DNA of 64,000 bases from Rouxiella sp. S1S-2 (GTDB lineage: Bacteria > Pseudomonadota > Gammaproteobacteria > Enterobacterales > Enterobacteriaceae): the NCBI RefSeq assembly GCF_009208105.1, contig NZ_WFKL01000001.1, positions 2,976,001 through 3,040,000 on the forward strand. The letters are read 5' to 3'. The translations under genes and the position numbers were made by a program. This document shows positions 1 to 64,000 of this stretch, piece after piece. The notes below the pieces were generated by a model. The model was not told where the DNA came from. It saw only the letters and a list, made by a program, of their open reading frames with translations, and did no database searches. Position 1 is the first letter of the stretch. Each line of letters opens with the position of its first letter.

Positions 1-625
1 CGAAGTCATCTTCACGGGCATCGATGCTGCCGTCCAGGTCTGAGAACAGTTCGGCAATAGGTTCGATACGCTCATAGTAAACGCGCGTAGACGGATAAAG
101 CTGCTGGGCCAATGTTAAATTACCCTGCTTGATGGCGTCGGTGAAGGCCTTGGTGTGGCTCACCAGCTCGGCAACCTGTTGCGTTACGTAGACTTTATAT
201 TCGGCAATCGGCCCTACCAGCGCCATGGCGTCTGGCTTAACCGAGGTAGCCTCACCCACGGCAGTCACTGTCAGCTTACCTTTCGGATTGCTCAACAGGC
301 CGCAGGTCATGTCGTATTCGCCAGCTTCAAGGTTGGCAGTCATCTTCTGAGTAAAGCCGGGCGCGACGTTTTCACGCTCTTCTATCACCATTACGCCTTT
401 GAGGATTTCCCATTCGAGTCCTTTTTTACTGGCGTTGTGAATAATAAACTGCGTTTTTCCGGCAGGAACGGTCAACTGCATCGGCTCACACTGTTTATCG
501 GTCACCGTAATTTTCACCTGCGGAACCTCAGCGGCAAACAGGCTGGCGCTGAAAGAAAATGCAGGCAGAGACAAAAGCGCAATCTGCAACGCCTTACGGC
601 GAAAGGCAGTACGTGAATCAGACAT
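1..625 (-). CDS. efeO: EfeO, periplasmic iron-uptake cupredoxin/M75 protein (3' part missing)
   Basis: Translation from the ATG at 623-625 gives 208 residues before the window edge. A signal peptide (FRRKALQIALLSLPAFSFSA) is followed by an EfeO-type cupredoxin domain (VKITVTDKQCEPMQL, then EYDMTCGLLSNPKGKLTV near residues 105-120) and the start of the helical imelysin-like region (YKVYVTQQVAELV). A GGGAG Shine-Dalgarno lies six bases upstream. In known EfeUOB systems EfeO is the periplasmic component that delivers iron to the EfeU permease. It lies 43 bp after efeU on the same strand, so they form an operon; efeB would be expected beyond the left edge. The C-terminal imelysin (M75) domain is outside the window. 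Confidence 0.93.
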   Translation of the reverse strand, partial: MSDSRTAFRRKALQIALLSLPAFSFSASLFAAEVPQVKITVTDKQCEPMQLTVPAGKTQFIIHNASKKGLEWEILKGVMVIEERENVAPGFTQKMTANLEAGEYDMTCGLLSNPKGKLTVTAVGEATSVKPDAMALVGPIAEYKVYVTQQVAELVSHTKAFTDAIKQGNLTLAQQLYPSTRVYYERIEPIAELFSDLDGSIDAREDDF

Positions 626-668
626 AAAAAACTCCCAGAGGTAGTGATGTTAGCTGTGCGCTGTTAAC

Positions 669-1517
669 TCAACGCTGTGTTTTTTGGCCAACCGCAGAGG
701 CAGAACTCCCCTGCTGTTTACTCGGAAAGAAGAAGAACAGCAGTGCGGGGACCAGATACAGCAAATAGACCAGCACTTCGCTAACCGACGGCGCCTGCTG
801 ATAGCCCAACATGCCCTCAAGCAGCGTGCCAAACAGTGAATCCGTCGACAACACGTTGCTCAGGTCGAACGCCGTTGCCTGCAGCCCGTTCCACAGACCC
901 GCCTCGTGGAAGGCACGAATGGCACCCGCCGCCAGCCCGGCCGCCACAAACAGGATAAACAGGCTGGTCCACTTAAAGAATTTGGCCAGCTGTAATTTTA
1001 CGCCGCCGTAGTAGATGGCAAAGCCGAGAATAATCGCTGCGACCAGCCCCAGCACTGCGCCAATCGGTGCCTCGATGCCAACGTCCTGCTGAAAAGCGGC
1101 CAACAGGAAGAACACCGATTCAAGACCCTCACGCGCCACGGCGAAGAACACCATCGCGACCAGCGCCCAGCCTTGACCGCTGCCGGAGTTAAGCGCGTTG
1201 TCGATGGCCCCTTCAAGATGCACCTTGATTGACCGCGAGACTTTACGCATCCAGAACACCATGTAAGTCAGGATAAATACCGCCACCAGCGCCACCAGTC
1301 CTTCAAACAGCTCCTGCTCTTTTTGCGGGAACTCGCCGGTGGTTTCATTGATAACGATACCCAGTCCAAGACACAGGGCGGCGGCAATAATCACGCCAAT
1401 CCAGACAATGCCGAGCCACTGCCCGCGCTGAGTCCTTTTTAGATAGCTGGCAATCAGGCTGACTATCAAGGCGGCTTCCAGCCCTTCGCGGAACATAATT
1501 AAAAAGGGAACAAACAT
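669..1517 (-). CDS. efeU: EfeU, inner-membrane ferrous iron permease (Ftr1/OFeT family)
   Basis: The 282-residue product begins MFVPFLIMFREGLEAA, like E. coli EfeU; an in-frame start 16 codons upstream is rejected because it adds an unrelated tail. Both iron-permease REGLE motifs are present (residues 10-14 and 129-133), together with several hydrophobic membrane segments and the conserved GEFPQKEQELFEG stretch. The family imports iron across the inner membrane together with EfeO and EfeB. The frame is intact here, unlike E. coli K-12, where efeU is known to be frameshifted. A Fur-box-like site lies about 86 bp upstream of the start, so iron repression is likely. Confidence 0.95.
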   Translation of the reverse strand: MFVPFLIMFREGLEAALIVSLIASYLKRTQRGQWLGIVWIGVIIAAALCLGLGIVINETTGEFPQKEQELFEGLVALVAVFILTYMVFWMRKVSRSIKVHLEGAIDNALNSGSGQGWALVAMVFFAVAREGLESVFFLLAAFQQDVGIEAPIGAVLGLVAAIILGFAIYYGGVKLQLAKFFKWTSLFILFVAAGLAAGAIRAFHEAGLWNGLQATAFDLSNVLSTDSLFGTLLEGMLGYQQAPSVSEVLVYLLYLVPALLFFFFPSKQQGSSASAVGQKTQR

Positions 1518-1602
1518 AGCGGTGACTCCGAAAACGGGTTTGAAAGCACAAAGTCGATATTGCAACCTGCGTACAACTGTAAAGAAGGGTAAAAATGAAA
1601 AC

Positions 1603-1621
1603 GATTGTGATTATCATTCCA
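1603..1621 (-). promoter_or_regulatory. Fur-box-like operator upstream of efeU
   Basis: Read on the minus strand, the site contains AATGATAATCA, an exact 11-base match to the core of the 19-bp Fur consensus, followed by CAATC (3 of 5 matching): 14 of 19 overall. It is about 86 bp upstream of the efeU start, a suitable place for iron-dependent repression of efeUO. Confidence 0.7.
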
Positions 1622-1711
1622 TTGGAAATAAATACAAGTGGAGACTGTAGGATTTTCGAAAATAGTTATTGCGTATTGTGTGATTTCTTAAGGTTAAATT
1701 AAGATTGGTGA

Positions 1712-1760
1712 CGAAATAAAAAACCCTCTTCCCTCGCCGTTGAGCCGAAGAAAAGGGTTT
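1712..1760 (-). terminator. Rho-independent terminator after putP
   Basis: The arms AAACCCTCTTC (1721-1731) and GAAGAAAAGGGTTT (1747-1760) pair imperfectly. On the minus strand the stem is followed by a T-rich run (GGGTTTTTTATTT), so it ends putP transcripts about 40 bp past the stop codon. Confidence 0.75.
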
Positions 1761-1796
1761 AATGCCTAACTATCAATAAATTATAATATTAATGAA

Positions 1797-3281
1797 TTAA
1801 ACCGTGCGGTACTCCGCTTCTGCGGCGTTAAAGCGTTTTTCGACTGCGGCGGAAGGTTTGCGCCCCATCAGACTGACCACTACGATGGCAATGCAGGCGA
1901 AAGCGAAGCCGGGGATAATTTCATACAGGTCCAGCCAGCCGTAGTTTTTCCATACCAGCACGGTCACTGCCCCGACTATCATCCCGGCCAGCGCGCCGTT
2001 GCGGGTCATACGCGACCACATCACGGAAATCAAGATAACCGGGCCAAACGCTGCGCCAAAACCGGCCCACGCATAGCTCACCAGACCCAGCACTTTATTT
2101 TCAGGGTTGGCCGCCAGCGCGATGGCTACCACCGCCACCACCAGCACCATTAAACGACCGACCCACACCAGTTCCTTCTGGCTGGCGTCCTTACGCAGAA
2201 ATGCTTTATACAAGTCTTCTGTTATCGCGCTTGAGCACACCAGTAGCTGGCAGCTCAACGTACTCATCACTGCGGCGAGAATGGCAGAAAGCAGCACACC
2301 CGCTATCCACGGATTAAACAGGATTTTCGCCAATTCGATAAATACGCGTTCACCATTTTGCGTCACGTTCCCGGCCTCACCCGGATTATTGGCGAAATAG
2401 GCAATACCGAAAAAGCCCACCGCGATGGTCCCCGCCAGACACAAGATCATCCAGGTCATGCTGATGCGACGCGCATTTTTAATAGTATGGTGCGAGTCTG
2501 CGGCCATGAAGCGCGCCAAAATATGCGGTTGACCGAAATAGCCAAGTCCCCAGCCCAGCAGCGATAAAATCGCAACCAGATTCATGCCTTTAAACATATC
2601 GGTGTATTCAGGGTTCTTAGCGCTGATAACCAACATTGAGGAGTCAATACCGCCCACCGCCAGAATAACGATAACCGGCGTGAGGATCAGCGCGAAGATC
2701 ATCAGCGTAGCCTGCACGGTGTCGGTCCAGCTAATGGCCAGGAATCCGCCGATGAAGGTATAGATGATGGTCGCCGCCGCACCGGCCCACAGTGCAGTTT
2801 CATAGGTCATACCGAAGGTGCTTTCAAACAGACGGGCACCGGCTACCACGCCAGATGCACAGTAAATCGTGAAGAAAATCAAAATAACTACGGCGGAGAT
2901 AATGCGCAGCAGTTTGCTGGAATCTTCAAAACGGTGAGTGAAATAGTCCGGCAACGTCAAGGCGTTATTGTTGGCCTCGGTGTGCACCCGCAGGCGCCCG
3001 GCGACCAGCTTCCAGTTGAGATAAGCACCGAGAGTCAAACCGATGGCAATCCAGCTTTCTGAAATCCCCGAAACAAAAATCGCGCCCGGTAACCCCATTA
3101 ACAGCCAACCGCTCATATCAGAAGCGCCGGCAGAGAGCGCGGTAACGAAACTGCCCAAGCTACGGCCACCGAGGATATAGTCGTCAAAGTTTTTAGTGCG
3201 TAAATAGGCGATAAGCCCAATTAAAATCATGCCAAAAATATAGACACAAAATGTCACCAGCATTGGTGTGTTCATTGTCAT
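1797..3281 (-). CDS. putP: PutP, sodium/proline symporter
   Basis: The 494-residue protein is very close to E. coli PutP (502 aa). It has the SSSF-family multi-helix pattern, with FDDYILGGRSLG, SAGASDMSGWLLMGLPGA and GWGLGYFGQPHILARFMAADSHHTI. It imports L-proline with sodium across the inner membrane and supplies PutA. The start was placed at the ATG of MTMNTPMLV because GGAG lies seven bases before it; a start 13 codons upstream gives an unrelated extension. It is divergent from putA, sharing the control region, and ends at a clear terminator. Confidence 0.97.
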   Translation of the reverse strand: MTMNTPMLVTFCVYIFGMILIGLIAYLRTKNFDDYILGGRSLGSFVTALSAGASDMSGWLLMGLPGAIFVSGISESWIAIGLTLGAYLNWKLVAGRLRVHTEANNNALTLPDYFTHRFEDSSKLLRIISAVVILIFFTIYCASGVVAGARLFESTFGMTYETALWAGAAATIIYTFIGGFLAISWTDTVQATLMIFALILTPVIVILAVGGIDSSMLVISAKNPEYTDMFKGMNLVAILSLLGWGLGYFGQPHILARFMAADSHHTIKNARRISMTWMILCLAGTIAVGFFGIAYFANNPGEAGNVTQNGERVFIELAKILFNPWIAGVLLSAILAAVMSTLSCQLLVCSSAITEDLYKAFLRKDASQKELVWVGRLMVLVVAVVAIALAANPENKVLGLVSYAWAGFGAAFGPVILISVMWSRMTRNGALAGMIVGAVTVLVWKNYGWLDLYEIIPGFAFACIAIVVVSLMGRKPSAAVEKRFNAAEAEYRTV

Positions 3282-3722
3282 GCAAGTTCTCCATGTATTT
3301 TCTTTAATTATCAGTTCCACCCGAAACGCAGAATTACCCTGTCCGCATCTCTAAGAGTTTGCCGCGAAATGTGCAGGCGCCCTCGTCCTTTCTAACGTGC
3401 TACAAAATTTTTCAGCCCGAGGATACTAGTGGAGCACGTTCTGCAGGCCAAGACTTTTAACGCTCATTGAACAATGTGCCAACCTTAAAACTGCAAAGTT
3501 GTGACACGGAGTTGCATCTTTTTCACTTGCCCAACCTCAGCAAGTTGCACTTGGTACAACCCTGCAAATAAATTAAGCAACAATCATGCCGTTATTTTTT
3601 TGTTAATTTGATCACTAATTTCACCTTCGGCATGGTTCCTGCATTTAACAAGGTTGCACAAAGTTGCAACATCGCAGATAGTAGCGAAAATAACAGGTTT
3701 ACTGACAACGGAGTTCTTGGGA
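3282..3722. promoter_or_regulatory. put control region with PutA operator hexamers
   Basis: This 441-bp stretch separates the divergent putP and putA genes and has no coding potential. It contains GTTGCA, the core hexamer known for PutA operators in enteric bacteria, at 3511-3516, 3544-3549, 3653-3658 and 3663-3668. The last one sits in the palindrome GTTGCAAC (3663-3670). All four lie in the putA-proximal half. PutA represses both genes without proline, and the ribbon-helix-helix domain expected to bind these sites is present in putA. Confidence 0.8.
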
Positions 3723-6700
3723 ATGGCAACGACGACTATGGGCGTGAAGCTTGATGAAGCGACGCGTGACAGAATAAAAATCGCCGCGCAGGGCATCGAC
3801 CGCACGCCCCACTGGCTTATCAAACAGGCTATCTACTCGTATCTTGAGCAGCTTGAATCAGGCACTGGCCTGCTCAATATGACCGGCGCTAACGCGGTCG
3901 ATAACGAAGACGCCGCCGCGCCTGTGGCGATTGAACACCAGCCATTCCTCGACTTCGCCGAGCAGGTGCATCCTCAGTCGGTGAGCCGTTCGGCCATTAC
4001 CGCCGCCTATCGCCGCCCAGAGCCAGAATCGGTTGCCATGCTGCTCGAACAAGCGCGTTTGTCCCCGGCTGCAGACAGCGCCGCGCACAAGCTGGCCTAT
4101 GACCTCGCCAACGCGCTTCGTCACCAAAAAAGTGCAAACGGTCGCGCCGGTATGGTGCAAAGCCTGCTGCAGGAGTTCTCACTCTCCTCCCTCGAGGGCG
4201 TGGCGCTGATGTGCCTGGCCGAGGCGCTGTTGCGTATTCCCGACAAACCAACGCGCGATGCGCTGATCCGCGACAAAATCAGCAACGGCAACTGGCAGTC
4301 ACACCTTGGCCGCAGCCCTTCTTTGTTCGTCAACGCCGCCACCTGGGGTCTGCTGTTTACCGGCCGGCTGGTCGCTACCCACAATGAAGCCAAACTTTCA
4401 AACTCGCTGAGCCGTATTATTGGCAAAGGCGGTGAACCGCTGATCCGCAAAGGCGTGGACATGGCGATGCGTCTGATGGGCGAACAGTTTGTAACCGGTG
4501 AAACTATCGCGCAGGCGCTGGCCAATGCCCGCAAGCACGAAGACAAAGGTTTCCGCTACTCCTACGACATGCTCGGAGAAGCGGCGCTGACTGAAAAGGA
4601 TGCCCAGGCTTACCTGGTGTCTTATCAACAGGCGATTCACGCCATCGGCAAAGCCTCTAACGGTCGCGGGATTTATGAAGGTCCGGGCATCTCGATCAAG
4701 CTGTCGGCGCTGCACCCGCGCTACAGCCGCGCGCAGTACGAGCGCGTGATGGAAGAGCTTTATCCCCGCCTGCTTTCTCTGACTCTGCAGGCACGCCAGT
4801 ATGACGTCGGCATTAATATCGACGCCGAAGAGGCCGACCGTCTGGAAATCTCCCTCGATCTGCTGGAAAAACTGTGCTTTGAGCCAGAATTGGCAGGTTG
4901 GAACGGCATCGGATTTGTTATTCAGGCCTATCAAAAGCGCTGCCCGATGGTTATCGACTATCTGATCGAGCTGGCGCAGCGCAGCCGCCGTCGTTTGATG
5001 ATTCGTCTGGTAAAAGGCGCCTATTGGGACAGCGAAATCAAACGCGCTCAGGTTGATGGCCTTGAAGACTATCCGGTCTATACCCGTAAGGTGTATACCG
5101 ACGTCTCTTATCTGGCCTGCGCGCGCAAGTTACTGGCGGTGCCTAACCTGATTTATCCACAGTTTGCGACCCACAACGCGCACACGCTGGCGGCGATTTA
5201 TCAGCTGGCGGGCAACAACTACTATCCGGGGCAGTATGAGTTCCAGTGCCTGCACGGTATGGGTGAGCCGCTTTATGAGCAGGTCGTGGGTAAAATTTCC
5301 GACGGTAAACTGAACCGCCCTTGCCGCATCTATGCGCCGGTGGGGACGCATGAAACGCTGTTGGCCTATCTGGTACGCCGACTGCTTGAAAACGGGGCCA
5401 ACACGTCGTTCGTCAACCGCATTGCCGACGCCACGTTGCCTCTGGACGAGCTGGTAGCGGATCCGGTTAAAGCAGTTGAACAACTGGCTGCCGAAGAGGG
5501 ACAGGTGGGGTTGCCGCATCCGCGCATCGCCCTGCCGCGCAATTTGTACGGCGCAAATCGCGCCAACTCTGCCGGTCTTGACATGTCAAACGAGCACCGT
5601 TTGGCGTCGCTTTCAAGCGCCCTATTGACCAGTGCGGCACATCCGCTGCGTGCAGAGCCTATTCTTGGCGCTGCACTGCCCGACGGTGAACTTGCAGGCT
5701 CAACGGTTGAAAACGTGATTAACCCCGCCGAGCCGACGGATATTGTCGGTCAGGTGCGCGAAACCACCGACGCAGAAATCAGCCTCGCCCTGGACTGCGC
5801 CTCCCATGCGGGCGCTATCTGGTTTGCCACACCGCCGCAGGAGCGCGCGGCCATTTTGCACCGCGCCGGTGAGTTGATGGAGTCGCAGATGCAAAATCTG
5901 CTCGGCGTGCTGGTGCGTGAGGCGGGAAAAACCTTTAATAACGCCATTGCCGAAGTGCGTGAAGCGGTTGATTTCCTGCACTATTACGCAGAGCAAATCG
6001 AAGAGGCGTTCAGCAACGATAGCCATCGCCCTCTAGGTCCTGTGGTGTGTATCAGTCCGTGGAACTTCCCGCTGGCTATCTTCACCGGACAAATTGCTGC
6101 CGCGCTGGCCGCGGGCAACAGCGTATTGGCAAAACCTGCCGAGCAAACGCCGCTGGTTGCCGCCAGTGCGGTGCGTATTATGATTGAAGCCGGTGTGCCT
6201 GCGGGCGTGCTGCAGCTGCTGCCCGGACGGGGCGAAACAGTGGGTGCGCGGTTGGTGAATGACGAGCGCGTTCACGGCGTGCTGTTTACCGGTTCCACCG
6301 ACGTGGCTGGAATTCTGCAGCGCAACATAGCAGGACGCCTCGACGCACAGGGTCGCCCAACGCCGCTGATTGCCGAAACCGGTGGTTTAAATGCCATGAT
6401 TGTTGACTCTTCTGCACTCACCGAACAGGTGGTGACCGACGTGGTTGCCTCGGCCTTCGACAGCGCCGGTCAGCGTTGTTCTGCCCTGCGTGTGCTGTGT
6501 ATTCAGGAAGACGTGGCTGAACATACGCTGCAAATGTTGCGCGGCGCGATGGCCGAGTGCCGCATGGGTAATCCTGAGCGCCTCTCTACTGACATTGGTC
6601 CGGTGATTGACGCCGAAGCCAAGGCTAACATCGAGAAACACATCGAAGCCCTGCGCGCCAAAGGTCGTAAGGTGTATCAGGCGGCGCAAAATAACGCCGA

Positions 6701-7694
6701 CGACAGCAAAGAGTGGTCGCGCGGCACCTTTATCAAGCCAACGCTTATCGAACTCAACGGCTTTGATGAAATGAAGAAAGAGATTTTTGGCCCCGTGCTG
6801 CACGTGGTGCGCTACACCCGTCAAAATCTTGATGCGCTGATCGACCAGATCAATAAGGCGGGTTATGGCCTGACGTTGGGCATACATACACGCATCGACG
6901 AGACGATTCAGCGCGTCACCTCGCGGGCCAAGGTCGGTAACCTCTACGTTAACCGTAATATGGTGGGTGCCGTAGTGGGCGTACAGCCGTTTGGTGGCGA
7001 AGGCCTTTCGGGCACGGGCCCTAAAGCCGGTGGACCGCTGTACCTTTATCGCCTGCTGGCAAACCGTCCTGAACAAGCCATCAACAGCCTGCTCAATCGG
7101 GAGATAAACCCCATGCCACTTGATGCCAGTGTACGTAATGCACTGCTGGAACCGCATCAGGCTTTGAGTGACTGGGCTGCAAAAGATGAGCCTGCGATTA
7201 CAGCGCTGTGTGGCGATTTTGCACAATGGAGTCAGGGTGGAACACTGCGCACGCTGCAGGGACCCACGGGAGAGCGCAATACTTACGCCCTGCTGCCGCG
7301 CGAACGCGTACTGGCCCTGTCCGACAATACCCATGATGCGTTGATTCAGCTCGCCGCGGCAACCTCGACCGGCTGTCGCGTACTTTGGCCTGAAGCCAGC
7401 GTGCAGCGAGAATTGTTCACGCGTTTGCCTAAGGTGGTTCAGGCACGTATCGATTTCGCCACCGACTGGGAGAACGCTGACCTTGAGTTTGACGCCGTGA
7501 TTTATCACGGTGACGCAGACCAACTGCGCGACCTGTGTCAGACCTTGGCGAAACGTTCCGGTGCGATTGTTTCGGTGCAAGGATTCGCACGCGGAGAAAC
7601 CAACATTCTGCTTGAACGCCTGCTGATTGAACGTTCACTGAGTGTTAACACCGCGGCCGCCGGCGGAAATGCGAGTTTGATGACGATTGGTTGA
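3723..7694 (+). CDS. putA: PutA, trifunctional proline utilisation protein (repressor, PRODH, P5C dehydrogenase)
   Basis: A 1323-residue protein, about the length of E. coli PutA (1320). The N-terminal 50 residues (TTTMGVKLDEATRDRIKIAA) are the ribbon-helix-helix DNA-binding domain. The FAD proline dehydrogenase barrel follows at about 260-610 (GPGISIKLSALHPRY, RLVKGAYWDSEIKRAQ, ATHNAHT). The NAD-dependent P5C dehydrogenase covers about 650-1120 (SPWNFPLAIFTGQ, AETGGLNAMIVDSSA, SAGQRCSALRVL with the catalytic Cys, then EIFGPVLHVV). A C-terminal cap domain completes it. It oxidises proline to glutamate at the membrane and represses put genes when proline is absent. The start ATG has GGAG nine bases upstream. 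Confidence 0.97.
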   Translation: MATTTMGVKLDEATRDRIKIAAQGIDRTPHWLIKQAIYSYLEQLESGTGLLNMTGANAVDNEDAAAPVAIEHQPFLDFAEQVHPQSVSRSAITAAYRRPEPESVAMLLEQARLSPAADSAAHKLAYDLANALRHQKSANGRAGMVQSLLQEFSLSSLEGVALMCLAEALLRIPDKPTRDALIRDKISNGNWQSHLGRSPSLFVNAATWGLLFTGRLVATHNEAKLSNSLSRIIGKGGEPLIRKGVDMAMRLMGEQFVTGETIAQALANARKHEDKGFRYSYDMLGEAALTEKDAQAYLVSYQQAIHAIGKASNGRGIYEGPGISIKLSALHPRYSRAQYERVMEELYPRLLSLTLQARQYDVGINIDAEEADRLEISLDLLEKLCFEPELAGWNGIGFVIQAYQKRCPMVIDYLIELAQRSRRRLMIRLVKGAYWDSEIKRAQVDGLEDYPVYTRKVYTDVSYLACARKLLAVPNLIYPQFATHNAHTLAAIYQLAGNNYYPGQYEFQCLHGMGEPLYEQVVGKISDGKLNRPCRIYAPVGTHETLLAYLVRRLLENGANTSFVNRIADATLPLDELVADPVKAVEQLAAEEGQVGLPHPRIALPRNLYGANRANSAGLDMSNEHRLASLSSALLTSAAHPLRAEPILGAALPDGELAGSTVENVINPAEPTDIVGQVRETTDAEISLALDCASHAGAIWFATPPQERAAILHRAGELMESQMQNLLGVLVREAGKTFNNAIAEVREAVDFLHYYAEQIEEAFSNDSHRPLGPVVCISPWNFPLAIFTGQIAAALAAGNSVLAKPAEQTPLVAASAVRIMIEAGVPAGVLQLLPGRGETVGARLVNDERVHGVLFTGSTDVAGILQRNIAGRLDAQGRPTPLIAETGGLNAMIVDSSALTEQVVTDVVASAFDSAGQRCSALRVLCIQEDVAEHTLQMLRGAMAECRMGNPERLSTDIGPVIDAEAKANIEKHIEALRAKGRKVYQAAQNNADDSKEWSRGTFIKPTLIELNGFDEMKKEIFGPVLHVVRYTRQNLDALIDQINKAGYGLTLGIHTRIDETIQRVTSRAKVGNLYVNRNMVGAVVGVQPFGGEGLSGTGPKAGGPLYLYRLLANRPEQAINSLLNREINPMPLDASVRNALLEPHQALSDWAAKDEPAITALCGDFAQWSQGGTLRTLQGPTGERNTYALLPRERVLALSDNTHDALIQLAAATSTGCRVLWPEASVQRELFTRLPKVVQARIDFATDWENADLEFDAVIYHGDADQLRDLCQTLAKRSGAIVSVQGFARGETNILLERLLIERSLSVNTAAAGGNASLMTIG

Positions 7695-10249
<2,555 letters not shown>

Positions 10250-10258
10250 CGGTCTTTA

Positions 10259-10293
10259 GCGGGGAAAGGGGCCTACTCTTTTCCCGCATTTTC
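10259..10293 (+). terminator. Rho-independent terminator of katG
   Basis: GCGGGGAAAG (10259-10268) pairs over ten positions, one of them G-U, with CTTTTCCCGC (10278-10287), followed by ATTTTC. It starts ten bases after the katG stop codon. Confidence 0.8.
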
Positions 10294-10372
10294 ATCCATT
10301 AAGCGCTATTTAGTCATTCATATAAAAGAATTTACAGTTTCCGAGCCGTGCCTGAGAAAGGGATAAACGATT

Positions 10373-10582
10373 GTGCTGAAAGAAAAATTAGCGACCCGCC
10401 TGCAGTCGGACATGTTGGGTAATGCCTCTCGGGGTAATCTCGCTCCCCTGAGAGTTATCTGTTCAAACACCAAAGAACATTCACAGGTCATCAGCCTCTA
10501 CGAGCTGGGCCTTTCCTGTCAGGCCATTGCCACCATCACCGGCTTTCACGAAGAGCAGTTTCAGCATTTTTTCAAATCGTAA
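10373..10582 (+). CDS. Small hypothetical protein with a helix-turn-helix-like tail
   Basis: A 69-residue frame with a GTG start and a good ribosome site (AGAAAGGG). I do not recognise it. The C-terminal half (VISLYELGLSCQAIATITGFHEE) reads like the helix-turn-helix of recombinases and small regulators, in which a first helix is followed by SCQAIATITG. No signal peptide or membrane segment is seen. It follows the katG terminator by 80 bp and its 3' end overlaps the convergent LysR gene by 11 bp. It may be a real small DNA-binding protein or a remnant. Confidence 0.45.
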   Translation: MLKEKLATRLQSDMLGNASRGNLAPLRVICSNTKEHSQVISLYELGLSCQAIATITGFHEEQFQHFFKS

Positions 10583-11486
10583 AATGCTTGCCCGGACAGA
10601 GATTCTTAAGACGCTCAATAAGCCAACGACTCGCCGGCCCCGGAGGCGATGACGTCGAATACACGCCAAACATCGGCAAATTAAGCCCTCCCGTCGGCAC
10701 GTCCTCAATCAATAATTTCACCAGTCGACCTTCGTGAATATCACGCTCAACCACCCGCGATGGCATGCTGCCCCACCCTAATCCATCGAGCAAAAAAGCA
10801 TGTTTGGCAAACAGATCGCCGAGCCGCCAGGTAGAGGGCGAAATCACCCCAAATTCCTGTCCCGCCGACAGCTCCGAACGGTCGGTAAGCACCAACTGAA
10901 CGTGTTTTGAAAGCTCTGATTTCGGCACAGTGCCGGTAAACTGCGCCAGCGGATGCGCCGGCGAGGCCACCATCACTAACTGCACGTCGGTCAACCGCTC
11001 TCCGGTTAACGAAGCAGGCATCGTCGGCAGCGGCCCTAAAATACCTACGCTGGCATTACCGTTCAGAATTTGTTGATATCCTCCGCCCAGCGCCTCAACA
11101 AACAGCCGCAGCGGCGTACCGGGAAACTGTTCGCGAAACGCCTTGGCCGCCGAGGTGATAGCTTCAAGCGGAAAGAATACGTCAACCACCACCGAGAGTT
11201 CCGCTTCCAGCCCAGAGGACATGCCTCGTGCGCGCGCCTTCATAAAATCAATACCGGCAATAATGCCGCGGGCGTCAGCCAGCAGCACCACGCCTGCCGG
11301 TGTCAGCTTGGGATAGCGTCCTGAACGGTCGAACAGCAACACGCCCATCTGCCCCTCAAGCCCTTTAATCAAGTCACTAATCACCGACTGCGCCCGATAC
11401 ATTTTACGTGCAGCGGCCGAGAAGCTGCCTTCATCGACGGCGGCGACGAAGGTGCGAAGTTGATCGAGGGAAATACCGTCTAGCAT
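10572..11486 (-). CDS. LysR-family transcriptional regulator
   Basis: A 304-residue protein with an N-terminal winged helix-turn-helix (LDQLRTFVAAVDEGSFSAAARKMYRAQSVIS, residues 6-36) and a C-terminal LysR substrate-binding domain. The ATG with AAGG upstream (MLDGISLDQ) was chosen over a TTG six codons earlier. It is divergent from the azoreductase gene, with 149 bp between them, the usual arrangement for a LysR protein controlling its neighbour. The likely targets are therefore azoR and the following luciferase-like gene; the inducer is unknown. Confidence 0.85.
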   Translation of the reverse strand: MLDGISLDQLRTFVAAVDEGSFSAAARKMYRAQSVISDLIKGLEGQMGVLLFDRSGRYPKLTPAGVVLLADARGIIAGIDFMKARARGMSSGLEAELSVVVDVFFPLEAITSAAKAFREQFPGTPLRLFVEALGGGYQQILNGNASVGILGPLPTMPASLTGERLTDVQLVMVASPAHPLAQFTGTVPKSELSKHVQLVLTDRSELSAGQEFGVISPSTWRLGDLFAKHAFLLDGLGWGSMPSRVVERDIHEGRLVKLLIEDVPTGGLNLPMFGVYSTSSPPGPASRWLIERLKNLCPGKHFTI

Positions 11487-11635
11487 GGCACGACCTTTAA
11501 ACAAGGATTGTTAACTATCGGCATGACCGATGGATTGCATCGAAATATAACGGCTACTCAGGTGACAAGCAGAGTGAGATAGTAGTGATCGTGTTCAACA
11601 CGTCAATTACATTTAAACAATCAGGGGTTCACTTT

Positions 11636-12244
11636 ATGTCAATTCTTCACATCGATTCCAGCATTCTTGGTGATTATTCCGTAAGCCGTGCACTGTCAGC
11701 CGAGACCGTGGCACGCCAGCAGGCACTGCACCCTGAGGCAAGCGTTCAATATCGTGACCTGGTTCGTGACCCGGCCCTGCACCTTTCAGATAAACACATT
11801 GCCGCCTTCCAGGGCGCTGAAGTGACTGAGGCGGCGTTGGGTGCAGACTTGGCGCTCGGCGGGGCTTACATCGACGACCTGTTCGCCGCAGACGTTATTG
11901 TTATTGGTGCGCCGATGTACAACTTTTCTATCCCCTCACAGTTGAAAGCCTGGATTGACCGTGTTTGTGTGGCAGGCCGCACCTTCCAATACGGTGCTAA
12001 CGGCCCGGAAGGCCTGCTGCCAAAAGGGAAAAAAGTGTTCGTAGTTTCTTCACGCGGCGGTTTTTATACCGGAGAAAGCCCAGCGGCGTTCCTCGAGCAT
12101 CAAGAAACCTACCTAAAGGGGGTACTGGGTTTTATCGGCCTGACCGATGTCACCTTTATTCGCGCTGAAGGCCTCAGCCGTGGTGATGAAGCAAAGGCAA
12201 CTGCCATTGCCAATGCGCAAGAACTGATTGCTTCACTTTCTTAA
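11636..12244 (+). CDS. azoR: FMN-dependent NADH-azoreductase / quinone reductase
   Basis: A 202-residue flavodoxin-fold protein of the AzoR family. It has LHIDSSILGDYSVSR at the N-terminus (FMN phosphate-binding loop), GAPMYNFSIPSQLKAWIDRVCVAGRTF in the middle and SSRGGFY later. The family reduces quinones and azo compounds with NADH in the cytoplasm and protects against thiol-reactive electrophiles. An upstream GTG start is rejected because AGGGG lies eight bases before the ATG of MSILHID. It is divergent from the LysR regulator and 84 bp ahead of a luciferase-like oxidoreductase. It could be a paralogue of the housekeeping azoR. Confidence 0.85.
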   Translation: MSILHIDSSILGDYSVSRALSAETVARQQALHPEASVQYRDLVRDPALHLSDKHIAAFQGAEVTEAALGADLALGGAYIDDLFAADVIVIGAPMYNFSIPSQLKAWIDRVCVAGRTFQYGANGPEGLLPKGKKVFVVSSRGGFYTGESPAAFLEHQETYLKGVLGFIGLTDVTFIRAEGLSRGDEAKATAIANAQELIASLS

Positions 12245-12328
12245 CAAATTCGCTTTCTTAACAGATAAAGCAACACGCTACTTGCCCGTCGCGGCAGCCA
12301 GAACGATAACACGAGGTCTGCATTCACC

Positions 12329-13375
12329 ATGGAAATCGGCATTGACAGTTTTGTGGCACGTTTGCCCAACCCCGCTACGGGCGAGGTGCTTTCCGCCAGT
12401 GAGCGGCTTGACAACCTGCTCGAAGAAGTTGAAACCGCCGACAAGGTCGGGTTAGACGTGTTCGGGATTGGTGAGCATCATCGCCCCGAGTTTCTGGATT
12501 CGGCCCCGGCTATCATTTTGGCGGCCGCGGCGGCGCGAACTAAAAACATTCGATTAACCAGCGCCGTGACGGTGCTCAGCGCTGCCGATCCGGTGCGGGT
12601 ATTTCAGGAGTTTGCGACCCTGGACCTTCTCGCTAAAGGCAGAGCCGAAATCGTGGTTGGCCGCGGCTCGTTTGGTGAAGCCTATCCGCTGTTTGGCTTT
12701 AAGTTCGAAGATTACGACTCGCTGTTCATCGAAAAGCTGCAGTTACTGCTGCAAATCCGCGAAAATACCCACGTCAATTGGTCGGGTCGCCATCGACCAG
12801 CCCTGACCGGACAAGGCATCTACCCCCGTCCCTATCAGGAACAACTTCCTGTGTGGCTCGGCGTAGGCGGTACACCGCAGTCTTTTGCGCGTGCGGGAAC
12901 GCTGGGTTTGCCGCTGATGGTGGCGATTATCGGCGGTGATTTTAGCCGTTTTCGTCCGCTGGTTGACCTCTACCGCGAAGCCGGACGCCAGGCCGGTCAC
13001 TCACCCGAGAAGCTAAAAGTCGGCGTGCACGCGCTGGGTTTTGTGGGTAACACCACTGAGGAAGCCAAGGAGAGTTTCTATCCTGGCTGGCGATACATGT
13101 TTACCGAAATTGGGCGTGAACGCGGCCGCTCACCGGCAACTCGCGCCCAGTTCGAGGCGATGTGTGGTCCGCATGGCGCATTTTTAATCGGCGATGCGCC
13201 CACGGTGGCGGCCAAAATGCTCGCGGCCAGCGAAGCACTCGGCGGCGTGGCGCGTATTACGCTGCAAATGAGCTCCAGCTCGACTGAACACGCGTCAATG
13301 AAGCAGTCAATTGAGCTGCTCGGCGATGAGGTTGCGCCGATTATTCGCCGCTCCACTCAGTCCTGGAGCCTGTAA
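12329..13375 (+). CDS. Luciferase-like (LLM) flavin-dependent oxidoreductase
   Basis: A 348-residue bacterial-luciferase-fold protein: MEIGIDSFVARLPNP at the start, VGLDVFGIGEHHRPEF, TSAVTVLSAADPVRVFQEFATLDLLAKGRAEIVVGRGSFGEAYPLF, and VWLGVGGTPQSFARAGTLGLPLMVAIIGG. Such enzymes oxidise small substrates with reduced FMN and oxygen. It follows azoR by 84 bp on the same strand, and the azoreductase may help supply reduced flavin (inference). The substrate is unknown. Confidence 0.82.
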   Translation: MEIGIDSFVARLPNPATGEVLSASERLDNLLEEVETADKVGLDVFGIGEHHRPEFLDSAPAIILAAAAARTKNIRLTSAVTVLSAADPVRVFQEFATLDLLAKGRAEIVVGRGSFGEAYPLFGFKFEDYDSLFIEKLQLLLQIRENTHVNWSGRHRPALTGQGIYPRPYQEQLPVWLGVGGTPQSFARAGTLGLPLMVAIIGGDFSRFRPLVDLYREAGRQAGHSPEKLKVGVHALGFVGNTTEEAKESFYPGWRYMFTEIGRERGRSPATRAQFEAMCGPHGAFLIGDAPTVAAKMLAASEALGGVARITLQMSSSSTEHASMKQSIELLGDEVAPIIRRSTQSWSL

Positions 13376-13384
13376 TGCACAGGA

Positions 13385-13957
13385 TTATTCGCCGTCTTGT
13401 TGAGTAATAGGCCGCAGGACGCGGCAAGGATTGCCCACCGCCACCACGTTTGCCGGAATATTTCGCGTCACCACGCTGCCCGCGCCAATAACGGTGTTAT
13501 CGCCAATGGTCACACCGGGTAAAATAGTGACCGCCGCCCCAATCCACACATTGCTGCCGACGGTGACCGGCAGCGCAAACTCTAGCCCTTTATTGCGCCG
13601 CTCCGCGTCAATCGGATGACCGGCGGTATGAATGCCCACGCCGGGCGCAATAAATACGTTATCGCCAAAAGTGACCGTTGCGCCGTCTAAAATCACCAGA
13701 TTGTGGTTGGCATAAAAGTTTTCGCCCACGAAGATATTCTTGCCATAGTCACAATAAAAGGGCGGCTCAATCACGATGCTATCGCCACGCTGACCCAACA
13801 GAGCGTCAAGCAGTGCGCTGCGCGTTTCGTCATCCCCCGGTCGCGTATGGTTGTAGTCATAGCAGATTGTCTTGGCCGTTTTTCTCATTTCAATCAGCGC
13901 ACTATCATAGTTAGCATCGTATAAAACGCCATCTTCCACACCGGTCACTTTATTCAT
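13385..13957 (-). CDS. Sugar O-acetyltransferase (LacA/Maa/NodL family)
   Basis: A 190-residue left-handed beta-helix acetyltransferase with the hexapeptide repeat pattern (NLVILDGATVTFGDNVFIAPGVGIHTAGHPIDAERR, then VTVGSNVWIGAAVTILPGVTIGDNTVIGAGSVVTRNIPANVVAVGNPCRVLR). The His in IHTAGHPID is the family's catalytic histidine. Relatives transfer acetyl from acetyl-CoA to maltose, glucose or galactosides in the cytoplasm. It is convergent with the oxidoreductase before it and divergent from the TetR gene; the operator pair between them suggests TetR control. It may be maa, but the exact sugar cannot be read from sequence. Confidence 0.85.
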   Translation of the reverse strand: MNKVTGVEDGVLYDANYDSALIEMRKTAKTICYDYNHTRPGDDETRSALLDALLGQRGDSIVIEPPFYCDYGKNIFVGENFYANHNLVILDGATVTFGDNVFIAPGVGIHTAGHPIDAERRNKGLEFALPVTVGSNVWIGAAVTILPGVTIGDNTVIGAGSVVTRNIPANVVAVGNPCRVLRPITQQDGE

Positions 13958-14077
13958 AAATCGCCTTTAGTTGCTCATTCACAAGTTCTTAATTCATGCG
14001 TTATTGATTCACGACTGATGGCAGGCAGGCTTATCCCCTGCCCATCACAGCGGTTTGTGCCTTTGCACGGCAATAAA

Positions 14078-14130
14078 TCGTACATTCGTACAAATTGATG
14101 TCAAGCACATATTCGTACATTTGTACAAAT
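14078..14130. promoter_or_regulatory. Tandem TetR-type operators between the acetyltransferase and tetR-like genes
   Basis: The 18-bp sequence TCGTACATTYGTACAAAT occurs twice, at 14078-14095 (Y=C) and 14113-14130 (Y=T), with a 35-bp start-to-start spacing. Each copy contains the symmetric arrangement GTAC-N4-GTAC. The pair lies between two divergent genes, upstream of the TetR start at 14173, as expected for an autoregulated TetR pair. Confidence 0.6.
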
Positions 14131-14172
14131 ATGACCACTGTGCTACCGTGCTTGCCGATTAAGGAGATTTTT

Positions 14173-14724
14173 ATGGCCACCGCCCCGCGTAAAACCTGGC
14201 AGCAAGACCCTCAGCGCAGAACCACCATTGTGCGCGCCACGCTTGATACGATTGCGCTGCACGGCGTTGACGGCACTACGTATCGAAAAATAGCGCAGTG
14301 CGCCGCTATTCCACTCGGCTCGGTGACCTATTATTTTCCGAGTATGCAGGAGCTGTTGCTTGAGGCCTTTAGCAGGTTGGCGCAGGACGCGTTTACCGCT
14401 TTTGCCGCCACGCTAGAGCGCGCGCAGGACATGACACAGGCCCGTCAGGCCATTGTGGAGATCATTTTTGGTGATGTTACCGCAGGGGATAAAACCAATC
14501 AGCTAAGCTATGAACTGTATAGTTATGCCTGCCGTACGCCGGTGATGAAGCAGGTGATGAAAAACTGGATGAGCCAGAGCCGCGCGTCGCTCGAACGCCA
14601 TTTTTCGCCGCTAGCTGCCGTCGCGCTTGACGCGCTGATAGAAGGCTTAATTTTGCACCGCTCGGTTATCCCGGTGGCTCAGGAAGATGTGTTTCGCATG
14701 GTGGCGCAGCTTAGCGAGCTGTAA
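14173..14724 (+). CDS. TetR-family transcriptional regulator
   Basis: A 183-residue TetR protein. The N-terminal helix-turn-helix covers about residues 16-62 (RRTTIVRATLDTIALHGVDGTTYRKIAQCAAIPLGSVTYYFPS, then ELLLEAF); the rest is an all-helical ligand domain. AAGGAG lies six bases before the ATG, so the 26-codon upstream extension of the frame is rejected. It is divergent from the sugar acetyltransferase with tandem operators between them. It probably represses itself and the acetyltransferase; the ligand is unknown. Confidence 0.85.
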   Translation: MATAPRKTWQQDPQRRTTIVRATLDTIALHGVDGTTYRKIAQCAAIPLGSVTYYFPSMQELLLEAFSRLAQDAFTAFAATLERAQDMTQARQAIVEIIFGDVTAGDKTNQLSYELYSYACRTPVMKQVMKNWMSQSRASLERHFSPLAAVALDALIEGLILHRSVIPVAQEDVFRMVAQLSEL

Positions 14725-14743
14725 ATTATCAGCGGCGATTGGA

Positions 14744-15604
14744 TTATTTAACTGAAGAAGGCAGATACCCGAAACGCTTAGTAAATCGCTCGGTAAATCG
14801 AGCGCGAGAAAGATAACCGCAGGCCTCTGCCACCTGAATAATGCTCCAATCGGTACTCTGCAGCAGCATCAAACCGTGGTGCATTCTCACCTCAATCAGC
14901 AACTCGTCAAAACGCACCTGCTCCTCAGATAAACGTCGGCGCAGCGTGGCTTCACTCATCGCCAGTGCGCGCCCCACTTCCCGCGCTGTCCAAGGATGTG
15001 CAGGGTTCTCACTGAGCATTAGACGTACTCGGCTTGCCGTACTAGGGGCCTGATACTGGCTAAACACCAGGCCGCGTTCGGCCAGTGCCGCAAGCAGATC
15101 AAGCAAACGAAAACGCAGGCGATCTTCGCTAATATCCGGTGACAGTATGCTGTTGCAAACCCACTCCAACGTCGTTTTAAGGTCAGTATCCAGCGGTGTA
15201 GATTGCACGGTATTAAGGCCTTTGGGTTCGGCATGGGGCCGTTCACGCTGGAAATGTTCCAGCAATTCGCCGCTAAAGGTCAGGTAAACAGAACGGAAAC
15301 ACTGCTGCGCCCCCGTCGGCGTCTTATGCAAATTAGCCCAGGTGCCCGGTTTTACCAGCAGCAAAGAATCGTTGCTATCGACAGTAAAGTCATCCGTTGC
15401 GTTACTCAGACCGAGCGTGCCGGAAACGATAAGCAGCAGCGTTGCGTCCTGAAAATAGAAGTGCGGAATGTACTGTGCGCGACGCAGATAGGGCTGTGCA
15501 AGGCTGCACAACCCACGCAGCACAATCGGCGCGCCAGACGGTAGCGGACTGACGCCACCGCTGCGATTATCGAGGGTCGTCGTCATTTCAGATAGCGTTA
15601 GCAT
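14744..15604 (-). CDS. AraC-family transcriptional regulator
   Basis: An N-terminal cupin-like sensing region (FYFQDATLLLIVSGTLGLSNATDDFTVDSNDSLLLVKPGTWANL) is followed by a C-terminal AraC DNA-binding domain with two helix-turn-helices (WTAREVGRALAMSEATLRRRLSEE and WSIIQVAEACGYLSRARFTERFTKRFGYLPS). Length is 286 residues from the chosen ATG; the true start is uncertain, since GTG and TTG codons 4 and 8 codons upstream are in frame and lie close to a G-rich stretch. It is just downstream of the PEBP gene on the same strand and convergent with the TetR gene. Confidence 0.82.
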   Translation of the reverse strand: MLTLSEMTTTLDNRSGGVSPLPSGAPIVLRGLCSLAQPYLRRAQYIPHFYFQDATLLLIVSGTLGLSNATDDFTVDSNDSLLLVKPGTWANLHKTPTGAQQCFRSVYLTFSGELLEHFQRERPHAEPKGLNTVQSTPLDTDLKTTLEWVCNSILSPDISEDRLRFRLLDLLAALAERGLVFSQYQAPSTASRVRLMLSENPAHPWTAREVGRALAMSEATLRRRLSEEQVRFDELLIEVRMHHGLMLLQSTDWSIIQVAEACGYLSRARFTERFTKRFGYLPSSVK

Positions 15605-15640
15605 CGCGTGATTCACTTTACCCCCCAATATTGAACAATA

Positions 15641-16270
15641 TCACTTCACGTCAGGATTCAGCGAATACAGGCCGGTAATACTTGCCTGTGCCAACACGTT
15701 GGCTTCCTTTAGCGCCTGTACAACGTTTGGCCCAGTGAGATCACCTTGAACATCCAATTTAGGCGTATCCAGAGCATAAAGGGTAAACGTGTAATGATGA
15801 ACTATTGTATCGTTCCACGGCGGACAGGGGCCATCATAACCAAAATAATTACCGGCCATCTGCGCATCGCCTGCGAACCAAAGGGTGTAATCATTGATGC
15901 CGTGACGCAGACCTTCTGGCGCATCCGGGCCCGCTTTCCCCTGTGGCGTGACGGTATTGGAATGTGAACCGGCGGCAATCTCGCTTAAATTTGCAGGAAT
16001 GTCCAGTAGTAACCAGTGGTGAAAAGTGATGCGCGGCAGAGCGGCTGGCACCTCTTTTCCTTCCTGATTAACGTCGTCAGCCTTGCCTGGCACATCGGGG
16101 TCATGACACACCAGTACAAATGACTGCGTTCCGGCAGGTGCATCGCGCCAGGCCAAGTGTGGATTGTTATTGGAAGAAAGCTCGATATGGCTGGCCCCAT
16201 TAGGGACAGCAAAGGCGAATTCACCTGGGATAGGCTCACCCTCGCGAAAACTTTGACTCGTTAATTGCAT
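15641..16270 (-). CDS. YbhB/YbcL-type PEBP (phosphatidylethanolamine-binding-like) protein
   Basis: A 209-residue cytoplasmic protein of the Raf-kinase-inhibitor/PEBP fold: SSNNNPHLAWRDAPAGTQSFVLVCHDPDVPG near the start, ITFHHWLLLDIPANL, then NYFGYDGPCPPWNDTIVHHYTFTLYALD, which carries the family's PCPP and HHY signatures. The bacterial role is unclear; ligand binding is inferred. ATG was preferred over a GTG four codons upstream; neither has a strong ribosome site. The AraC gene follows by 36 bp, so the two are probably co-transcribed and the regulator may control this gene. Confidence 0.85.
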   Translation of the reverse strand: MQLTSQSFREGEPIPGEFAFAVPNGASHIELSSNNNPHLAWRDAPAGTQSFVLVCHDPDVPGKADDVNQEGKEVPAALPRITFHHWLLLDIPANLSEIAAGSHSNTVTPQGKAGPDAPEGLRHGINDYTLWFAGDAQMAGNYFGYDGPCPPWNDTIVHHYTFTLYALDTPKLDVQGDLTGPNVVQALKEANVLAQASITGLYSLNPDVK

Positions 16271-16308
16271 TTGATTTCTCACTGTATTGGGTATTTGATA
16301 TCAACATG

Positions 16309-16389
16309 TTACCCAAACAACAGTGGTGGCATAGTCACCCAGCCAATCAAAATCATCACCAAACCCGTCAATGTGAACTGATAAGGCAT
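16309..16389 (-). CDS. Possible 26-residue hydrophobic small protein
   Basis: An ATG frame ending in TAA lies between the cus terminator and the PEBP gene. The peptide is almost all hydrophobic (TLTGLVMILIGWVTMPPLLFG), like a single-pass small membrane protein. The ribosome site (AAGAG, eight bases upstream) is only fair. I know no homologue. It could be a chance frame; it is listed because small membrane proteins are commonly missed. Confidence 0.25.
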   Translation of the reverse strand: MPYQFTLTGLVMILIGWVTMPPLLFG

Positions 16390-16423
16390 AAATTTACTCT
16401 TTTAGATGACGCATACAGGGGTA

Positions 16424-16450
16424 GAAAAACAGGTGGAGTGTCCCCCACCT
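16424..16450 (-). terminator. Rho-independent terminator of the cus operon
   Basis: On the minus strand AGGTGGGG pairs over eight positions (one G-U) with CTCCACCT around a GACA tetraloop, followed by GTTTTTC. It begins 11 bp after the cusF stop codon. Confidence 0.85.
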
Positions 16451-16461
16451 AACAACAGTGC

Positions 16462-16863
16462 CTACTCCTGCTGATCTTGCAGCGTGGTAATGGTTAACGT
16501 GTTATCCACATTCTCGACGTGTACTTTCACTTTGGCCCCCGCCTTCGCGCTGTCCAGCATTTCGGCGTTTTTGGCCTTATAAGCCATAGTCATCGCAGGC
16601 ATGTGGATGTTCGACAGTGCGCCGTGTTTCAAGGTGATCATGCCGGTATTTTTATCAACGTTCACGACGGTAGCGTCAGTTAACGCCGCTGTAGATGAAG
16701 GTTTTTTCTCCGACATTGTCGTCATCGGCATGTTCATATTCATGCCAGCCATCGAATTTGGATTATTCATGGTGTGGGTGTCCGCAAATGCTGAGAGGCT
16801 AAAACCGGCAGAGAATGCAGCAGAGAGTGCAGCGGCAAGCAGAGTCATTTTATTTATGTTCAT
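16462..16863 (-). CDS. cusF: CusF-like periplasmic copper/silver chaperone
   Basis: A 133-residue exported protein: signal peptide (MTLLAAALSAAFSAGFSLSAFA), a Met-rich linker (MAGMNMNMPMTTM), then an OB-fold CusF domain (ATVVNVDKNTGMITLKHGALSNIHMPAMTMAYKAKN). Aligned with E. coli CusF, the ligands H36, M47 and M49 are kept, but the aromatic W44 that caps the metal is Met here (HMPAMTM in place of NWPEMTM). CusF hands Cu(I)/Ag(I) to the CusCBA pump. The second ATG was chosen because AAGGA lies six bases before it. It is the last gene of the operon, two bases after cusA. Confidence 0.9.
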   Translation of the reverse strand: MNINKMTLLAAALSAAFSAGFSLSAFADTHTMNNPNSMAGMNMNMPMTTMSEKKPSSTAALTDATVVNVDKNTGMITLKHGALSNIHMPAMTMAYKAKNAEMLDSAKAGAKVKVHVENVDNTLTITTLQDQQE

Positions 16864-16865
16864 GG

Positions 16866-19800
16866 TCATTCCTTATCGGAGGGTTGAGTGCCCGAAGCGG
16901 GCGTTAAGGGTTGAAGAGATTGACGACGCAGTGCCCGACGCTGCACCAGCAGCCAGGCAACGGGGATAACTAACATCGACAGCAGCGGCGCCGTTATCAT
17001 GCCGCCGACCATCGGCGCGGCAATGCGCTGCATCACCTCTGAGCCGGTTCCGTGGCCCAGCATGATGGGCAGCAGACCGGCCAATATCACCGCAACGGTC
17101 ATGGCTTTTGGACGAACACGCTGCACCGCACCTTCGCGGATTGCCGCCAGCAGCAGCGCATGACTCAGCGTTTCTCCGGCCTGCAGTCGTTTGTTCAGCG
17201 CTTCTTTCAGATACATCAGCATCACCACGCCAAATTCGGCTGAAACGCCCGCCAGCGAGATAAATCCAACGGCGGTGGCGACTGAAATAGCGTGCCCGAG
17301 GACCCAAATCAGCCAGAATCCGCCAATCAGCGCGAAGGGAATGGTCAGCATCAGCAGCAAGGCTTCTGAAATTGAGTTGAAGGTCAGGAACAGCAGCACC
17401 AAGATAATTGCCAGCGTGGCGGGAATGACCGTTTTTAAGGTGGATTCAGCGCGTTGCAAATACTCGAACTGCCCCGACCAGGAGAGCGAATATCCCGCCG
17501 GTAGCGCCACCGCTTTCCCTACCGCCGCCTGCATATTGCGGACCGCGGTTTGCAGGTCTGTGTTGCGCAGGTCAACATAAACGTAGCCCGCCAGACGAGC
17601 ATCCTCGCTGCGGATCATCGTGGGTCCGTCGGTAACACTCAGCCTAGCGACATCGCCCAGCTGAATTTGCGCCCCGCTGGCCAGCACCATCGGCAATTGA
17701 CGCAGTTTCTCGACTGAATCGCGCACTTCCCGTGGATAACGCACATTGATTGGGAAACGCGTGCGGCCATTTAGCACCTCACCGACGTTTTCACCGCCAA
17801 TGGCAGAGGCAATCACGTCCTCGATGTCACCCACCGCTAAGCCGTAGCGCGCCGCCCTCACTCTGTCGATAGCGACGTCGATATATCGCCCGCCGTTCAG
17901 CCGCTCGGCAAACGCCGACGTCACGCCACTCACCGGACGTACGGCGGCGGCAACCTGATCGGCGATCGTGTCGATTTGCGCCAAACTCGGGCCAGAGATA
18001 CGGATACCCACTGGCGTTTTGATACCGGTTGAGAGCATATCCAGACGGTTGCGGATGGGCGGTACCCACACGTTTGACAGGCCGGGAACCTGCACAATCC
18101 GGTCCAACTCGGCCACCAGTTTTTGAGGCGTCATTCCCTGTCGCCACTGGGTACGCGGCTTGAACTGGATCATGGTTTCAAACATCTCCAGCGGCGCGGG
18201 ATCGGTGGCGCTGTCTGCTCTCCCCGCTTTGCCAAACACCGTGTCAACTTCCGGCACCGTTTTAATAAGCCTGTCGGTAACCTGCAGCAGCTGAGCGGCT
18301 TTTTCCGCCGACAGACCTGGCAGTGCGGTCGGCATATACAGCAAATCACCTTCATCCAACGGCGGCATAAACTCCCCGCCCAGTTGCGAGAGCGGCACAG
18401 CGGTCAGCCCGAGCAGTACCAGGGCAAGCAACAGCGTGGCCCACGGATGGTTCAACGCTTGCTCCAGCACCGGCCGGTAAATACGAATTAAAAACCGGTT
18501 AAGCGGATTAGCGTTTTCATGAGGAATACGTCCACGGATAAGCCAGCCCATCAATACCGGCACCAAGGTAATGGAAAGCAGCGCCGCCGCCGCCAGCGTG
18601 TAGGTTTTGGTGAGCGCCAGCGGGCTAAACAGCTTGCCCTCCTGCCCCTCGAGTGAAAACACCGGAATAAACGACAGCGTGATGATTAGCAACGAGAAGA
18701 ACAGCGCAGGCCCTACCTCAACCGCCGAGTCGGCAATCACCTCCCACCGCTGTTGGCCGGTAAGCACTTTGCCCTCATGCCTTTCAAGGTGTTTATGGGT
18801 GTTTTCGACCATCACAATGGCAGCATCAACCATGACACCAATGGCAATCGCGATGCCGCCGAGCGACATCAGGTTGGCATTAACGCCCTGATAATGCATG
18901 GCAATAAAAGCCGCCAACACGCCGACCGGCAGCGCAAGAATGGCCACCAGCGCACTGCGGAAATGAAAAAGAAACAGCGCACAAATAACCCCGACCGAAA
19001 TAAACTCCTCAATCAGTTTGTCGGTCAGGTTATCGACCGCGCGATCGATAAGCTTTGAACGGTCATAAGTGGTCACCACCTCCACGCCGGGCGGCAGTGA
19101 CTTTTTAAGCTCGGCCAGCTTGTCCTTAACGCCATTGATTGTCGCCCGCGCATTTTTGCCGGATCGCATAATAATCACCCCACCGGCCACTTCGCCCTGA
19201 CCGTTAAGTTCGGCGATACCGCGACGGATTTCAGGGCCAATTTGAATACGCGCGACATCGCCCAACAACACCGGCGTTCCGTTGACGTCGCTGCGCACTA
19301 CCACCTGACGAAAATCCTCCGGCGTGTGCAGATAGCCATTGGTTTTAACGATGTAGTCCGCTTCGCCCATTTCCAACACCGAGCCGCCAGTCTCCTGATT
19401 CGACTTGCCTAACGCGGTGGTGATGTCGCTTTGCGTGATACCAAAGGCGCGCATTTTATCGGGATCCAGCACCACCTGATATTGCCGCACCATCCCCCCC
19501 AGAGACGCCACTTCCGAGACATTGGGCACCGTTTTAAGCTCAAACTTCAGGAACCAGTCATTTAAGGCGCGCAGCTGACCTAAGTCATGCTGACCGGTTT
19601 TGTCTACCAGCGCATATTCATAAACCCAGCCTACGCCAGTGGCATCAGGCCCAAGCGACAGCGTTGCACCTTTCGGCAGGCGGCTTTGTACCTGATTGAG
19701 AGACTCAAGCACGCGGGAGCGCGCCCAATACTGGTCAGTTTTGTCGTCAAATAGCACATAAATGAAGGCATCGCCAAAGGATGACCAGGCGCGGATTGTT

Positions 19801-20039
19801 TTCGCACCGGGCACGCCAAGTAGCGTGGTGGTTAAAGGGTACGTGACCTGATCCTCCATAACCTGCGGGGCTTTACCCGGCCATGAGGCTTTGATAATCA
19901 CCTGAGTGTCGGATAAATCCGGCAGCGCATCGAGCGGCGTTTGCCTCAGGGAATAAATACCCCACGCCAGCAGAAAAAGTGTGCCGATGACCACCAGTAA
20001 ACGGTTATTGATTGAGGCGCGAATAATACGTGCAATCAT
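16866..20039 (-). CDS. cusA: CusA, heavy-metal RND efflux transporter
   Basis: A 1057-residue HME-RND pump (E. coli CusA 1047). It begins [27 protein letters not shown] and contains [35 protein letters not shown], the HME-type transmembrane motif with its acidic residues. The periplasmic region has Met-bearing segments ([33 protein letters not shown]) like those carrying the Cu/Ag relay methionines of CusA. It exports Cu(I)/Ag(I) through CusB and CusC to the outside. The start is the ATG overlapping the cusB stop by four bases (ATGA). Confidence 0.95.
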
Positions 20040-21589
20040 GGTTTCGGCCCGCCCACAGCTGTCATGCGGGTCAGTTGCCACCCGTCACCGTCCGCGATGA
20101 AGCTGAAATTCACCTTGTCACCTTGTTTGAATGCCTCAAACTCGGCCGAAGCAGGTTTTTTATACATCATGGTCATCGCGGGCCATTGCAGAGCCGGTAC
20201 CGCCTCATGCGAAAGCGTGATGCTGTCGGGCGTGACCTGTTCGATGACGCCGGTAGATTGATAGGTTTTAATGCGCGCAGTGTTATCCACGCCGGGGTGT
20301 TGGCCTACAGCACTGACCGAACCTTGCGTCGGGGTATCGTTTACCGCCGCTTCGGCACCGTCGATGCGGGGCATAACTGACTTTAGGCTCGCTTCGGAGT
20401 CGATCAAGAATTGCCCTGAGGCCACGACCTGTTCCCCGGCGTGCAGGCCGCTCTCAACCTCAGTGTCGTCCCCCACTTCGCGCCCCAACGTGACATGGGC
20501 AGGTTGCAGACGACCGTCGTCATTTCTCACAATCACGACCGTACGTTTACCGGTCGAAATAATGGCTTCGGAAGGCACCAACAGGCCCAACTTGCCCGCA
20601 GATTTCGTGAGCTGTACCCGCATTAGCATGCCCGGCACCCACTCATCGTTGGCATTGTCGATAATGAGCCGCGCCTGTAGCGTCCTGCTGCTGCCGTTAA
20701 TTTGCGGCAAGATTTGCTGAATTTCGCCGTGCACGGTTCTGTTTGGCTGATTGGCGGGCGTGGCGACAACCTGCATGCCAACCTGCACCTGAGTTGCCAG
20801 TGCCTCCGGAATGTCAATCACCAACCACAGCTTGCCCAACCCGTTTACCTTGGCCAGCGTTTGTCCGGGTGCCACCATCGCGCCATCGCGCACGTTCAAC
20901 TCTCTGACAACGCCGTCACGCGGGGCCGAAATCAACAGGTTATTCTGCACCTTACCGGTTTTAGCTAGCGCGGTGATAAGCTCGGCGGGAATCGACAGAG
21001 CGCGCATTTTAGCCTTGGAATCATTGAGTATTGCCGTGTCGAGGCCGCCGCGCTTCAACGCCAGATATTCCTCCTGCGCCGGTAGCCATTCGGGTACAAA
21101 CAACGAGGCAATCGGATCACCACGATGCACCCGCTGCTGCGGCGCATTGGCGTAAAGGCGGGTGATATAGCCGGTCGCCCGCGTTTGAATCACCTCGGCC
21201 AGCGATTCATCAAACTGCGTAGTCCCGATCACCTCAAGGCGGGTTTGCACTTCTGTTTGGCGCACGGTGGCAAAGCGAATGCCCAGGTCCTGCTGCATCG
21301 CGGGGTCAATCGCCAGTCCCGGACGTTGATTGTCCTGGGCATATACCGGCACCAACGGCATATCCATAAAGGGGGATTTACCGGATTTATCAAAATGCTG
21401 CTGTGGCACCATCGGATCATGCCAATAAAGCACTTTCTGTCCGGCTGAGGGCAACGATGCCGTATCCGCCACCTGCGGCACTGATGGCTGCGCCGAGACG
21501 ACGTAGCGCCCGGCGAAATAGCCTCCCGCCACCAAAATCATCGCGCAGGCGACGCTCGAAAGCGTGAAAATCACCGATTTATTTTGCAT
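20036..21589 (-). CDS. cusB: CusB-type adaptor with a fused C-terminal CusF domain
   Basis: A 517-residue membrane-fusion protein. An N-terminal signal anchor is followed by the heavy-metal-binding motif [23 protein letters not shown] (about residues 55-77), the lipoyl/barrel-sandwich and beta-barrel domains ([20 protein letters not shown] to [31 protein letters not shown]), and from about residue 430 a complete CusF-like OB domain ([33 protein letters not shown]) that keeps His, Trp and both Met ligands. Adaptors bridge pump and channel. The fusion puts a chaperone module on the adaptor in addition to the free CusF. It overlaps cusC by 11 bp and cusA by 4 bp. Confidence 0.93.
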
Positions 21590-22880
21590 CTGCTGGCACT
21601 CCTGAGGTGGCCATCAGAGCGGGCGGAAGAACTTGGTATTCCAGCTGCGCCCACGACAAAGCCACCTCCTGCTGTAGTGCAAGCAGAGAGAGGGTGGCCT
21701 CTATTTTTTCTCGCCGGGCGGCAAATACCTTGCTGAGTGCGCCATTACCCGCGCGATAATCGGCTTCGGCCAACTGCACTTTTTGCGTTTCCAGTGGCAA
21801 AAGTCCGTGCTGTAACAGCGCAATACGCTGTTGACCTAACGTTAACTGCGAGGAGAGATCGGCGATGTTGGCCTGGATTTGTCGCTGCTTGTCGAGAAAT
21901 AACTCACGGGCGCGCGTCCCTAATGCCGCATTCGCCTCAACGGCGCGGTCCTGTTTATTGCTGCTGTAGACCGGCAGCGGAATACTCACTCCCACCGAGA
22001 TCATATTCGTTTTCGGGGCACTGCGGTTTTGATAATCCACTTCCCAGGTCCAATTGGGTGAACGGTCACTGCTGGCCACGGCGGTATTGGCATCGGCCAG
22101 CGAAATATCTGCCGAGGCGGCAATCAGTTCGGGCTGTCGAACAGTAAGCTGTTGCAGACTCAAGCTGGCGACGCTGCTTTGTAACGGCGGTAAGCTACCC
22201 TGCACACCGTCGGCATCCACACCGGTCCAGCGAGAAAGCGCAATGAGTGCGGCCTGATAACGCTGCTGCGCCTGCAAGCGGATAATTTTTTGCTGCGTCA
22301 GTTGAGACTGCACCTCAACCACGTCATTGGACGTTGCATTGGCACCGCGATAAGAGGCACGGGTGGCCGCTATCTCACTGTCCATTTGGCTAATCAACTG
22401 GTTATAACTTTCCAACGTGAGTCGCGCATAGTAGGCCGAAAGCCAGGCCGAGGCGGTTTGGATACGTAAAGCGGCAAGATTACTGAGATAGCTGGAATGG
22501 GCGCTGTCGACCTTGCGCTCACCCGCAGCAGTGGCGAGGCTGCGCTTTTCTCCTGACACCCACTCCTGCTCAATACCCATGCGTTGCATGGTCATGTCAT
22601 CATCGCTGACGCTTAAAGGATGACCTCCATCGGCAGGAAGATTATCGATACCGGCTTTTAATACTGGGTCGGGAAGTTGCCCGGCCATCACAGTTTCAGC
22701 CTGGCTGGCGCTCATCAGTGAACGATCGGCAATCAACGCTGATGAGTGATTCATGGCGGCCTGTAGTGCAGTATTAAATGAAATGTCGCTGGCCCAGGCA
22801 GAACCTGAAGCGAAGAAACTCATTACAACAATCGGAACTAAACGCGGCGATAAAGGGCGCGTTTTAAAATATAAAGACAT
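21579..22880 (-). CDS. cusC: CusC/TolC-type outer-membrane efflux channel
   Basis: A 433-residue outer-membrane-factor protein with a signal peptide (VVMSFFASGSAWA) and two long alpha-helical repeats (SFNTALQAAMNHSSALIADRSLMSASQAET, then KQRQIQANIADLSSQLTLGQQRIALLQHGLLPLETQKVQLAEADYRAGNG). It is the first gene of the cus operon, with AGGAG six bases before the ATG. No lipobox Cys is seen at the signal cleavage region, unlike E. coli CusC; this branch resembles CzcC-like channels from metal operons. It forms the exit duct for the CusBA complex. Confidence 0.88.
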   Translation of the reverse strand: MSLYFKTRPLSPRLVPIVVMSFFASGSAWASDISFNTALQAAMNHSSALIADRSLMSASQAETVMAGQLPDPVLKAGIDNLPADGGHPLSVSDDDMTMQRMGIEQEWVSGEKRSLATAAGERKVDSAHSSYLSNLAALRIQTASAWLSAYYARLTLESYNQLISQMDSEIAATRASYRGANATSNDVVEVQSQLTQQKIIRLQAQQRYQAALIALSRWTGVDADGVQGSLPPLQSSVASLSLQQLTVRQPELIAASADISLADANTAVASSDRSPNWTWEVDYQNRSAPKTNMISVGVSIPLPVYSSNKQDRAVEANAALGTRARELFLDKQRQIQANIADLSSQLTLGQQRIALLQHGLLPLETQKVQLAEADYRAGNGALSKVFAARREKIEATLSLLALQQEVALSWAQLEYQVLPPALMATSGVPADAK

Positions 22881-23112
22881 GGTCGACTCCTGAGAGACGA
22901 TGCATGTGGCTAAGGCGAGCGGAGAAAGGCGCGTCGAAATTGAGTCTTAGCCTGCCAAACGGCAACGGCTAATTTTCAGAAGGAACTGTCGCAGGCTCCA
23001 TCGTTTTGACTCAACACGGCCGCAATAATCCCGCTCTTTAGGCCACAGGCACATTCTGGCTAAAGACTGTTAACTGCGTAAGCACGCAAGTACGGATTAA
23101 TTCAGCGTTTAG

Positions 23113-23466
23113 TCAAACGACTCTGGGAGGGCGCCAGTTGTTGTCGGTAGAGCCGACCTGAGGCGAATCAGAATAAAGGGGGGTTAAATAAGAAAGTTCG
23201 GGGCTAGAATGTGTTTCAGGGGCAGAAACGGGATGGTATAGACCCCCAAAGTGGCACTGAGCGTCCATATTGCACGGCGCTTTTTGCACCGCGTTCTTGC
23301 TGTTCATATCGTGCATAGCCATGTCGCCACACTCAGCACCGCTGGCACTCAGGGACATAGCGTCATCCTGCATGGGACACTGACCGGTCAAACCACTGCT
23401 TGCCAGCCCAGAAACAGGCAGCATAAGTGATAACCATAACAGCATAACAACGCGGATAATTTTCAT
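23113..23466 (-). CDS. Small periplasmic Met/Cys/His-rich protein beside the cus operon
   Basis: A 117-residue exported protein: signal peptide MKIIRVVMLLWLSLMLPVSGLA, then CPMQDDAMSLSASGAECGDMAMHDMNSKNAVQKAPCNMDAQCHFGG, with four Cys and many Met/His in a short span, a pattern expected for soft-metal binding. It is oriented like cusCBAF and lies 232 bp upstream, so it may be part of the same copper/silver response. I know of no named family. The TATAAT promoter element ends only seven bases before the ATG and no ribosome site is visible, so the mRNA may be leaderless. Confidence 0.75.
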   Translation of the reverse strand: MKIIRVVMLLWLSLMLPVSGLASSGLTGQCPMQDDAMSLSASGAECGDMAMHDMNSKNAVQKAPCNMDAQCHFGGLYHPVSAPETHSSPELSYLTPLYSDSPQVGSTDNNWRPPRVV

Positions 23467-23473
23467 AAATTGA

Positions 23474-23512
23474 ATTATATACGGTAACCAGCATCGTTGA
23501 ACAGGCGTTCAA
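23474..23512 (-). promoter_or_regulatory. Promoter and palindromic operator of the Met/Cys-rich gene
   Basis: On the minus strand TTCAAC (-35, 23496-23501) is followed after 16 bases by TATAAT (-10, 23474-23479). A 16-bp perfect palindrome, TTGAAC-AGGC-GTTCAA (23497-23512), overlaps the -35 element, as a repressor or metal-sensor site would. I could not match it to the known CusR or CueR boxes. Confidence 0.5.
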
Positions 23513-23644
23513 AAGTAACAAAACGCGAATTCTGGCAATGCCCGAGCGCAGGAACGATAAAGGAAAGTGCAGTCCGAACGCTATCAACGCGAAACGTAAC
23601 CTGCGGCGCGGGTAATGGGGTCCAGCGCCGTTTGGCTTTTATCT

Positions 23645-24325
23645 CTAGCGAGCTGACTCAGGCACCCACGGCCCCTGACGTTTTATTGATGGAAATCCCG
23701 CCGTCAGGATGCGCAACTCGGCATCACGCGGGGTATTATCCCCCTGCCCCTGAATGGGGACAATATCCTGCGGGCAGGCTGAAAACGCCACATAGCAGTC
23801 CATCTCCGCCTGCAATATGATGTAGTCACCCGGACGCGTCACCGTTGGTAACGTCTTCAACGTGCGCCCATCCGGCTGAACCTGAATGTTCATAAAAATA
23901 TTAAATGATGCCAGGTTACCGTGCGGCAGTGTTACACCCAACGCTGCCATCCCTTCAAACAAATTGTCGTGGCAGTTACGGTGTGGTTCGGTGCAACCCA
24001 GCAGCTCATAGCGACGCGCATCGCACGCGGCCATGAAGGTGTCGTGCACCCCCGGAGAAGTGTCTGCCACCAGCGTCAAAATCGGATGACGCTGGCTGGT
24101 AATAAAGCTGTCGCCAACCTGCGGGTTAAGCCGCTGATTCCACACCCGCGTGGCTTCCATGCACATATATTCACTGACATCACTGGCGTTATAGGCCCAA
24201 CAGTCCACCACCTGCGTGCCGTGCAAATTAACCACCTGCACCGCTTCACCCTTGGCCAGACGCACAGCTTTACCGTGGCGCGCCGCAATTAACTGAATGT
24301 CACGATGCTCAAATTCAGCCGACAT
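23645..24325 (-). CDS. DUF1989 / urea-carboxylase-associated-type protein (copy C)
   Basis: A 226-residue member of the DUF1989 (UAAP) family. Family motifs are seen: VVNLHGTQVVDCWAYNASD, SQRHPILTLVADTSPGVHDTFMAACDARRYELLG, then PHRNCHDNLFEGMAALGV, and near the end AFSACPQDIVPIQG. The conserved Cys/His/Asp set (HD, HRNCxDN) suggests metal or small-molecule binding, but the function is not established; known relatives accompany urea/guanidine carboxylase operons. It is the last gene of the operon, 14 bp after a permease gene. No carboxylase or allophanate hydrolase is in the window. Confidence 0.85.
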   Translation of the reverse strand: MSAEFEHRDIQLIAARHGKAVRLAKGEAVQVVNLHGTQVVDCWAYNASDVSEYMCMEATRVWNQRLNPQVGDSFITSQRHPILTLVADTSPGVHDTFMAACDARRYELLGCTEPHRNCHDNLFEGMAALGVTLPHGNLASFNIFMNIQVQPDGRTLKTLPTVTRPGDYIILQAEMDCYVAFSACPQDIVPIQGQGDNTPRDAELRILTAGFPSIKRQGPWVPESAR

Positions 24326-24339
24326 ATTTTCTCTCCTGA

Positions 24340-25005
24340 TTAGTGTTGCATACCGCGACGATAGCGCGTCATGCGTTGTTCAAAATAGCGTGCCAGCCAG
24401 TCAATAACGCTGGTCAGCAGCCAGTAACAAAGCGCGACTGTCAAATAAATCTCCAGCGGCGCATAAGTCGTAGAAATCGCCTGCTTCGCGGCATACATAA
24501 ACTCCTGTACCGAGACAATCGACAGCAGCGCTGAATCCTTGATAAGCCCAATCATCAGTCCCGCCAGCGGCGACAGCATCTGCGGCAGCGTTTGTGGTAA
24601 CACCACATCGCGCAGCTGTTCGCGCCAACTCAGCCCTAATACGCGGCAGGCTTCCCACTGCCCTGGCGGCAACGTTTCAACGGCAGAGCCAATAACCTGG
24701 GCAATATAGGGCGCGTAATAAAGTGTTAACGCCAGCACACCTACCTGCGGTGAGGTAAAGGTGATGTTGTACTCGGGTAAAACGAAATAGAGCAGATAGA
24801 TAACCACCAGCAGCGGCAACGCCAGCGTCAAACTGGTGTAGAGATGCAACAACCGTCGCAAAAAACGCGGGGCGCGTTTAAATGCTATTGCCATTATCGT
24901 GCCCCACAGCAGCGAGCAGAACGCAGCCAATGCACAAAGCTTCAGCGTAGAAATCATGCCAACGCCCAGCGAAGGCAGTGAGTCGATAACCGCATGCCAA
25001 TCCAT
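24340..25005 (-). CDS. Polar-amino-acid-type ABC transporter permease (HisM-like)
   Basis: A 221-residue inner-membrane permease with about five membrane segments and the family's EAA loop (ETLPPGQWEACRVLGLSWREQLRDVVLPQTLPQMLSPLAGLMIGLIKDSALLSIVSV). Its ATG overlaps the stop of the preceding permease by one base (TAATG). Together the two would form the heterodimeric channel for the binding protein encoded upstream. No ATP-binding subunit is encoded in this operon. Confidence 0.9.
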   Translation of the reverse strand: MDWHAVIDSLPSLGVGMISTLKLCALAAFCSLLWGTIMAIAFKRAPRFLRRLLHLYTSLTLALPLLVVIYLLYFVLPEYNITFTSPQVGVLALTLYYAPYIAQVIGSAVETLPPGQWEACRVLGLSWREQLRDVVLPQTLPQMLSPLAGLMIGLIKDSALLSIVSVQEFMYAAKQAISTTYAPLEIYLTVALCYWLLTSVIDWLARYFEQRMTRYRRGMQH

Positions 25006-25658
25006 TAGGCCGTCCTCCGTTTCGCCTGAAGATGACGCGCCAAGCCAATCAGCGGCAGTGCAATCAGCAGATATCCTGCCGACACCAGCAGCAGCACCTG
25101 CGTCGCCTCGTAGGTGCGGGCAATCACGATTTGCCCTGCATAGGTCAGTTCGGTAAGGGCAACCACCGAGGCCAGGGGTGTGGTCTTAAGCAAGATAGTA
25201 AACTCATTGACCAGCATCGGCAGGCTTGCACGCATCACCTGCGGATTGATCACGTACCACCACGTCAATAAACGGTTTAGCCCCAGCGTGCGCGCCGCCT
25301 CACGCTGTCCACGCGTGACCAGGCTCTGATTAACCCGCAGAATTTCTGCCACATAAGCCCCGCTGTTACACCCTATGGCCAGCACCGCCGCCAGCATCGG
25401 ATGTCCACCGAGGGCAAGACGTGGCAGGGTAAAAAACACCACAAACAGCTGCACAATTGCCGGGGTACCGCGCATCAAGCTGACATAAAGTCGCCCAAGG
25501 GCGCGCCAAAACCACGCACGACGAAGCTGGAGGAAACAGCCAAGCTGCCCCATCACAAGGCTGAGCAGCGCGGCCTGCACGGTGAGACTCAGCGTCACCA
25601 AGAGTCCATGCCCTAATTCTGGCAGTGCTGCCAGCACCTGTTGATCCAGCCCAAACAT
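25005..25658 (-). CDS. Polar-amino-acid-type ABC transporter permease (HisQ-like)
   Basis: A 217-residue permease with several hydrophobic helices, RGTPAIVQLFVVFFTLPRLAL, and the EAA loop (NQSLVTRGQREAARTLGLNRLLTWWYVINPQVMRASLPMLVNEFTILLKTTPLASVVAL). It is translationally coupled to the second permease (TAATG) and lies three bases after the preceding DUF1989 gene. The substrate is unknown; it is presumably the compound handled by the DUF1989 proteins. Confidence 0.9.
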   Translation of the reverse strand: MFGLDQQVLAALPELGHGLLVTLSLTVQAALLSLVMGQLGCFLQLRRAWFWRALGRLYVSLMRGTPAIVQLFVVFFTLPRLALGGHPMLAAVLAIGCNSGAYVAEILRVNQSLVTRGQREAARTLGLNRLLTWWYVINPQVMRASLPMLVNEFTILLKTTPLASVVALTELTYAGQIVIARTYEATQVLLLVSAGYLLIALPLIGLARHLQAKRRTA

Positions 25659-25661
25659 GCG

Positions 25662-26312
25662 TTATTCCTCGCTAAAAGCCGACAGATTTTCCGCCACCGT
25701 AATCCGCAGCGGAGCCGGTTTATCATTGCCCTCAATACCGGTGCTACAGGCCGCAACGATGAACTGCGTATCCACCACCACGCGGCAGGTAATGCTGTCC
25801 CCCACCTGAGTACGGTTGATTTCCGGCAAGATTTCACCCTCGCGTGTTAAGCGAACGTGCATAAACAGGTTGATAGGATCCGGCAGTTTCGGCACCTCAA
25901 TGCCGAGGCGAGCAAGTTCACGGCTCACGGCGTCAATACACCCTTCTTCATCGTGATAGCCGCGCGCCTTGAGCCAGGCCGTGGTCGAGGCAGGCAGCAG
26001 CAGGTCATGGCGTTTCACGCTGTCTTTGCCAAGCACCATCATCGGGCGACGACGGTTATTTACCAACCGCATACCTGAGCCCAGCAAATAGCTGTTGCTG
26101 AATACGCGAGTGTGATGCACAGACAGCCAAACCGCCGGGTCGGCCATGCTAAAACCGAACAGTGAGGCTACTGCGCCTTCCCCCACTGCGGTAATGCGCA
26201 ACAGTTGGCCACGCAGCACGCGAATAGAGCCGACTTCGCCGGCATTAATATTGACCGGTGCAGCCACCGGTCGTACCTCACTTTCGGCCCATTGATCACG
26301 CATTAACAACAT
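25662..26312 (-). CDS. DUF1989 / urea-carboxylase-associated-type protein (copy B, divergent)
   Basis: A 216-residue DUF1989 protein. Relative to the other two copies its motif is altered: GYHDEEGCIDAVSRELARLGIEVPKLPDPINLFMHV replaces the HRNCxDN segment. The Cys and following Asp are kept, and HDLLLPAS keeps the HD pair. It overlaps copy A by 17 bp, indicating tight co-translation. The pairing of two unlike DUF1989 proteins resembles UAAP1/UAAP2 pairs and may form a heteromer (inference). Confidence 0.82.
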   Translation of the reverse strand: MLLMRDQWAESEVRPVAAPVNINAGEVGSIRVLRGQLLRITAVGEGAVASLFGFSMADPAVWLSVHHTRVFSNSYLLGSGMRLVNNRRRPMMVLGKDSVKRHDLLLPASTTAWLKARGYHDEEGCIDAVSRELARLGIEVPKLPDPINLFMHVRLTREGEILPEINRTQVGDSITCRVVVDTQFIVAACSTGIEGNDKPAPLRITVAENLSAFSEE

Positions 26313-26925
26313 GAGACACCTCCGCGAGATAGCTATTGCTCACCTGGACTTCAATCGGCGTGACCTGCAAACCGTTGCCGGGAATAATATCCTGCGGGCA
26401 GGACGAGACTGCGCAAATCAGGTCACACAGCGCTTCAAACACAATGTAGTCTCCTGCCTTGCTGCTCGGATCAGTCACTTCCATACGGCCATCGGCAGTA
26501 ACCGGCCCGTTTTGGAACAGGTTGAACGGCTCTGGAAGGCTGAAGTAAGTCACACCGTGCGCCTTCATGCCTTCAAGCAGGTTATCTACACAGTTTCGAT
26601 GGCCTTCGACCCCGAAATCGATGCTGAAGCGAGTCCGATCGCAGGCCGGCACGTTGGCATCGTGCACGCCGTTGGTATCGGTCACTACACGCAGCATGGG
26701 GCGATTTTCACTCGACCAAAGCACGTCTCCTGGCTTGAAGAAGATTGAGCGAAGATGTTGACGCGTATGCACCGGCGAGAGTTTTTCATCAAGATTATCG
26801 GCGTAAACTGCCACGAAATCGGCGGCCTGCTGCCCTTCGCTATCAATGACCGTGATAAATTGCCCTTTACTGACCTGAAAGGTTTTGCCGTGACCGGCAG
26901 GCACTGTCAGTGTTGATTGACACAT
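26296..26925 (-). CDS. DUF1989 / urea-carboxylase-associated-type protein (copy A)
   Basis: A 209-residue DUF1989 protein: GQFITVIDSEGQQAADFVAVYADNLDEKLSPVHTRQHLRSIFFKPGDVL, RPMLRVVTDTNGVHDANVPACD, FGVEGHRNCVDNLLEGMKAHGV and AVSSCPQDIIPGNG. The CPQDI segment, shared with copy C, lies near the C-terminus. It is directly after the periplasmic binding protein gene (two bases apart). It is cytoplasmic, without a signal or membrane segment. Its biochemical role is unknown. Confidence 0.85.
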   Translation of the reverse strand: MCQSTLTVPAGHGKTFQVSKGQFITVIDSEGQQAADFVAVYADNLDEKLSPVHTRQHLRSIFFKPGDVLWSSENRPMLRVVTDTNGVHDANVPACDRTRFSIDFGVEGHRNCVDNLLEGMKAHGVTYFSLPEPFNLFQNGPVTADGRMEVTDPSSKAGDYIVFEALCDLICAVSSCPQDIIPGNGLQVTPIEVQVSNSYLAEVSHVVNA

Positions 26926-26927
26926 AG

Positions 26928-27764
26928 TTACTCCTGAGGAATGAAATCGCTTGCAGGCACGGTGAAAGTGGTGCCGAGATACTGTTTTTGCAGCGCAGAA
27001 AGTTCACCGTCTTTCTGCATCGCCAGAATGTGGTCGCTGATGGCTTTATTTAAGCTCAGGTCGTCTTTACGCGTTGCCCACGCCATCCACTGGGAAGGCC
27101 CGACTTCGCCAACCTGCGCCACTTTGTTGGGGAATTTCTTCACTACCGGTGCGAGAGCCGAAATGTCGTCAAACACAAAATCGGCGCGGTGAGTCATGAG
27201 GGTACTCACAGTTTGGTCGAGCGTATCGACGCTGATAATAGTGATCGGTTTCTTGCCTTCTTTGCTCAGAGTGACGTTAAAACCTTTCAGTAACTGCTCC
27301 GGCAAACTGGCGCTTTTTACCGCGCCGCTCAGGCCGGAGAGATCTTCAGGGGTCAATTTTTTACCGCTGAATTTGCTCACGTCACTTTCACGAACCAGTA
27401 CGCCGTTGACCGTTTTACTGAACGGCGTGGTGAAGAGCACTTTCTTCGCCCGCTCGGCGGTCACGTTCAACGATGACCCTTCGGCATTGAACGAACCAGA
27501 AATCAGGCCGGGCAGGATCCCGCTGAAAGCGGTTTTCTGAAATTCCAGTTTCACACCAAGGTCTTTGGCAAACGACTGCATGATTGCCACGCTGTAACCG
27601 GTTATCTCGCCGCTGTCGTTGGTGAACTCATACGGCGGGAAAGTAGGGTCTATACCGACGGTGATTTTGCCACTGCTCTTGATGTCTGAAAGTGTGTCGG
27701 CCTGTGCGGCCATAGCGGCAGTTAGAGTGAGTAAAGTGACTGCCAGCAGTGCTATTTTTTTCAT
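26928..27764 (-). CDS. ABC transporter periplasmic binding protein (polar amino acid type)
   Basis: A 278-residue family-3 solute-binding protein: signal peptide MKKIALLAVTLLTLTAAMAAQA, then SGKITVGIDPTFPPYEFTNDSGEITGYSVAIMQSFAKDLG, the usual ligand-binding opening. The MKK start was chosen over one 18 codons upstream because the signal peptide begins there. It is the first gene of the DUF1989 operon. The ligand cannot be read from sequence; the neighbours suggest a small nitrogen compound. Confidence 0.88.
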   Translation of the reverse strand: MKKIALLAVTLLTLTAAMAAQADTLSDIKSSGKITVGIDPTFPPYEFTNDSGEITGYSVAIMQSFAKDLGVKLEFQKTAFSGILPGLISGSFNAEGSSLNVTAERAKKVLFTTPFSKTVNGVLVRESDVSKFSGKKLTPEDLSGLSGAVKSASLPEQLLKGFNVTLSKEGKKPITIISVDTLDQTVSTLMTHRADFVFDDISALAPVVKKFPNKVAQVGEVGPSQWMAWATRKDDLSLNKAISDHILAMQKDGELSALQKQYLGTTFTVPASDFIPQE

Positions 27765-27881
27765 TATGTTGGTTCCCTGGTGTTGGTGAAATGTCATAAC
27801 AGACAGAGCAGTTTCCATGCCAGTTTGTCAGGCCTAAGTCAGCGAAAAGCGGCGAGCAACTCTTTTTTCTCAGAGAATCAA

Positions 27882-27901
27882 CAAGAAATTAACGTTTCTT
27901 G
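27882..27901. promoter_or_regulatory. Perfect inverted repeat, likely operator of the DUF1989 operon
   Basis: CAAGAAA-N6-TTTCTTG is a perfect 7-6-7 palindrome about 120 bp upstream of the binding-protein start and about 115 bp beyond the end of the RpiR gene. Its place and form fit an operator for the adjacent RpiR-type regulator. Confidence 0.6.
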
Positions 27902-27929
27902 TTTTTATATTTTAGTTTCTTTAGTTTCA

Positions 27930-27970
27930 CAAAAAGGCGTGCAGAGTGAACGCCAAAGGCGAACCCTGCA
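27930..27970 (-). terminator. Possible terminator of the RpiR-type gene
   Basis: On the minus strand GCAG..GTTCGCC-TTT-GGCG..CTGC forms an imperfect hairpin followed by CTTTTTG. It lies 45-85 bp after the RpiR stop and would separate its transcript from the binding-protein operon. Confidence 0.4.
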
Positions 27971-28014
27971 CTTAAAAGGGGAGAAAAACGCCTGCTGCGC
28001 ACCAACGAGGTGCG

Positions 28015-28866
28015 TCACTCGAGTTCATCGAGACTCTGATGCAGGGATTCAACGGTTGCCAGGCGATCATTACTGGCTTTACCCATGCTGCGCGCCACTA
28101 GAGAACAGAGCAGATTACATACGCCCGACAGTGCGACGGTGCTGTCAAAAATCAGGCTGCCGTCTGTTTGGCAACGCAGCACCCAGCGCGCATGCTTGGC
28201 GGGCTTTCCGGCTAGTACATCGGCGATGTAGAGCATTGGCACGTTCAACTCGTCGAGTGCCGCCATTGCCGCCTCAAGCGCAGGCATACGGCGACGCAGC
28301 CCCACGCAAATAACAACATCCTGCGGGCCGAGCGTGGCTAAATGCTCTGCCAGCGAATCGCCGGCGCGCGGCAGAAGGCGGACGTCCGAATGAATATGCA
28401 CCAAGTCACGGTAAATAAGCAGGGCAATAGTCTGACTGTGGCGCCACCCCATTACGACCACGCGCCGCGACGTGGCGATGGCATCAACGCATGACTCCAG
28501 CTGTGCACTCTCCAGCGAACGATAAGTGTTCACCAGATTGGACACCTCTTTCTCAAGATGGCTCTGCATCAGACTGGCGAGCGGAGAGGAACTGGGTGCG
28601 GACTGTAGGTAAAGCGGCGAACCGCTATTTTGCATTTCACGCGCCTGACGACGCGCGGCGTCGTAGTTCTCATAGCCGAGGTGACGGAAAAAGCGTGTAG
28701 CAGTAGCTTTAGAGACGCCGGCACTTTGTGCCAGTTCGGTCGCGGTATTCATCGCTAACTGCCCTGGAGCTGCTAACAACACATCGGCTAGCCGCTGCTC
28801 GTGCAATGAGAGTTGATCCCACTGTTGGCGGATACGGCCTTCTAACGATGCCGTTTTTGCACTCAT
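28015..28866 (-). CDS. MurR/RpiR-family transcriptional regulator with SIS domain
   Basis: A 283-residue regulator. The N-terminal RpiR helix-turn-helix (LSLHEQRLADVLLAAPGQLAMNTATELAQSAGVSKATATRFFRHLGYENYDAAR, residues about 18-72) is followed by a C-terminal SIS domain (RVVVMGWRHSQTIALLIYRDLVHIHSDVRLLP). SIS domains normally bind phosphosugars; RpiR members next to amino-acid and nitrogen-compound transporters are also known. It sits upstream of the DUF1989 operon on the same strand, with a perfect palindrome between them, so it probably controls that operon. Confidence 0.85.
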   Translation of the reverse strand: MSAKTASLEGRIRQQWDQLSLHEQRLADVLLAAPGQLAMNTATELAQSAGVSKATATRFFRHLGYENYDAARRQAREMQNSGSPLYLQSAPSSSPLASLMQSHLEKEVSNLVNTYRSLESAQLESCVDAIATSRRVVVMGWRHSQTIALLIYRDLVHIHSDVRLLPRAGDSLAEHLATLGPQDVVICVGLRRRMPALEAAMAALDELNVPMLYIADVLAGKPAKHARWVLRCQTDGSLIFDSTVALSGVCNLLCSLVARSMGKASNDRLATVESLHQSLDELE

Positions 28867-29169
28867 GGATATTCCCTATAATAGAAAAGTCTCATCCTGC
28901 ACAGAACTCGGCGGGTTGTCATCATGAATTTACATAACTACGTCTACTCCAGCGACGTATAAATCGCCTGCCTCGCGTCATAGATGAATGCCTGCATTAC
29001 TGAGCGTCATTAAGATTTTTAAACACTAAATTAAGAAAAAACTTGATGAGTAAAATTAAAGTTAAACGCCAATAATGTTAATTAATTTAAAATAAGAACA
29101 TTTTAAATAATAAATCTATATATAAACAATACCATCTATCATCCATACAAATGATAGATAGAGACCTAT
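28867..29169. other. AT-rich divergent promoter region with an inverted repeat before the lyase gene
   Basis: This 303-bp stretch between the RpiR gene and the lyase is very AT-rich over its last 150 bp. A perfect 9-bp inverted repeat (ATCTATCAT-N8-ATGATAGAT, 29134-29159) ends ten bases before the lyase ATG, touching the weak AGAGA ribosome site. It may be an operator or an mRNA hairpin that limits translation. No gene is seen. Confidence 0.5.
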
Positions 29170-32049
29170 ATGTCCCCCTTTTGTTTTCGTAAATATCGCT
29201 CATTCGCTTTGCCTTTGCTAATTGTTCTCCCAGTTTCACTGACTCATGCGAATGATATTGGAACGGCGCATTTATCACCGCAGAATAATATTGAGATCAC
29301 TCCTTTTAGCGTTGAACGATCGCACACTCGCTCCGCAATTGAACGTTCGCGCATTCGCTCTAATGCTGAACGTTTGCGTATTCACTCCCGCGGTGACCGC
29401 TCGCGTAATCGCGACGATGCTGAACGTTCGCGTACTCGCCCCCACGGTGAACGTTCGCGCACTCGCTCCCACGATGAACGTTCGCGCACTCGCACCGGCG
29501 TTGAACGATCGCGTACTCGCGCAGGCAGTATTATCTCTAAAGGTAATCTGCAACCGGGTTCCACGTTAGTGTTTGAAATTCGTGACAAAGGTTTTAATAA
29601 TCCCCTAGAGTCCATCCGCCTTAAAATTGATGCCAATAACGCTGACCAATACATTTGGCCACACGCGCTTGCCACTGCAATTAATGCGCAGTCTCTCACC
29701 ACGCGGGCAGGACAAAGAAAGGGAGATACTAATATTCCTATATACAGTGGATATCTGAATGAGGTCTGGGTTCCCAACGATCTGCCGCTTAATTTCACTT
29801 ATCGAATCGAAAATTCCGAGTATCAACAACACAAACTTATTCTCGACCGCCTGACCCAAAACGCTATGGCCAAGAATAACCTGGCTAACGTCAAGAAATG
29901 GCTTGGACTTGAAAAGAATGGCTCATTCAGCGATATCACGTATCCGGATAATAAAAAGCCGCTGGCCGATAACAAGATTGCCAGCCAGCACCTGCTGAGA
30001 GTGCTGGAACTCGCATCTTACGCTCACGAGAATCGTAAAAATTGCCAATCATTAACTGCCGACTGTACGTTTATAAAAGATGTGCAGTCGGCAGCGGTGC
30101 GCGGTATGCTGTTTATTATCGCTAAAAAATATAAATATGATAACTGGTGGTTCTCTTCGATTGGCGATCCACGCAGCGTTGCGCGAGTGGCGCTGTTAAT
30201 CTATCCCGACATTACCCCTGACCAGATGATTAACACTGTCTTACCTTATCTGCGGGTCGCTAACGTTGCCAATGGAGAATATAACTTCGGGGCCAATACT
30301 GTTGACTACGCCTCCATCCAGCAGATGTGGTCCACGCTTGCGCTCAACGGTGGCGTAGCCTCCGACGCCGATCTGAAGAAATTCGATGGTTATCTTCGTG
30401 AAAGCACTAGCTCGCTTGCGGGCCTTGCCGTGGTTCTTGCCGGTAAAGATGTGAAGGGCTGTGAGGGACTTCGCGCCGATATGTCATTTACCTCTCACTG
30501 TGCTCTGGTCAACGGTAAACTGGTTTCGCAAATTTATACTGCGGGCTACGGACAAGTATTTATGGACGGGATCATCTCGGCGCAATATAGCGTTCAGGGT
30601 ACTGATTATGACGTTCCACAGCAAAATATGGACCTGCTCGAACGCTGGCTAGTTGAGGGCATCGGCTGGTCTGGCTATGCGGGTATCACCGATTTTCACG
30701 TCACCGGCCGTGGCCATAGTCGCTCAAGTGGCAGTTTTAACGGGCTGGTAAACAAATTCAGCACACACTTCCTTGCAATGAACCCCAATAGCCCGCGCAA
30801 AGAGATGCTGCTGGAATTACTGCATCGTGGTAAAACCGGTGACGAGTCTGATAATAAGCACTATCGCGGCAATCGCTATTTCTGGACTACCGATAATATG
30901 GCGCACTTTGGTAGCGCCTATTCATCGTCGCTACGCATGGTTTCGAAACGCACTACCACCTCTGAAAGTGGCAACGGCGAAGGGTTGCAAAGCTATTTCC
31001 TTGGCGCAGGCAGCCAGCTAATTACCCGCACCGGCAATGACTACCGTGACATTCAACCAGTATGGAACTGGAAACGCCTGCCGGGTACAACCGCCGAACA
31101 GGACACTCTTGCGCTGCCGTTAAATAATTGGGGAAGGACAGCCTACGGAAGCCATCACTTTGTGGGCGGCCTTACCGACGGCATCCGCGGGCTCGCCACC
31201 ATGGAGCTCGACCGACTCAACATCAAAGGGGCGCGCAAAAGCTATTTCCACTTTGAGGATGCCAATATGAATATGGGGTCAAATATAAATTCCCAGAATT
31301 CAAAGGCGGAGGTGATTACCAGCGTCGAGCAGGCATTGCGTCAAGGCAGCATTATGTACCGTCTTAAGAACAGCACCGTTGAACATTATCTTAATGAGGG
31401 TCAAACCTTGACCTCGGGTGAGATTGTCTGGGTACAGCATAACGGTATCGAATATATCTTCCCGGATACGCAATCGCAAAGCATTACCGTGCAATCCAAG
31501 GCACAGTCCGGCAGTTGGCGTAATCTCAACACCGCGGGTTCGGCGAATACGATGACCAAAGAAGTGTTTAGCCTGTGGTTGAAGCACGGTAAAGGTACAG
31601 CAGGACGTTATTTATATTACGTCCACCCTGCTTCAAACTTCCACGATATCGGAACCTACGGAGAGTCAGATAAGCGAGTCGATGAACTTAAAGTCCGCCG
31701 TGAAAGTTGGTTACACGCCGTTTTGGATACCCGACACAATCTTGGGATGGCCGCCGTCTTTGAGGTCAAAGACGAATGGATCAAGCTGACCAGCGATCTG
31801 GAAGTGAAAACGCCCATGCCGCTGCTGCTGCTGGCGAAACTGAAGGTGAGCCGCGATACCGCTATTACGGTGATCGACCCGACGCAGGATCCAGCCCATA
31901 AAAATGTCTTGCTTAAACTTAAGGGACGTTTCTACTGCTGGCAAAACTGCGAAGTGAAGAGCGTGAGTAATGACAAAACTGAAATCCTCATCAACCTCCC
32001 TCAGGGACTCGAGTTAGGAAAAAGTGTAACTGCGGGCGTGCACCGATAA
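29170..32049 (+). CDS. Secreted polysaccharide lyase family 8 (hyaluronate/chondroitin/xanthan lyase type) with Arg-rich repeat
   Basis: A 959-residue exported protein. The signal peptide ends near THA (residue 27). Residues 49-120 are eight nonapeptides of the type ERSRTRxxx. The remainder is a PL8 lyase: helical (alpha/alpha) domain with NWWFSSIGDPRSVARVALLIYPD, NFGANTVDYASIQ (N376 at the catalytic Asn position), TAGYGQVFMDGI (Y460 at the catalytic Tyr), H443 as candidate catalytic His, and TGRGHSRSS matching the substrate-binding Arg segment; then the beta-sandwich domains. PL8 enzymes cleave acidic polysaccharides by beta-elimination. The His-Tyr spacing differs from streptococcal hyaluronate lyase, so the substrate is open. 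It is monocistronic, with a terminator. Confidence 0.88.
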   Translation: MSPFCFRKYRSFALPLLIVLPVSLTHANDIGTAHLSPQNNIEITPFSVERSHTRSAIERSRIRSNAERLRIHSRGDRSRNRDDAERSRTRPHGERSRTRSHDERSRTRTGVERSRTRAGSIISKGNLQPGSTLVFEIRDKGFNNPLESIRLKIDANNADQYIWPHALATAINAQSLTTRAGQRKGDTNIPIYSGYLNEVWVPNDLPLNFTYRIENSEYQQHKLILDRLTQNAMAKNNLANVKKWLGLEKNGSFSDITYPDNKKPLADNKIASQHLLRVLELASYAHENRKNCQSLTADCTFIKDVQSAAVRGMLFIIAKKYKYDNWWFSSIGDPRSVARVALLIYPDITPDQMINTVLPYLRVANVANGEYNFGANTVDYASIQQMWSTLALNGGVASDADLKKFDGYLRESTSSLAGLAVVLAGKDVKGCEGLRADMSFTSHCALVNGKLVSQIYTAGYGQVFMDGIISAQYSVQGTDYDVPQQNMDLLERWLVEGIGWSGYAGITDFHVTGRGHSRSSGSFNGLVNKFSTHFLAMNPNSPRKEMLLELLHRGKTGDESDNKHYRGNRYFWTTDNMAHFGSAYSSSLRMVSKRTTTSESGNGEGLQSYFLGAGSQLITRTGNDYRDIQPVWNWKRLPGTTAEQDTLALPLNNWGRTAYGSHHFVGGLTDGIRGLATMELDRLNIKGARKSYFHFEDANMNMGSNINSQNSKAEVITSVEQALRQGSIMYRLKNSTVEHYLNEGQTLTSGEIVWVQHNGIEYIFPDTQSQSITVQSKAQSGSWRNLNTAGSANTMTKEVFSLWLKHGKGTAGRYLYYVHPASNFHDIGTYGESDKRVDELKVRRESWLHAVLDTRHNLGMAAVFEVKDEWIKLTSDLEVKTPMPLLLLAKLKVSRDTAITVIDPTQDPAHKNVLLKLKGRFYCWQNCEVKSVSNDKTEILINLPQGLELGKSVTAGVHR
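29314..29529 (+). repeat. 27-bp tandem repeat encoding Arg-rich nonapeptides
   Basis: Eight in-frame copies of a 27-bp unit (start positions 29314, 29341, 29368, 29395, 29422, 29449, 29476, 29503), mostly beginning GAACGTTCGCGYACTCGC. Copies 5-8 are the most alike and copies 1-4 are diverged, as in a minisatellite that grew from one end. Each encodes ERSRTR plus three variable residues. Confidence 0.92.
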
Positions 32050-32067
32050 AATTGCAGAGATGACGTT

Positions 32068-32098
32068 AAGGGTGGAGGATATTTCTCCGCCCTTTTTC
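32068..32098 (+). terminator. Rho-independent terminator of the lyase gene
   Basis: AAGGGTGGAG (32068-32077) pairs over ten positions, one G-U, with CTCCGCCCTT (32085-32094), running into TTTTT. It lies 19 bp after the lyase stop. Confidence 0.85.
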
Positions 32099-32127
32099 GT
32101 TTGGTCAAATTTAGTCTTAATTACGGT

Positions 32128-32193
32128 ATGAACGTAATTCTGATGTGTATATTAATCGGCGCACTGGGGGCTATCTCATACGCAACGGGTTAG
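32128..32193 (+). CDS. Possible 21-residue hydrophobic peptide
   Basis: An ATG-TAG frame downstream of the lyase terminator encodes a hydrophobic peptide (start MNVILMCILIGALGAIS). There is no clear ribosome site. It could be a chance frame; it is listed only because the peptide resembles bacterial single-pass micro-proteins. Confidence 0.18.
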   Translation: MNVILMCILIGALGAISYATG

Positions 32194-32273
32194 CGATAAA
32201 TAATTGTAAAAAGCCAGTTCAGGGAACCCATTACCCTCACCTATCGCAGTGAAAGTAACGGTTAAATCCCCAC

Positions 32274-33026
32274 TTAGTGCTGCAAAAATTTCTCGAGGAA
32301 CTGTTTGGTGCGGTCATGCTGCGGATTGGAGAACAAGTCTTTCGCCGGTCCCTGTTCAACTATTTTACCTTGGTCCATGAATATCGCGCGGTCGGCTACG
32401 TCGCGGGCAAAGCTCATTTCGTGGGTGACGATAACCATGGTGCGGTGCTCCAAAGCCAGCGCTTTGATAGTGTTTAACACCTCACCCACCAGCTCAGGGT
32501 CCAGCGCAGAAGTCGGTTCGTCAAACAGTATCACTTCAGGATTCATGGCGAGCGCGCGGGCTATGGCGACGCGCTGCTGCTGGCCGCCTGACAGGCGACG
32601 CGGATAGGCGCTCTCTTTGCCCACTAGCCCAACCTTGGCCAAAAGCTGCCGCGCATAGGCCTCAGCCTTGGCGCGCGATTCACCTTTAACAATCACTGGA
32701 CCTTCTATGATGTTCTCCAGCACAGAACGGTGCGGAAACAGGTTAAAGTTCTGGAACACAAACCCCACCTGCTGACGCAGCTTTCGCACCTTCTCTTTCT
32801 GTTTGCCTATTGGCACGCTGGCATCAATTTCAATATCGCCCACGGTGATGGTGCCAGCGTCCGGAATTTCCAACAGATTAATGCTTCGCAGCAGCGTGGT
32901 CTTACCCGATCCGCTCGGCCCGATAATCGCCACCACTTCACCGGCATTCACCTGCAGGTCGATACCGTGCAGCACCGTTTGACCATGAAATTTTTTGACC
33001 AGCTTTTTCACGTCGATGGTACTCAT
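32274..33026 (-). CDS. tcyN: TcyN, cystine ABC transporter ATP-binding protein
   Basis: A 250-residue ABC ATPase: Walker [10 protein letters not shown] (residues 36-44), Q-loop FQNFNLFPH, signature [15 protein letters not shown], Walker [14 protein letters not shown] and switch His in VTHEMSFA. It powers cystine import with TcyL and TcyJ and closely matches E. coli TcyN (YecC). It overlaps tcyL by four bases (ATGA) and is the last gene of the operon. Confidence 0.93.
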
Positions 33027-33691
33027 GATGGCTCCTGATCCTGACGGTTAACGCGGTCTTCCAACCGATTTTGCAAATAAGACAATAGAGTGGCCAGCAC
33101 CCAATAAATGACCGAGGCGGCCAGATACATGGTGAACACCTCCAGCGTACGCGAGGTCACTAACTGCGCCTGGCGGAACAGTTCGGGCACCTGAATAGTG
33201 GCGGCCAGTGAGGTATCTTTTACCAATCCGATAAAGCTGTTACCCAGCGGCGGCAGCGCGGTGCGAGCGGCCTGTGGGAGCACAACGCGGCGCAGCGTTT
33301 GCCATGAATTCATGCCGATACTGGCAGCGGCCTCCCACTGCCCTTTGTCAATCGACGAGATAGCGGCGCGCAGCGTTTCAGAGGTATAGGCGGCGGTGTT
33401 TAGCGACAGGCCAATCATCGCGGAAGGAATGGGGTCCAGCTCTATGCCGAACTGCGGCAGGCCGTAGTAAATCATAAACAGCTGGGCAATAAGTGGCGTG
33501 CCGCGAAAGATAGACACGTAAAAGCGCGAGAACCACGACAGTGGCCAGAAATGCGAAAGGCGCATCAGCGCCAGCAGGAAGCCCAGTAACAGTCCGAAAA
33601 CCATCCCCCCGAGACTAAGCTCGAGGGTAAACAGGGTCCCTTTTAATAAAAAGGGTGCTGAATCCAGCACCAGTTGGAGACTTTCTTGCAT
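33023..33691 (-). CDS. tcyL: TcyL, cystine ABC transporter permease
   Basis: A 222-residue permease nearly identical in pattern to E. coli TcyL (YecS): [67 protein letters not shown] and the EAA loop [63 protein letters not shown]. The ATG was taken rather than a TTG three codons earlier, by homology. It lies between tcyJ and tcyN; in E. coli dcyD sits between tcyJ and tcyL, but not here. Confidence 0.95.
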
Positions 33692-33703
33692 CAGGTTCAA
33701 ACC

Positions 33704-34507
33704 TTACTTGGTGACGTCAGCGCCAAACCATTTGTCAGAGATTTTCGCCAGCGAGCCGTCTTTCTGCATCTCGGCAATCGCCTTATTAATGGCGGCGACC
33801 AGTTCAGGGTTATTTTTACGTATTGCGACACCAGACTCCTGACGAGCAAAAGGTTTACCTGCAACGGCCAGCGTATCACCGGTCTTTGTAACCAGATCTA
33901 GCGCCGCCAGGCGGTCAACCAGAATGGCATCAATGCGGCCTACGCGCAGGTCCTGGTATTTCGTTGGGTCATCATCATAGGTACGGATATCAACGCCCGG
34001 TTCGTTAGCGCGCAGCCACTGTTCGTAGTTACTGCCTAAACCCACGCCCACTTTTTTGCCTTTCAGGTCATCCGGCGTAGAAAATTTATCTTCGTTGCCT
34101 TTTTTGGTCAGAACCTGAATACCGGAAACAGTATAAGGGGTTGAGAAATCATATTTTTTCTCACGCTCCGGGGAAATAGTGACCTGATTGATCACCACGT
34201 CAATGCGTTTTGACTCCAGTGAGGCCAGCATGCCGTCCCACTTGGTCGGTGATAATTTTGCCTTAACGCCCATATGCTGAGCCAGCGCTTCGGCGAATTC
34301 GACTTCGAAACCGGTCAGTTTGCCGTCGGCACCCTGAAAGCTAAACGGCGGATAAGTCCCTTCCAGCCCGACAATTAACGTGCCGCGCTGTTTGATTTTG
34401 TTAAGAACGTCTTCAGATGCTGCAAAAGATGGACTGACCATACCGGCAGTGAATGTCACCGCCATCGCACCCAGAATCAAACGACGACGCAATTGAGAAA
34501 AAGCCAT
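33704..34507 (-). CDS. tcyJ: TcyJ (FliY), periplasmic cystine-binding protein
   Basis: A 267-residue solute-binding protein with signal peptide (MAFSQLRRRLILGAMAVTF, cleavage near SFA), GTLIVGLEGTYPPFSFQGADGKLTGFEVEFAEALAQHMGVKAK, DGMLASLESKRIDVVINQVTISPEREKKYDFSTPY and DILVDRLAAL-like lobes as in E. coli FliY. It delivers cystine to TcyLN. GAGG lies five bases before the chosen ATG. It is the first gene of tcyJLN and is divergent from lldR. Confidence 0.94.
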   Translation of the reverse strand: MAFSQLRRRLILGAMAVTFTAGMVSPSFAASEDVLNKIKQRGTLIVGLEGTYPPFSFQGADGKLTGFEVEFAEALAQHMGVKAKLSPTKWDGMLASLESKRIDVVINQVTISPEREKKYDFSTPYTVSGIQVLTKKGNEDKFSTPDDLKGKKVGVGLGSNYEQWLRANEPGVDIRTYDDDPTKYQDLRVGRIDAILVDRLAALDLVTKTGDTLAVAGKPFARQESGVAIRKNNPELVAAINKAIAEMQKDGSLAKISDKWFGADVTK

Positions 34508-34647
34508 ACTCACCTCATTCTTTGTTTTAATGGTTGTCATAACGTAGTGTTCGTTACGTTATTTTGATTGAATATAACCAGAAAATCTTAGCATTAATAA
34601 TTATATGTTAATGCCAGAAGTGCGGATCAACTTAATTCTGCCCTGCC

Positions 34648-34786
34648 TTGGTCCTACCAATCTAGGTAAATCCTCGACCTTGCTCGCAAAATACAAAATC
34701 GCTAACGCCATCAACTTGCTAGGCGGCAACAAATCGTTAACTATTCTCCCCTTCAGCCCTTTCGCAAACAGGCTTGGTCGGACCAA
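34648..34786. promoter_or_regulatory. Paired LldR operators upstream of lldR-lldD
   Basis: Two perfect palindromes of one type, TTGGT-CCT-ACCAA (34648-34660) and TTGGT-CGG-ACCAA (34774-34786), lie in the 343-bp tcyJ-lldR gap. Their centres are 126 bp apart, twelve helical turns. E. coli lld has two LldR operators of TTGG..CCAA type flanking the promoter, so looping by LldR is likely here too. Confidence 0.75.
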
Positions 34787-34850
34787 AAAAAGCCAGCCGT
34801 GCTTGGTTTTAGAGTCGCCAAGAGGTTTTTATCCTTGCCAGGAGACAGCA

Positions 34851-35606
34851 ATGAATTCATCGCCCGTGCGCGTGGCCGAAAGCCTGATCAGCAGACTGAC
34901 GTCTTTCATCGATGAGCAGCGCTTCGAGACCGGAATGCGGCTACCCGCCGAGCGGCAGTTAGCTGCAACGTTGGGCGTGTCGCGCTCTTCGTTGCGAGAG
35001 GCGATTCAGAAACTGGTCAGCGCCGGTTTGCTGGTGAGTAAGCCAGGCGGTGGCACCTTTTTGCGCGAACGGCATCAGCCCTGGGCAGACGTGCAAATTG
35101 TTGCGCCACTGCGCGAGCTGGTTATCAAAGACCCCGACTACCGCTATGACATTCTTGAGGCGCGACACTCGATTGAAGCCAGCACCGCCTGGTACGCCGC
35201 GCTTCGTGCCACCGGTTCTGACAAAGAGCAATTGCAGTACGCCTTCGACGCCACGCTGAGGCTTAACGAAAGTGAGAATCCCGATTTAGCCGCACAGGCC
35301 GATGTACGTTTTCATCTGGCGATCGCCTCAGCCTCGCACAACGTGGTGCTGCTGCAAACCATGCGCGGTTTTTTTGAACTCATGCAGTCCTCGGTCAGGC
35401 AAACTCGGCAACGGATGTACAGCCAGCAGGTGATTTTTTCTAAATTGACCGAACAACACTTCACTTTGCTTGAGGCGATTTTGGCCGGCGAGGCTGAAAA
35501 GGCGCGTCAGGCGGCGATGGAACACATCGGTTTTGTTCACACAACCATCAAAACGCTACACGAAGATGAAGCGCGTCAGGCCCGAATTACCCGCCTCCCA
35601 AGTTAA
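34851..35606 (+). CDS. lldR: LldR, GntR/FCD-family L-lactate-responsive regulator
   Basis: A 251-residue FadR-type GntR regulator: winged helix (VAESLISRLTSFIDEQRFETGMRLPAERQLAATLGVSRSSLREAIQKLVSAGLLVSKPGGGTFL, residues 6-70) and a C-terminal FCD domain (RYDILEARHSIEASTAWYAALRATGSDKEQL, DVRFHLAIASASHNVVL, EHFTLLEAI) with the metal-binding Asp/His set. AGGAG lies six bases before the ATG, so an 82-codon upstream extension is rejected. It is co-transcribed with lldD 33 bp downstream; the permease gene lldP, first in the E. coli operon, is absent. Confidence 0.92.
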   Translation: MNSSPVRVAESLISRLTSFIDEQRFETGMRLPAERQLAATLGVSRSSLREAIQKLVSAGLLVSKPGGGTFLRERHQPWADVQIVAPLRELVIKDPDYRYDILEARHSIEASTAWYAALRATGSDKEQLQYAFDATLRLNESENPDLAAQADVRFHLAIASASHNVVLLQTMRGFFELMQSSVRQTRQRMYSQQVIFSKLTEQHFTLLEAILAGEAEKARQAAMEHIGFVHTTIKTLHEDEARQARITRLPS

Positions 35607-35639
35607 AGCGATTAAATAGGTAAATAAGGAAATTGATTG

Positions 35640-36785
35640 ATGATTATTTCAGCCTCCAGCGACTATCGCCCCGCGGCGCAGCGTATTCTTCCACCGTTCC
35701 TGTTTCACTACATTGACGGTGGCTCCTATATGGAAACCACCTTAAGACACAACGTTGAGGATTTGTCGCAGATAGCGCTACGTCAACGCGTGTTGAAAAA
35801 CATGTCCGACCTGAATCTTGAAACCAAACTGTTTAACGAAACGCTGTCGATGCCGGTAGCGCTGGCACCGGTCGGGCTGTGCGGCATGTATGCTCGGCGC
35901 GGTGAGGTTCAGGCGGCGCGGGCGGCGGCGCGAAAAGGTATCCCCTTTACGCTCTCGACCGTTTCGGTATGCCCAATTGAAGAAGTCGCACCCGCGATCG
36001 ACCGGCCTATGTGGTTCCAGCTTTATGTACTTCGTGACCGCGGATTTATGCGCAACGCTCTCGAACGGGCCAAGGCGGCGGGCTGTTCAACGCTGGTGTT
36101 TACGGTAGATATGCCCACGCCGGGCGCGCGCTACCGTGACGCGCATTCAGGCATGAGCGGCCCCCATGCTGCAATGCGCCGCTACTGGCAGTCAGTGACG
36201 CACCCTAAGTGGGCGTGGGACGTGGGCATTAACGGGCGGCCGCACGACCTGGGCAATATTTCAGCCTATCGAGGCAGTCCGACTGGATTACAAGATTATA
36301 TTGGCTGGCTGGCCAACAACTTTGATCCTTCAATCTCGTGGAAAGACTTGGAGTGGATCCGCGAATTTTGGGACGGTCCGATGGTGATTAAAGGCATTCT
36401 TGATGCCGATGACGCGCGCGACGCCGTGCGCTTTGGTGCCGACGGCATTGTGGTTTCCAATCACGGTGGACGTCAGTTGGACGGTGTCCTTTCCACCGCC
36501 CGCGCCCTGCCGGCCATCGCGGATGCGGTGAAAGGCGATATCGCGATTCTGGCCGACAGCGGCATTCGCAACGGGCTGGACGTGGTGCGCATGATTGCGC
36601 TGGGTGCCGACACGGTGCTGCTAGGGCGGGCCTACCTCTACGCGTTGGCCACTCATGGCGAACGTGGCGTTGAGGCATTACTGACATTGATTGATAAGGA
36701 AATGAGGGTCGCCATGACCCTCACCGGTGCCAAAACGATAGCTGAAATCACGTCTGACCTGCTGGTTCGCGAGCTTGAGAGATAG
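35640..36785 (+). CDS. lldD: LldD, FMN-dependent L-lactate dehydrogenase
   Basis: A 381-residue FMN alpha-hydroxy-acid dehydrogenase, very close to E. coli Lld[74 protein letters not shown], and the active-site [23 protein letters not shown] with the catalytic His. It oxidises L-lactate to pyruvate at the inner membrane and feeds the quinone pool. AAGGA lies nine bases before the ATG; the preceding in-frame TTG is rejected. Lactate uptake must come from elsewhere, since no lldP is nearby. Confidence 0.96.
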
Positions 36786-36960
36786 CGTATGCCGCGCAGA
36801 AAACGGAGAGAGGGCTGAGGCATTTTGGCAGGTTGCCGCAGCTCCTCGTTCTATTTACCCACCGCGGCATAGTCGCCAAGGTCGCAAAAGCCCTTTTCGT
36901 CGGGAAATCCGCCGGCAGGATTTTAACTAAAAAGCGGCTTAAAGATGGCGTAAATCAGTT

Positions 36961-37716
36961 TTATAAAAAGTGTAACCGCATCAATCTTCTGCGCGAAATC
37001 ATGATGGTGAGTGTGATAGAACCTATCGCCACCAACACCAAAAAAATACCAACGGCTACCATTGAGTTGAAGCCAAACTGTTTGAACAGCAACAGGCCCG
37101 CAATTCCGCCGATCAAAAACGAGGAAAGGGTCACAAGATGGGTAATCAGTTGACTGCGTTGAACCTTGACCTGTTTTGACGGGTCGCGTCTTAGCAGTGA
37201 AGCCATCACCGAGGCGAGTGCAATGCCTATATCCGTGAGCGTGCCGGTAATATGCGTGGAGCGCACCCTTCCGCTCGATAACTGAGTGGAGGTGGAATTA
37301 TGCACGCCCATTAAAAAACCCAGAAAAATAATTATCTCGTGACTATTACCGTACGAATAATAATACGTTTCAAAAAGAGAAACCAAAACCAGTAATATCC
37401 CCTCCAGCAATAGGATAATACTGTAAATTGTACGAATGTTATTTTTCAGCCCGCTGATAGCGAGCAGTCGCGAAGTCACGGACCCTATTACAAACGCGCC
37501 GATCATTGCCGCTAGAAACAGGACGTCGCTTAAATCAGTATTAGACACTTCGGAAGAAAGCTGTGAGGTATTTCCCGACATATGGGAGGGAAATATGCCA
37601 AATGCCCCTAGCGCCATGGCGTTGAGGATACCCGCCGTGGTGGCAAGCACCAGCGCCAGATTTCTATCATCAGTGTGGGTCCTGCGCCCCTTGCGTCTTA
37701 TCAGCATGCTTAACAT
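36961..37716 (-). CDS. YoaK-like DUF1275 membrane protein
   Basis: A protein of about 251 residues with six or so membrane helices and DUF1275 signatures: NLALVLATTAGILNAMALGAFGIFPSHMSGNTSQLS (residues about 18-53) and GVHNSTSTQLSSGRVRSTHITGTLTDIG. The family is found in many bacteria as an inner-membrane protein of unknown function. Three start codons lie together (GTG-ATG-ATG); the third has AGAGG at the best distance. It is convergent with lldD and has no obvious operon partner. Confidence 0.82.
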   Translation of the reverse strand: MLSMLIRRKGRRTHTDDRNLALVLATTAGILNAMALGAFGIFPSHMSGNTSQLSSEVSNTDLSDVLFLAAMIGAFVIGSVTSRLLAISGLKNNIRTIYSIILLLEGILLVLVSLFETYYYSYGNSHEIIIFLGFLMGVHNSTSTQLSSGRVRSTHITGTLTDIGIALASVMASLLRRDPSKQVKVQRSQLITHLVTLSSFLIGGIAGLLLFKQFGFNSMVAVGIFLVLVAIGSITLTIMISRRRLMRLHFL

Positions 37717-38126
37717 CATCACCTCTTATTAACTCGTTAACGCCTCAGCAAGGCCAAGACCACTTACATTGCCTTTCACGGTCAATTGTTCAGCATAAAT
37801 AGAGAACTCATGCCCGAGAGTTGACTTATGATTAAAAATCATCCGCGCGTTATTGTTTATCCTGAAAGAGTCATTAAGATGACTTTAAACATTATAGAAT
37901 ATATGTCGAATCGAATACCGCGTTTGTTAAAAGTATTGTAAAGGTTACAAGGTGTGATCTTTTTAAATTACGGGTAAATTTTATTTATTAGCATAAATTA
38001 TTTATAGGATGAGTTTGCAGAGTTAATTTTCATCAAGCAAAAAGAATAAGCGCCCCATTAAAGGGCGCTTACAGATAATTATTAGTAATTACGCTTCATT
38101 ATGGGGCATTATTAGCCGGTCAGGCA
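37717..38126. other. Intergenic region between the yoaK-like gene and dcyD
   Basis: About 410 bp, AT-rich, with no open frame of note. It holds the upstream region of the yoaK-like gene and the dcyD terminator at 38047-38071. Confidence 0.5.
38047..38071 (-). terminator. Rho-independent terminator of dcyD
   Basis: TAAGCGCCC (38047-38055) pairs perfectly with GGGCGCTTA (38063-38071). On the minus strand it is followed by TTCTTTTT. Confidence 0.8.
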
Positions 38127-39146
38127 TTATAAATAGGCAAACAGCGCCGGAGAACCTCCGGTGTGAACAAAGAGAATCGGTCCGTCACCTGGGAAACGCT
38201 GATGTTCCAACCCGTCAAGTAGCCCCGCCATCGTTTTACCGGTATATACCGGGTCGAGCAGCATTGCCTCAAGTTCGGCAAGAAGCTTAATGGCAGCGTT
38301 TCCCTCCTGGCTAGGTTCGCCATAGCGCGGACCAAAATAGGCATCCCACAGCAGAATTTCAGGGGCGTCACCTTCCAGCTCAAGCTTTTGCATCAAGTCT
38401 TTGGCAATGGCTTCAACCTTTGGACGCTGCGCCTCGGCAGTTCGTGACACTGTCACACCAACCAGTTGCGTCGTGGGCATCAGTTCGCGCAGCGCCACTG
38501 CTAGCCCTGCGTGGGTTCCCGCACTGCCGGAAGCCACCACCACGGCGCTGAAATCAACAAAACCGGCGGAACTTTGTTCAGCAATTTCAATAGCGCACTG
38601 CACATAGCCCAATGCACCCAGTGCATTTGATCCGCCAATCGGCACGATATAAGGACGGAAACCCTGCGCCTCAAGCAGCACGGCCTGTTCGGCCATCTGC
38701 GCCATCGGGTCGGTCAGCGCGTCGCACATCACCACTTCGGTATTAAACAGGTCGAGCAACATGCGGTTGCCGTTGGTCAGATAATTATGCGCGTCGGTGC
38801 CAATCGGGTTCTCCAGCAAAGCCAGGCACTTAAGACCCAGCTTCGCGGCAACGGCCGCCGTTTGACGCACGTGATTCGACTGAATCGCACCGGCGGTAAT
38901 GAGGGTATCAGCCCCCTCTTCGATGGCAGCAGCAGCGAGAAACTCCAATTTTCTCAGTTTGTTACCTCCGAGCGCCAAAGGCGTGACGTCGTCACGTTTT
39001 ATATAGATATCGCGACCGACGAAGTCTGAAAGACGATTCAAACGTTCGAGAGGCGTACTGTTCCCTACTAAATCAAGGCGAGAAAATTTTTCTAACTGAT
39101 GTTTCAGAATCGATAATGAAGATGAATCAGGCAAAGATGAAGGCAC
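38127..39146 (-). CDS. dcyD: DcyD, D-cysteine desulfhydrase
   Basis: A 339-residue PLP enzyme of the ACC-deaminase/D-cysteine desulfhydrase family: [66 protein letters not shown], with the PLP lysine in GGNKLRK, then [14 protein letters not shown] and [14 protein letters not shown]. It converts D-cysteine to pyruvate, sulfide and ammonia. The start is GTG because GGAGG lies six bases before it; an ATG eight codons upstream has no ribosome site. It has about 20 extra N-terminal residues relative to E. coli. It is separated from tcyJLN here by the lld genes and the yoaK-like gene. Confidence 0.93.
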
Positions 39147-39260
39147 GGTGTTCCTCCGAAGCGATGACATAAAGTTATAGGTTTTACAGGCAGGTATGGG
39201 AGGAGTATATCAGTGAATATGCCTCTCACCGCGATACTCGCTAAGAAAATATACGCATAT

Positions 39261-39289
39261 TAAAAGGCAGACATCCTGAGATGCCTGCC
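39261..39289 (-). terminator. Rho-independent terminator of fliZ
   Basis: On the minus strand GGCAGGCATC and GATGTCTGCC pair at nine of ten positions, followed by TTTTAATAT. It starts about 40 bp after the fliZ stop codon. Confidence 0.75.
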
Positions 39290-39328
39290 GAGTTTAGCAA
39301 TAACGTTATCTATAATGAATGCCGAGTT

Positions 39329-39865
39329 TCAAGCCTGCTCGAGACAGACAGGGCTGGATGCGCTTTCTTTTTGCCAGGCGAGGTATTGGTCGTACTTTCG
39401 CAAAGCAATCCGATAGTTATCCGTCGCTGCAACCGGGACATCGTTAATAATGCGCTGGTGAATACTCTCCCCTTTAATGCTTTCTTGGGGATAATGACTG
39501 GCGGCCAAAATTTCGTCCAGTCGGCGCAGGCGAACGACGTACTCCCTGACCGTACTGTGGTTCATTTCGGTCTGCTCAAACAGATATTGCTTGAAGGCAA
39601 TAATATCAAAATAAGAAGAGTTGCTATTGAAAGAGATCTCGCTGCAAAAACGACACAGTGCGGTGAGTTCTTTAGTCAGACCCCGCCACACCTCTTCGTC
39701 TATAAGCTGATCCATTTTTGCAATCGCCTCTTTATTGATAACCTGCCCTTGAAACACCAGAGCCATTCTGTCGAGCTCTTTCCCACATTGAGAACAGTGG
39801 GTCTGACTGTGCTTATAATCTTTGAGATACCGGCTCAGAGGCCGTGATTTATTTCCCGCTGGCAT
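39329..39865 (-). CDS. fliZ: FliZ, flagella-linked DNA-binding regulator
   Basis: A 178-residue protein matching E. coli FliZ: RPLSRYLKDYKHSQTHCSQCGKELDRM near the start, ALCRFCSEISF, then FFDII-like YFDIIAFKQYLFEQTEMNHSTVREYVVRLRRLDE and NYRIALRKYDQYL. It is related to the phage-integrase SAM-like N-terminal domain; E. coli FliZ binds sigma-S-type promoters and curbs curli expression, and in Salmonella it influences virulence genes. The CxxC pairs are conserved. It normally follows fliA; here the upstream neighbour is intergenic DNA and an ortT-like gene, so it is detached from fliA. ATG chosen with GGA seven bases upstream; the TTG four codons earlier is rejected. Confidence 0.92.
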   Translation of the reverse strand: MPAGNKSRPLSRYLKDYKHSQTHCSQCGKELDRMALVFQGQVINKEAIAKMDQLIDEEVWRGLTKELTALCRFCSEISFNSNSSYFDIIAFKQYLFEQTEMNHSTVREYVVRLRRLDEILAASHYPQESIKGESIHQRIINDVPVAATDNYRIALRKYDQYLAWQKESASSPVCLEQA

Positions 39866-40205
39866 AATGAATTCCAAAAAAGTAGTGATACTGCGTAGTG
39901 GTAATGGTGGTGGCCTCTTTGGGCCTTTAGTGTGAAGCTTTTAAAGCTCTCGACCAGCTTAAACCAGTCGATCAGCTGTGGACAAGCAATGATTGTGAAA
40001 CGCGCAATCGATCACCTTCACAATTCCATTAACAGGTTTAAGGATGCCAAAATCAATCTTCAATTAAAACAGCTAATTAATATTTAACATTTTGTTTACT
40101 TTGTAAATCTGTGAACACAATCACTTACCAATTGATTGCAAAATGTTAACCGAATAGAATACCCGCTGAGCTGATTAGTCGTGTTATTAAAAAGTAGGGG
40201 TTAGC
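39866..40205. other. Intergenic region between fliZ and the ortT-like gene
   Basis: 340 bp, AT-rich in its second half. It must hold the divergent promoters of fliZ and the ortT-like gene. No ghoS-like antitoxin frame or fliA remnant is visible. Confidence 0.4.
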
Positions 40206-40382
40206 GTGCATTTGTGGTGGGAAGTGATTAAAACAATTTACTGGGGCGGATTGGGTATTGCCGCACTGTTTACGCTCTTAGTGAGTCGTGACTCGTTTAA
40301 AATCCGGCTACTGACCTCAGGTATCATCGGATTAACCTGGCCGATGAGCTTGCCGGTAGTAATGTTATTCTCTTTGTTTTAA
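40206..40382 (+). CDS. ortT: OrtT/GhoT-family small membrane toxin
   Basis: A 58-residue two-helix membrane protein (GTG start, AGGGG upstream). The first half is hydrophobic (IYWGGLGIAALFTLLVSRDS) and the C-terminus, RLLTSGIIGLTWPMSLPVVMLFSLF, is an almost exact match to the ends of E. coli GhoT and OrtT (LLSAFLVGxTWPMSxPVALLFSLF). Those toxins damage the inner membrane, lower ATP and promote dormancy. GhoT is paired with the antitoxin GhoS; no such gene lies beside this one, so it is closer in context to the orphan OrtT. It is convergent with rlmC. Confidence 0.85.
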   Translation: MHLWWEVIKTIYWGGLGIAALFTLLVSRDSFKIRLLTSGIIGLTWPMSLPVVMLFSLF

Positions 40383-40408
40383 GTTTACGCTTCTCGCACG
40401 CCCCTTAT

Positions 40409-41551
40409 TCACAGATCAACAGCGTCTTCACGAATTAGCAGCGTCAGCACTTCGTAATGCGCCGTGTGCGGGAACATGTCAAACAGCTGAACGCGTTCTA
40501 TGCGGTAGTTTTTTAGCTCGCGAATATCTTTCGCCATGCTGACGGCATTGCAGCTTGAATAAAGCACCCGAGCCGGTGCCATACTATCAAGATAGTGGCA
40601 CAGCTCGTTGCCAATACCACGGCGCGGCGGATTCACCAGCACCAGCTCTGGTACGGCGTCGTTACCGGTCGCAAAACCTGTCGAGTCCAAAGCTTTAAAC
40701 TCAACGTTTTTAAGCCCCAGCCGTGCGGCAGAAATCTTCGCACAAACAATCGCCTCTGCACTGATTTCAATCCCCGTAAGCTGTGTCTCAGGCCCGGCAC
40801 AGTGCAGGCCAAAACCTCCCACGCCGCAGAATAAGTCCCACATGCTGGAAATATCGCGCTCGGCCACCCAATCGCGGGCGGTGGCGTACAGCGCAGCCGC
40901 AACCTGTGGATTGGTTTGAAAGAAACTCTGCGGACGAATAAACAGCGGAACCTGGTTAAAATGCTCCTCAAGCGCCTGCTGGTCGGTCAACGCAATCTCC
41001 GTCTCCCCTTCTAAAATCGCCATGTGCACCGGCTGAATATTCACTGATACGACCTGCAGCGCAGGAACCTGCTGCATAAGCCACGGCAACGCGGCGCGCA
41101 GTTGCGACAGCTTGGTTTCGGAGCGAAGTACAAAGCGCAGCATCAGTCCACCGCTGTACTGACTTTGGGTCAGCAATAAATGCTTGAGCTCGCCGCGCTT
41201 GCGCCCAACGTTGTAGGGGGTAAGCCCGGCTCGGGCGATAAAGGTTTTAAGATGACGAAACACGTCGCTGAAACTTGCGGGATACAGCGGACAATCACAG
41301 AGATCGACTGGCGTGCCGTCGCGATGAAGCATGCCGAGCAGCGGGCGCTCAACGCTGCCGCTGACCACCATTTTCGCCTTGTTGCGAAACGCCTGCTCTG
41401 CGCCGTAAACCGGCTCGCGCCACTCGCCAACCGGCAGGTCGCCAAGTAAATTGGCTAAATCCTGCTGCTTGTCCGTGAGCTGAGTGGTGTAAGGCTTGTC
41501 AAGCCATTGGCATGACCGGCAGGTTCCGGCGGTGTATTGTGCGCAATGCAT
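40409..41551 (-). CDS. rlmC: RlmC, 23S rRNA (uracil-747-C5)-methyltransferase
   Basis: A 380-residue SAM-dependent rRNA methyltransferase matching E. coli RlmC (RumB). The N-terminal CxxC cluster (CRSCQWL, with CDCPLYP further on) holds an iron-sulfur site; [52 protein letters not shown] (SAM loop), VNPPRRGIG and the catalytic Cys in [14 protein letters not shown] follow. A 42-codon upstream extension is rejected because E. coli RlmC starts at this ATG. It lies in the usual order beside ybjO and potI. Confidence 0.94.
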
Positions 41552-41633
41552 AAATAATTGACCGTTATCGCTGTTGCGTATTCTGGCAGTTAAAAAGTTG
41601 GCGCGAAGTGTATCACTCCACGCGCGTAAAGGC

Positions 41634-42080
41634 TCACTTATCACGTCGGAAAAAGCGACGGCTGCTGAAAGGCACATAAATGAGCAGCAACACCGCCAGA
41701 TCAGGCACTTTTCTCTGCATCAGCTCGGCAATTAGCTGCGGCGTGGTGTTGAAATCAAGCCTGAACAGCATCGGGCCTATCCATTCCTCGGAAGCGCAGA
41801 ACAGGTAAATAACGCTCAACAACTGACAGGCAAGAAACACCCGCCGACTCCAGCTGCTCCCGCGCATCATGGCGTAGGCACACTGGCATTCGAGCAGCAC
41901 AATCAGCAGGCCCGCCAACATGATAAAACTGTTAAACCACGATTCGCTGCCCACGCTCAGCAGCTCTTTAACACCGACATAGCCGTAGGCGTCAAAAAGT
42001 AAAACGAATTCCAGCAGGCGCGTAGCGATGATTGCCGTCGCGCCTGCCATGACCGGAACCGGAATAAAGGCCAGTTTCAT
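41634..42080 (-). CDS. ybjO: YbjO family inner-membrane protein (DUF2593)
   Basis: A 148-residue protein with about four membrane helices ([71 protein letters not shown]). Its size and position between rlmC and potI match E. coli YbjO, a conserved protein of unknown role. It follows potI by 37 bp on the same strand and may be read through from the pot operon. Confidence 0.8.
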
Positions 42081-42117
42081 ACTTCCTTGTTACCCTATTT
42101 CTAAAAATAAATCGTAT

Positions 42118-42963
42118 TTAGTGCCGCGTCGCGCGCTGCATGTCTTTCACGCGCTGTTTCTCGGCGCGGTGCATAAACCACCAGGCGATGATCCCGATGA
42201 TACCCACCACCAGCAGAATTAGCGTCGCCAGCGCATTTATCTCGGGATTGGTCCCTAAACGTACACTGGCAAAAACCAGCATCGGTAGCGTAGTAGAGCC
42301 GGGGCCTGCAACAAAGCTGGCGATAACCAGGTCGTCGAGCGACAGCGTGAAGGCCAGCAGCCAGCCGGAAATCAGCGCCGGAGCAATCATCGGAATAGTG
42401 ATGATAAAGAATACCTTGAGCGGCGTTGCGCCTAAGTCCATCGCCGCCTCTTCTATCGACCGGTCAAGCTCTCGCAGGCGGGCAGAGACCACGACCGCGA
42501 CATAGGCGCTGCAGAAAGTCACGTGCGCCAACCAGATGGTGAGCATGCCGCGCTCGCCCGGCCAACCTAGCGTGTGGCCCATGGCGACAAACAGCAGTAG
42601 TAGCGCCAGACCGGTTATGACATCCGGCATGACCAGCGGTGCGGTCAGCATAAACGCAAAGCCGGTTGAGCCTTTAAAACGGCCATAGCGCACCATAACA
42701 ACCGCCGCTAGCGTACCGACGACCACCGCCATACTGGCCGCAGCGGTGGCAATAGTCAGGCTCATACTGACCGCGTTTATCATCGCCGAGTCGTGAAACA
42801 GTGCGGTATACCAGCGCGTTGACCACCCTGCCCACACGGTGACAAGTTTGGAGCTGTTAAATGAGTAAATCACCAATATCAGCATCGGTGCATAGAGAAA
42901 GGCAAAGCCGAGCACCAAAATCACGATGCGCCACGGCGAACGAACAACCGGTAACGGGTTCAT
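42118..42963 (-). CDS. potI: PotI, putrescine ABC transporter permease
   Basis: A 281-residue permease: six membrane helices, MNPLPVVRSPWRIVILVLGFAFLYAPMLILVIYSFNSSKLVTVWAGWSTRWY, and the EAA loop RELDRSIEEAAMDLGATPLKVFFIITIPMIAPALISGWLLAFTLSLDDLVIASF. It forms the putrescine channel with PotH. It overlaps potH by four bases (ATGA). Confidence 0.95.
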   Translation of the reverse strand: MNPLPVVRSPWRIVILVLGFAFLYAPMLILVIYSFNSSKLVTVWAGWSTRWYTALFHDSAMINAVSMSLTIATAAASMAVVVGTLAAVVMVRYGRFKGSTGFAFMLTAPLVMPDVITGLALLLLFVAMGHTLGWPGERGMLTIWLAHVTFCSAYVAVVVSARLRELDRSIEEAAMDLGATPLKVFFIITIPMIAPALISGWLLAFTLSLDDLVIASFVAGPGSTTLPMLVFASVRLGTNPEINALATLILLVVGIIGIIAWWFMHRAEKQRVKDMQRATRH

Positions 42964-43913
42964 GCTTTGTCCCCCAGCTGTTTATTCTGATATTTGTGGA
43001 ACCACAGAATTGGCATGATCAACAGTAACAACATCACCACAGCCACCGCAGAAGCCACCGGCCAGTCGCGATTGTTAAAGAACTCCTGCCACAAAATACG
43101 GCCAATCATGATGCTATCTGGCCCACCGAGCAGTTCAGGTATCACGTATTCACCCACCGCAGGAATAAATACCAGCATCGACCCGGCGATAATACCGCCC
43201 TTGGTCAGAGGCACAATGACTTTTACGAAGGTCTTGAACGGCCTGGCACCGAGATCTAAAGAAGCCTCCACCAGCGAGTAGTCCAGCCGCGTCAGTGCGG
43301 TATAGATTGGCAACACCATAAACGGCAGATACGAGTAAACGATGCCGATATAAACCGCCAGATTGGTGTGCATAATGACCAGCGGATGGTCGATAACACC
43401 CAGCCAGATAAGGAAATTGTTCAATACGCCGTTGTCTTTAAGGATTGCCATCCAGGCATAAACACGGATAAGGAATGACGTCCATGAAGGTAAAATAACT
43501 AGCAAAAGCAGTATATTACGGGTGGACGGTTTACTGTGCGCCACCGCCCAGGCTAACGGATAACCAATCAGCAAGCACAGCAGCGTAGAAATTGCGGCCA
43601 CCTGTAGCGATTGCAGATAAGACTCGATGTACAGCGCGTCGCCTGCCAGTTGAATATAGTTGCCAAAGTTTAGCGCGATATCCAGCACGCCGTCGGCCCA
43701 GCTCATCAGGTCGGTGTAGGGTGGAATAGCGCGCGCCATATCGGCAAAGCTGATTTTCAGCACAATCAAAAACGGCAATACGAACAGCAAAATAAACCAC
43801 ACCAACGGCAGCAGGATCACCAGCTTTTTACCGTGCGCCTGTTGGAGCCGCCAGAGCAGCGAACGTGATTTAGCGGGAGGCGCGGCCTCCGGTGGGTCAG
43901 TCAACATGGTCAT
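42960..43913 (-). CDS. potH: PotH, putrescine ABC transporter permease
   Basis: A 317-residue permease with an N-terminal cytoplasmic tail, membrane helices starting at KLVILLPLVWFILLFVLPFLIVLKISF, and the EAA loop (LTRLDYSLVEASLDLGARPFKTFVKVIVPLTKGGIIAGSMLVFIPAVGEYVIPELLGG). It is the partner of PotI. It is 15 bp after potG. Confidence 0.95.
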   Translation of the reverse strand: MTMLTDPPEAAPPAKSRSLLWRLQQAHGKKLVILLPLVWFILLFVLPFLIVLKISFADMARAIPPYTDLMSWADGVLDIALNFGNYIQLAGDALYIESYLQSLQVAAISTLLCLLIGYPLAWAVAHSKPSTRNILLLLVILPSWTSFLIRVYAWMAILKDNGVLNNFLIWLGVIDHPLVIMHTNLAVYIGIVYSYLPFMVLPIYTALTRLDYSLVEASLDLGARPFKTFVKVIVPLTKGGIIAGSMLVFIPAVGEYVIPELLGGPDSIMIGRILWQEFFNNRDWPVASAVAVVMLLLLIMPILWFHKYQNKQLGDKA

Positions 43914-43928
43914 TTTTATCCCCTCGAC

Positions 43929-45092
43929 CTAAACGGTCAACACAACGCAGCTGTCCGCTTCCCAACACAGGCGAACTTCATCGCCCCAGGTTGGCATCCC
44001 TTTACGGAAACGATGTCCGTTTTGCAACTGGGCGGTGATCATCTGACCGCTGTGCAATCTGACGTGATAAATCGACAGGTCACCGAGATAGGCAATATTC
44101 ACCACCTCACCGACAGCGAAGTTACACCCGTCTGCCGGAACCTCTTCGCAGAGCATAATTTTTTCTGGCCGCAGAGCCACAAAGGCCGGTACGCCGTCGA
44201 TGACTGAGGCGTCGGACGACACTTTCAGCGGATGAATCAAACCGGGACTGCGCAAAATAAGCGCCTCTTCCTCGCGAGATTCGAGCAAACCTTCAAACAT
44301 GTTAACCGAACCAATAAATTCGGCGCTAAAGCGACTGTTCGGATGCTCATAAATCTCTTCCGGCTCACCAATTTGTACAAACTTGCCGCGATTCATGATG
44401 GCGATACGCCCCGCCATGGTCATCGCCTCTTCCTGATCATGGGTCACCATCACACAGGTAGCACCCACGCGCTCGAGAATATCCACCACTTCGAGCTGCA
44501 TGCGATCACGCAGCTTTTTATCCAGCGCCCCCATCGGCTCATCCAAAAGCAGCAGCTTAGGACGCTTTGCCAGGCTGCGCGCCAGTGCCACACGCTGGCG
44601 CTGACCGCCGGAAAGCTGATGTGGCTTGCGTTTGGCAAACTCTTGCATGTGTACCAGCGTCAACATCTCGGCGACGCGGGCCTTGATTTCGGCTGATGGC
44701 AGTTTGTCCTGCTTCAGACCAAAAGCAATATTCTGCTCAACAGTCATGTGCGGGAACAGCGCATAGGACTGAAACATCATGTTGATTGGGCGCTGATAAG
44801 GCGGAACCTGCGACAAATCCTGCCCGTCGAGCACTATCTGCCCTTTAGTGGGTAACTCAAATCCGGCCAACATACGCAGCAAGGTTGATTTGCCACATCC
44901 TGACGCGCCCAACAGAGCAAATATTTCGCCTTTATAGATGGTGAGATTCACATCATCAACGGCGTACTGCCCGTCAAACGATTTTGATAAATTGCGGATT
45001 TCCAACAGCGGGGTGAAATCTTTGTGACTTTTTTCACCTTTGTGTCGCTCGCTATTGAGCGGAGTCTGCGGGTTTGGGATAGCGTCGTTCAC
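43929..45092 (-). CDS. potG: PotG, putrescine ABC transporter ATP-binding protein
   Basis: A 387-residue ATPase: Walker A GASGCGKST, FQSYALFPHMTV, signature LSGGQRQRVALARSL, Walker B LLLLDEPMGALDKKL, H-loop VTHDQEEAM, and a C-terminal TOBE domain (VALRPEKIMLCEE, VVNIAYLGDLSIYHVRL). It drives putrescine import through PotHI from PotF. The N-terminal 28 residues before LLEIRNLSKSF are variable, as in E. coli. A GC-rich hairpin separates it from potF. Confidence 0.95.
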   Translation of the reverse strand: MNDAIPNPQTPLNSERHKGEKSHKDFTPLLEIRNLSKSFDGQYAVDDVNLTIYKGEIFALLGASGCGKSTLLRMLAGFELPTKGQIVLDGQDLSQVPPYQRPINMMFQSYALFPHMTVEQNIAFGLKQDKLPSAEIKARVAEMLTLVHMQEFAKRKPHQLSGGQRQRVALARSLAKRPKLLLLDEPMGALDKKLRDRMQLEVVDILERVGATCVMVTHDQEEAMTMAGRIAIMNRGKFVQIGEPEEIYEHPNSRFSAEFIGSVNMFEGLLESREEEALILRSPGLIHPLKVSSDASVIDGVPAFVALRPEKIMLCEEVPADGCNFAVGEVVNIAYLGDLSIYHVRLHSGQMITAQLQNGHRFRKGMPTWGDEVRLCWEADSCVVLTV

Positions 45093-45208
45093 TCAGAGAG
45101 ATCTCCGGTAGAAGCGGGTTAGTTAATTTAAGCATAACAGCCCAGCCGAAACTCGCCGGACCAATAGCCAGTAATCTGAGGTATTCACGCCCCAATCTGG
45201 AAAGCGAA

Positions 45209-45235
45209 GCGGCCCCGAAAGCCTTCCGGAGCCGC
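45209..45235 (-). other. Strong intercistronic hairpin between potF and potG
   Basis: On the minus strand GCGGCTCCG (45227-45235 region) pairs with CGGGGCCGC over nine positions, one G-U, with no T-run. It lies 50 bp after the potF stop. Such hairpins often protect the upstream message, giving more binding protein than membrane subunits. Confidence 0.6.
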
Positions 45236-45284
45236 GAAGTTTGCGCTTCACCTTAGGAGGGCGCTGCGCCTGCTATCTTGCTGA

Positions 45285-46394
45285 TTATTTGCCGCTCTTC
45301 ACTTTGGTCCACGAACGGGTGATCACGCGGTCAATTTTCGGATCCTGAACTTTGAGGGTGAAGAGTTTGGCACGCACGTCTGCCGGTGGGTAAATACTCG
45401 GATTATTGCGAATCTCAGGTTTCACCAGCGGCGTTGCGGCGGCGTTACCACTCGCGTAATAAACCGCATTGCTTATTCCGGCCATCACTTCAGGCTTCAT
45501 CAAATAGTTGAGGAACTGATAGGCTTCATCGGTATTTTTGGCATCGGCAGGCATCGCGAAGACGTCGAAGAACGCCAGTGCACCCTCTTTAGGAATGCTG
45601 TAGGCAATATTAACGCCGTTTTTAGCTTCCTTGGCACGATTAGATGCCTGCACGACATCACCCGCCCAGCCGACCGCCACACAGATATCGCCGTTCGCAA
45701 GGTCATTAATGTACTGTGACGAGTGGAAATAACGGATGCTCGGACGCAGTTTCAACAGCAAATCGGTTGCCGTCGTGCTGTAGTCAGTGGCTTTCGTGCT
45801 GTTAGGGTCAAGATGCAGATAGTTAAGCACCGTGGCATAAATTTCTGCCGGCGCATCCAGGAATGACACGCCGCAACTTTTCAGCTTCTCGAGGTTTTCA
45901 GGCTTTAACACCAAATCCCAACTGTCTACCGGAGCATCTTTACCCAGCGCGGCTTTAACTTTATCAACGTTGTAGCCGATGCCGGTGGTTGCCCACAGAT
46001 AAGGAATGGCATATTTGTTGTCAGGATCGTGCTGAGCGACCATTTTTAACAGCTCAGGATCGAGATTTTTGTAGTTTGGCAACTTACTCTTATCCAGCGG
46101 TTTAAACACGCCGGCGGAGATTTGGCGCTCAAGGAAGCTGGCTGAAGGAACCACCAGATCGAAACCGGTGCTGCCTGCCATCAGCTTGCCTTCCAACACC
46201 TCGTTGGAGTCAAAAACGTCGTACACCACTTTAATGCCCGTTTCCTTTTGGAAATTGGCCACTGTGTCAGGCGCAATATAGTCAGACCAGTTATAGATAT
46301 GCAGCGTTTTATCTTCCGCCGACGCGGAGACTGACGCCGCCATAGCCACACCGGCGATAACGCCAGATAACCACTTTTTACGCAGGGTAAACAT
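45285..46394 (-). CDS. potF: PotF, periplasmic putrescine-binding protein
   Basis: A 369-residue polyamine-binding protein: signal peptide ([21 protein letters not shown]), [79 protein letters not shown] and [16 protein letters not shown]. It captures putrescine for PotGHI. It is the first gene of potFGHI. Confidence 0.96.
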
Positions 46395-46919
46395 CCGTTA
46401 TGACCTCCAACAGGGGTGATAAAATAAAATATGTCCCGGTTATCGCGCTCATCAGTCCAACAAGGGCTAAACACCGCCTTTGTAAATAAATGAGTCTATT
46501 AACCCGTAATTAAATAGATTAGTAAAACTTTACCCATCCGAACATTTTTGTTGCCTACCCTGGCTCAAAGGTACGATGCATAGCCATGCATGCTGTTAAC
46601 TGCGGCAATGGTGTAATAATTCATTGGTTTTTCAGGCTATCTTACGCGCCACGCAGACTGAGCAGCATAGCGTTGTGAGGCGCATCACACCAGACCTACG
46701 GCGAAAAAACGTCATTAATCGATTATTTATGCACTTTGGTCTATACCCTGCGTCATTTCAGGCACGACAAAGAGAAACAACCCGCAATACAGGGCAATAT
46801 TTAGCATAAAATACTGTGAAAGGCATGAAAGACAGCGCAGCCATCGGGATGGCTGCGCTGTTCAAGAATTCGGCGGAATGAACTTCTGGAGAGAAGGTGC
46901 GGTTATCACCGCCTGATGT
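46395..46919. other. Intergenic region upstream of potF / downstream of ybjN
   Basis: 525 bp without a convincing gene; a 61-codon plus-strand frame here has no ribosome site or recognisable product. It holds the potF promoter side (46395-46560, AT-rich) and the ybjN terminator at 46833-46860. Confidence 0.5.
46833..46860 (-). terminator. Terminator hairpin after ybjN
   Basis: CAGCGCAGCCA and TGGCTGCGCTG (46833-46843 and 46850-46860) pair perfectly over 11 bp around a six-base loop. On the minus strand TCTTTC follows. The weak T-run leaves some doubt about termination strength. Confidence 0.65.
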
Positions 46920-47402
46920 TTAATGCAGCAGTGGAATATTCAGGCTAACCGGCGGAACGCTTTCGTCTTCGTCACCTACAAACAGCAGGTCGTTGGCATG
47001 CGCTTCGAGAATGATCATCGACATTTGCTCTTCGCCCTGCTGCAGGAAGTGGGCGAACTGTTCAACGGTAATGCCGACAGCGACGCTAATTGACTGGCAG
47101 ACGATAAGCTTTGGCAGGTTGTCGTCCTGAATATCGACAAAGGCTTTCACCGTTAATGAGCTGGCGTTGATTTGGCTAAGGTCAGCCACTAACGGGATTA
47201 ACGCGGTCGGTTTAACTTCGGCCAGCGAAGAGAAAAGGATAACGTTATCAACCAGGTCAACCTTGGCATCAAAAACGCCGTCGAAGTTTTGCATATGCGG
47301 CAAATGAAGAGCCTGACAAGAATCACACTCGAAAAAAGAAATGCCCAGCTGATCGAGCCAGCGTCGTAACAACGCCAAATCAGGGACGATGAGTGAATCC
47401 AT
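46920..47402 (-). CDS. ybjN: YbjN family protein
   Basis: A 160-residue YbjN protein: PDLALLRRWLDQLGISFFECDSCQALHLPHMQNFDGVFDAKVDLVDNVILFSSLAEVKPTALIPLVADLSQINASSLTVKAFVDIQDDNLPKLIVCQSISV. This is the class-I type-III-chaperone-like fold; in E. coli YbjN affects motility, biofilm and stress genes, mechanism unclear. The ATG of MDSLIVPD is chosen; a 15-codon upstream extension is rejected by homology. It sits between rimK and potF as in E. coli. Confidence 0.9.
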   Translation of the reverse strand: MDSLIVPDLALLRRWLDQLGISFFECDSCQALHLPHMQNFDGVFDAKVDLVDNVILFSSLAEVKPTALIPLVADLSQINASSLTVKAFVDIQDDNLPKLIVCQSISVAVGITVEQFAHFLQQGEEQMSMIILEAHANDLLFVGDEDESVPPVSLNIPLLH

Positions 47403-47639
47403 AATAATCAGCCTCAGTGTGTCAAAAAGCACGATGACGAATCGCAAAAATATCGGAACTCGAAAATCAGTTTACGCAGTTTTTTTACGTAATCGGTCAT
47501 TTTAAGCGAATAGTTAAGTGCGACAGCTTACGGAAAATTCCCCTTCGACGCCACGATCAATGCCGACATTAGCCATTATTCGCGTAAATTATGGCTGTCA
47601 TTGACTCAAAAATGACACATCGGTGGTTTATTCGCCGTG

Positions 47640-48542
47640 TCAGCCGCCAGACTTTAGTTTGAAGCCGGGTTTGGCACGCTGCTGGATGTAGTCAATCATT
47701 ATGCCGGCGATATCCAGACCGGTGGTGGTTTCTATGCCTTCAAGCCCCGGTGAGGCGTTAACCTCCATCACCAGCGGACCCCGTTCGGCGCGCAGAATAT
47801 CGACACCGGCCACGTCGAGTCCGAGCGTAAGTGCGGCTTTGATGGCAATTTCTTTTTCCAGCGGCGTGATGTTGACATTGCGCGCCGTGCCACCGCGATG
47901 CAGGTTGGAGCGGAAATCATCCGGTTTAGCCTGGCGTTCAATAGCGGCCACCACTTTTTTACCCACCACTAAACAGCGGATATCGCTGCCGTTGGCTTCG
48001 CGGATATATTCCTGCACCAGAATATGCGCATTGAGACCACGGAAGGCGTCAATCACGCTTTCTGCTGCCTGCCGGGTCTCTGCCAGCACCACGCCTATCC
48101 CCTGCGTACCCTCAACCAGTTTCACCACCAGCGGTGCACCGCCAACCAGCGCAATCAAGTCAGAAGTATCGTCCGGTGAGTGGGCAAATCCGGTGATTGG
48201 CAGGTCAATACCTTCGCGGGCAAGGATCTGCATTGAGCGGAGTTTGTCGCGCGCACGGGTGATAGCCACGGATTCGTTTAAGGGAAAACTGCCTAACATT
48301 TCAAACTGACGCAGAACGGCCGTCCCATAGAAGGTGATTGCTGAACCAATTCTCGGTATAACCGCCTGATATTTATCAAGCTGACGCCCGCGATAGTGCA
48401 CGCTGGGCGCAGCGCAGTTGATGTTCATATAGCATGACAGGGGATCGATCACGTCAATTTCATGACCGCGCGACTCCCCCGCTTCCCGAAGGCGTTTGCA
48501 AGAATAAAGGCTACCGTCACGGGAAAGGATGGCAATTTTCAT
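47640..48542 (-). CDS. rimK: RimK, ribosomal protein S6 glutamate ligase
   Basis: A 300-residue ATP-grasp ligase: [91 protein letters not shown] (ATP loop), [42 protein letters not shown], and [26 protein letters not shown] (metal-binding Glu/Asn). It adds glutamates to the C-terminus of S6. GGAG lies six bases before the ATG. It follows nfsA by 18 bp. Confidence 0.95.
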
Positions 48543-48560
48543 CAGACACTCCATTGTCTA

Positions 48561-49283
48561 TTAACGCGTTGCCCAACCCTGTTTGTGCAGTGCGTCAAGC
48601 ATAAAAGGACGCTGTTCTTTTTTCAGTGTACGCACAATTAAATCGCTCCAGTTATCGCGGCGCGCATTGCTGTCGCGGCGAGTGTAATAAGACTCAAGCT
48701 CGGCGTCATACTGCGCAAGTTGGTCTTTATCCAGAGGCTGATAGCTATTTTCGTGCACCAACATACTTTGCGGCATACGCGGTTTAAACGCGTTGACCAC
48801 CGCCGGATGTCCTACGCAGAAGCCAAACAGCGGCATAACAAATTTTGGCAAATTCAGCAGGGCCACAACATCTTCAACCTTGTTACGTATACCGCCAATA
48901 AATACCCCGCCCAAACCCAAAGATTCGGCAGCAGCCATGGCGTTTTGCGCCATCAGCGCGGTGTCGACACAGCCCAACAACAGCTGCTCGGCCAATCCGA
49001 GTTCCGCTTCGGGATTGATTTGCAAATTGCGATTGAAATCAGCGCAAAACACCCAAAACTCAGCCGCCGTAGCCACATACTGCTGCCCACCAGTGTACTG
49101 CACCAAAGTCTCGCGAAGCGCAGGACTGGTGATGCGGATAATCGATGAACATTGTAAAAAACTCGACGTTGACGCAGCCTGTGCTGCGCCAATAATGGCC
49201 TCACGCTGCTCATCGCTCAGCGGCTGGTCGGTAAAAGAGCGCACCGAACTGTGGGAAAGCAGGAGGTCAATAGTGGGCGTCAT
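48561..49283 (-). CDS. nfsA: NfsA, oxygen-insensitive NADPH nitroreductase
   Basis: A 240-residue FMN nitroreductase: LLLSHSSVRSFTDQPLSDEQREAIIGAAQAASTSSFLQCSSIIRI, ESLGLGGVFIGGIRNKVEDVVALLNLPKFVMPLFGFCVGHPAV and FKPRMPQSMLVHENSY. It reduces nitroaromatics and quinones with NADPH. It is the first gene of nfsA-rimK(-ybjN), divergent from grxA. No ybjC is seen next to it, unlike E. coli. Confidence 0.94.
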   Translation of the reverse strand: MTPTIDLLLSHSSVRSFTDQPLSDEQREAIIGAAQAASTSSFLQCSSIIRITSPALRETLVQYTGGQQYVATAAEFWVFCADFNRNLQINPEAELGLAEQLLLGCVDTALMAQNAMAAAESLGLGGVFIGGIRNKVEDVVALLNLPKFVMPLFGFCVGHPAVVNAFKPRMPQSMLVHENSYQPLDKDQLAQYDAELESYYTRRDSNARRDNWSDLIVRTLKKEQRPFMLDALHKQGWATR

Positions 49284-49443
49284 AATGCATGTCCTTGGTT
49301 GAATTTGTGGGGGTAAAAAGTGCCCCTTAAGTCAGCAATGATTCATGTTCGCGGTGCCCATTGCAAGCGCTGGCGCACTAATTGCTTTACCTTAGCGAGC
49401 AAAAGTGTGCGGCAAGACATCCGTGCGCTGTTTTTTCATTTAG

Positions 49444-49480
49444 ATAGGTGCAGCACATCAAAGCGACAGGTAATTCCTTC
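49444..49480. promoter_or_regulatory. OxyR-like motif between nfsA and grxA
   Basis: Reading ATAG-N7-ACAT-N7-ACAG-N7-CTTC from 49444 gives about 11 of 16 matches to the OxyR consensus with correct seven-base spacers. It is about 140 bp upstream of grxA, a known OxyR target in E. coli. The 336-bp gap holds no gene. Confidence 0.45.
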
Positions 49481-49619
49481 TTTTTTTTCTCATGGGAGAC
49501 AGGCATAGTAGCCGCATGCATTGAGAGCTCTGCGCTAAATTATAAAAAATTTCTGCGATACGTTTCTCATATTTACTAAATCCTGGTCAAACGGGTGTTT
49601 TAAATTCTAAGGAGTCTAC

Positions 49620-49886
49620 ATGTTTGCAGTAATTTTCGGGCGTCCTGGCTGTCCTTATTGTGTTCGTGCAAAAGAGTTGGCTGAAAAACTGACTGAAGAA
49701 CGTGATGATTTCAACTTCCGTTACGTTGATATCCATGCCGAAGGCATCAGCAAGGCGGATCTGGAAAAAACCGTCGGTAAACCTGTTGAGACCGTTCCAC
49801 AGATTTTCGTCGACCAGAAACACATCGGTGGTTGCACTGATTTTGAAGCCTACGCAAAAGAAAATCTGGCGCTGTATCAACAGTAA
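49620..49886 (+). CDS. grxA: GrxA, glutaredoxin 1
   Basis: An 88-residue thioredoxin-fold protein with the CPYC active site at residues 11-14 (RPGCPYCVRAKELAEKL), the cis-Pro segment TVPQIFV and the glutathione-binding GGCTDFEAY. It reduces disulfides and glutathione mixed disulfides, for example in ribonucleotide reductase. It is monocistronic with a good terminator. Confidence 0.97.
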   Translation: MFAVIFGRPGCPYCVRAKELAEKLTEERDDFNFRYVDIHAEGISKADLEKTVGKPVETVPQIFVDQKHIGGCTDFEAYAKENLALYQQ

Positions 49887-49913
49887 TAACAGATTGTTAG
49901 CGAAAGTTTGATT

Positions 49914-49946
49914 AAAGGCCCTGCTGAAAAGTGGGGCCTTTTTATT
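49914..49946 (+). terminator. Rho-independent terminator of grxA
   Basis: AAAGGCCC and GGGGCCTTT form a stem with an 11-base loop, followed by T-rich TTTTTATTTT, 28 bp after the grxA stop. Confidence 0.85.
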
Positions 49947-50006
49947 TTCATCACACTCTTAAACTCAACCCCCCCCTAAGGTCATTTTTTAAAATAGCAT
50001 GACAAA

Positions 50007-51218
50007 TCAGAAGGTAAAGCTGAGCTGTGCCACGGCGCCGTAAGTACGGTCGGTGCCCTTAATAGCCGCCACGTCTAGATGCACAACGCCGAAAGGTGAG
50101 AGGCCCACGCCGGCGGTGAGGGCGCTACCGGTGTCCGAAGTCATATTTTTACGATAACCGACGCGCAGCTGTGCCCAGTTCCAGGCATTAAGCTCGGTCC
50201 CCACGCTGGCAAATTGACGCTTTTCATCTGTAGCAAATCCGCTCGCAGGCGTTAAATCGACATCCATTGCGGCAGTGAAGAAATCGTTATGCCATGAAAC
50301 ACCCGTCGTCACCTGCGTGCGCACTTTAAACGTTTCTTGCATGCTGTTAACTTTCTGACTTTGCACTATGCGCGGCACGATATTTTGCGCCACGGCACCC
50401 AGCGTCCAGTTATCGGTTGGATAAGTCGCAAACCCAATATCACCGTTAAAGTTTGATTGGGTACTGAGGTAGTTTTTGGCGCTTGAATATTTACCGGTAT
50501 AGTTCTTCAACGTCATGTTGTTGTTATAGACATCTACACGCTGGTATTTAGGCGTAATACCGATTGAAGACTTAACACCGTTAATTTCAAATTCTTTGGC
50601 GAACGCAATACCGACGTCAGTTATCGTGGCTGCACGGCCAATCATATGAGATGTCAGTGCATTTTCACCGGCATCAGTGGGATTAAGGGTTCCATTCGCA
50701 ACACCGTCAAGATATTGCAAGTCACGACCGTTGACTTTGCCTTCTAATGTGGCGGTCCCCCAGGATTTTATTACCAATGCAAACGGCATCACGCTGTTAG
50801 GCACTGCTGTCACAATGCCAGCACTGACTTGCCCGGTCGTTTTGGCCTTATTGAGATCTATCAATTTGCTTTTGTATTCGTTGGCTGTAGCCGCAGATAC
50901 CCTGCCCGTCCCAAGTTCATTTGCGTAATTCTGTCGTGCGTCTTTAACCTGTTTAAGGCCGTCTTGCATATTATTAGGATCGGTTACCTGAGCGCCGACT
51001 GAGGGCAAAATCAGGCTGAAATCATCACTCTTACCAAAGCTGGACATCAGTGCAGGGTTGGCCAATGGAGCCGTTCCATAATGGGAAGAGGCTACACCGG
51101 TACCGCCCATTGCGTCGTTGCGGGCTTCCATATAAGTGCCTGCTGCATTAACACTTCCAGACAGAGCAAGTAGAACCGATAAAGATATAAGTGAATACTG
51201 ATTGCCGACAAACTTCAT
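50007..51218 (-). CDS. TraF_2-type outer-membrane beta-barrel protein
   Basis: A 403-residue exported protein: signal peptide (YSLISLSVLLALSGSVNAA), AGTYMEARNDAMGGTGVASSHYGTAPLANPALMSSFG, then many alternating beta segments ending in the classic outer-membrane C-terminus (AQLSFTF). This is the pattern of the 'conjugal transfer TraF' (TraF_2) or FadL-like barrels often annotated in enteric bacteria and Vibrio; the name does not imply conjugation. The role is unknown. AAGGGA lies before the chosen ATG, so a 14-codon extension is rejected. Confidence 0.8.
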   Translation of the reverse strand: MKFVGNQYSLISLSVLLALSGSVNAAGTYMEARNDAMGGTGVASSHYGTAPLANPALMSSFGKSDDFSLILPSVGAQVTDPNNMQDGLKQVKDARQNYANELGTGRVSAATANEYKSKLIDLNKAKTTGQVSAGIVTAVPNSVMPFALVIKSWGTATLEGKVNGRDLQYLDGVANGTLNPTDAGENALTSHMIGRAATITDVGIAFAKEFEINGVKSSIGITPKYQRVDVYNNNMTLKNYTGKYSSAKNYLSTQSNFNGDIGFATYPTDNWTLGAVAQNIVPRIVQSQKVNSMQETFKVRTQVTTGVSWHNDFFTAAMDVDLTPASGFATDEKRQFASVGTELNAWNWAQLRVGYRKNMTSDTGSALTAGVGLSPFGVVHLDVAAIKGTDRTYGAVAQLSFTF

Positions 51219-51744
51219 ACTTTCCCTTAGATAACACACTATTTTTAGATAGAGAGACACCTTTCACGATGTATTAGGTGAAATACCTATCGTGAAAAAA
51301 CATAACGTTTTCCCTGGCGCCGTTAAATACAAACAAATAAAAAATATCTTATTAAGAAATATCTCCAATACGTTTTAAATAATTAAAACCAACAATAACA
51401 CTGAGACACCAACCTGCTTGTACAGCGACTCAAACACATTTTCTTTCGGTGTAAGAATAATACCTGTGGCGTATATGGCATATTGATTCAGATCAGCGGA
51501 AAGATATATATGGAAAATAGAGCTGCGAATATAATTACGGGAGCTTTGCCATAAATTACAGGCCAATACAATTTTGGTGATATTTCTATTGGTGCAACAG
51601 TGAATATTATTTAATATAAAAGTCAATATTAAATAATAAATAATCAGGCGAGAAGTAAAAAGGCAGAAAATGGGATTAAATGTTAATTAACCGTGGCTTG
51701 GGTGCAGGTCTGTATGCACAAACCTGCCTCTGCGTAACACGCTC
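51219..51744. other. AT-rich intergenic region between the TraF_2-type gene and ybjM
   Basis: 526 bp with very low GC at 51290-51680. An 83-codon minus-strand frame (51375-51626) exists, but its composition reflects chance AT-rich DNA and no ribosome site was found; I do not call it. I see no terminator or known motif. Confidence 0.4.
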
Positions 51745-52116
51745 TTATTGGCGACGCGTTTGCCTGATCCAGACCCGATAAAGCGTCACCAGCATGACCC
51801 CCAGCATAGACCAAAATACTGCGCTGGTTAAATAGGCAAGTTCTTCCCAGTAACTGCGGATTTCCAATAAGATATAGTGCCGTATCAGCAGGCACAGGGG
51901 GATGCAAATCACCGAGCCGATAAATAAGGCAATAAAATGTTCACCACGGCTTATTAAACTGGCGATTATTCCCGGCAGCAGATACAGCAGCATGCAAATG
52001 TCGCCCTCTGGAATAATTCTATTAACATTAACGACATGACCTTTTAACGAAATAAAAACAATTATAAATAACAACCCATTTATCGCGCTGGCTAAAAAGG
52101 GAAAAACCCGTTTCAT
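51745..52116 (-). CDS. ybjM: YbjM family inner-membrane protein
   Basis: A 123-residue protein with four hydrophobic helices (FPFLASAINGLLFIIVFISL, CMLLYLLPGIIASLISR, IALFIGSVICIPLCLLI, YLTSAVFWSMLGVMLVTLY). The fragments LLPGIIAS, SYWEELAYLTSAVFWSMLG match E. coli YbjM (LPGAVAS, SFWQELAWLLSAVFWCALG). Its function is unknown. The ATG of MKRVFPF has GGAGAGAGG upstream, so a 27-codon extension is rejected. It is divergent from ybjL, as its position in the block predicts. Confidence 0.82.
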   Translation of the reverse strand: MKRVFPFLASAINGLLFIIVFISLKGHVVNVNRIIPEGDICMLLYLLPGIIASLISRGEHFIALFIGSVICIPLCLLIRHYILLEIRSYWEELAYLTSAVFWSMLGVMLVTLYRVWIRQTRRQ

Positions 52117-52415
52117 GTCCTCTCTCCATAGTTTATTTAACCTACACCTGCGAGAAATTTGTTGCAGTTGCAGGCAAAACCGAAGCCGTACAGCCACTGT
52201 CCATTAAGCTATACATCTGTTTTTACTCTTAAACACTGGCTAAAACTGGCTGTATGCCTTTACAAGGACTAGAATACTGCCCGAGATTTCGGATAAACAG
52301 TAACAGCGATTGAGTACGATACGTTGGCTGCGTGACTTGATAAGCAGCATGAATGAATTTATCTCTTGCCGTTATATATTTCAATAAATTGCTGGTAACC
52401 AATAAGTAATACCCT

Positions 52416-54098
52416 GTGAATATAAATGTCGCTAGTTTGTTAAATGGTAATTACATCCTGCTCCTTTTCGTGGTGTTGGCGCTTGGCCTGTGCCTGGGGA
52501 AAGTACGACTCGGATCGGTACAATTAGGTAATTCCATTGGAGTTTTAGTCGTTTCCCTTCTTTTAGGGCAACAGAATTTCAGCATCAACACCGAAGCCCT
52601 TAATCTCGGTTTCATGCTGTTTATTTTCTGTGTCGGCATCGAAGCTGGCCCTAACTTTTTCTCAATTTTCTTCCGCGACGGTAAAAACTACCTCATGCTC
52701 GCATTGGTGATGGTAGGAACTGCCATGCTGTTGGCCTTTGGTTTAGGCCGTTTCTTTGGCTGGGACATCGGCCTGACTGCCGGTATGCTGGCAGGGTCAA
52801 TGACCTCAACGCCGGTTCTGGTGGGCGCGGGAGATACGCTACGCAACACCCTCGGCAGCACGAAAATGTTAGGTCCCGAGCTGGATAATCTGAGTCTGGG
52901 CTATGCTTTAACTTACCTGATTGGTCTGGTCAGCCTGATTTTCGGCGCACGTTATCTGCCAAAATTACAACATCAGGATCTCTCCACCAGCGCCCAGCAA
53001 ATTGCCCGCGAGCGCGGCCTGGATACCGACAGTCAGCGTAAAGTTTACCTGCCGGTTATTCGCGCCTATCGCGTAGGGCAAGAACTTGTTGCCTGGGCGG
53101 ATGGAAAAAATCTGCGCGAGCTGGGAATCTATCGTCAAACAGGTTGCTACATCGAACGCATCCGCCGTAACGGCATTCTTGCTACGCCAGATGGCGATGC
53201 GGTACTGCAATACGGCGATGAAATCGCACTGGTGGGTTACCCGGACGCACACTCGCGCCTTGACCCAAGTTTTCGTAACGGTAAAGAGGTTTTTGACCGC
53301 GACCTGCTCGACATGCGCATTGTCACTGAAGAAATCGTGGTTAAAAATAACAACGCCGTGGGCAAACGTCTCAGCCAGCTCAATCTTACCGATCACGGCT
53401 GTTTCCTAAATCGCGTGATCCGCAGTCAGATTGAAATGCCGATTGATGACAGCATCGTGCTCAATAAAGGCGACGTATTGCAGATTAGCGGTGACGCACG
53501 ACGTGTTAAAAGCGTGGCCGAGCGCATCGGGTTTATCTCGATTCACAGTCAGGTAACCGACCTGCTGGCCTTCTGTGCCTTCTTTATTGTTGGCCTGATG
53601 ATTGGCCTGATTACCTTCCAGTTTAAAACCATTACGTTCGGCATCGGCAATGCGGCGGGACTGTTATTCGCTGGCATCATGCTCGGCTTCCTGCGCGCCA
53701 ACCACCCTACTTTCGGCTATATCCCACAGGGGGCGTTGAACATGGTGAAGGAGTTTGGGCTAATGGTGTTCATGGCGGGGGTTGGCTTAAGTGCGGGCGC
53801 GGGCATTAACCACGGACTGGGTGCGGTGGGTGGACAAATGCTGGTATCGGGGCTGATAGTCAGCCTGGTGCCGGTGGTTATCTGCTTTATATTTGGCGCC
53901 TACGTTCTGCGCATGAACCGCGCACTGCTGTTCGGCGCAATCATGGGTGCACGAACCTGCGCACCGGCGATGGAAATCATTAGCGATACCGCTCGCAGTA
54001 ACATCCCCGCGCTCGGTTATGCCGGAACTTACGCTATTGCAAACGTATTGCTCACCCTTGCCGGTACGCTGATGGTGATTATTTGGCCCGGCTCATGA
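52416..54098 (+). CDS. ybjL: YbjL, aspartate:alanine-exchanger-type (AAE) transporter
   Basis: A 560-residue protein: N-terminal helices ([33 protein letters not shown]), two central TrkA_C cytoplasmic domains (residues about 200-375), and a second membrane half ([42 protein letters not shown]). The repeated AAEx motifs [12 protein letters not shown] and [14 protein letters not shown] mark the AAE family. E. coli YbjL has been linked to glutamate export when overproduced; its native role is unsure. Translation starts at GTG. Confidence 0.9.
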
Positions 54099-54167
54099 TG
54101 TAACGCATTGACTCGATTAATGCTTTTAAAAAATCAATAATAAATTGTATTTTTTTTGAACCGGGAA

Positions 54168-54194
54168 GAACTTTCTTTAGTATAAGCAGTCTTA
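54168..54194 (+). promoter_or_regulatory. Sigma-E promoter of rybB
   Basis: GAACTT (-35, 54168-54173), sixteen bases, then TCTTA (-10, 54190-54194; consensus TCTGA), six bases before the predicted RNA start. Spacing and sequence fit the RpoE consensus GGAACTT-N15-16-TCNNA. Confidence 0.85.
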
Positions 54195-54200
54195 ATTATT

Positions 54201-54281
54201 GCCACTGCTTTACTTTAGAAGTCCCCATATTGGAGAGCCCGTTAGTCCCGCCTGATTAGGTTCAAGACTACCGGGTTTTTT
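54201..54281 (+). ncRNA. rybB: RybB small regulatory RNA
   Basis: An 81-nt RNA starting GCCACTGCTTTACTTT, almost identical to the conserved RybB 5' seed (E. coli GCCACUGCUUUUCUUU), then GTCCCCAT, GGAG.CCC and a terminator (CCCGTTAGTC pairing at nine of ten positions with GACTACCGGG, then TTTTTT) with the RybB-like loop GGTTCAAG. RybB is made under envelope stress by sigma-E and, with Hfq, represses many outer-membrane protein mRNAs. It lies 102 bp after ybjL, its neighbour in E. coli as well. Confidence 0.95.
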
Positions 54282-54370
54282 CTTGCCTGCTTTACACAGA
54301 GAGCTCAATTTTCGGGCAACGGCCCCGAGTTCAGCATTAGGTTTATAGCGACTTCACCAAGTTGATTATT

Positions 54371-54439
54371 ATGAGCCTTTTTGACTCAGCAAAACCGTAC
54401 GTTCCTAAAGGCTATAAACCCGTTAATTCTTTGCATTAA
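54371..54439 (+). pseudogene. Micro-frame carrying the first DSAKPY segment (copy A)
   Basis: An ATG-TAA frame of 22 codons encodes MSLFDSAKPYVPKGYK and a short tail ending SLH. Its 3' end overlaps the convergent orphan gene by 17 bp. A second copy of its core (DSAKPYIPVGQ) lies at 55472, on the far side of that gene, without a start codon. I see no ribosome site. It may be the remnant of a duplicated gene end, or a genuine micro-protein. Confidence 0.3.
54381..54412 (+). repeat. Imperfect direct repeat, copy A, flanking the orphan T3SS-edge gene
   Basis: 32 bp starting TTGACTCAGCAAAACC match 26 of 32 positions with copy B at 55472-55503 in the same orientation; both encode DSAKPY[VI]P in the same frame. 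Confidence 0.75.
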
Positions 54440-55400
54440 TTCCAACATCTAACGTTGATATTGTTAACTTTAGGGACATAATTTTCGACTCCAGAGTACG
54501 CTTTTTTTCTAGCAGAACGTTAGATACGAGGTCATTATGCGCCGACGGCTCAAGTTTCATTCTTTTATTGTGCAATGTCGTCATTGCTAAATTCTTCCGT
54601 AATTCATTATTGAGTATTTTAAGTTGGCTATGAGTTTCCATTACGGTCGTCATCTGCTGGGCTATAGCCTGAGCAGGTGCCATTTTCACCTTGAGCTGTT
54701 CAAATTCATTAATCTTATTATTTATGGCTTTATCGAGGCCGCTTTGTTTCGTTGGGTTATTATTGGCTGCCTGAGGAAGGGCAAATTTGGATGACGATGT
54801 ACGTAGGTACATTGGACCTGGCCCCGTTCTCTTATGCATGTGCCTGCTAGGGCTTAGGGGTAAAGGGGCAACTTCATGAGCATGTTGTTGAGGCGTTGTT
54901 TCTAAATTTTCAGGTATTACAACGTTAGGCGCTGACAGCTTAAAGCTGTTGCAAAAACCTTCAATGTCATCCGCTTTATCCATGTAGTTAAGATCGTAGT
55001 CAACCCCCGTACCGTTCGCTTTTGCGTCATACTTGTGCTGGATCAACGCCTCTGTTTTTTTCTCTAACTCAAGCGTGCGAACAGAACTTATCTTGCCTTG
55101 TGCATCGGTATGGATAAAGCTTATAGATGATATATTTTTCTCACCCATAAACTTTTTAATATCACTAAGATATTGGTCGTCAGACTGTTCTGCCGTTTGC
55201 TTCAACTCCTGTGGCATATCCATTAATTTGAGTTTTGAAAACTCGCCGCTCTTAATACCCTCTTTGACCTCATCCAAGGTTTTGTTAACAAGTTTATCAA
55301 TATTATTATGCCCGTTCCCCGAAGATCCAAGGGTCCCAAAAGGATGAAGAGAGGTAACCGAGTTAACGGCAGTGCGAATAATATTGGATATAAAGCTCAT
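54423..55400 (-). CDS. Orphan 325-residue protein at the T3SS edge, candidate secreted effector
   Basis: I do not recognise this protein. The N-terminus (MSFISNIIRTAVNSVTSLHPFGTLGSSGNGH) is rich in Ser, Thr, Asn and Ile without charge clusters, like type III secretion signals. The middle has a Pro/His-rich linker (EVAPLPLSPSRHMHKRTGPGPMYL) and the C-terminal third is strongly helical, probably coiled coil (NKINEFEQLKVKMAPAQAIAQQMTTVMETHSQLKILNNELRKNL). No signal peptide or membrane helix is seen. The gene is visibly more AT-rich than its neighbours, lies downstream of ssaE on the same strand, and is flanked by direct repeats. A GGAAG lies nine bases before the ATG. An effector or translocator role is inference. 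Confidence 0.65.
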   Translation of the reverse strand: MSFISNIIRTAVNSVTSLHPFGTLGSSGNGHNNIDKLVNKTLDEVKEGIKSGEFSKLKLMDMPQELKQTAEQSDDQYLSDIKKFMGEKNISSISFIHTDAQGKISSVRTLELEKKTEALIQHKYDAKANGTGVDYDLNYMDKADDIEGFCNSFKLSAPNVVIPENLETTPQQHAHEVAPLPLSPSRHMHKRTGPGPMYLRTSSSKFALPQAANNNPTKQSGLDKAINNKINEFEQLKVKMAPAQAIAQQMTTVMETHSQLKILNNELRKNLAMTTLHNKRMKLEPSAHNDLVSNVLLEKKRTLESKIMSLKLTISTLDVGINAKN

Positions 55401-55471
55401 AATTTAAGTCTTCCATGAAGGTAGTAAAAAACACATAAGGTATTCAGTTCTGTTTCTCAGCATCATCTACA

Positions 55472-55503
55472 TTGACTCTGCAAAACCTTACATCCCTGTA
55501 GGC
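55472..55503 (+). repeat. Imperfect direct repeat, copy B, upstream of the orphan gene
   Basis: 32 bp starting TTGACTCTGCAAAACC. In frame it reads IDSAKPYIPVGQRIVFYLEG and runs on to a stop codon near 55565, but no start codon precedes it. It matches copy A at 26 of 32 positions. Confidence 0.75.
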
Positions 55504-55582
55504 CAGAGAATAGTCTTTTACCTGGAAGGAGACTTTCGAAAATCGTCACTAACTATCGGAAATTGACACGCACAATGACGGC

Positions 55583-55804
55583 CTAGGGATGATAGCGTCC
55601 CCACAGAGTAGAGATGACTTCGGCGGTCTCTTTGCAGGCTTGAAGCACAATTTTGGTATCCTGCTGGCTTTTCTCGCTGAAACACTCGGTTAAATGCTGC
55701 TTGATTTGTGTCTCGCCGCCGCGCAGCTGGGTGAGTAACATATCGCGAATAATGCCGCGGTCGTCGCGACGTAAGACTTTTTCCAACTCGGTTAATCTGG
55801 CCAT
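55583..55804 (-). CDS. ssaE: SsaE/EscE-type T3SS needle-subunit chaperone
   Basis: A 73-residue acidic helical protein: LTELEKVLRRDDRGIIRDMLLTQLRGGETQIKQHL, then VLQACKETAEVISTLWGRYHP. The size, helix pattern and C-terminal E.AE.I....RYH match Salmonella SsaE (EQAENIINIIYYRYHN). It should chaperone needle or translocator proteins. It has a perfect GGAGG four bases before ATG and follows ssaD by 14 bp, the SPI-2 order. Confidence 0.75.
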   Translation of the reverse strand: MARLTELEKVLRRDDRGIIRDMLLTQLRGGETQIKQHLTECFSEKSQQDTKIVLQACKETAEVISTLWGRYHP

Positions 55805-55818
55805 GTAGCCTCCTGAAA

Positions 55819-57045
55819 TTAAAAGTTAAGCGGCACAGAAATCACCTGCTGCTCGCGGATGAACGTGACGGTGCGGTGAGTTATCGAATAAATTTTGAAC
55901 CCGCTGGGCAACACTGCTCCTTGCTGGAGGCGCATGCTATTTGCTAACTGCAGATAAACAGATTTTTTGTTGCCACCTACACTGATGATAGCCGAAGGAA
56001 GAATATGTTCTGCCTGCACCGCCGTAGGAATATTTTGATAATGTGCCTTTAGGCTGACCTTATCTTGGCTGTTAAAATCGTTGATAATCTGCGTGATTTT
56101 GGCAATGCTTTTGGCATCTTTCTCGCCGCTGACCATAAACTCTTTGCCCACCTTGCTGATGCTCAGCCCTTCCATCAACGCATTATTGTGTAACGCATCA
56201 ACCAGCCGCTGAAACAGTTCCGCCTGGTCGTTAACCACCACCCACTTTTTCAGCAATTTTATTTCATGCAGTCGCATAGTCGTTCTCTGCCAGGCGGCGT
56301 CGGACTTGATGGCACCGTGGATCTCTACGCTGCCGGGCGTTTTACCGCTTGTCACCTCAGCCCCCTGATACCCGTTGAGGATCAGCAGTTGACGAACACG
56401 CTGGCGCAGCGTATCAGCCCCCATGCTGTCGTCATGAAAATTGAATCCGCGCTGCTGTAACTGGCGGTGTAAATCTTTCAGGCTTTGTGACGATTCCACC
56501 AGGCCGCTTAGCCTGACAGTACCGTGGGCATCAATTTCAGCCTCTAAACCGTTCAACTCAAGATCTTTCACGGTTTGTTTTAACCAATGGGCGGCATCAA
56601 AAGGCTCTGGTGATTTTTCAGAATGAAACAGAACAGCCCCGCCAATCACCGATCCGGCAAGGAGCAACAGCCCCAACGCGGCCCACATTGGCCATGAAAA
56701 AACCTTTTTGGTTTCGCTTTTAGCCACGTAGCGCGTGGGTAAAGGCGGCGAAGTAAGCTGCGTTTCAGGCTTGCCAAGCAGCAGCATCTGCCCCGCCAAG
56801 TCAATAACCTTCTCCAGCGGCAGCGTCTGTGTGCAGTCCCAAACTGCGCCATCTACCCAAACCGGCACCGGTGGTGAGAGGGTTACCCCCTCTTCGGTAA
56901 CGGTAAGTACCGTGCTAACGCCCTCCTCCAGCGGCAGGGCAATATCAGGATCCTCTCCCCCAAGGCGAGTATCCCCGGTGGGGAGATCTAATTCTCGACC
57001 AGCCAAAGGACCGTTCAACCACCTGACTTTATAAAAAAAATCCAT
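55819..57045 (-). CDS. ssaD: SctD (SsaD), T3SS inner-membrane ring protein
   Basis: A 408-residue protein. The N-terminal FHA-like cytoplasmic domain (FYKVRWLNGPLAGRELDLPTGDTRLGGEDPDIALPL) is followed by one membrane helix at about residues 119-141 (MWAALGLLLLAGSVIGGAVLF) and a periplasmic ring-building region with BON-like repeats (LNGLEAEIDAHGTVRLSGLVESSQSLKDLHRQLQQRGF). This is the architecture of SctD (EscD/YscD/SsaD). It forms the outer inner-membrane ring with SctJ. It lies between ssaC and ssaE as in SPI-2. Confidence 0.88.
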   Translation of the reverse strand: MDFFYKVRWLNGPLAGRELDLPTGDTRLGGEDPDIALPLEEGVSTVLTVTEEGVTLSPPVPVWVDGAVWDCTQTLPLEKVIDLAGQMLLLGKPETQLTSPPLPTRYVAKSETKKVFSWPMWAALGLLLLAGSVIGGAVLFHSEKSPEPFDAAHWLKQTVKDLELNGLEAEIDAHGTVRLSGLVESSQSLKDLHRQLQQRGFNFHDDSMGADTLRQRVRQLLILNGYQGAEVTSGKTPGSVEIHGAIKSDAAWQRTTMRLHEIKLLKKWVVVNDQAELFQRLVDALHNNALMEGLSISKVGKEFMVSGEKDAKSIAKITQIINDFNSQDKVSLKAHYQNIPTAVQAEHILPSAIISVGGNKKSVYLQLANSMRLQQGAVLPSGFKIYSITHRTVTFIREQQVISVPLNF

Positions 57046-57058
57046 TCTTTCTCCGGTG

Positions 57059-58549
57059 TCAGAGTTGTGACGAAGGCTGGGCCTTGATCAGGAACAGGCG
57101 AACAGTACTACGACTGGTTTTATTGGTAGAACGGAACAGTTTGCCCACCAGCGGCAAATCCCCAAGCAGCGGGATTTTTCTCTCGTTTTCTCTCACTTCG
57201 TCCTGAATAAAGCCGCCAAGCAGTAAGCTTTGACCGGCGCGGAGCAAGGTTTGAGTCGAGACTTCGGAGTTGCGGGTTTGCGGAAGCGGTTCATTAACAT
57301 TGTGAGACTCTGTCTGCGTGCCATCCTGAATAATCAACTTCAGCATCATTTCAGGGTGGCCGTTTTGATTAATCAGGCGCGGCGTCACTCTGAGCATTGA
57401 TCCCGTGGTGATGGACTCAAGCTTGGCAACCTTGTCGGAAATAAGTTTGGTGTGGAATGTCACGCTGCGGTCAAGCACAGCCTCGGTGTTATCGAGCGTC
57501 ACGACGGAAGGCCGCGACAGCACCTGCGCCTTGGCGTTCTCTTCCAGTGCGCTAAGTCTGACCATAAAGCCGCCGGTGTTGGATATTATCGAAGAGAAGC
57601 TGCTTGAAGACGGCGCGCCGTTGCTGTTTAGACTGATACCGCCACCGCCGATTTGCGTTGACAGCGACCAGTCGATGCCGAGCGAGTTTAGCTCAGTCGA
57701 GTCAACGTCCATGATCATCACCGAAATCTCAATGAGCTTCGGTTTAATATCGAATTTTTTAATCAGCGTGGCGTACATCGGAATATTGATTTTGCGATCA
57801 CGTACAATCACCGCATTTTGCTGAATATCTGCCGAAAACATCGGCAATGATCGGTCTGCAGGCTGCTGCGCCCCCTGATTCTCTTTCAGCGGCAGGGTAC
57901 GGCCCTGAGCCATCTCTTTAAGCATGCTAACGATGCCAGGGATAACAATCTCCTGGCCACGATAACTATGCTTAGTGTCACCCGCACTGGCGTATTTCAA
58001 CGGGAAAAGCTCAATCTTTTCTTGGTTCTGGTCGTGATTCAGCTTTTGCTGGTCAATACGTTTAGCCAACGTATCAACGCGGGTCAGGCAGATGGGGACG
58101 CCCTCAACCTGCATAGCGTTTGACGATGGCAGAGCACGAACGCGGCAATGCTTGTTGTCGAGGATATTACTGCCTTCCAACTGGTCAATCAGCTCACTGA
58201 CCGGCAGATAAGTGGGAGTAATCAGCTTACTACCGACCTCATTAGCTTTATAAACGTGAATCGCCTGCCCGTCATAGTACCAGGCCAGCTTGTGCATGCG
58301 GGCCAGTTCGTCCAGGGCTTTACTTGGAGAGACATCCTTTATTACGCCGATAAAAGGTTCATCTACCTTCTCGCTAACCACCACGGGAACACCATAGTTG
58401 GCCCCCAAATCATGTAAAACATCGGTGAGCTTGCTGCCACGGCTGGAGAGAAAGAAAGGATCTTCCCCTTTCCAGGGAATAGTTGCCGAGGCGGGGAAAT
58501 GACACAACATCGAGGCGAGGCCAAAGGCCAAAAATAGTCGTTTTTTCAT
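57059..58549 (-). CDS. ssaC: SctC (SsaC), T3SS outer-membrane secretin
   Basis: A 496-residue secretin with signal peptide (MKKRLFLAFGLASMLCHFPASA). N-terminal ring domains (LTDVLHDLGANYGVPVVVSEKVDEPFIGVIKDVSPSKALDELARMHKLAWYYDGQAIHVYKANE; CRVRALPSSNAMQVEGVP) precede the pore domain (QVLSRPSVVTLDNTEAVL, LRVTPRLINQNGHPEMMLKLIIQDGT, LLRAGQSLLLGGFIQDEVRENERKIPLLGDLPLVGKLFRS). The latter is the standard secretin signature. It overlaps the upstream gene by four bases (ATGA). Confidence 0.96.
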   Translation of the reverse strand: MKKRLFLAFGLASMLCHFPASATIPWKGEDPFFLSSRGSKLTDVLHDLGANYGVPVVVSEKVDEPFIGVIKDVSPSKALDELARMHKLAWYYDGQAIHVYKANEVGSKLITPTYLPVSELIDQLEGSNILDNKHCRVRALPSSNAMQVEGVPICLTRVDTLAKRIDQQKLNHDQNQEKIELFPLKYASAGDTKHSYRGQEIVIPGIVSMLKEMAQGRTLPLKENQGAQQPADRSLPMFSADIQQNAVIVRDRKINIPMYATLIKKFDIKPKLIEISVMIMDVDSTELNSLGIDWSLSTQIGGGGISLNSNGAPSSSSFSSIISNTGGFMVRLSALEENAKAQVLSRPSVVTLDNTEAVLDRSVTFHTKLISDKVAKLESITTGSMLRVTPRLINQNGHPEMMLKLIIQDGTQTESHNVNEPLPQTRNSEVSTQTLLRAGQSLLLGGFIQDEVRENERKIPLLGDLPLVGKLFRSTNKTSRSTVRLFLIKAQPSSQL

Positions 58550-58938
58550 CTCGATGCTCCAGAATGTTGATGAATTGACAGGCCAGATTTTTCACCGAAC
58601 CTGATCAGCCAGTCAGCGATATCCTGCTGTTTATTGAGAGAATTTTCCCATTCGATGGATGTTAACGTGGCGTAATTGAGCCGTAAAAGAAATAAACGTT
58701 CGTTCTCAACCAGCAGGGAGTCATTAATGCAGGTACGAACCGAGGCGAACCACAGGCATACCCGCTGGAGCCAGTCGATATCAGCGACGATAAGGCCGGT
58801 ATCCATCGCAATACAAATGCCCTGCGGATAACATCCACACCAGGCACGCTGCTCCCCAACGTCGAGTATCAATCGATCACTATGCTCTTTAGTCACGTGG
58901 ACCCAGTCCAGCGCGGCAAGGGAGTCAGGGAGTTTCAT
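58546..58938 (-). CDS. T3SS protein in the SsaB/SpiC position (chaperone-like)
   Basis: A 130-residue acidic cytoplasmic protein, first gene of the ssaC-D-E operon, at the place of SPI-2 ssaB/spiC. It does not obviously resemble Salmonella SpiC. Its pattern (DRLILDVGEQRAWCGCYPQGICIAMD, then CINDSLLVENERLFLLRLNYATLTSIEWENSLNKQQDIADWLIRF) is nearer to class-I type III secretion chaperones, with a central beta core and amphipathic helices. It could be a gatekeeper partner or a chaperone of an effector. No signal or membrane helix is seen. Confidence 0.65.
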   Translation of the reverse strand: MKLPDSLAALDWVHVTKEHSDRLILDVGEQRAWCGCYPQGICIAMDTGLIVADIDWLQRVCLWFASVRTCINDSLLVENERLFLLRLNYATLTSIEWENSLNKQQDIADWLIRFGEKSGLSIHQHSGASR

Positions 58939-58958
58939 ATCATCTCGATTGCATTAAA

Positions 58959-59027
58959 ATTGAGCGGCTATTTTGCAGATTGAGCGGTTGTTTAGGTATC
59001 AGGTGTTGACCTGATTTAATTGAGCGG
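58959..59027. promoter_or_regulatory. Repeat-rich control region between the ssaB-position gene and ssrB
   Basis: ATTGAGCGG occurs three times in the same orientation (58959-58967, 58979-58987, 59019-59027), with spacings of 20 and 40 bp, that is two and four helical turns. Between the second and third copies is a perfect 7-4-7 palindrome, ATCAGGT-GTTG-ACCTGAT (58998-59015). SsrB is known in Salmonella to bind an 18-bp 7-4-7 palindrome, so this is a candidate site for autoregulation and ssaBCDE control. A TATAAT at 59063-59068 may be the ssrB -10 element. Confidence 0.6.
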
Positions 59028-59102
59028 GTGAATTGATTGCAGAAGCTTTAGGCTATTTGTTGTATAATTCTCAAATAACCCCTTGCTGAAAAGTAGAAAA
59101 TA

Positions 59103-59762
59103 ATGACAATTCGAGCCATGCAATATCCCGTATCTAAAAGGATTCTATTGGTCGAAGATCATTCTTTACTCAGCGACGGTATTACCCAGCTTATCTCTGC
59201 GGTGCCTGATTACGAGGTGGTGGGCGTGGTGGCCGATGGGCTAAAGGTGTACGCAGCCTGTCAGCAGCTGCAACCTGATTTGGTCATTCTCGATTTGGGA
59301 TTGCCAGGCATGGACGGCAACGACGTTATTCATCAGCTTAAACAGCGCTGGCCTGATTTGACCATTATTGTTCTCACCGCCGACAATAACGAACACCGCG
59401 CTAAAGCCGCGCTGGGAGCCGGCGCTATTTCCTATATTCTCAAAAGAAGCCCTCAGCAAACCCTGCTCTCGGCGCTTCAACTGGCTGCGGTAGGGCGTTC
59501 ATACATCGACCCCTCCCTTGACGAGCAGCAAATTATCAAAACCGATCAGCCCCTTGACGGTCAGGTACGGCTAACGGTCAGAGAGCGGCAGATTTTAAAG
59601 CTTATCGCCGAAGGGAGTCGGAATCGCGATATCGCCGAGTGCCTGAAGATAACCGTCAAAACAGTGGAAACCCATCGTTTAAACCTGATGCGCAAACTCG
59701 ATGCACACAGCGCGGTTGAGTTGACTAACTGGGCGATACGTTTGGGGATCCACAGTTATTAA
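59103..59762 (+). CDS. ssrB: SsrB-like response regulator (NarL/LuxR type)
   Basis: A 219-residue regulator: receiver domain (RILLVEDHSLLSDGITQLISAVPDYEVVG, phospho-acceptor D64 in VILDLGLPGMDG) and a C-terminal LuxR helix-turn-helix (LTVRERQILKLIAEGSRNRDIAECLKITVKTVETHRLNLMRKLDAHSAVEL). The spacing and KTVETHR segment match Salmonella SsrB, the activator of SPI-2 genes. It is divergent from the ssaB-position gene and convergent with the SsrA-like gene, ten bases apart. The start is uncertain: ATG at 59118 is an alternative. Confidence 0.9.
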   Translation: MTIRAMQYPVSKRILLVEDHSLLSDGITQLISAVPDYEVVGVVADGLKVYAACQQLQPDLVILDLGLPGMDGNDVIHQLKQRWPDLTIIVLTADNNEHRAKAALGAGAISYILKRSPQQTLLSALQLAAVGRSYIDPSLDEQQIIKTDQPLDGQVRLTVRERQILKLIAEGSRNRDIAECLKITVKTVETHRLNLMRKLDAHSAVELTNWAIRLGIHSY

Positions 59763-59772
59763 TTTTACGTCT

Positions 59773-61491
59773 TTAGCGAAAAGTCGGGTTGTCCCCCTCT
59801 TCCCTTAGCGAATCAATCAGTGGCTGAATACGTGAAGTCACCGGCCACTCTCCTGCTTTAACCTCCTCCTCAATCTCAGCACAGAGGTCGTGTAGCGCAA
59901 GATAGCCGCACAACCCCGCACAGCCCTTAATGGCATGTAACGCCTCCAGCAGCGGTGTCTGTTGATGATTCAACCAACTTTTTTCAATGCGGCCTGCGAA
60001 GGTCTTGAAGGTCTGCAAAATTTCAGCCTGCAATTTTTCATCAAACTGTACATCAATCATCGGCTTGTCCAGCGATTCATTGCGCATTAGCTCGACGCCA
60101 CGCGTCAGCTGGGACATCACCACCGTCTCAATGGCCTGCATCAGCTTAGGCATCTGCAAAGGTTTGGTCAGATAACCGCTAATTCCATTGCCCATCATCG
60201 GCTCGCTTTCACCGGACAGCGCATCGGCAGTCAGGACAAATATCGACGTTTCTTCGTCCAGCATGCCAGACTCAGGCAAGCGCCACAGCTGCGCGGTAGC
60301 GTAGCCGTCCATTTCCGGCATGCGTAAATCCATCAAGACCATATCGTAAATCCCCTCTCGCCCATAATACAGCGCCTCTTCACCGGAGTGTGCGGTATCG
60401 ACCTGATGCCCGAGGTCGCGCAGAATTTGACCCAACACGTCGAGATTGGCAGGCACATCATCCACAATGAGCACTTTTAGCGACCACGGACTTTGCATGA
60501 GAGGCACCGTATTCTCTTCTTCATAGACATTTCCCTGCAGCAGTTTGTCAAGCGTACGCCACAGCCGTCCGGGGAGATAAACCAGCGCGTGTGACGCTAG
60601 CGCATGATTCATGCCCTCAATCGGCGTCAGTCCCCAAAGCTGTAGCTGCCGGTGGAGCTCCACCGGCGCGACTATCTCACCGGATAACAGTCTCTTAGCC
60701 ATAGGTTTATCCCCCTGCGGCAGCCAAAGGGTGAAGCGCGAGCCTTGTCCTAAACGGCTTGACACCACGATATCGCCGCCCATCGACTGCGCCAGCATCG
60801 AGGAAATAGTCAGCCCAAGCCCGTTGCCCCCGCTGTGTTTATTAATCTGCATGAAGGGCTGAAAAATATTCTGCTGCTCAACGTCATCAATACCTACGCC
60901 GCTGTCCTCAATACAGAAAACAATCCGATCGCCCTGAGTATCGACGTTCAGTTGCACATAGCCTGACGGCGTAAACTTAATGGCGTTATCCAACAAATTT
61001 ATCAATATTTGCCTGAAGCGGATGCGGCTTATCAGCACCTCTTCGGGGATATCATTTGCCACCCTCACGGTCAGCCGCAATCCCTTTTCTTCGGCGCCTA
61101 GGCGAATCAACATCATGACTTTATCGAGCATCGGCAGCAGTGGAACTCGCTCATAGACCAGCTCCAGTTTGCCGATTTCGATTTGTTGATAGTCCAGGAT
61201 GTTATTGATCAGAGAGAGGAGATAGTCGGAGGAGAGACTCGCAGTTTCGACCAGCCCCTGCTGCTCAGTCGTAAGCTTCGAGCGCTTCAAAAGCACCAGT
61301 GCGCCGACGATGCTGTTCATCGGTGTGCGTATTTCGTGACCAATATTATCGATGTGCTGGCTCTTGATGATGTTCATCAGCTCAACGCTCCGCGGCCCCT
61401 TGGCCTGCGGTTGTTTTTGCCTACCGCACAGCGCCCGATAAGCACGACTTACTCCGCGCCACAGCCAATTTGTTTGCCGTTTTTTATTCAT
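59773..61491 (-). CDS. ssrA: SsrA-like hybrid sensor kinase lacking a membrane sensor
   Basis: A 572-residue hybrid kinase. HisKA has the phospho-His at H52 (IGHEIRTPMNS); the HATPase domain follows (ILINLLDNAIKF, IEDSGVGIDDVEQQNIFQPF, GNGLGLTISSMLAQSMGG). The receiver has D388 (VLMDLRMPEMDG) and the C-terminal HPt domain has H519 (HAIKGCAGLCG). That is the SsrA order, but Salmonella SsrA is about 920 residues with two membrane helices and a periplasmic sensor, and here only about 40 basic residues precede the H-box. The ATG start follows GGAAATC, and the upstream DNA carries no remnant of a sensor in frame. It should phosphorylate SsrB. Confidence 0.88.
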   Translation of the reverse strand: MNKKRQTNWLWRGVSRAYRALCGRQKQPQAKGPRSVELMNIIKSQHIDNIGHEIRTPMNSIVGALVLLKRSKLTTEQQGLVETASLSSDYLLSLINNILDYQQIEIGKLELVYERVPLLPMLDKVMMLIRLGAEEKGLRLTVRVANDIPEEVLISRIRFRQILINLLDNAIKFTPSGYVQLNVDTQGDRIVFCIEDSGVGIDDVEQQNIFQPFMQINKHSGGNGLGLTISSMLAQSMGGDIVVSSRLGQGSRFTLWLPQGDKPMAKRLLSGEIVAPVELHRQLQLWGLTPIEGMNHALASHALVYLPGRLWRTLDKLLQGNVYEEENTVPLMQSPWSLKVLIVDDVPANLDVLGQILRDLGHQVDTAHSGEEALYYGREGIYDMVLMDLRMPEMDGYATAQLWRLPESGMLDEETSIFVLTADALSGESEPMMGNGISGYLTKPLQMPKLMQAIETVVMSQLTRGVELMRNESLDKPMIDVQFDEKLQAEILQTFKTFAGRIEKSWLNHQQTPLLEALHAIKGCAGLCGYLALHDLCAEIEEEVKAGEWPVTSRIQPLIDSLREEGDNPTFR

Positions 61492-61671
61492 GATTTCCAG
61501 GCCGCCGAAGCATTTACGTGTGCTGAAAAATGGAGCCTCGGCGCAGTGAACCGCGCTTGAGGCGTTTATTCAGGTGTTTACCCGATAGTTTCAAACCCGC
61601 TCTTTGCCGATGATAGCCGCAGCCTGGGAACCCTCCCAAAGCCTTGATCAATAAATTATCAGAGAGACCGG

Positions 61672-62040
61672 ATGGGATTACAAACCGAACGGCGGCTGGA
61701 ACAGTTTCTGCAGTTGGCAGACCTGCCTTCGACACAGGTTTCAGCGCGGATGGAATTTTCCATGCCGCCGTTTCAGCTGTACGTCGAATGCCTTGAGGAG
61801 CACATTTTATTGACCCTGAGTCGAGACATTGAGCCTGCCTATCAAAGCATCGTATTCATCAAATCATTGAGCGTCTGTCATCCGGCCCGCACACAAGGCA
61901 CGCCCATTCGTACCTGGCAATTGAAAGGAAAACAGATGTTTAGCTGTTCACCGGGTAAATACAGTGAAGTGAATCATTGGCTGGCCTGCCTGCAAACCAT
62001 GCGGCGTCTTCTCGAAATGATTAACGGAGGTCACCGATGA
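61672..62040 (+). CDS. ssaM: SsaM-like T3SS gatekeeper accessory protein
   Basis: A 122-residue cytoplasmic protein, the same length as Salmonella SsaM and directly before ssaV, as in SPI-2. The pattern ERRLEQFLQLADLPSTQVSARM near the start (SsaM: ERNIQLFIQLAGLAERPLATNM) and GTPIRTWQLKGKQMFSCSP (SsaM: GIPQRLFLLRDGLAMSCSP) support it. SsaM acts with SpiC and SsaL to hold back effectors until translocators are secreted. The ribosome site is weak. It shares an ATGA overlap with ssaV. Confidence 0.82.
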   Translation: MGLQTERRLEQFLQLADLPSTQVSARMEFSMPPFQLYVECLEEHILLTLSRDIEPAYQSIVFIKSLSVCHPARTQGTPIRTWQLKGKQMFSCSPGKYSEVNHWLACLQTMRRLLEMINGGHR

Positions 62041-64000
62041 AAATGATCCAAAAATGGCTGATTATTATTGCCTCGCGTCAGGACATTATGCTGGCAGCGA
62101 TGTTGCTGCTTGCCGTATTCATGATGATTATCCCACTGCCAACCTGGCTGGTGGATTTCATGATTGCTATCAACCTGACTATATCCGTGATTCTACTGAT
62201 GATGGCACTGTACATCAGAAACCCGCTGGAATTTGCAACATTTCCCTCAGTTTTGCTGATTACCACCCTGTACAGACTGGCTCTGACCATCAGTACCACC
62301 CGTTTGATCCTGCTACAGGCGGACGCCGGGCAGATTGTTTACACCTTTGGTCAGTTTGCGGTCGGCGGCAATCTGGGCGTCGGACTTATCGTGTTCATGA
62401 TCATCACTATCGTTCAGTTTATCGTTATCACTAAAGGTTCAGAACGTGTGGCCGAAGTGGGTGCGCGCTTCTCGCTCGATGCGATGCCCGGTAAACAGAT
62501 GAGTATAGATGGTGACATGCGCGCCGGTACCATTGATGCCGAGGAAGCCCGCCGCCTGCGTGGTCTGGTACAGAAAGAGAGTCAACTGTACGGGGCGATG
62601 GACGGCGCGATGAAGTTCGTTAAAGGTGATTCAATCGCCGGTATTATCATCATTTTGGTGAATATATTCGGCGGTACGGCCATCGGGATTCTGTCGCACG
62701 GCATGAGCGCCAGCGAGGCGATGTCAACCTACGCGATTCTGTCGATCGGTGACGGTCTGGTTAGCCAGATCCCTGCCCTGCTTATCTCCATCACCGCCGG
62801 GATTATCGTTACTCGCGTTTCCGGCGAGGAAAAACTCAATTTGGCCGGTGACCTGGCCCATCAGATTGGCTCGCAGTCTCAGGCGCTGACGGTTTCGTGC
62901 GCAGTTCTGCTGGTATTTGCGATGATCCCCGGCTTCCCGGCTATTTACTTCATAGGGTTGGCCGCCGGGCTGTTTGGTTGCACTATCTTGGTTAAAAGAC
63001 GCAAAAAGAATGGGGCCAATGGCGCGAGCGGTCAGGGTGCTGACGCAAGTGGCGAAAACGGCGCTGCCGGGGGTGCCGCCATGACGCCGGGCGCGACGCC
63101 GTTAATGATCCGTTTATCGCCCGACCTGATGCGTTCCGGCAAATTTGCGACCAAAGTCGAGGCTTACCGCCATAACAAATTTGAAAAACTCGGCGTTCCT
63201 CTTCCCGATATTCAACTCTTCCAGGACACCACGCTGAGCGCTGGCAGCATGCAGATCATGCTGTATCAGGAAGCGGTAATGGTGGTCGATGTTCCCGATG
63301 GCCTGCTGCTGGCCGACATAGCCTCACAGACCCTGCCTCAGGCGGAAAAAAACGTGCGTCTGCCGTTCAGCCTGCAAAATTTGCAGTGGATTTCTCCGGT
63401 TCATCAGGAAGCGCTTTCGGTGCTCGGCGTTACGCTGCATAAGAATGAAGACCGCCTGATCCACTGCCTGTCGATTCTGGTTGACCGTTACGCCGGGGAA
63501 TTTATCGGCGTACAGGAAACCCGTTTCCTGATGGACGCAATGGAAGGAAGATACTCTGATCTTATTAAAGAGGTACAGCGACAACTGCCAATAGGCCGTA
63601 TCGCCGATGTTCTCCAGCGTCTGGTGACGGAGGGCGTCTCTATTCGCGACTTGCGCAGCATATTCGAGGCATTAATCGAATGGGCACCGCGGGAAAAAGA
63701 CCCCATCATGCTTGTCGAATATGTCCGTATCGGCCTGAGACGTCATCTTGTGACGCGATTTAAAGCCGGTAATCCGTGGATTAACTGCTGGATGATTGGC
63801 GACGTTATCGAAGGCATGATCCGTGAAGCAATTCGGCAGACTTCATCTGGCTCCTATTCGGCACTCGATTCCGAGCTTAATCAGGCCATTATCGACCGCA
63901 TCCGCGACCAAACTAATGAACACGAGCGCAGTACCCACGTGCTGATGACCGCCATCGACGTGCGACGCTTCCTGCGTAAAGTGATCGAACGTGAGTTTTA
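62037..64000 (+). CDS. ssaV: SctV (SsaV), T3SS export gate protein (3' end missing)
   Basis: At least 654 residues are present before the right edge (typical length about 680). The N-terminal half has about eight membrane helices and the FHIPEP signature (GARFSLDAMPGKQMSIDGDMRAGTIDAEEARRLRG, then KESQLYGAMDGAMKFVKGDSIAGIII). A Gly/Ala linker (residues about 325-355) leads to the cytoplasmic nonamer domain (LMIRLSPDLMR, GRIADVLQRLVTEGVSIRDLRSIFEALIEWAPREKDP). It forms the export gate with ssaM coupled upstream. Needle and ATPase genes must lie beyond the edge. Confidence 0.96.
   Translation, partial: MKMIQKWLIIIASRQDIMLAAMLLLAVFMMIIPLPTWLVDFMIAINLTISVILLMMALYIRNPLEFATFPSVLLITTLYRLALTISTTRLILLQADAGQIVYTFGQFAVGGNLGVGLIVFMIITIVQFIVITKGSERVAEVGARFSLDAMPGKQMSIDGDMRAGTIDAEEARRLRGLVQKESQLYGAMDGAMKFVKGDSIAGIIIILVNIFGGTAIGILSHGMSASEAMSTYAILSIGDGLVSQIPALLISITAGIIVTRVSGEEKLNLAGDLAHQIGSQSQALTVSCAVLLVFAMIPGFPAIYFIGLAAGLFGCTILVKRRKKNGANGASGQGADASGENGAAGGAAMTPGATPLMIRLSPDLMRSGKFATKVEAYRHNKFEKLGVPLPDIQLFQDTTLSAGSMQIMLYQEAVMVVDVPDGLLLADIASQTLPQAEKNVRLPFSLQNLQWISPVHQEALSVLGVTLHKNEDRLIHCLSILVDRYAGEFIGVQETRFLMDAMEGRYSDLIKEVQRQLPIGRIADVLQRLVTEGVSIRDLRSIFEALIEWAPREKDPIMLVEYVRIGLRRHLVTRFKAGNPWINCWMIGDVIEGMIREAIRQTSSGSYSALDSELNQAIIDRIRDQTNEHERSTHVLMTAIDVRRFLRKVIEREF

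Follow-up and report, generated by a model that had tools for sequence, protein, structure and literature searches.

What does a bacterium take up and break down with an operon that joins three DUF1989 genes to an ABC importer, with neither a carboxylase nor an ATP-binding subunit alongside? The question is raised by a locus of Rouxiella sp. S1S-2 at 23645-28866 of the 64,000-nucleotide stretch of DNA analysed here (the window). DUF1989 is a common protein family whose members are routinely annotated as "urea carboxylase-associated"; to our knowledge, two activities are known in it, carboxyguanidine deiminase and TMAO demethylase. The locus is read below, tentatively and at a little under an even chance, as an RpiR-controlled catabolic operon that would import a small nitrogen-rich acid and hydrolyse its C-N bonds; the likeliest substrate class is guanidino or ureido carboxylic acids.

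Gene content, conservation and regulation

Seven genes (RpiR, SBP, D1, D2, PermA, PermB, D3) form one minus-strand operon. These and two associated features are as follows.

32274..33026, minus strand: TcyN-type ABC ATPase (NCBIfam), one possible borrowed partner
28015..28866, minus strand: RpiR-family regulator (HTH_6 and SIS; ORF, Pfam, NCBIfam), probable local regulator
27883..27900, no strand assigned: palindrome AAGAAAC-GTTA-ATTTCTT (pattern search), local form of the conserved GAAACNNNNGTTTC, probable operator
26928..27818, minus strand: SBP, periplasmic solute-binding protein (SBP_bac_3), likely start 27764 (MKKIALL)
26296..26925, minus strand: D1, DUF1989, metal-site residues complete, presumed catalytic partner in a D1-D2 heteromer
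25662..26312, minus strand: D2, DUF1989, metal site lost, presumed non-catalytic partner
25005..25658, minus strand: PermA, amino-acid-type ABC permease (Pfam, NCBIfam)
24340..25005, minus strand: PermB, amino-acid-type ABC permease (Pfam, NCBIfam)
23645..24325, minus strand: D3, DUF1989, metal-site residues complete, kin of DUF1989 proteins found beside arginase-family/M20 enzymes

D1, D2 and D3 matched Pfam DUF1989 (PF09347) at 173.2, 111.6 and 151 bits, respectively, over a curated cut-off of 27 bits; the remaining Pfam content was two BPD permeases, SBP family 3 and HTH_6/SIS (RpiR). The gene set listed in an earlier note made from the sequence (three DUF1989 proteins, a binding protein, two permeases and an RpiR regulator) was thereby recovered in full using Pfam and NCBIfam. 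Its statement that ATPase and carboxylase genes are missing also held within the operon, as the gaps from SBP to D3 are only 2, -17, 3, -1 and 14 bases (D1 and D2 overlap by 17 bases) and can conceal no gene. No description of the operon was found in the titles and abstracts of open-licence literature on DUF1989, CgdA/CgdB and allantoicase.

The gene order was surveyed in other genomes, as the earlier note had proposed, using 44 loci collected via a D2 relative alone. D1-D2-PermA-PermB-D3 was collinear in every one of them (Enterobacterales, Vibrio, Pseudomonas and Burkholderiales), and because the loci were retrieved through D2 alone the arrangement is beyond chance. The RpiR gene was present in 43; the 44th locus (L043) starts after the RpiR position, at a contig end. 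Among 398 sampled Pseudomonadota, strong matches to D2 came only from the host and from a single other genome in its family. Two further genomes of the 398 gave D2 matches at 111 bits, which were left unclassed. D2 matches at E ≤ 1e-20 were obtained in 5 of 369 genomes of the class; apart from the host these were four genomes at 76-100 bits, also unclassed.

The palindrome GAAACNNNNGTTTC occurred exactly in 41 of the 44 upstream regions and with at most one mismatch in all 44, the window copy carrying one mismatch. Its local form was found once against 0.09 expected, by a pattern derived from the window itself, and exists as one exact copy in the host genome. A carboxylase or ATPase gene sharing this palindrome, the refuting result named in the earlier note, was not found at the sites compared: with up to two mismatches allowed, the local form was absent from the tcy genes, from the guanidine operon and from L008, the arginase/DUF1989 locus. 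The operon probably has its own operator, judged from the conservation of the palindrome. At Rfam gathering level no riboswitch was found in the window, RybB being the only match, and the leader (27700-29170) gave no Rfam match up to E = 1, in agreement with the first impression that the leader lacks a guanidine riboswitch. The guanidine operon of the host, searched with the same library as a positive control, did show a guanidine-I riboswitch. Sigma-54 promoter matches with two mismatches numbered 41 in the window against 46.8 expected, no excess over chance, and sigma-70-type promoters and terminators were no more frequent than in shuffles.

The importer and its missing ATPase

SBP_bac_3 and HEQRo_perm_3TM matches, with both permeases above the TIGR01726 cut-off, place the transporter among the polar amino-acid ABC importers; the window operon holds no ATP-binding subunit for it. 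All 13 Burkholderiales loci and a Palleronia plasmid carry an ATPase gene between PermB and D3, which is found in none of the 31 Enterobacterales, Vibrio and Pseudomonas loci. Loss from the gammaproteobacterial loci is the simpler reading, and the absence from all 31 means that the host presumably borrows an ATPase. The transporter had earlier been said to need a borrowed one; none is encoded locally, but the subunit is no stranger to the system, being a member of it in the 13 Burkholderiales loci and in Palleronia.

A complete amino-acid ABC system of the tcyJ-tcyL-tcyN type (32274-34540, all three genes above NCBIfam cut-offs) lies 3.4 kb upstream of the operon on the same strand. In Rouxiella silvae (L009) the end of tcyN is followed after about 120 bp by RpiR, again on the same strand, and TcyN was considered as a partner because of this adjacency. 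In the locus stretches examined, a TcyN-type ATPase stood near the operon only in the window host and R. silvae; the 30 gammaproteobacterial loci other than L009 had no ATPase placed as in R. silvae. When host ATPases were compared with the Burkholderiales cluster ATPase, 20 of the 21 most similar adjoined permease-type genes. The search for an orphan HisP-type ATPase proposed earlier did yield one candidate without permeases of its own (G000:C1:3085309-3086088, a complete ABC set being adjacent on the opposite strand). It was rejected as a general partner, since, of the 14 genomes with ATPase-less operons that were searched, just 5 had an ortholog at ≥76% identity (the host, R. silvae, two Pantoea and CwR94).

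The cluster SBPs retain the amino-acid-type Arg and Asp positions on sequence comparison. We take these residues to have their usual roles, the Asp presumably binding the alpha-amino group, and its retention raises the possibility of an amino acid, and not a simple guanidino acid, as ligand.

The DUF1989 proteins and readings of their function

The three copies are as unlike as was first noted (D1-D2 23% and D1-D3 35% identical), and the one with the altered HRNC motif is D2; the HRNC codons of D1 lie at 26590-26601. All six scored metal-site positions were intact in 21/21 D1 and 21/21 D3 sequences. In all 21 D2 sequences (D1 numbering) Ser takes the place of Cys95 and neither Asp36 nor His109 is preserved, and 20 of the 21 also lack Asp179; Arg55, His88, Asp89 and Asn135 are kept in 21/21. 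Four of the six metal-site residues of D2 are gone, yet its sequence is strongly conserved and its DUF1989 fold is retained (Foldseek match to 3siy, E 1.1e-13, TM 0.74). Going by these residues, D1 and D2 seem to form an "active plus degenerate" pairing, as in carboxyguanidine deiminase and TMAO demethylase.

In the favoured scheme the substrate would enter through SBP and PermA/PermB, powered by an ATPase on loan from a different amino-acid ABC system. D1 and D2 would form a heteromer in which D1 is the metal-dependent active subunit and D2 the degenerate one; D3 would also be active as an enzyme, probably as a homomer. The joint result would be hydrolysis of C-N bonds in a deiminase-type reaction that gives ammonia and a ureido product. 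In several Caballeronia/Paraburkholderia and in one Pseudomonas, this product would then be cleaved to urea by an allantoicase paralog dedicated to the task.

That paralog follows D3 in 10 of the 44 loci, and in both of the two tested it exceeded the TIGR02961 cut-off. It was recruited to the cluster at least twice, and each of the six searched genomes with a cluster allantoicase has a second allantoicase elsewhere. Its presence suggests that the ureido product is completed by another enzyme, and it makes the "self-contained pathway" of the earlier note doubtful. No allantoicase was found in the cluster at the other 34 loci, that of the window included (in L048 the contig ends after D3). A search of the whole host genome revealed neither allantoicase nor ureidoglycolate lyase; a ureidoglycolate-type ending is therefore not general. 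D3-like proteins elsewhere often have arginase-family and/or M20 carbamoylase-type enzymes as neighbours. Carbamoylase (TIGR01879) was above cut-off in 11/12 operon-bearing genomes searched, a weak co-occurrence because it was also found in 6/14 control genomes. A more specific version is rather doubtful: D1-D2 and D3 might convert an imported guanidino/ureido amino compound to an allantoate- or ureidoglycolate-type ureide without ATP-dependent carboxylation, allantoicase having been drafted at least twice, which would be an undescribed pathway. One candidate substrate class would be a guanidino analogue of allantoate or ureidoglycolate, e.g. ring-opened oxidised guanine.

Non-hydrolytic processing of an imported amino-acid-like compound (by an isomerase, a lyase or amidine transfer), with allantoicase serving unrelated nitrogen salvage, is unlikely. 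It would suit the Arg and Asp kept in the SBPs and the many hosts in surveyed genera that we take to be plant-associated, but it would be hard to explain why allantoicase was recruited to one position on at least two separate occasions and why hydrolases recur beside D3-like proteins.

Still less likely is a TMAO demethylase (Tdm)-type demethylase or dealkylase, in which D1-D2 would release an aldehyde from an N-methyl compound or an amine oxide without the help of GcvT. Tdm (NF053776) is the best NCBIfam model for D1 (153.8 bits) and D3 (103 bits), both of which retain the three Cys, His and Asp aligned with Tdm. The ranking also counts against the favoured deiminase-type scheme, since Tdm cleaves another kind of C-N bond. 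Tdm likewise joins a degenerate N-terminal DUF1989-like domain to an active one (PMC12560246). The highest score is, however, far under the 1100-bit cut-off, and no GcvT domain matched in D1-D3. No dimethylamine monooxygenase occurred among the annotated neighbours (a subset of genes in the 44 loci), and the allantoicase, arginase-family and carbamoylase enzymes nearby speak against this reading.

The host does possess a urea/guanidine carboxylase operon outside the locus (L007), with a UAAP pair, carboxylase and guanidine-I riboswitch, and an allophanate hydrolase elsewhere in the genome. The earlier remark that nothing is present to hydrolyse urea or allophanate thus applies to the operon, where linked carboxylase and riboswitch are both absent, but not to the host. 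The carboxyguanidine deiminase CgdAB, reportedly described by Schneider in 2020, belongs to the guanidine carboxylase pathway. The best operon scores were 125.7 (UAAP2 model) and 79.1 (UAAP1 model) against NCBIfam cut-offs (TIGR03424/TIGR03425) of 284.7 for UAAP2 and 205.95 for UAAP1; the host's own UAAP2/UAAP1 pair scored 331.1 and 285.8 bits. In an 80-sequence DUF1989 tree, which has long branches and only three UAAP1/UAAP2 pairs, each of the five groups (D1, D2, D3, UAAP1, UAAP2) fell on one side of a branch; UAAP1 and UAAP2 grouped together, and none of D1-D3 joined this CgdA/CgdB clade. In residue alignments UAAP1 was degenerate beside UAAP2, and UAAP2, the model for the active half, lacked counterparts of D1 His109 and Asp179; D1 therefore does not simply duplicate it. 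That D1-D2 are a second carboxyguanidine deiminase served by the host carboxylase is very improbable despite the shared family and a comparable split into a more intact and a degenerate subunit, given the separate clades, the low scores, the complete guanidine system already owned by the host, the lack of a riboswitch and, by reasoning, the oddity of a dedicated importer when carboxyguanidine arises inside the cell. The conserved gene set and the separate clades uphold the original view of a unit distinct from guanidine/urea carboxylase, and the label "urea carboxylase-associated" is probably misleading for the D1-D3 clade because these proteins have no linked carboxylase and stand apart from the guanidine enzymes.

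Comparison with known systems

If the hydrolytic reading is true, the operon represents a third DUF1989 activity and another case of a dead DUF1989 copy retained as partner of a live one. Handles on the substrate would be provided by the binding protein, the regulator with its conserved palindrome and, in some species, the allantoicase paralog.

The best solved-structure match for D1, D2 and D3 is TM1040_0329 (3oru, 3siy; structural-genomics DUF1989), a single protein unlike the D1-D2-D3 triplet. In common with CgdA/CgdB (UAAP1/UAAP2), the operon combines an ABC importer with a pair of adjacent, unlike DUF1989 copies of which one is degenerate. It differs in having no carboxylase or riboswitch, in the separate clades of D1-D3, in an amino-acid-type importer where that of the guanidine operon is taurine/nitrate-type, and in its third DUF1989 protein and RpiR-type regulator. 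The degenerate plus active arrangement is shared with Tdm, the top curated model for D1 and D3, but D1 and D2 are separate polypeptides without GcvT that score far under its cut-off, and a Tdm-like locus on an Acinetobacter plasmid is accompanied by methylamine genes, those for dimethylamine monooxygenase. Single-DUF1989 clusters, for which a published description was likewise not found in the open-licence literature, occur on plasmids of Klebsiella, Pantoea, Caballeronia, Paraburkholderia, Chelatococcus, Salipiger and Mesorhizobium and at host locus L008. They share a D3-like DUF1989 protein and the same transporter class (amino-acid ABC importer) with the operon, and differ from it in having one DUF1989 protein instead of three, an ATPase of their own, linked arginase-family or M20 hydrolases and other regulators.

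The operon and its relatives

The operon is a real, conserved uptake-and-catabolism unit built on three DUF1989 proteins. Its genes in the window of Rouxiella sp. S1S-2 (the host) are:

28866 down to 23645, minus strand: RpiR (regulator), SBP (solute-binding protein), D1 and D2 (DUF1989 proteins), PermA and PermB (amino-acid-type ABC permeases), D3 (DUF1989 protein), in this order

Family matches bore out the assignments of the earlier note for all seven genes; in the sources searched D1-D3 carried generic labels only ('urea carboxylase-associated', 'DUF1989', 'YcgI'). SBP to D3 probably form one transcription unit, since the successive spacings are 2, -17, 3, -1 and 14 bases. D2 starts 17 bases within D1, an overlap that would suit partner subunits whose translation is coupled. 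RpiR and the SBP reading frame are 196 bases apart, and an 18-base palindrome (27883-27900) lies in this gap. Downstream on the same strand lies a heavy-metal RND efflux set (16866-22880; CusA/CusB/CusC-like, judged by eye from translations).

Relatives were sought in one genome per species; because the patterns used were derived from D2 of the window, the scan was restricted to close relatives. The 44 loci comprised 27 from Enterobacterales (Rouxiella, Rahnella, Pantoea, Erwinia, Enterobacter, Kosakonia, Mangrovibacter, Winslowiella, CwR94), 1 from Vibrio, 3 from Pseudomonas and 13 from Burkholderiales (Robbsia, Herbaspirillum, Paraburkholderia, Caballeronia, Collimonas). In this neighbourhood survey, which the earlier note had proposed, D1-D2-PermA-PermB-D3 were collinear by tblastn in 44/44 loci. 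SBP was likewise matched in all 44 (partially in L043) and RpiR in 43, the L043 sequence starting after the RpiR position; matches were split for PermA in L009, SBP in L028 and PermB in L033. D2 is rare, with a strong match in 2 of 398 sampled Pseudomonadota genomes, one being the host. A 45th, distant locus was located on a Palleronia plasmid (L079). Its full triplet cluster is adjoined (1-8855) by genes for another amino-acid ABC system, an aldehyde dehydrogenase, an NAD(P)-dependent oxidoreductase and a molybdopterin oxidoreductase.

The region upstream of SBP was compared in 44 sequences (the window and 43 loci; L043, whose SBP is cut, was omitted): 41 contained GAAACNNNNGTTTC exactly, and the other three (window, L038, L040) contained it with one mismatch. 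As a control, 400-base stretches were drawn at random from these loci, and 10 of 807 matched it with at most one mismatch. The window's form, AAGAAACNNNNATTTCTT, occurs exactly once in the host genome; with up to two mismatches there were many matches, no commoner than those of a reversed control. The earlier note had counted a carboxylase or ATPase gene under the same palindrome as evidence against its view. At up to two mismatches no site was present in the host guanidine operon (310000-328000), the arginase/DUF1989 locus L008 (C1:3620000-3638000) or the tcy genes, a complete amino-acid ABC set upstream of the operon. A stricter form gave 1-3 sites in each of five other operon-bearing genomes, the operon's own site being included in three. 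Judged by sequence, RpiR looks like a local regulator.

The three DUF1989 proteins

An 80-sequence tree was built from 19 of the 44 loci, the window, Palleronia, three pairs of UAAP1 and UAAP2 (the carboxyguanidine deiminase pair) and 11 other DUF1989 proteins. D1, D2 and D3 were each set off by a branch with strong support (100/99, 100/100 and 100/100), and UAAP1 and UAAP2 formed a separate group. The 11 other proteins were placed beside D3 with weaker support (93/75), and host groups apparently recurred alike within D1, D2 and D3. The deep joins are unsure, since several branches are long, among them those of UAAP1 and Palleronia D2.

Six metal-site positions were scored (D1 numbering: Asp36, Cys95, His109, Cys112, Cys176, Asp179) and were complete in D1 and D3 (21/21 each). 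D2 has Ser for Cys95 and lacks Asp36 and His109 in 21/21 (the alignment is gapped around His109), lacks Asp179 in 20/21, and retains Cys112 in 19/21, Cys176 in 20/21 and Arg55, His88, Asp89 and Asn135 in 21/21. D2 is evidently not decaying, because its HHTRVFSNSY and NRRR stretches are invariant in eight sequences, including that of Palleronia at 41-45% identity. Its AlphaFold model (pLDDT 81) matched the DUF1989 crystal structures 3siy/3oru (TM 0.74).

In the three pairs UAAP1 lacks Cys95, Cys112 and Asp36; UAAP2 retains these and aligns without His109 and Asp179. A published account of TMAO demethylase (PMC12560246) describes a degenerate N-terminal DUF1989-like domain preceding the active one, and three zinc-binding cysteines. 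A live copy paired with a dead one is therefore a recurrent design, of which D1-D2 look like another instance; we infer that D1 and D2 associate physically.

The ATPase

With the L042 copy as query, and matches below 42% identity left out of the count, an ATPase gene was found between PermB and D3 in 13/13 Burkholderiales loci (78-84% identity) and in Palleronia (59%), and in 0/31 gammaproteobacterial loci. Loss in the host's lineage is the simpler reading, since two distant groups have the gene at one and the same position. The earlier note's view that the transporter must borrow an ATPase is thus probably right. The host offers many candidates; among 21 host ATPases examined, one had no permease of its own:

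C1:3085309-3086088 (4309-5088 of host locus L097): HisP-type ABC ATPase

This gene is flanked by an FAD oxidoreductase gene on one side and yeeZ-like and hisG-hisD-like genes on the other (judged by eye). The earlier note had proposed a search for such an orphan ATPase; the orthologs of this one do not follow the ATPase-less operon, and it was rejected as the general partner. In Rouxiella silvae (L009) the ATPase gene tcyN lies upstream of RpiR, with only about 120 bp between the two. In the window strain a polysaccharide lyase family 8 (PL8-type) gene (29170-32049; 959 residues, N-terminal run of ERSRTR-type repeats) separates the tcy genes from RpiR.

Substrate and comparison with known pathways

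Ten of the 44 loci, one in Pseudomonas sp. NFR16 and nine in Caballeronia/Paraburkholderia, have an allantoicase gene after D3 in the same orientation; the L048 sequence ends too early to tell. Two were tested against the NCBIfam allantoicase model and scored 413.9 and 448.5 (cut-off 277.9). Each of six searched genomes with a cluster copy had at least one further allantoicase. Where coordinates were compared (two LB400, one NFR16), a ureidoglycolate lyase gene stands next to the non-cluster gene but not next to the cluster copies. When 22 allantoicases were placed in a tree, that of the NFR16 cluster grouped with two Pseudomonas copies, apart from the nine Burkholderiales cluster copies, which formed their own clade (99/95); on this tree at least two recruitments are therefore needed.

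D3-like neighbourhoods were chosen from the top of match lists, not as a random sample, with unannotated L090 left out; enzymes other than the Klebsiella M20 were identified from record names. Arginase-family enzymes adjoin D3-like proteins in host L008, Chelatococcus, Salipiger, Mesorhizobium, Caballeronia and Paraburkholderia, and M20 enzymes in Klebsiella, Pantoea, Caballeronia and Paraburkholderia. The Klebsiella M20 enzyme passes the hydantoinase/carbamoylase cut-off (368.8 vs 204). In Shinella a carbamoylase lies 4 kb away; amidase, polysaccharide-deacetylase and cytosine-permease genes accompany the protein in Rhizobium, Phyllobacterium and Nocardia (the last with a PucR-type regulator). 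A 'cupin' neighbour is a PuuR-like regulator. L008 (4488-9337), a second DUF1989 cluster of the host genome outside the window, encodes an SBP, a permease and an ATPase together with an arginase-family enzyme, a D3-like protein and a regulator of the GntR type. Plasmids of Klebsiella pneumoniae (L080) and Pantoea dispersa (L081) carry an SBP-permeases-ATPase-M20-DUF1989-cupin regulator cluster with transposase genes near; D3 matched 19 Klebsiella plasmid records, gene order being read in one.

All 44 aligned cluster SBPs (window, Palleronia, 42 loci) retain the T-x-E-R Arg and the DD pair, which we take to bind carboxylate and alpha-amino groups as in HisJ-type proteins, so the operon's ligand may be amino-acid-like. 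Ser replaces that Asp in the binding proteins from the Klebsiella, Chelatococcus and Mesorhizobium clusters; the L008 SBP has Asp.

A D1-D2 heteromer and a guanidino/ureido substrate class are both predicted as most likely. A deiminase would yield a ureido (N-carbamoyl) acid, which a carbamoylase or allantoicase would then split; this would explain the allantoicase recruitment and much of the D3-like neighbourhoods. Against this reading, most of the 44 loci lack allantoicase, neither allantoicase nor ureidoglycolate lyase was found in the host genome, and the top-scoring curated model for D1 and D3 is TMAO demethylase.

The guanidine pathway described in PMC11410670 and PMC12186494 consists of a carboxylase, a carboxyguanidine deiminase that is heteromeric, and an allophanate hydrolase. 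The host has its own: at 310000-328000 a guanidine-I riboswitch precedes genes for urea/guanidine carboxylase (TIGR02712, 1793 bits), UAAP1, UAAP2 and an ABC importer of the taurine type, and allophanate hydrolase is encoded at 362145-363830. D1-D3 stand apart from this pathway by sequence, clade, gene neighbours and regulation, and assignment to it was rejected. TMAO demethylase is the best-scoring curated model for D1 and D3, yet both fall far below its cut-off. No dimethylamine monooxygenase genes were seen among the annotated operon neighbours (part of the genes of the 44 loci), whereas a Tdm-like (TMAO demethylase-like) locus adjoins such genes.
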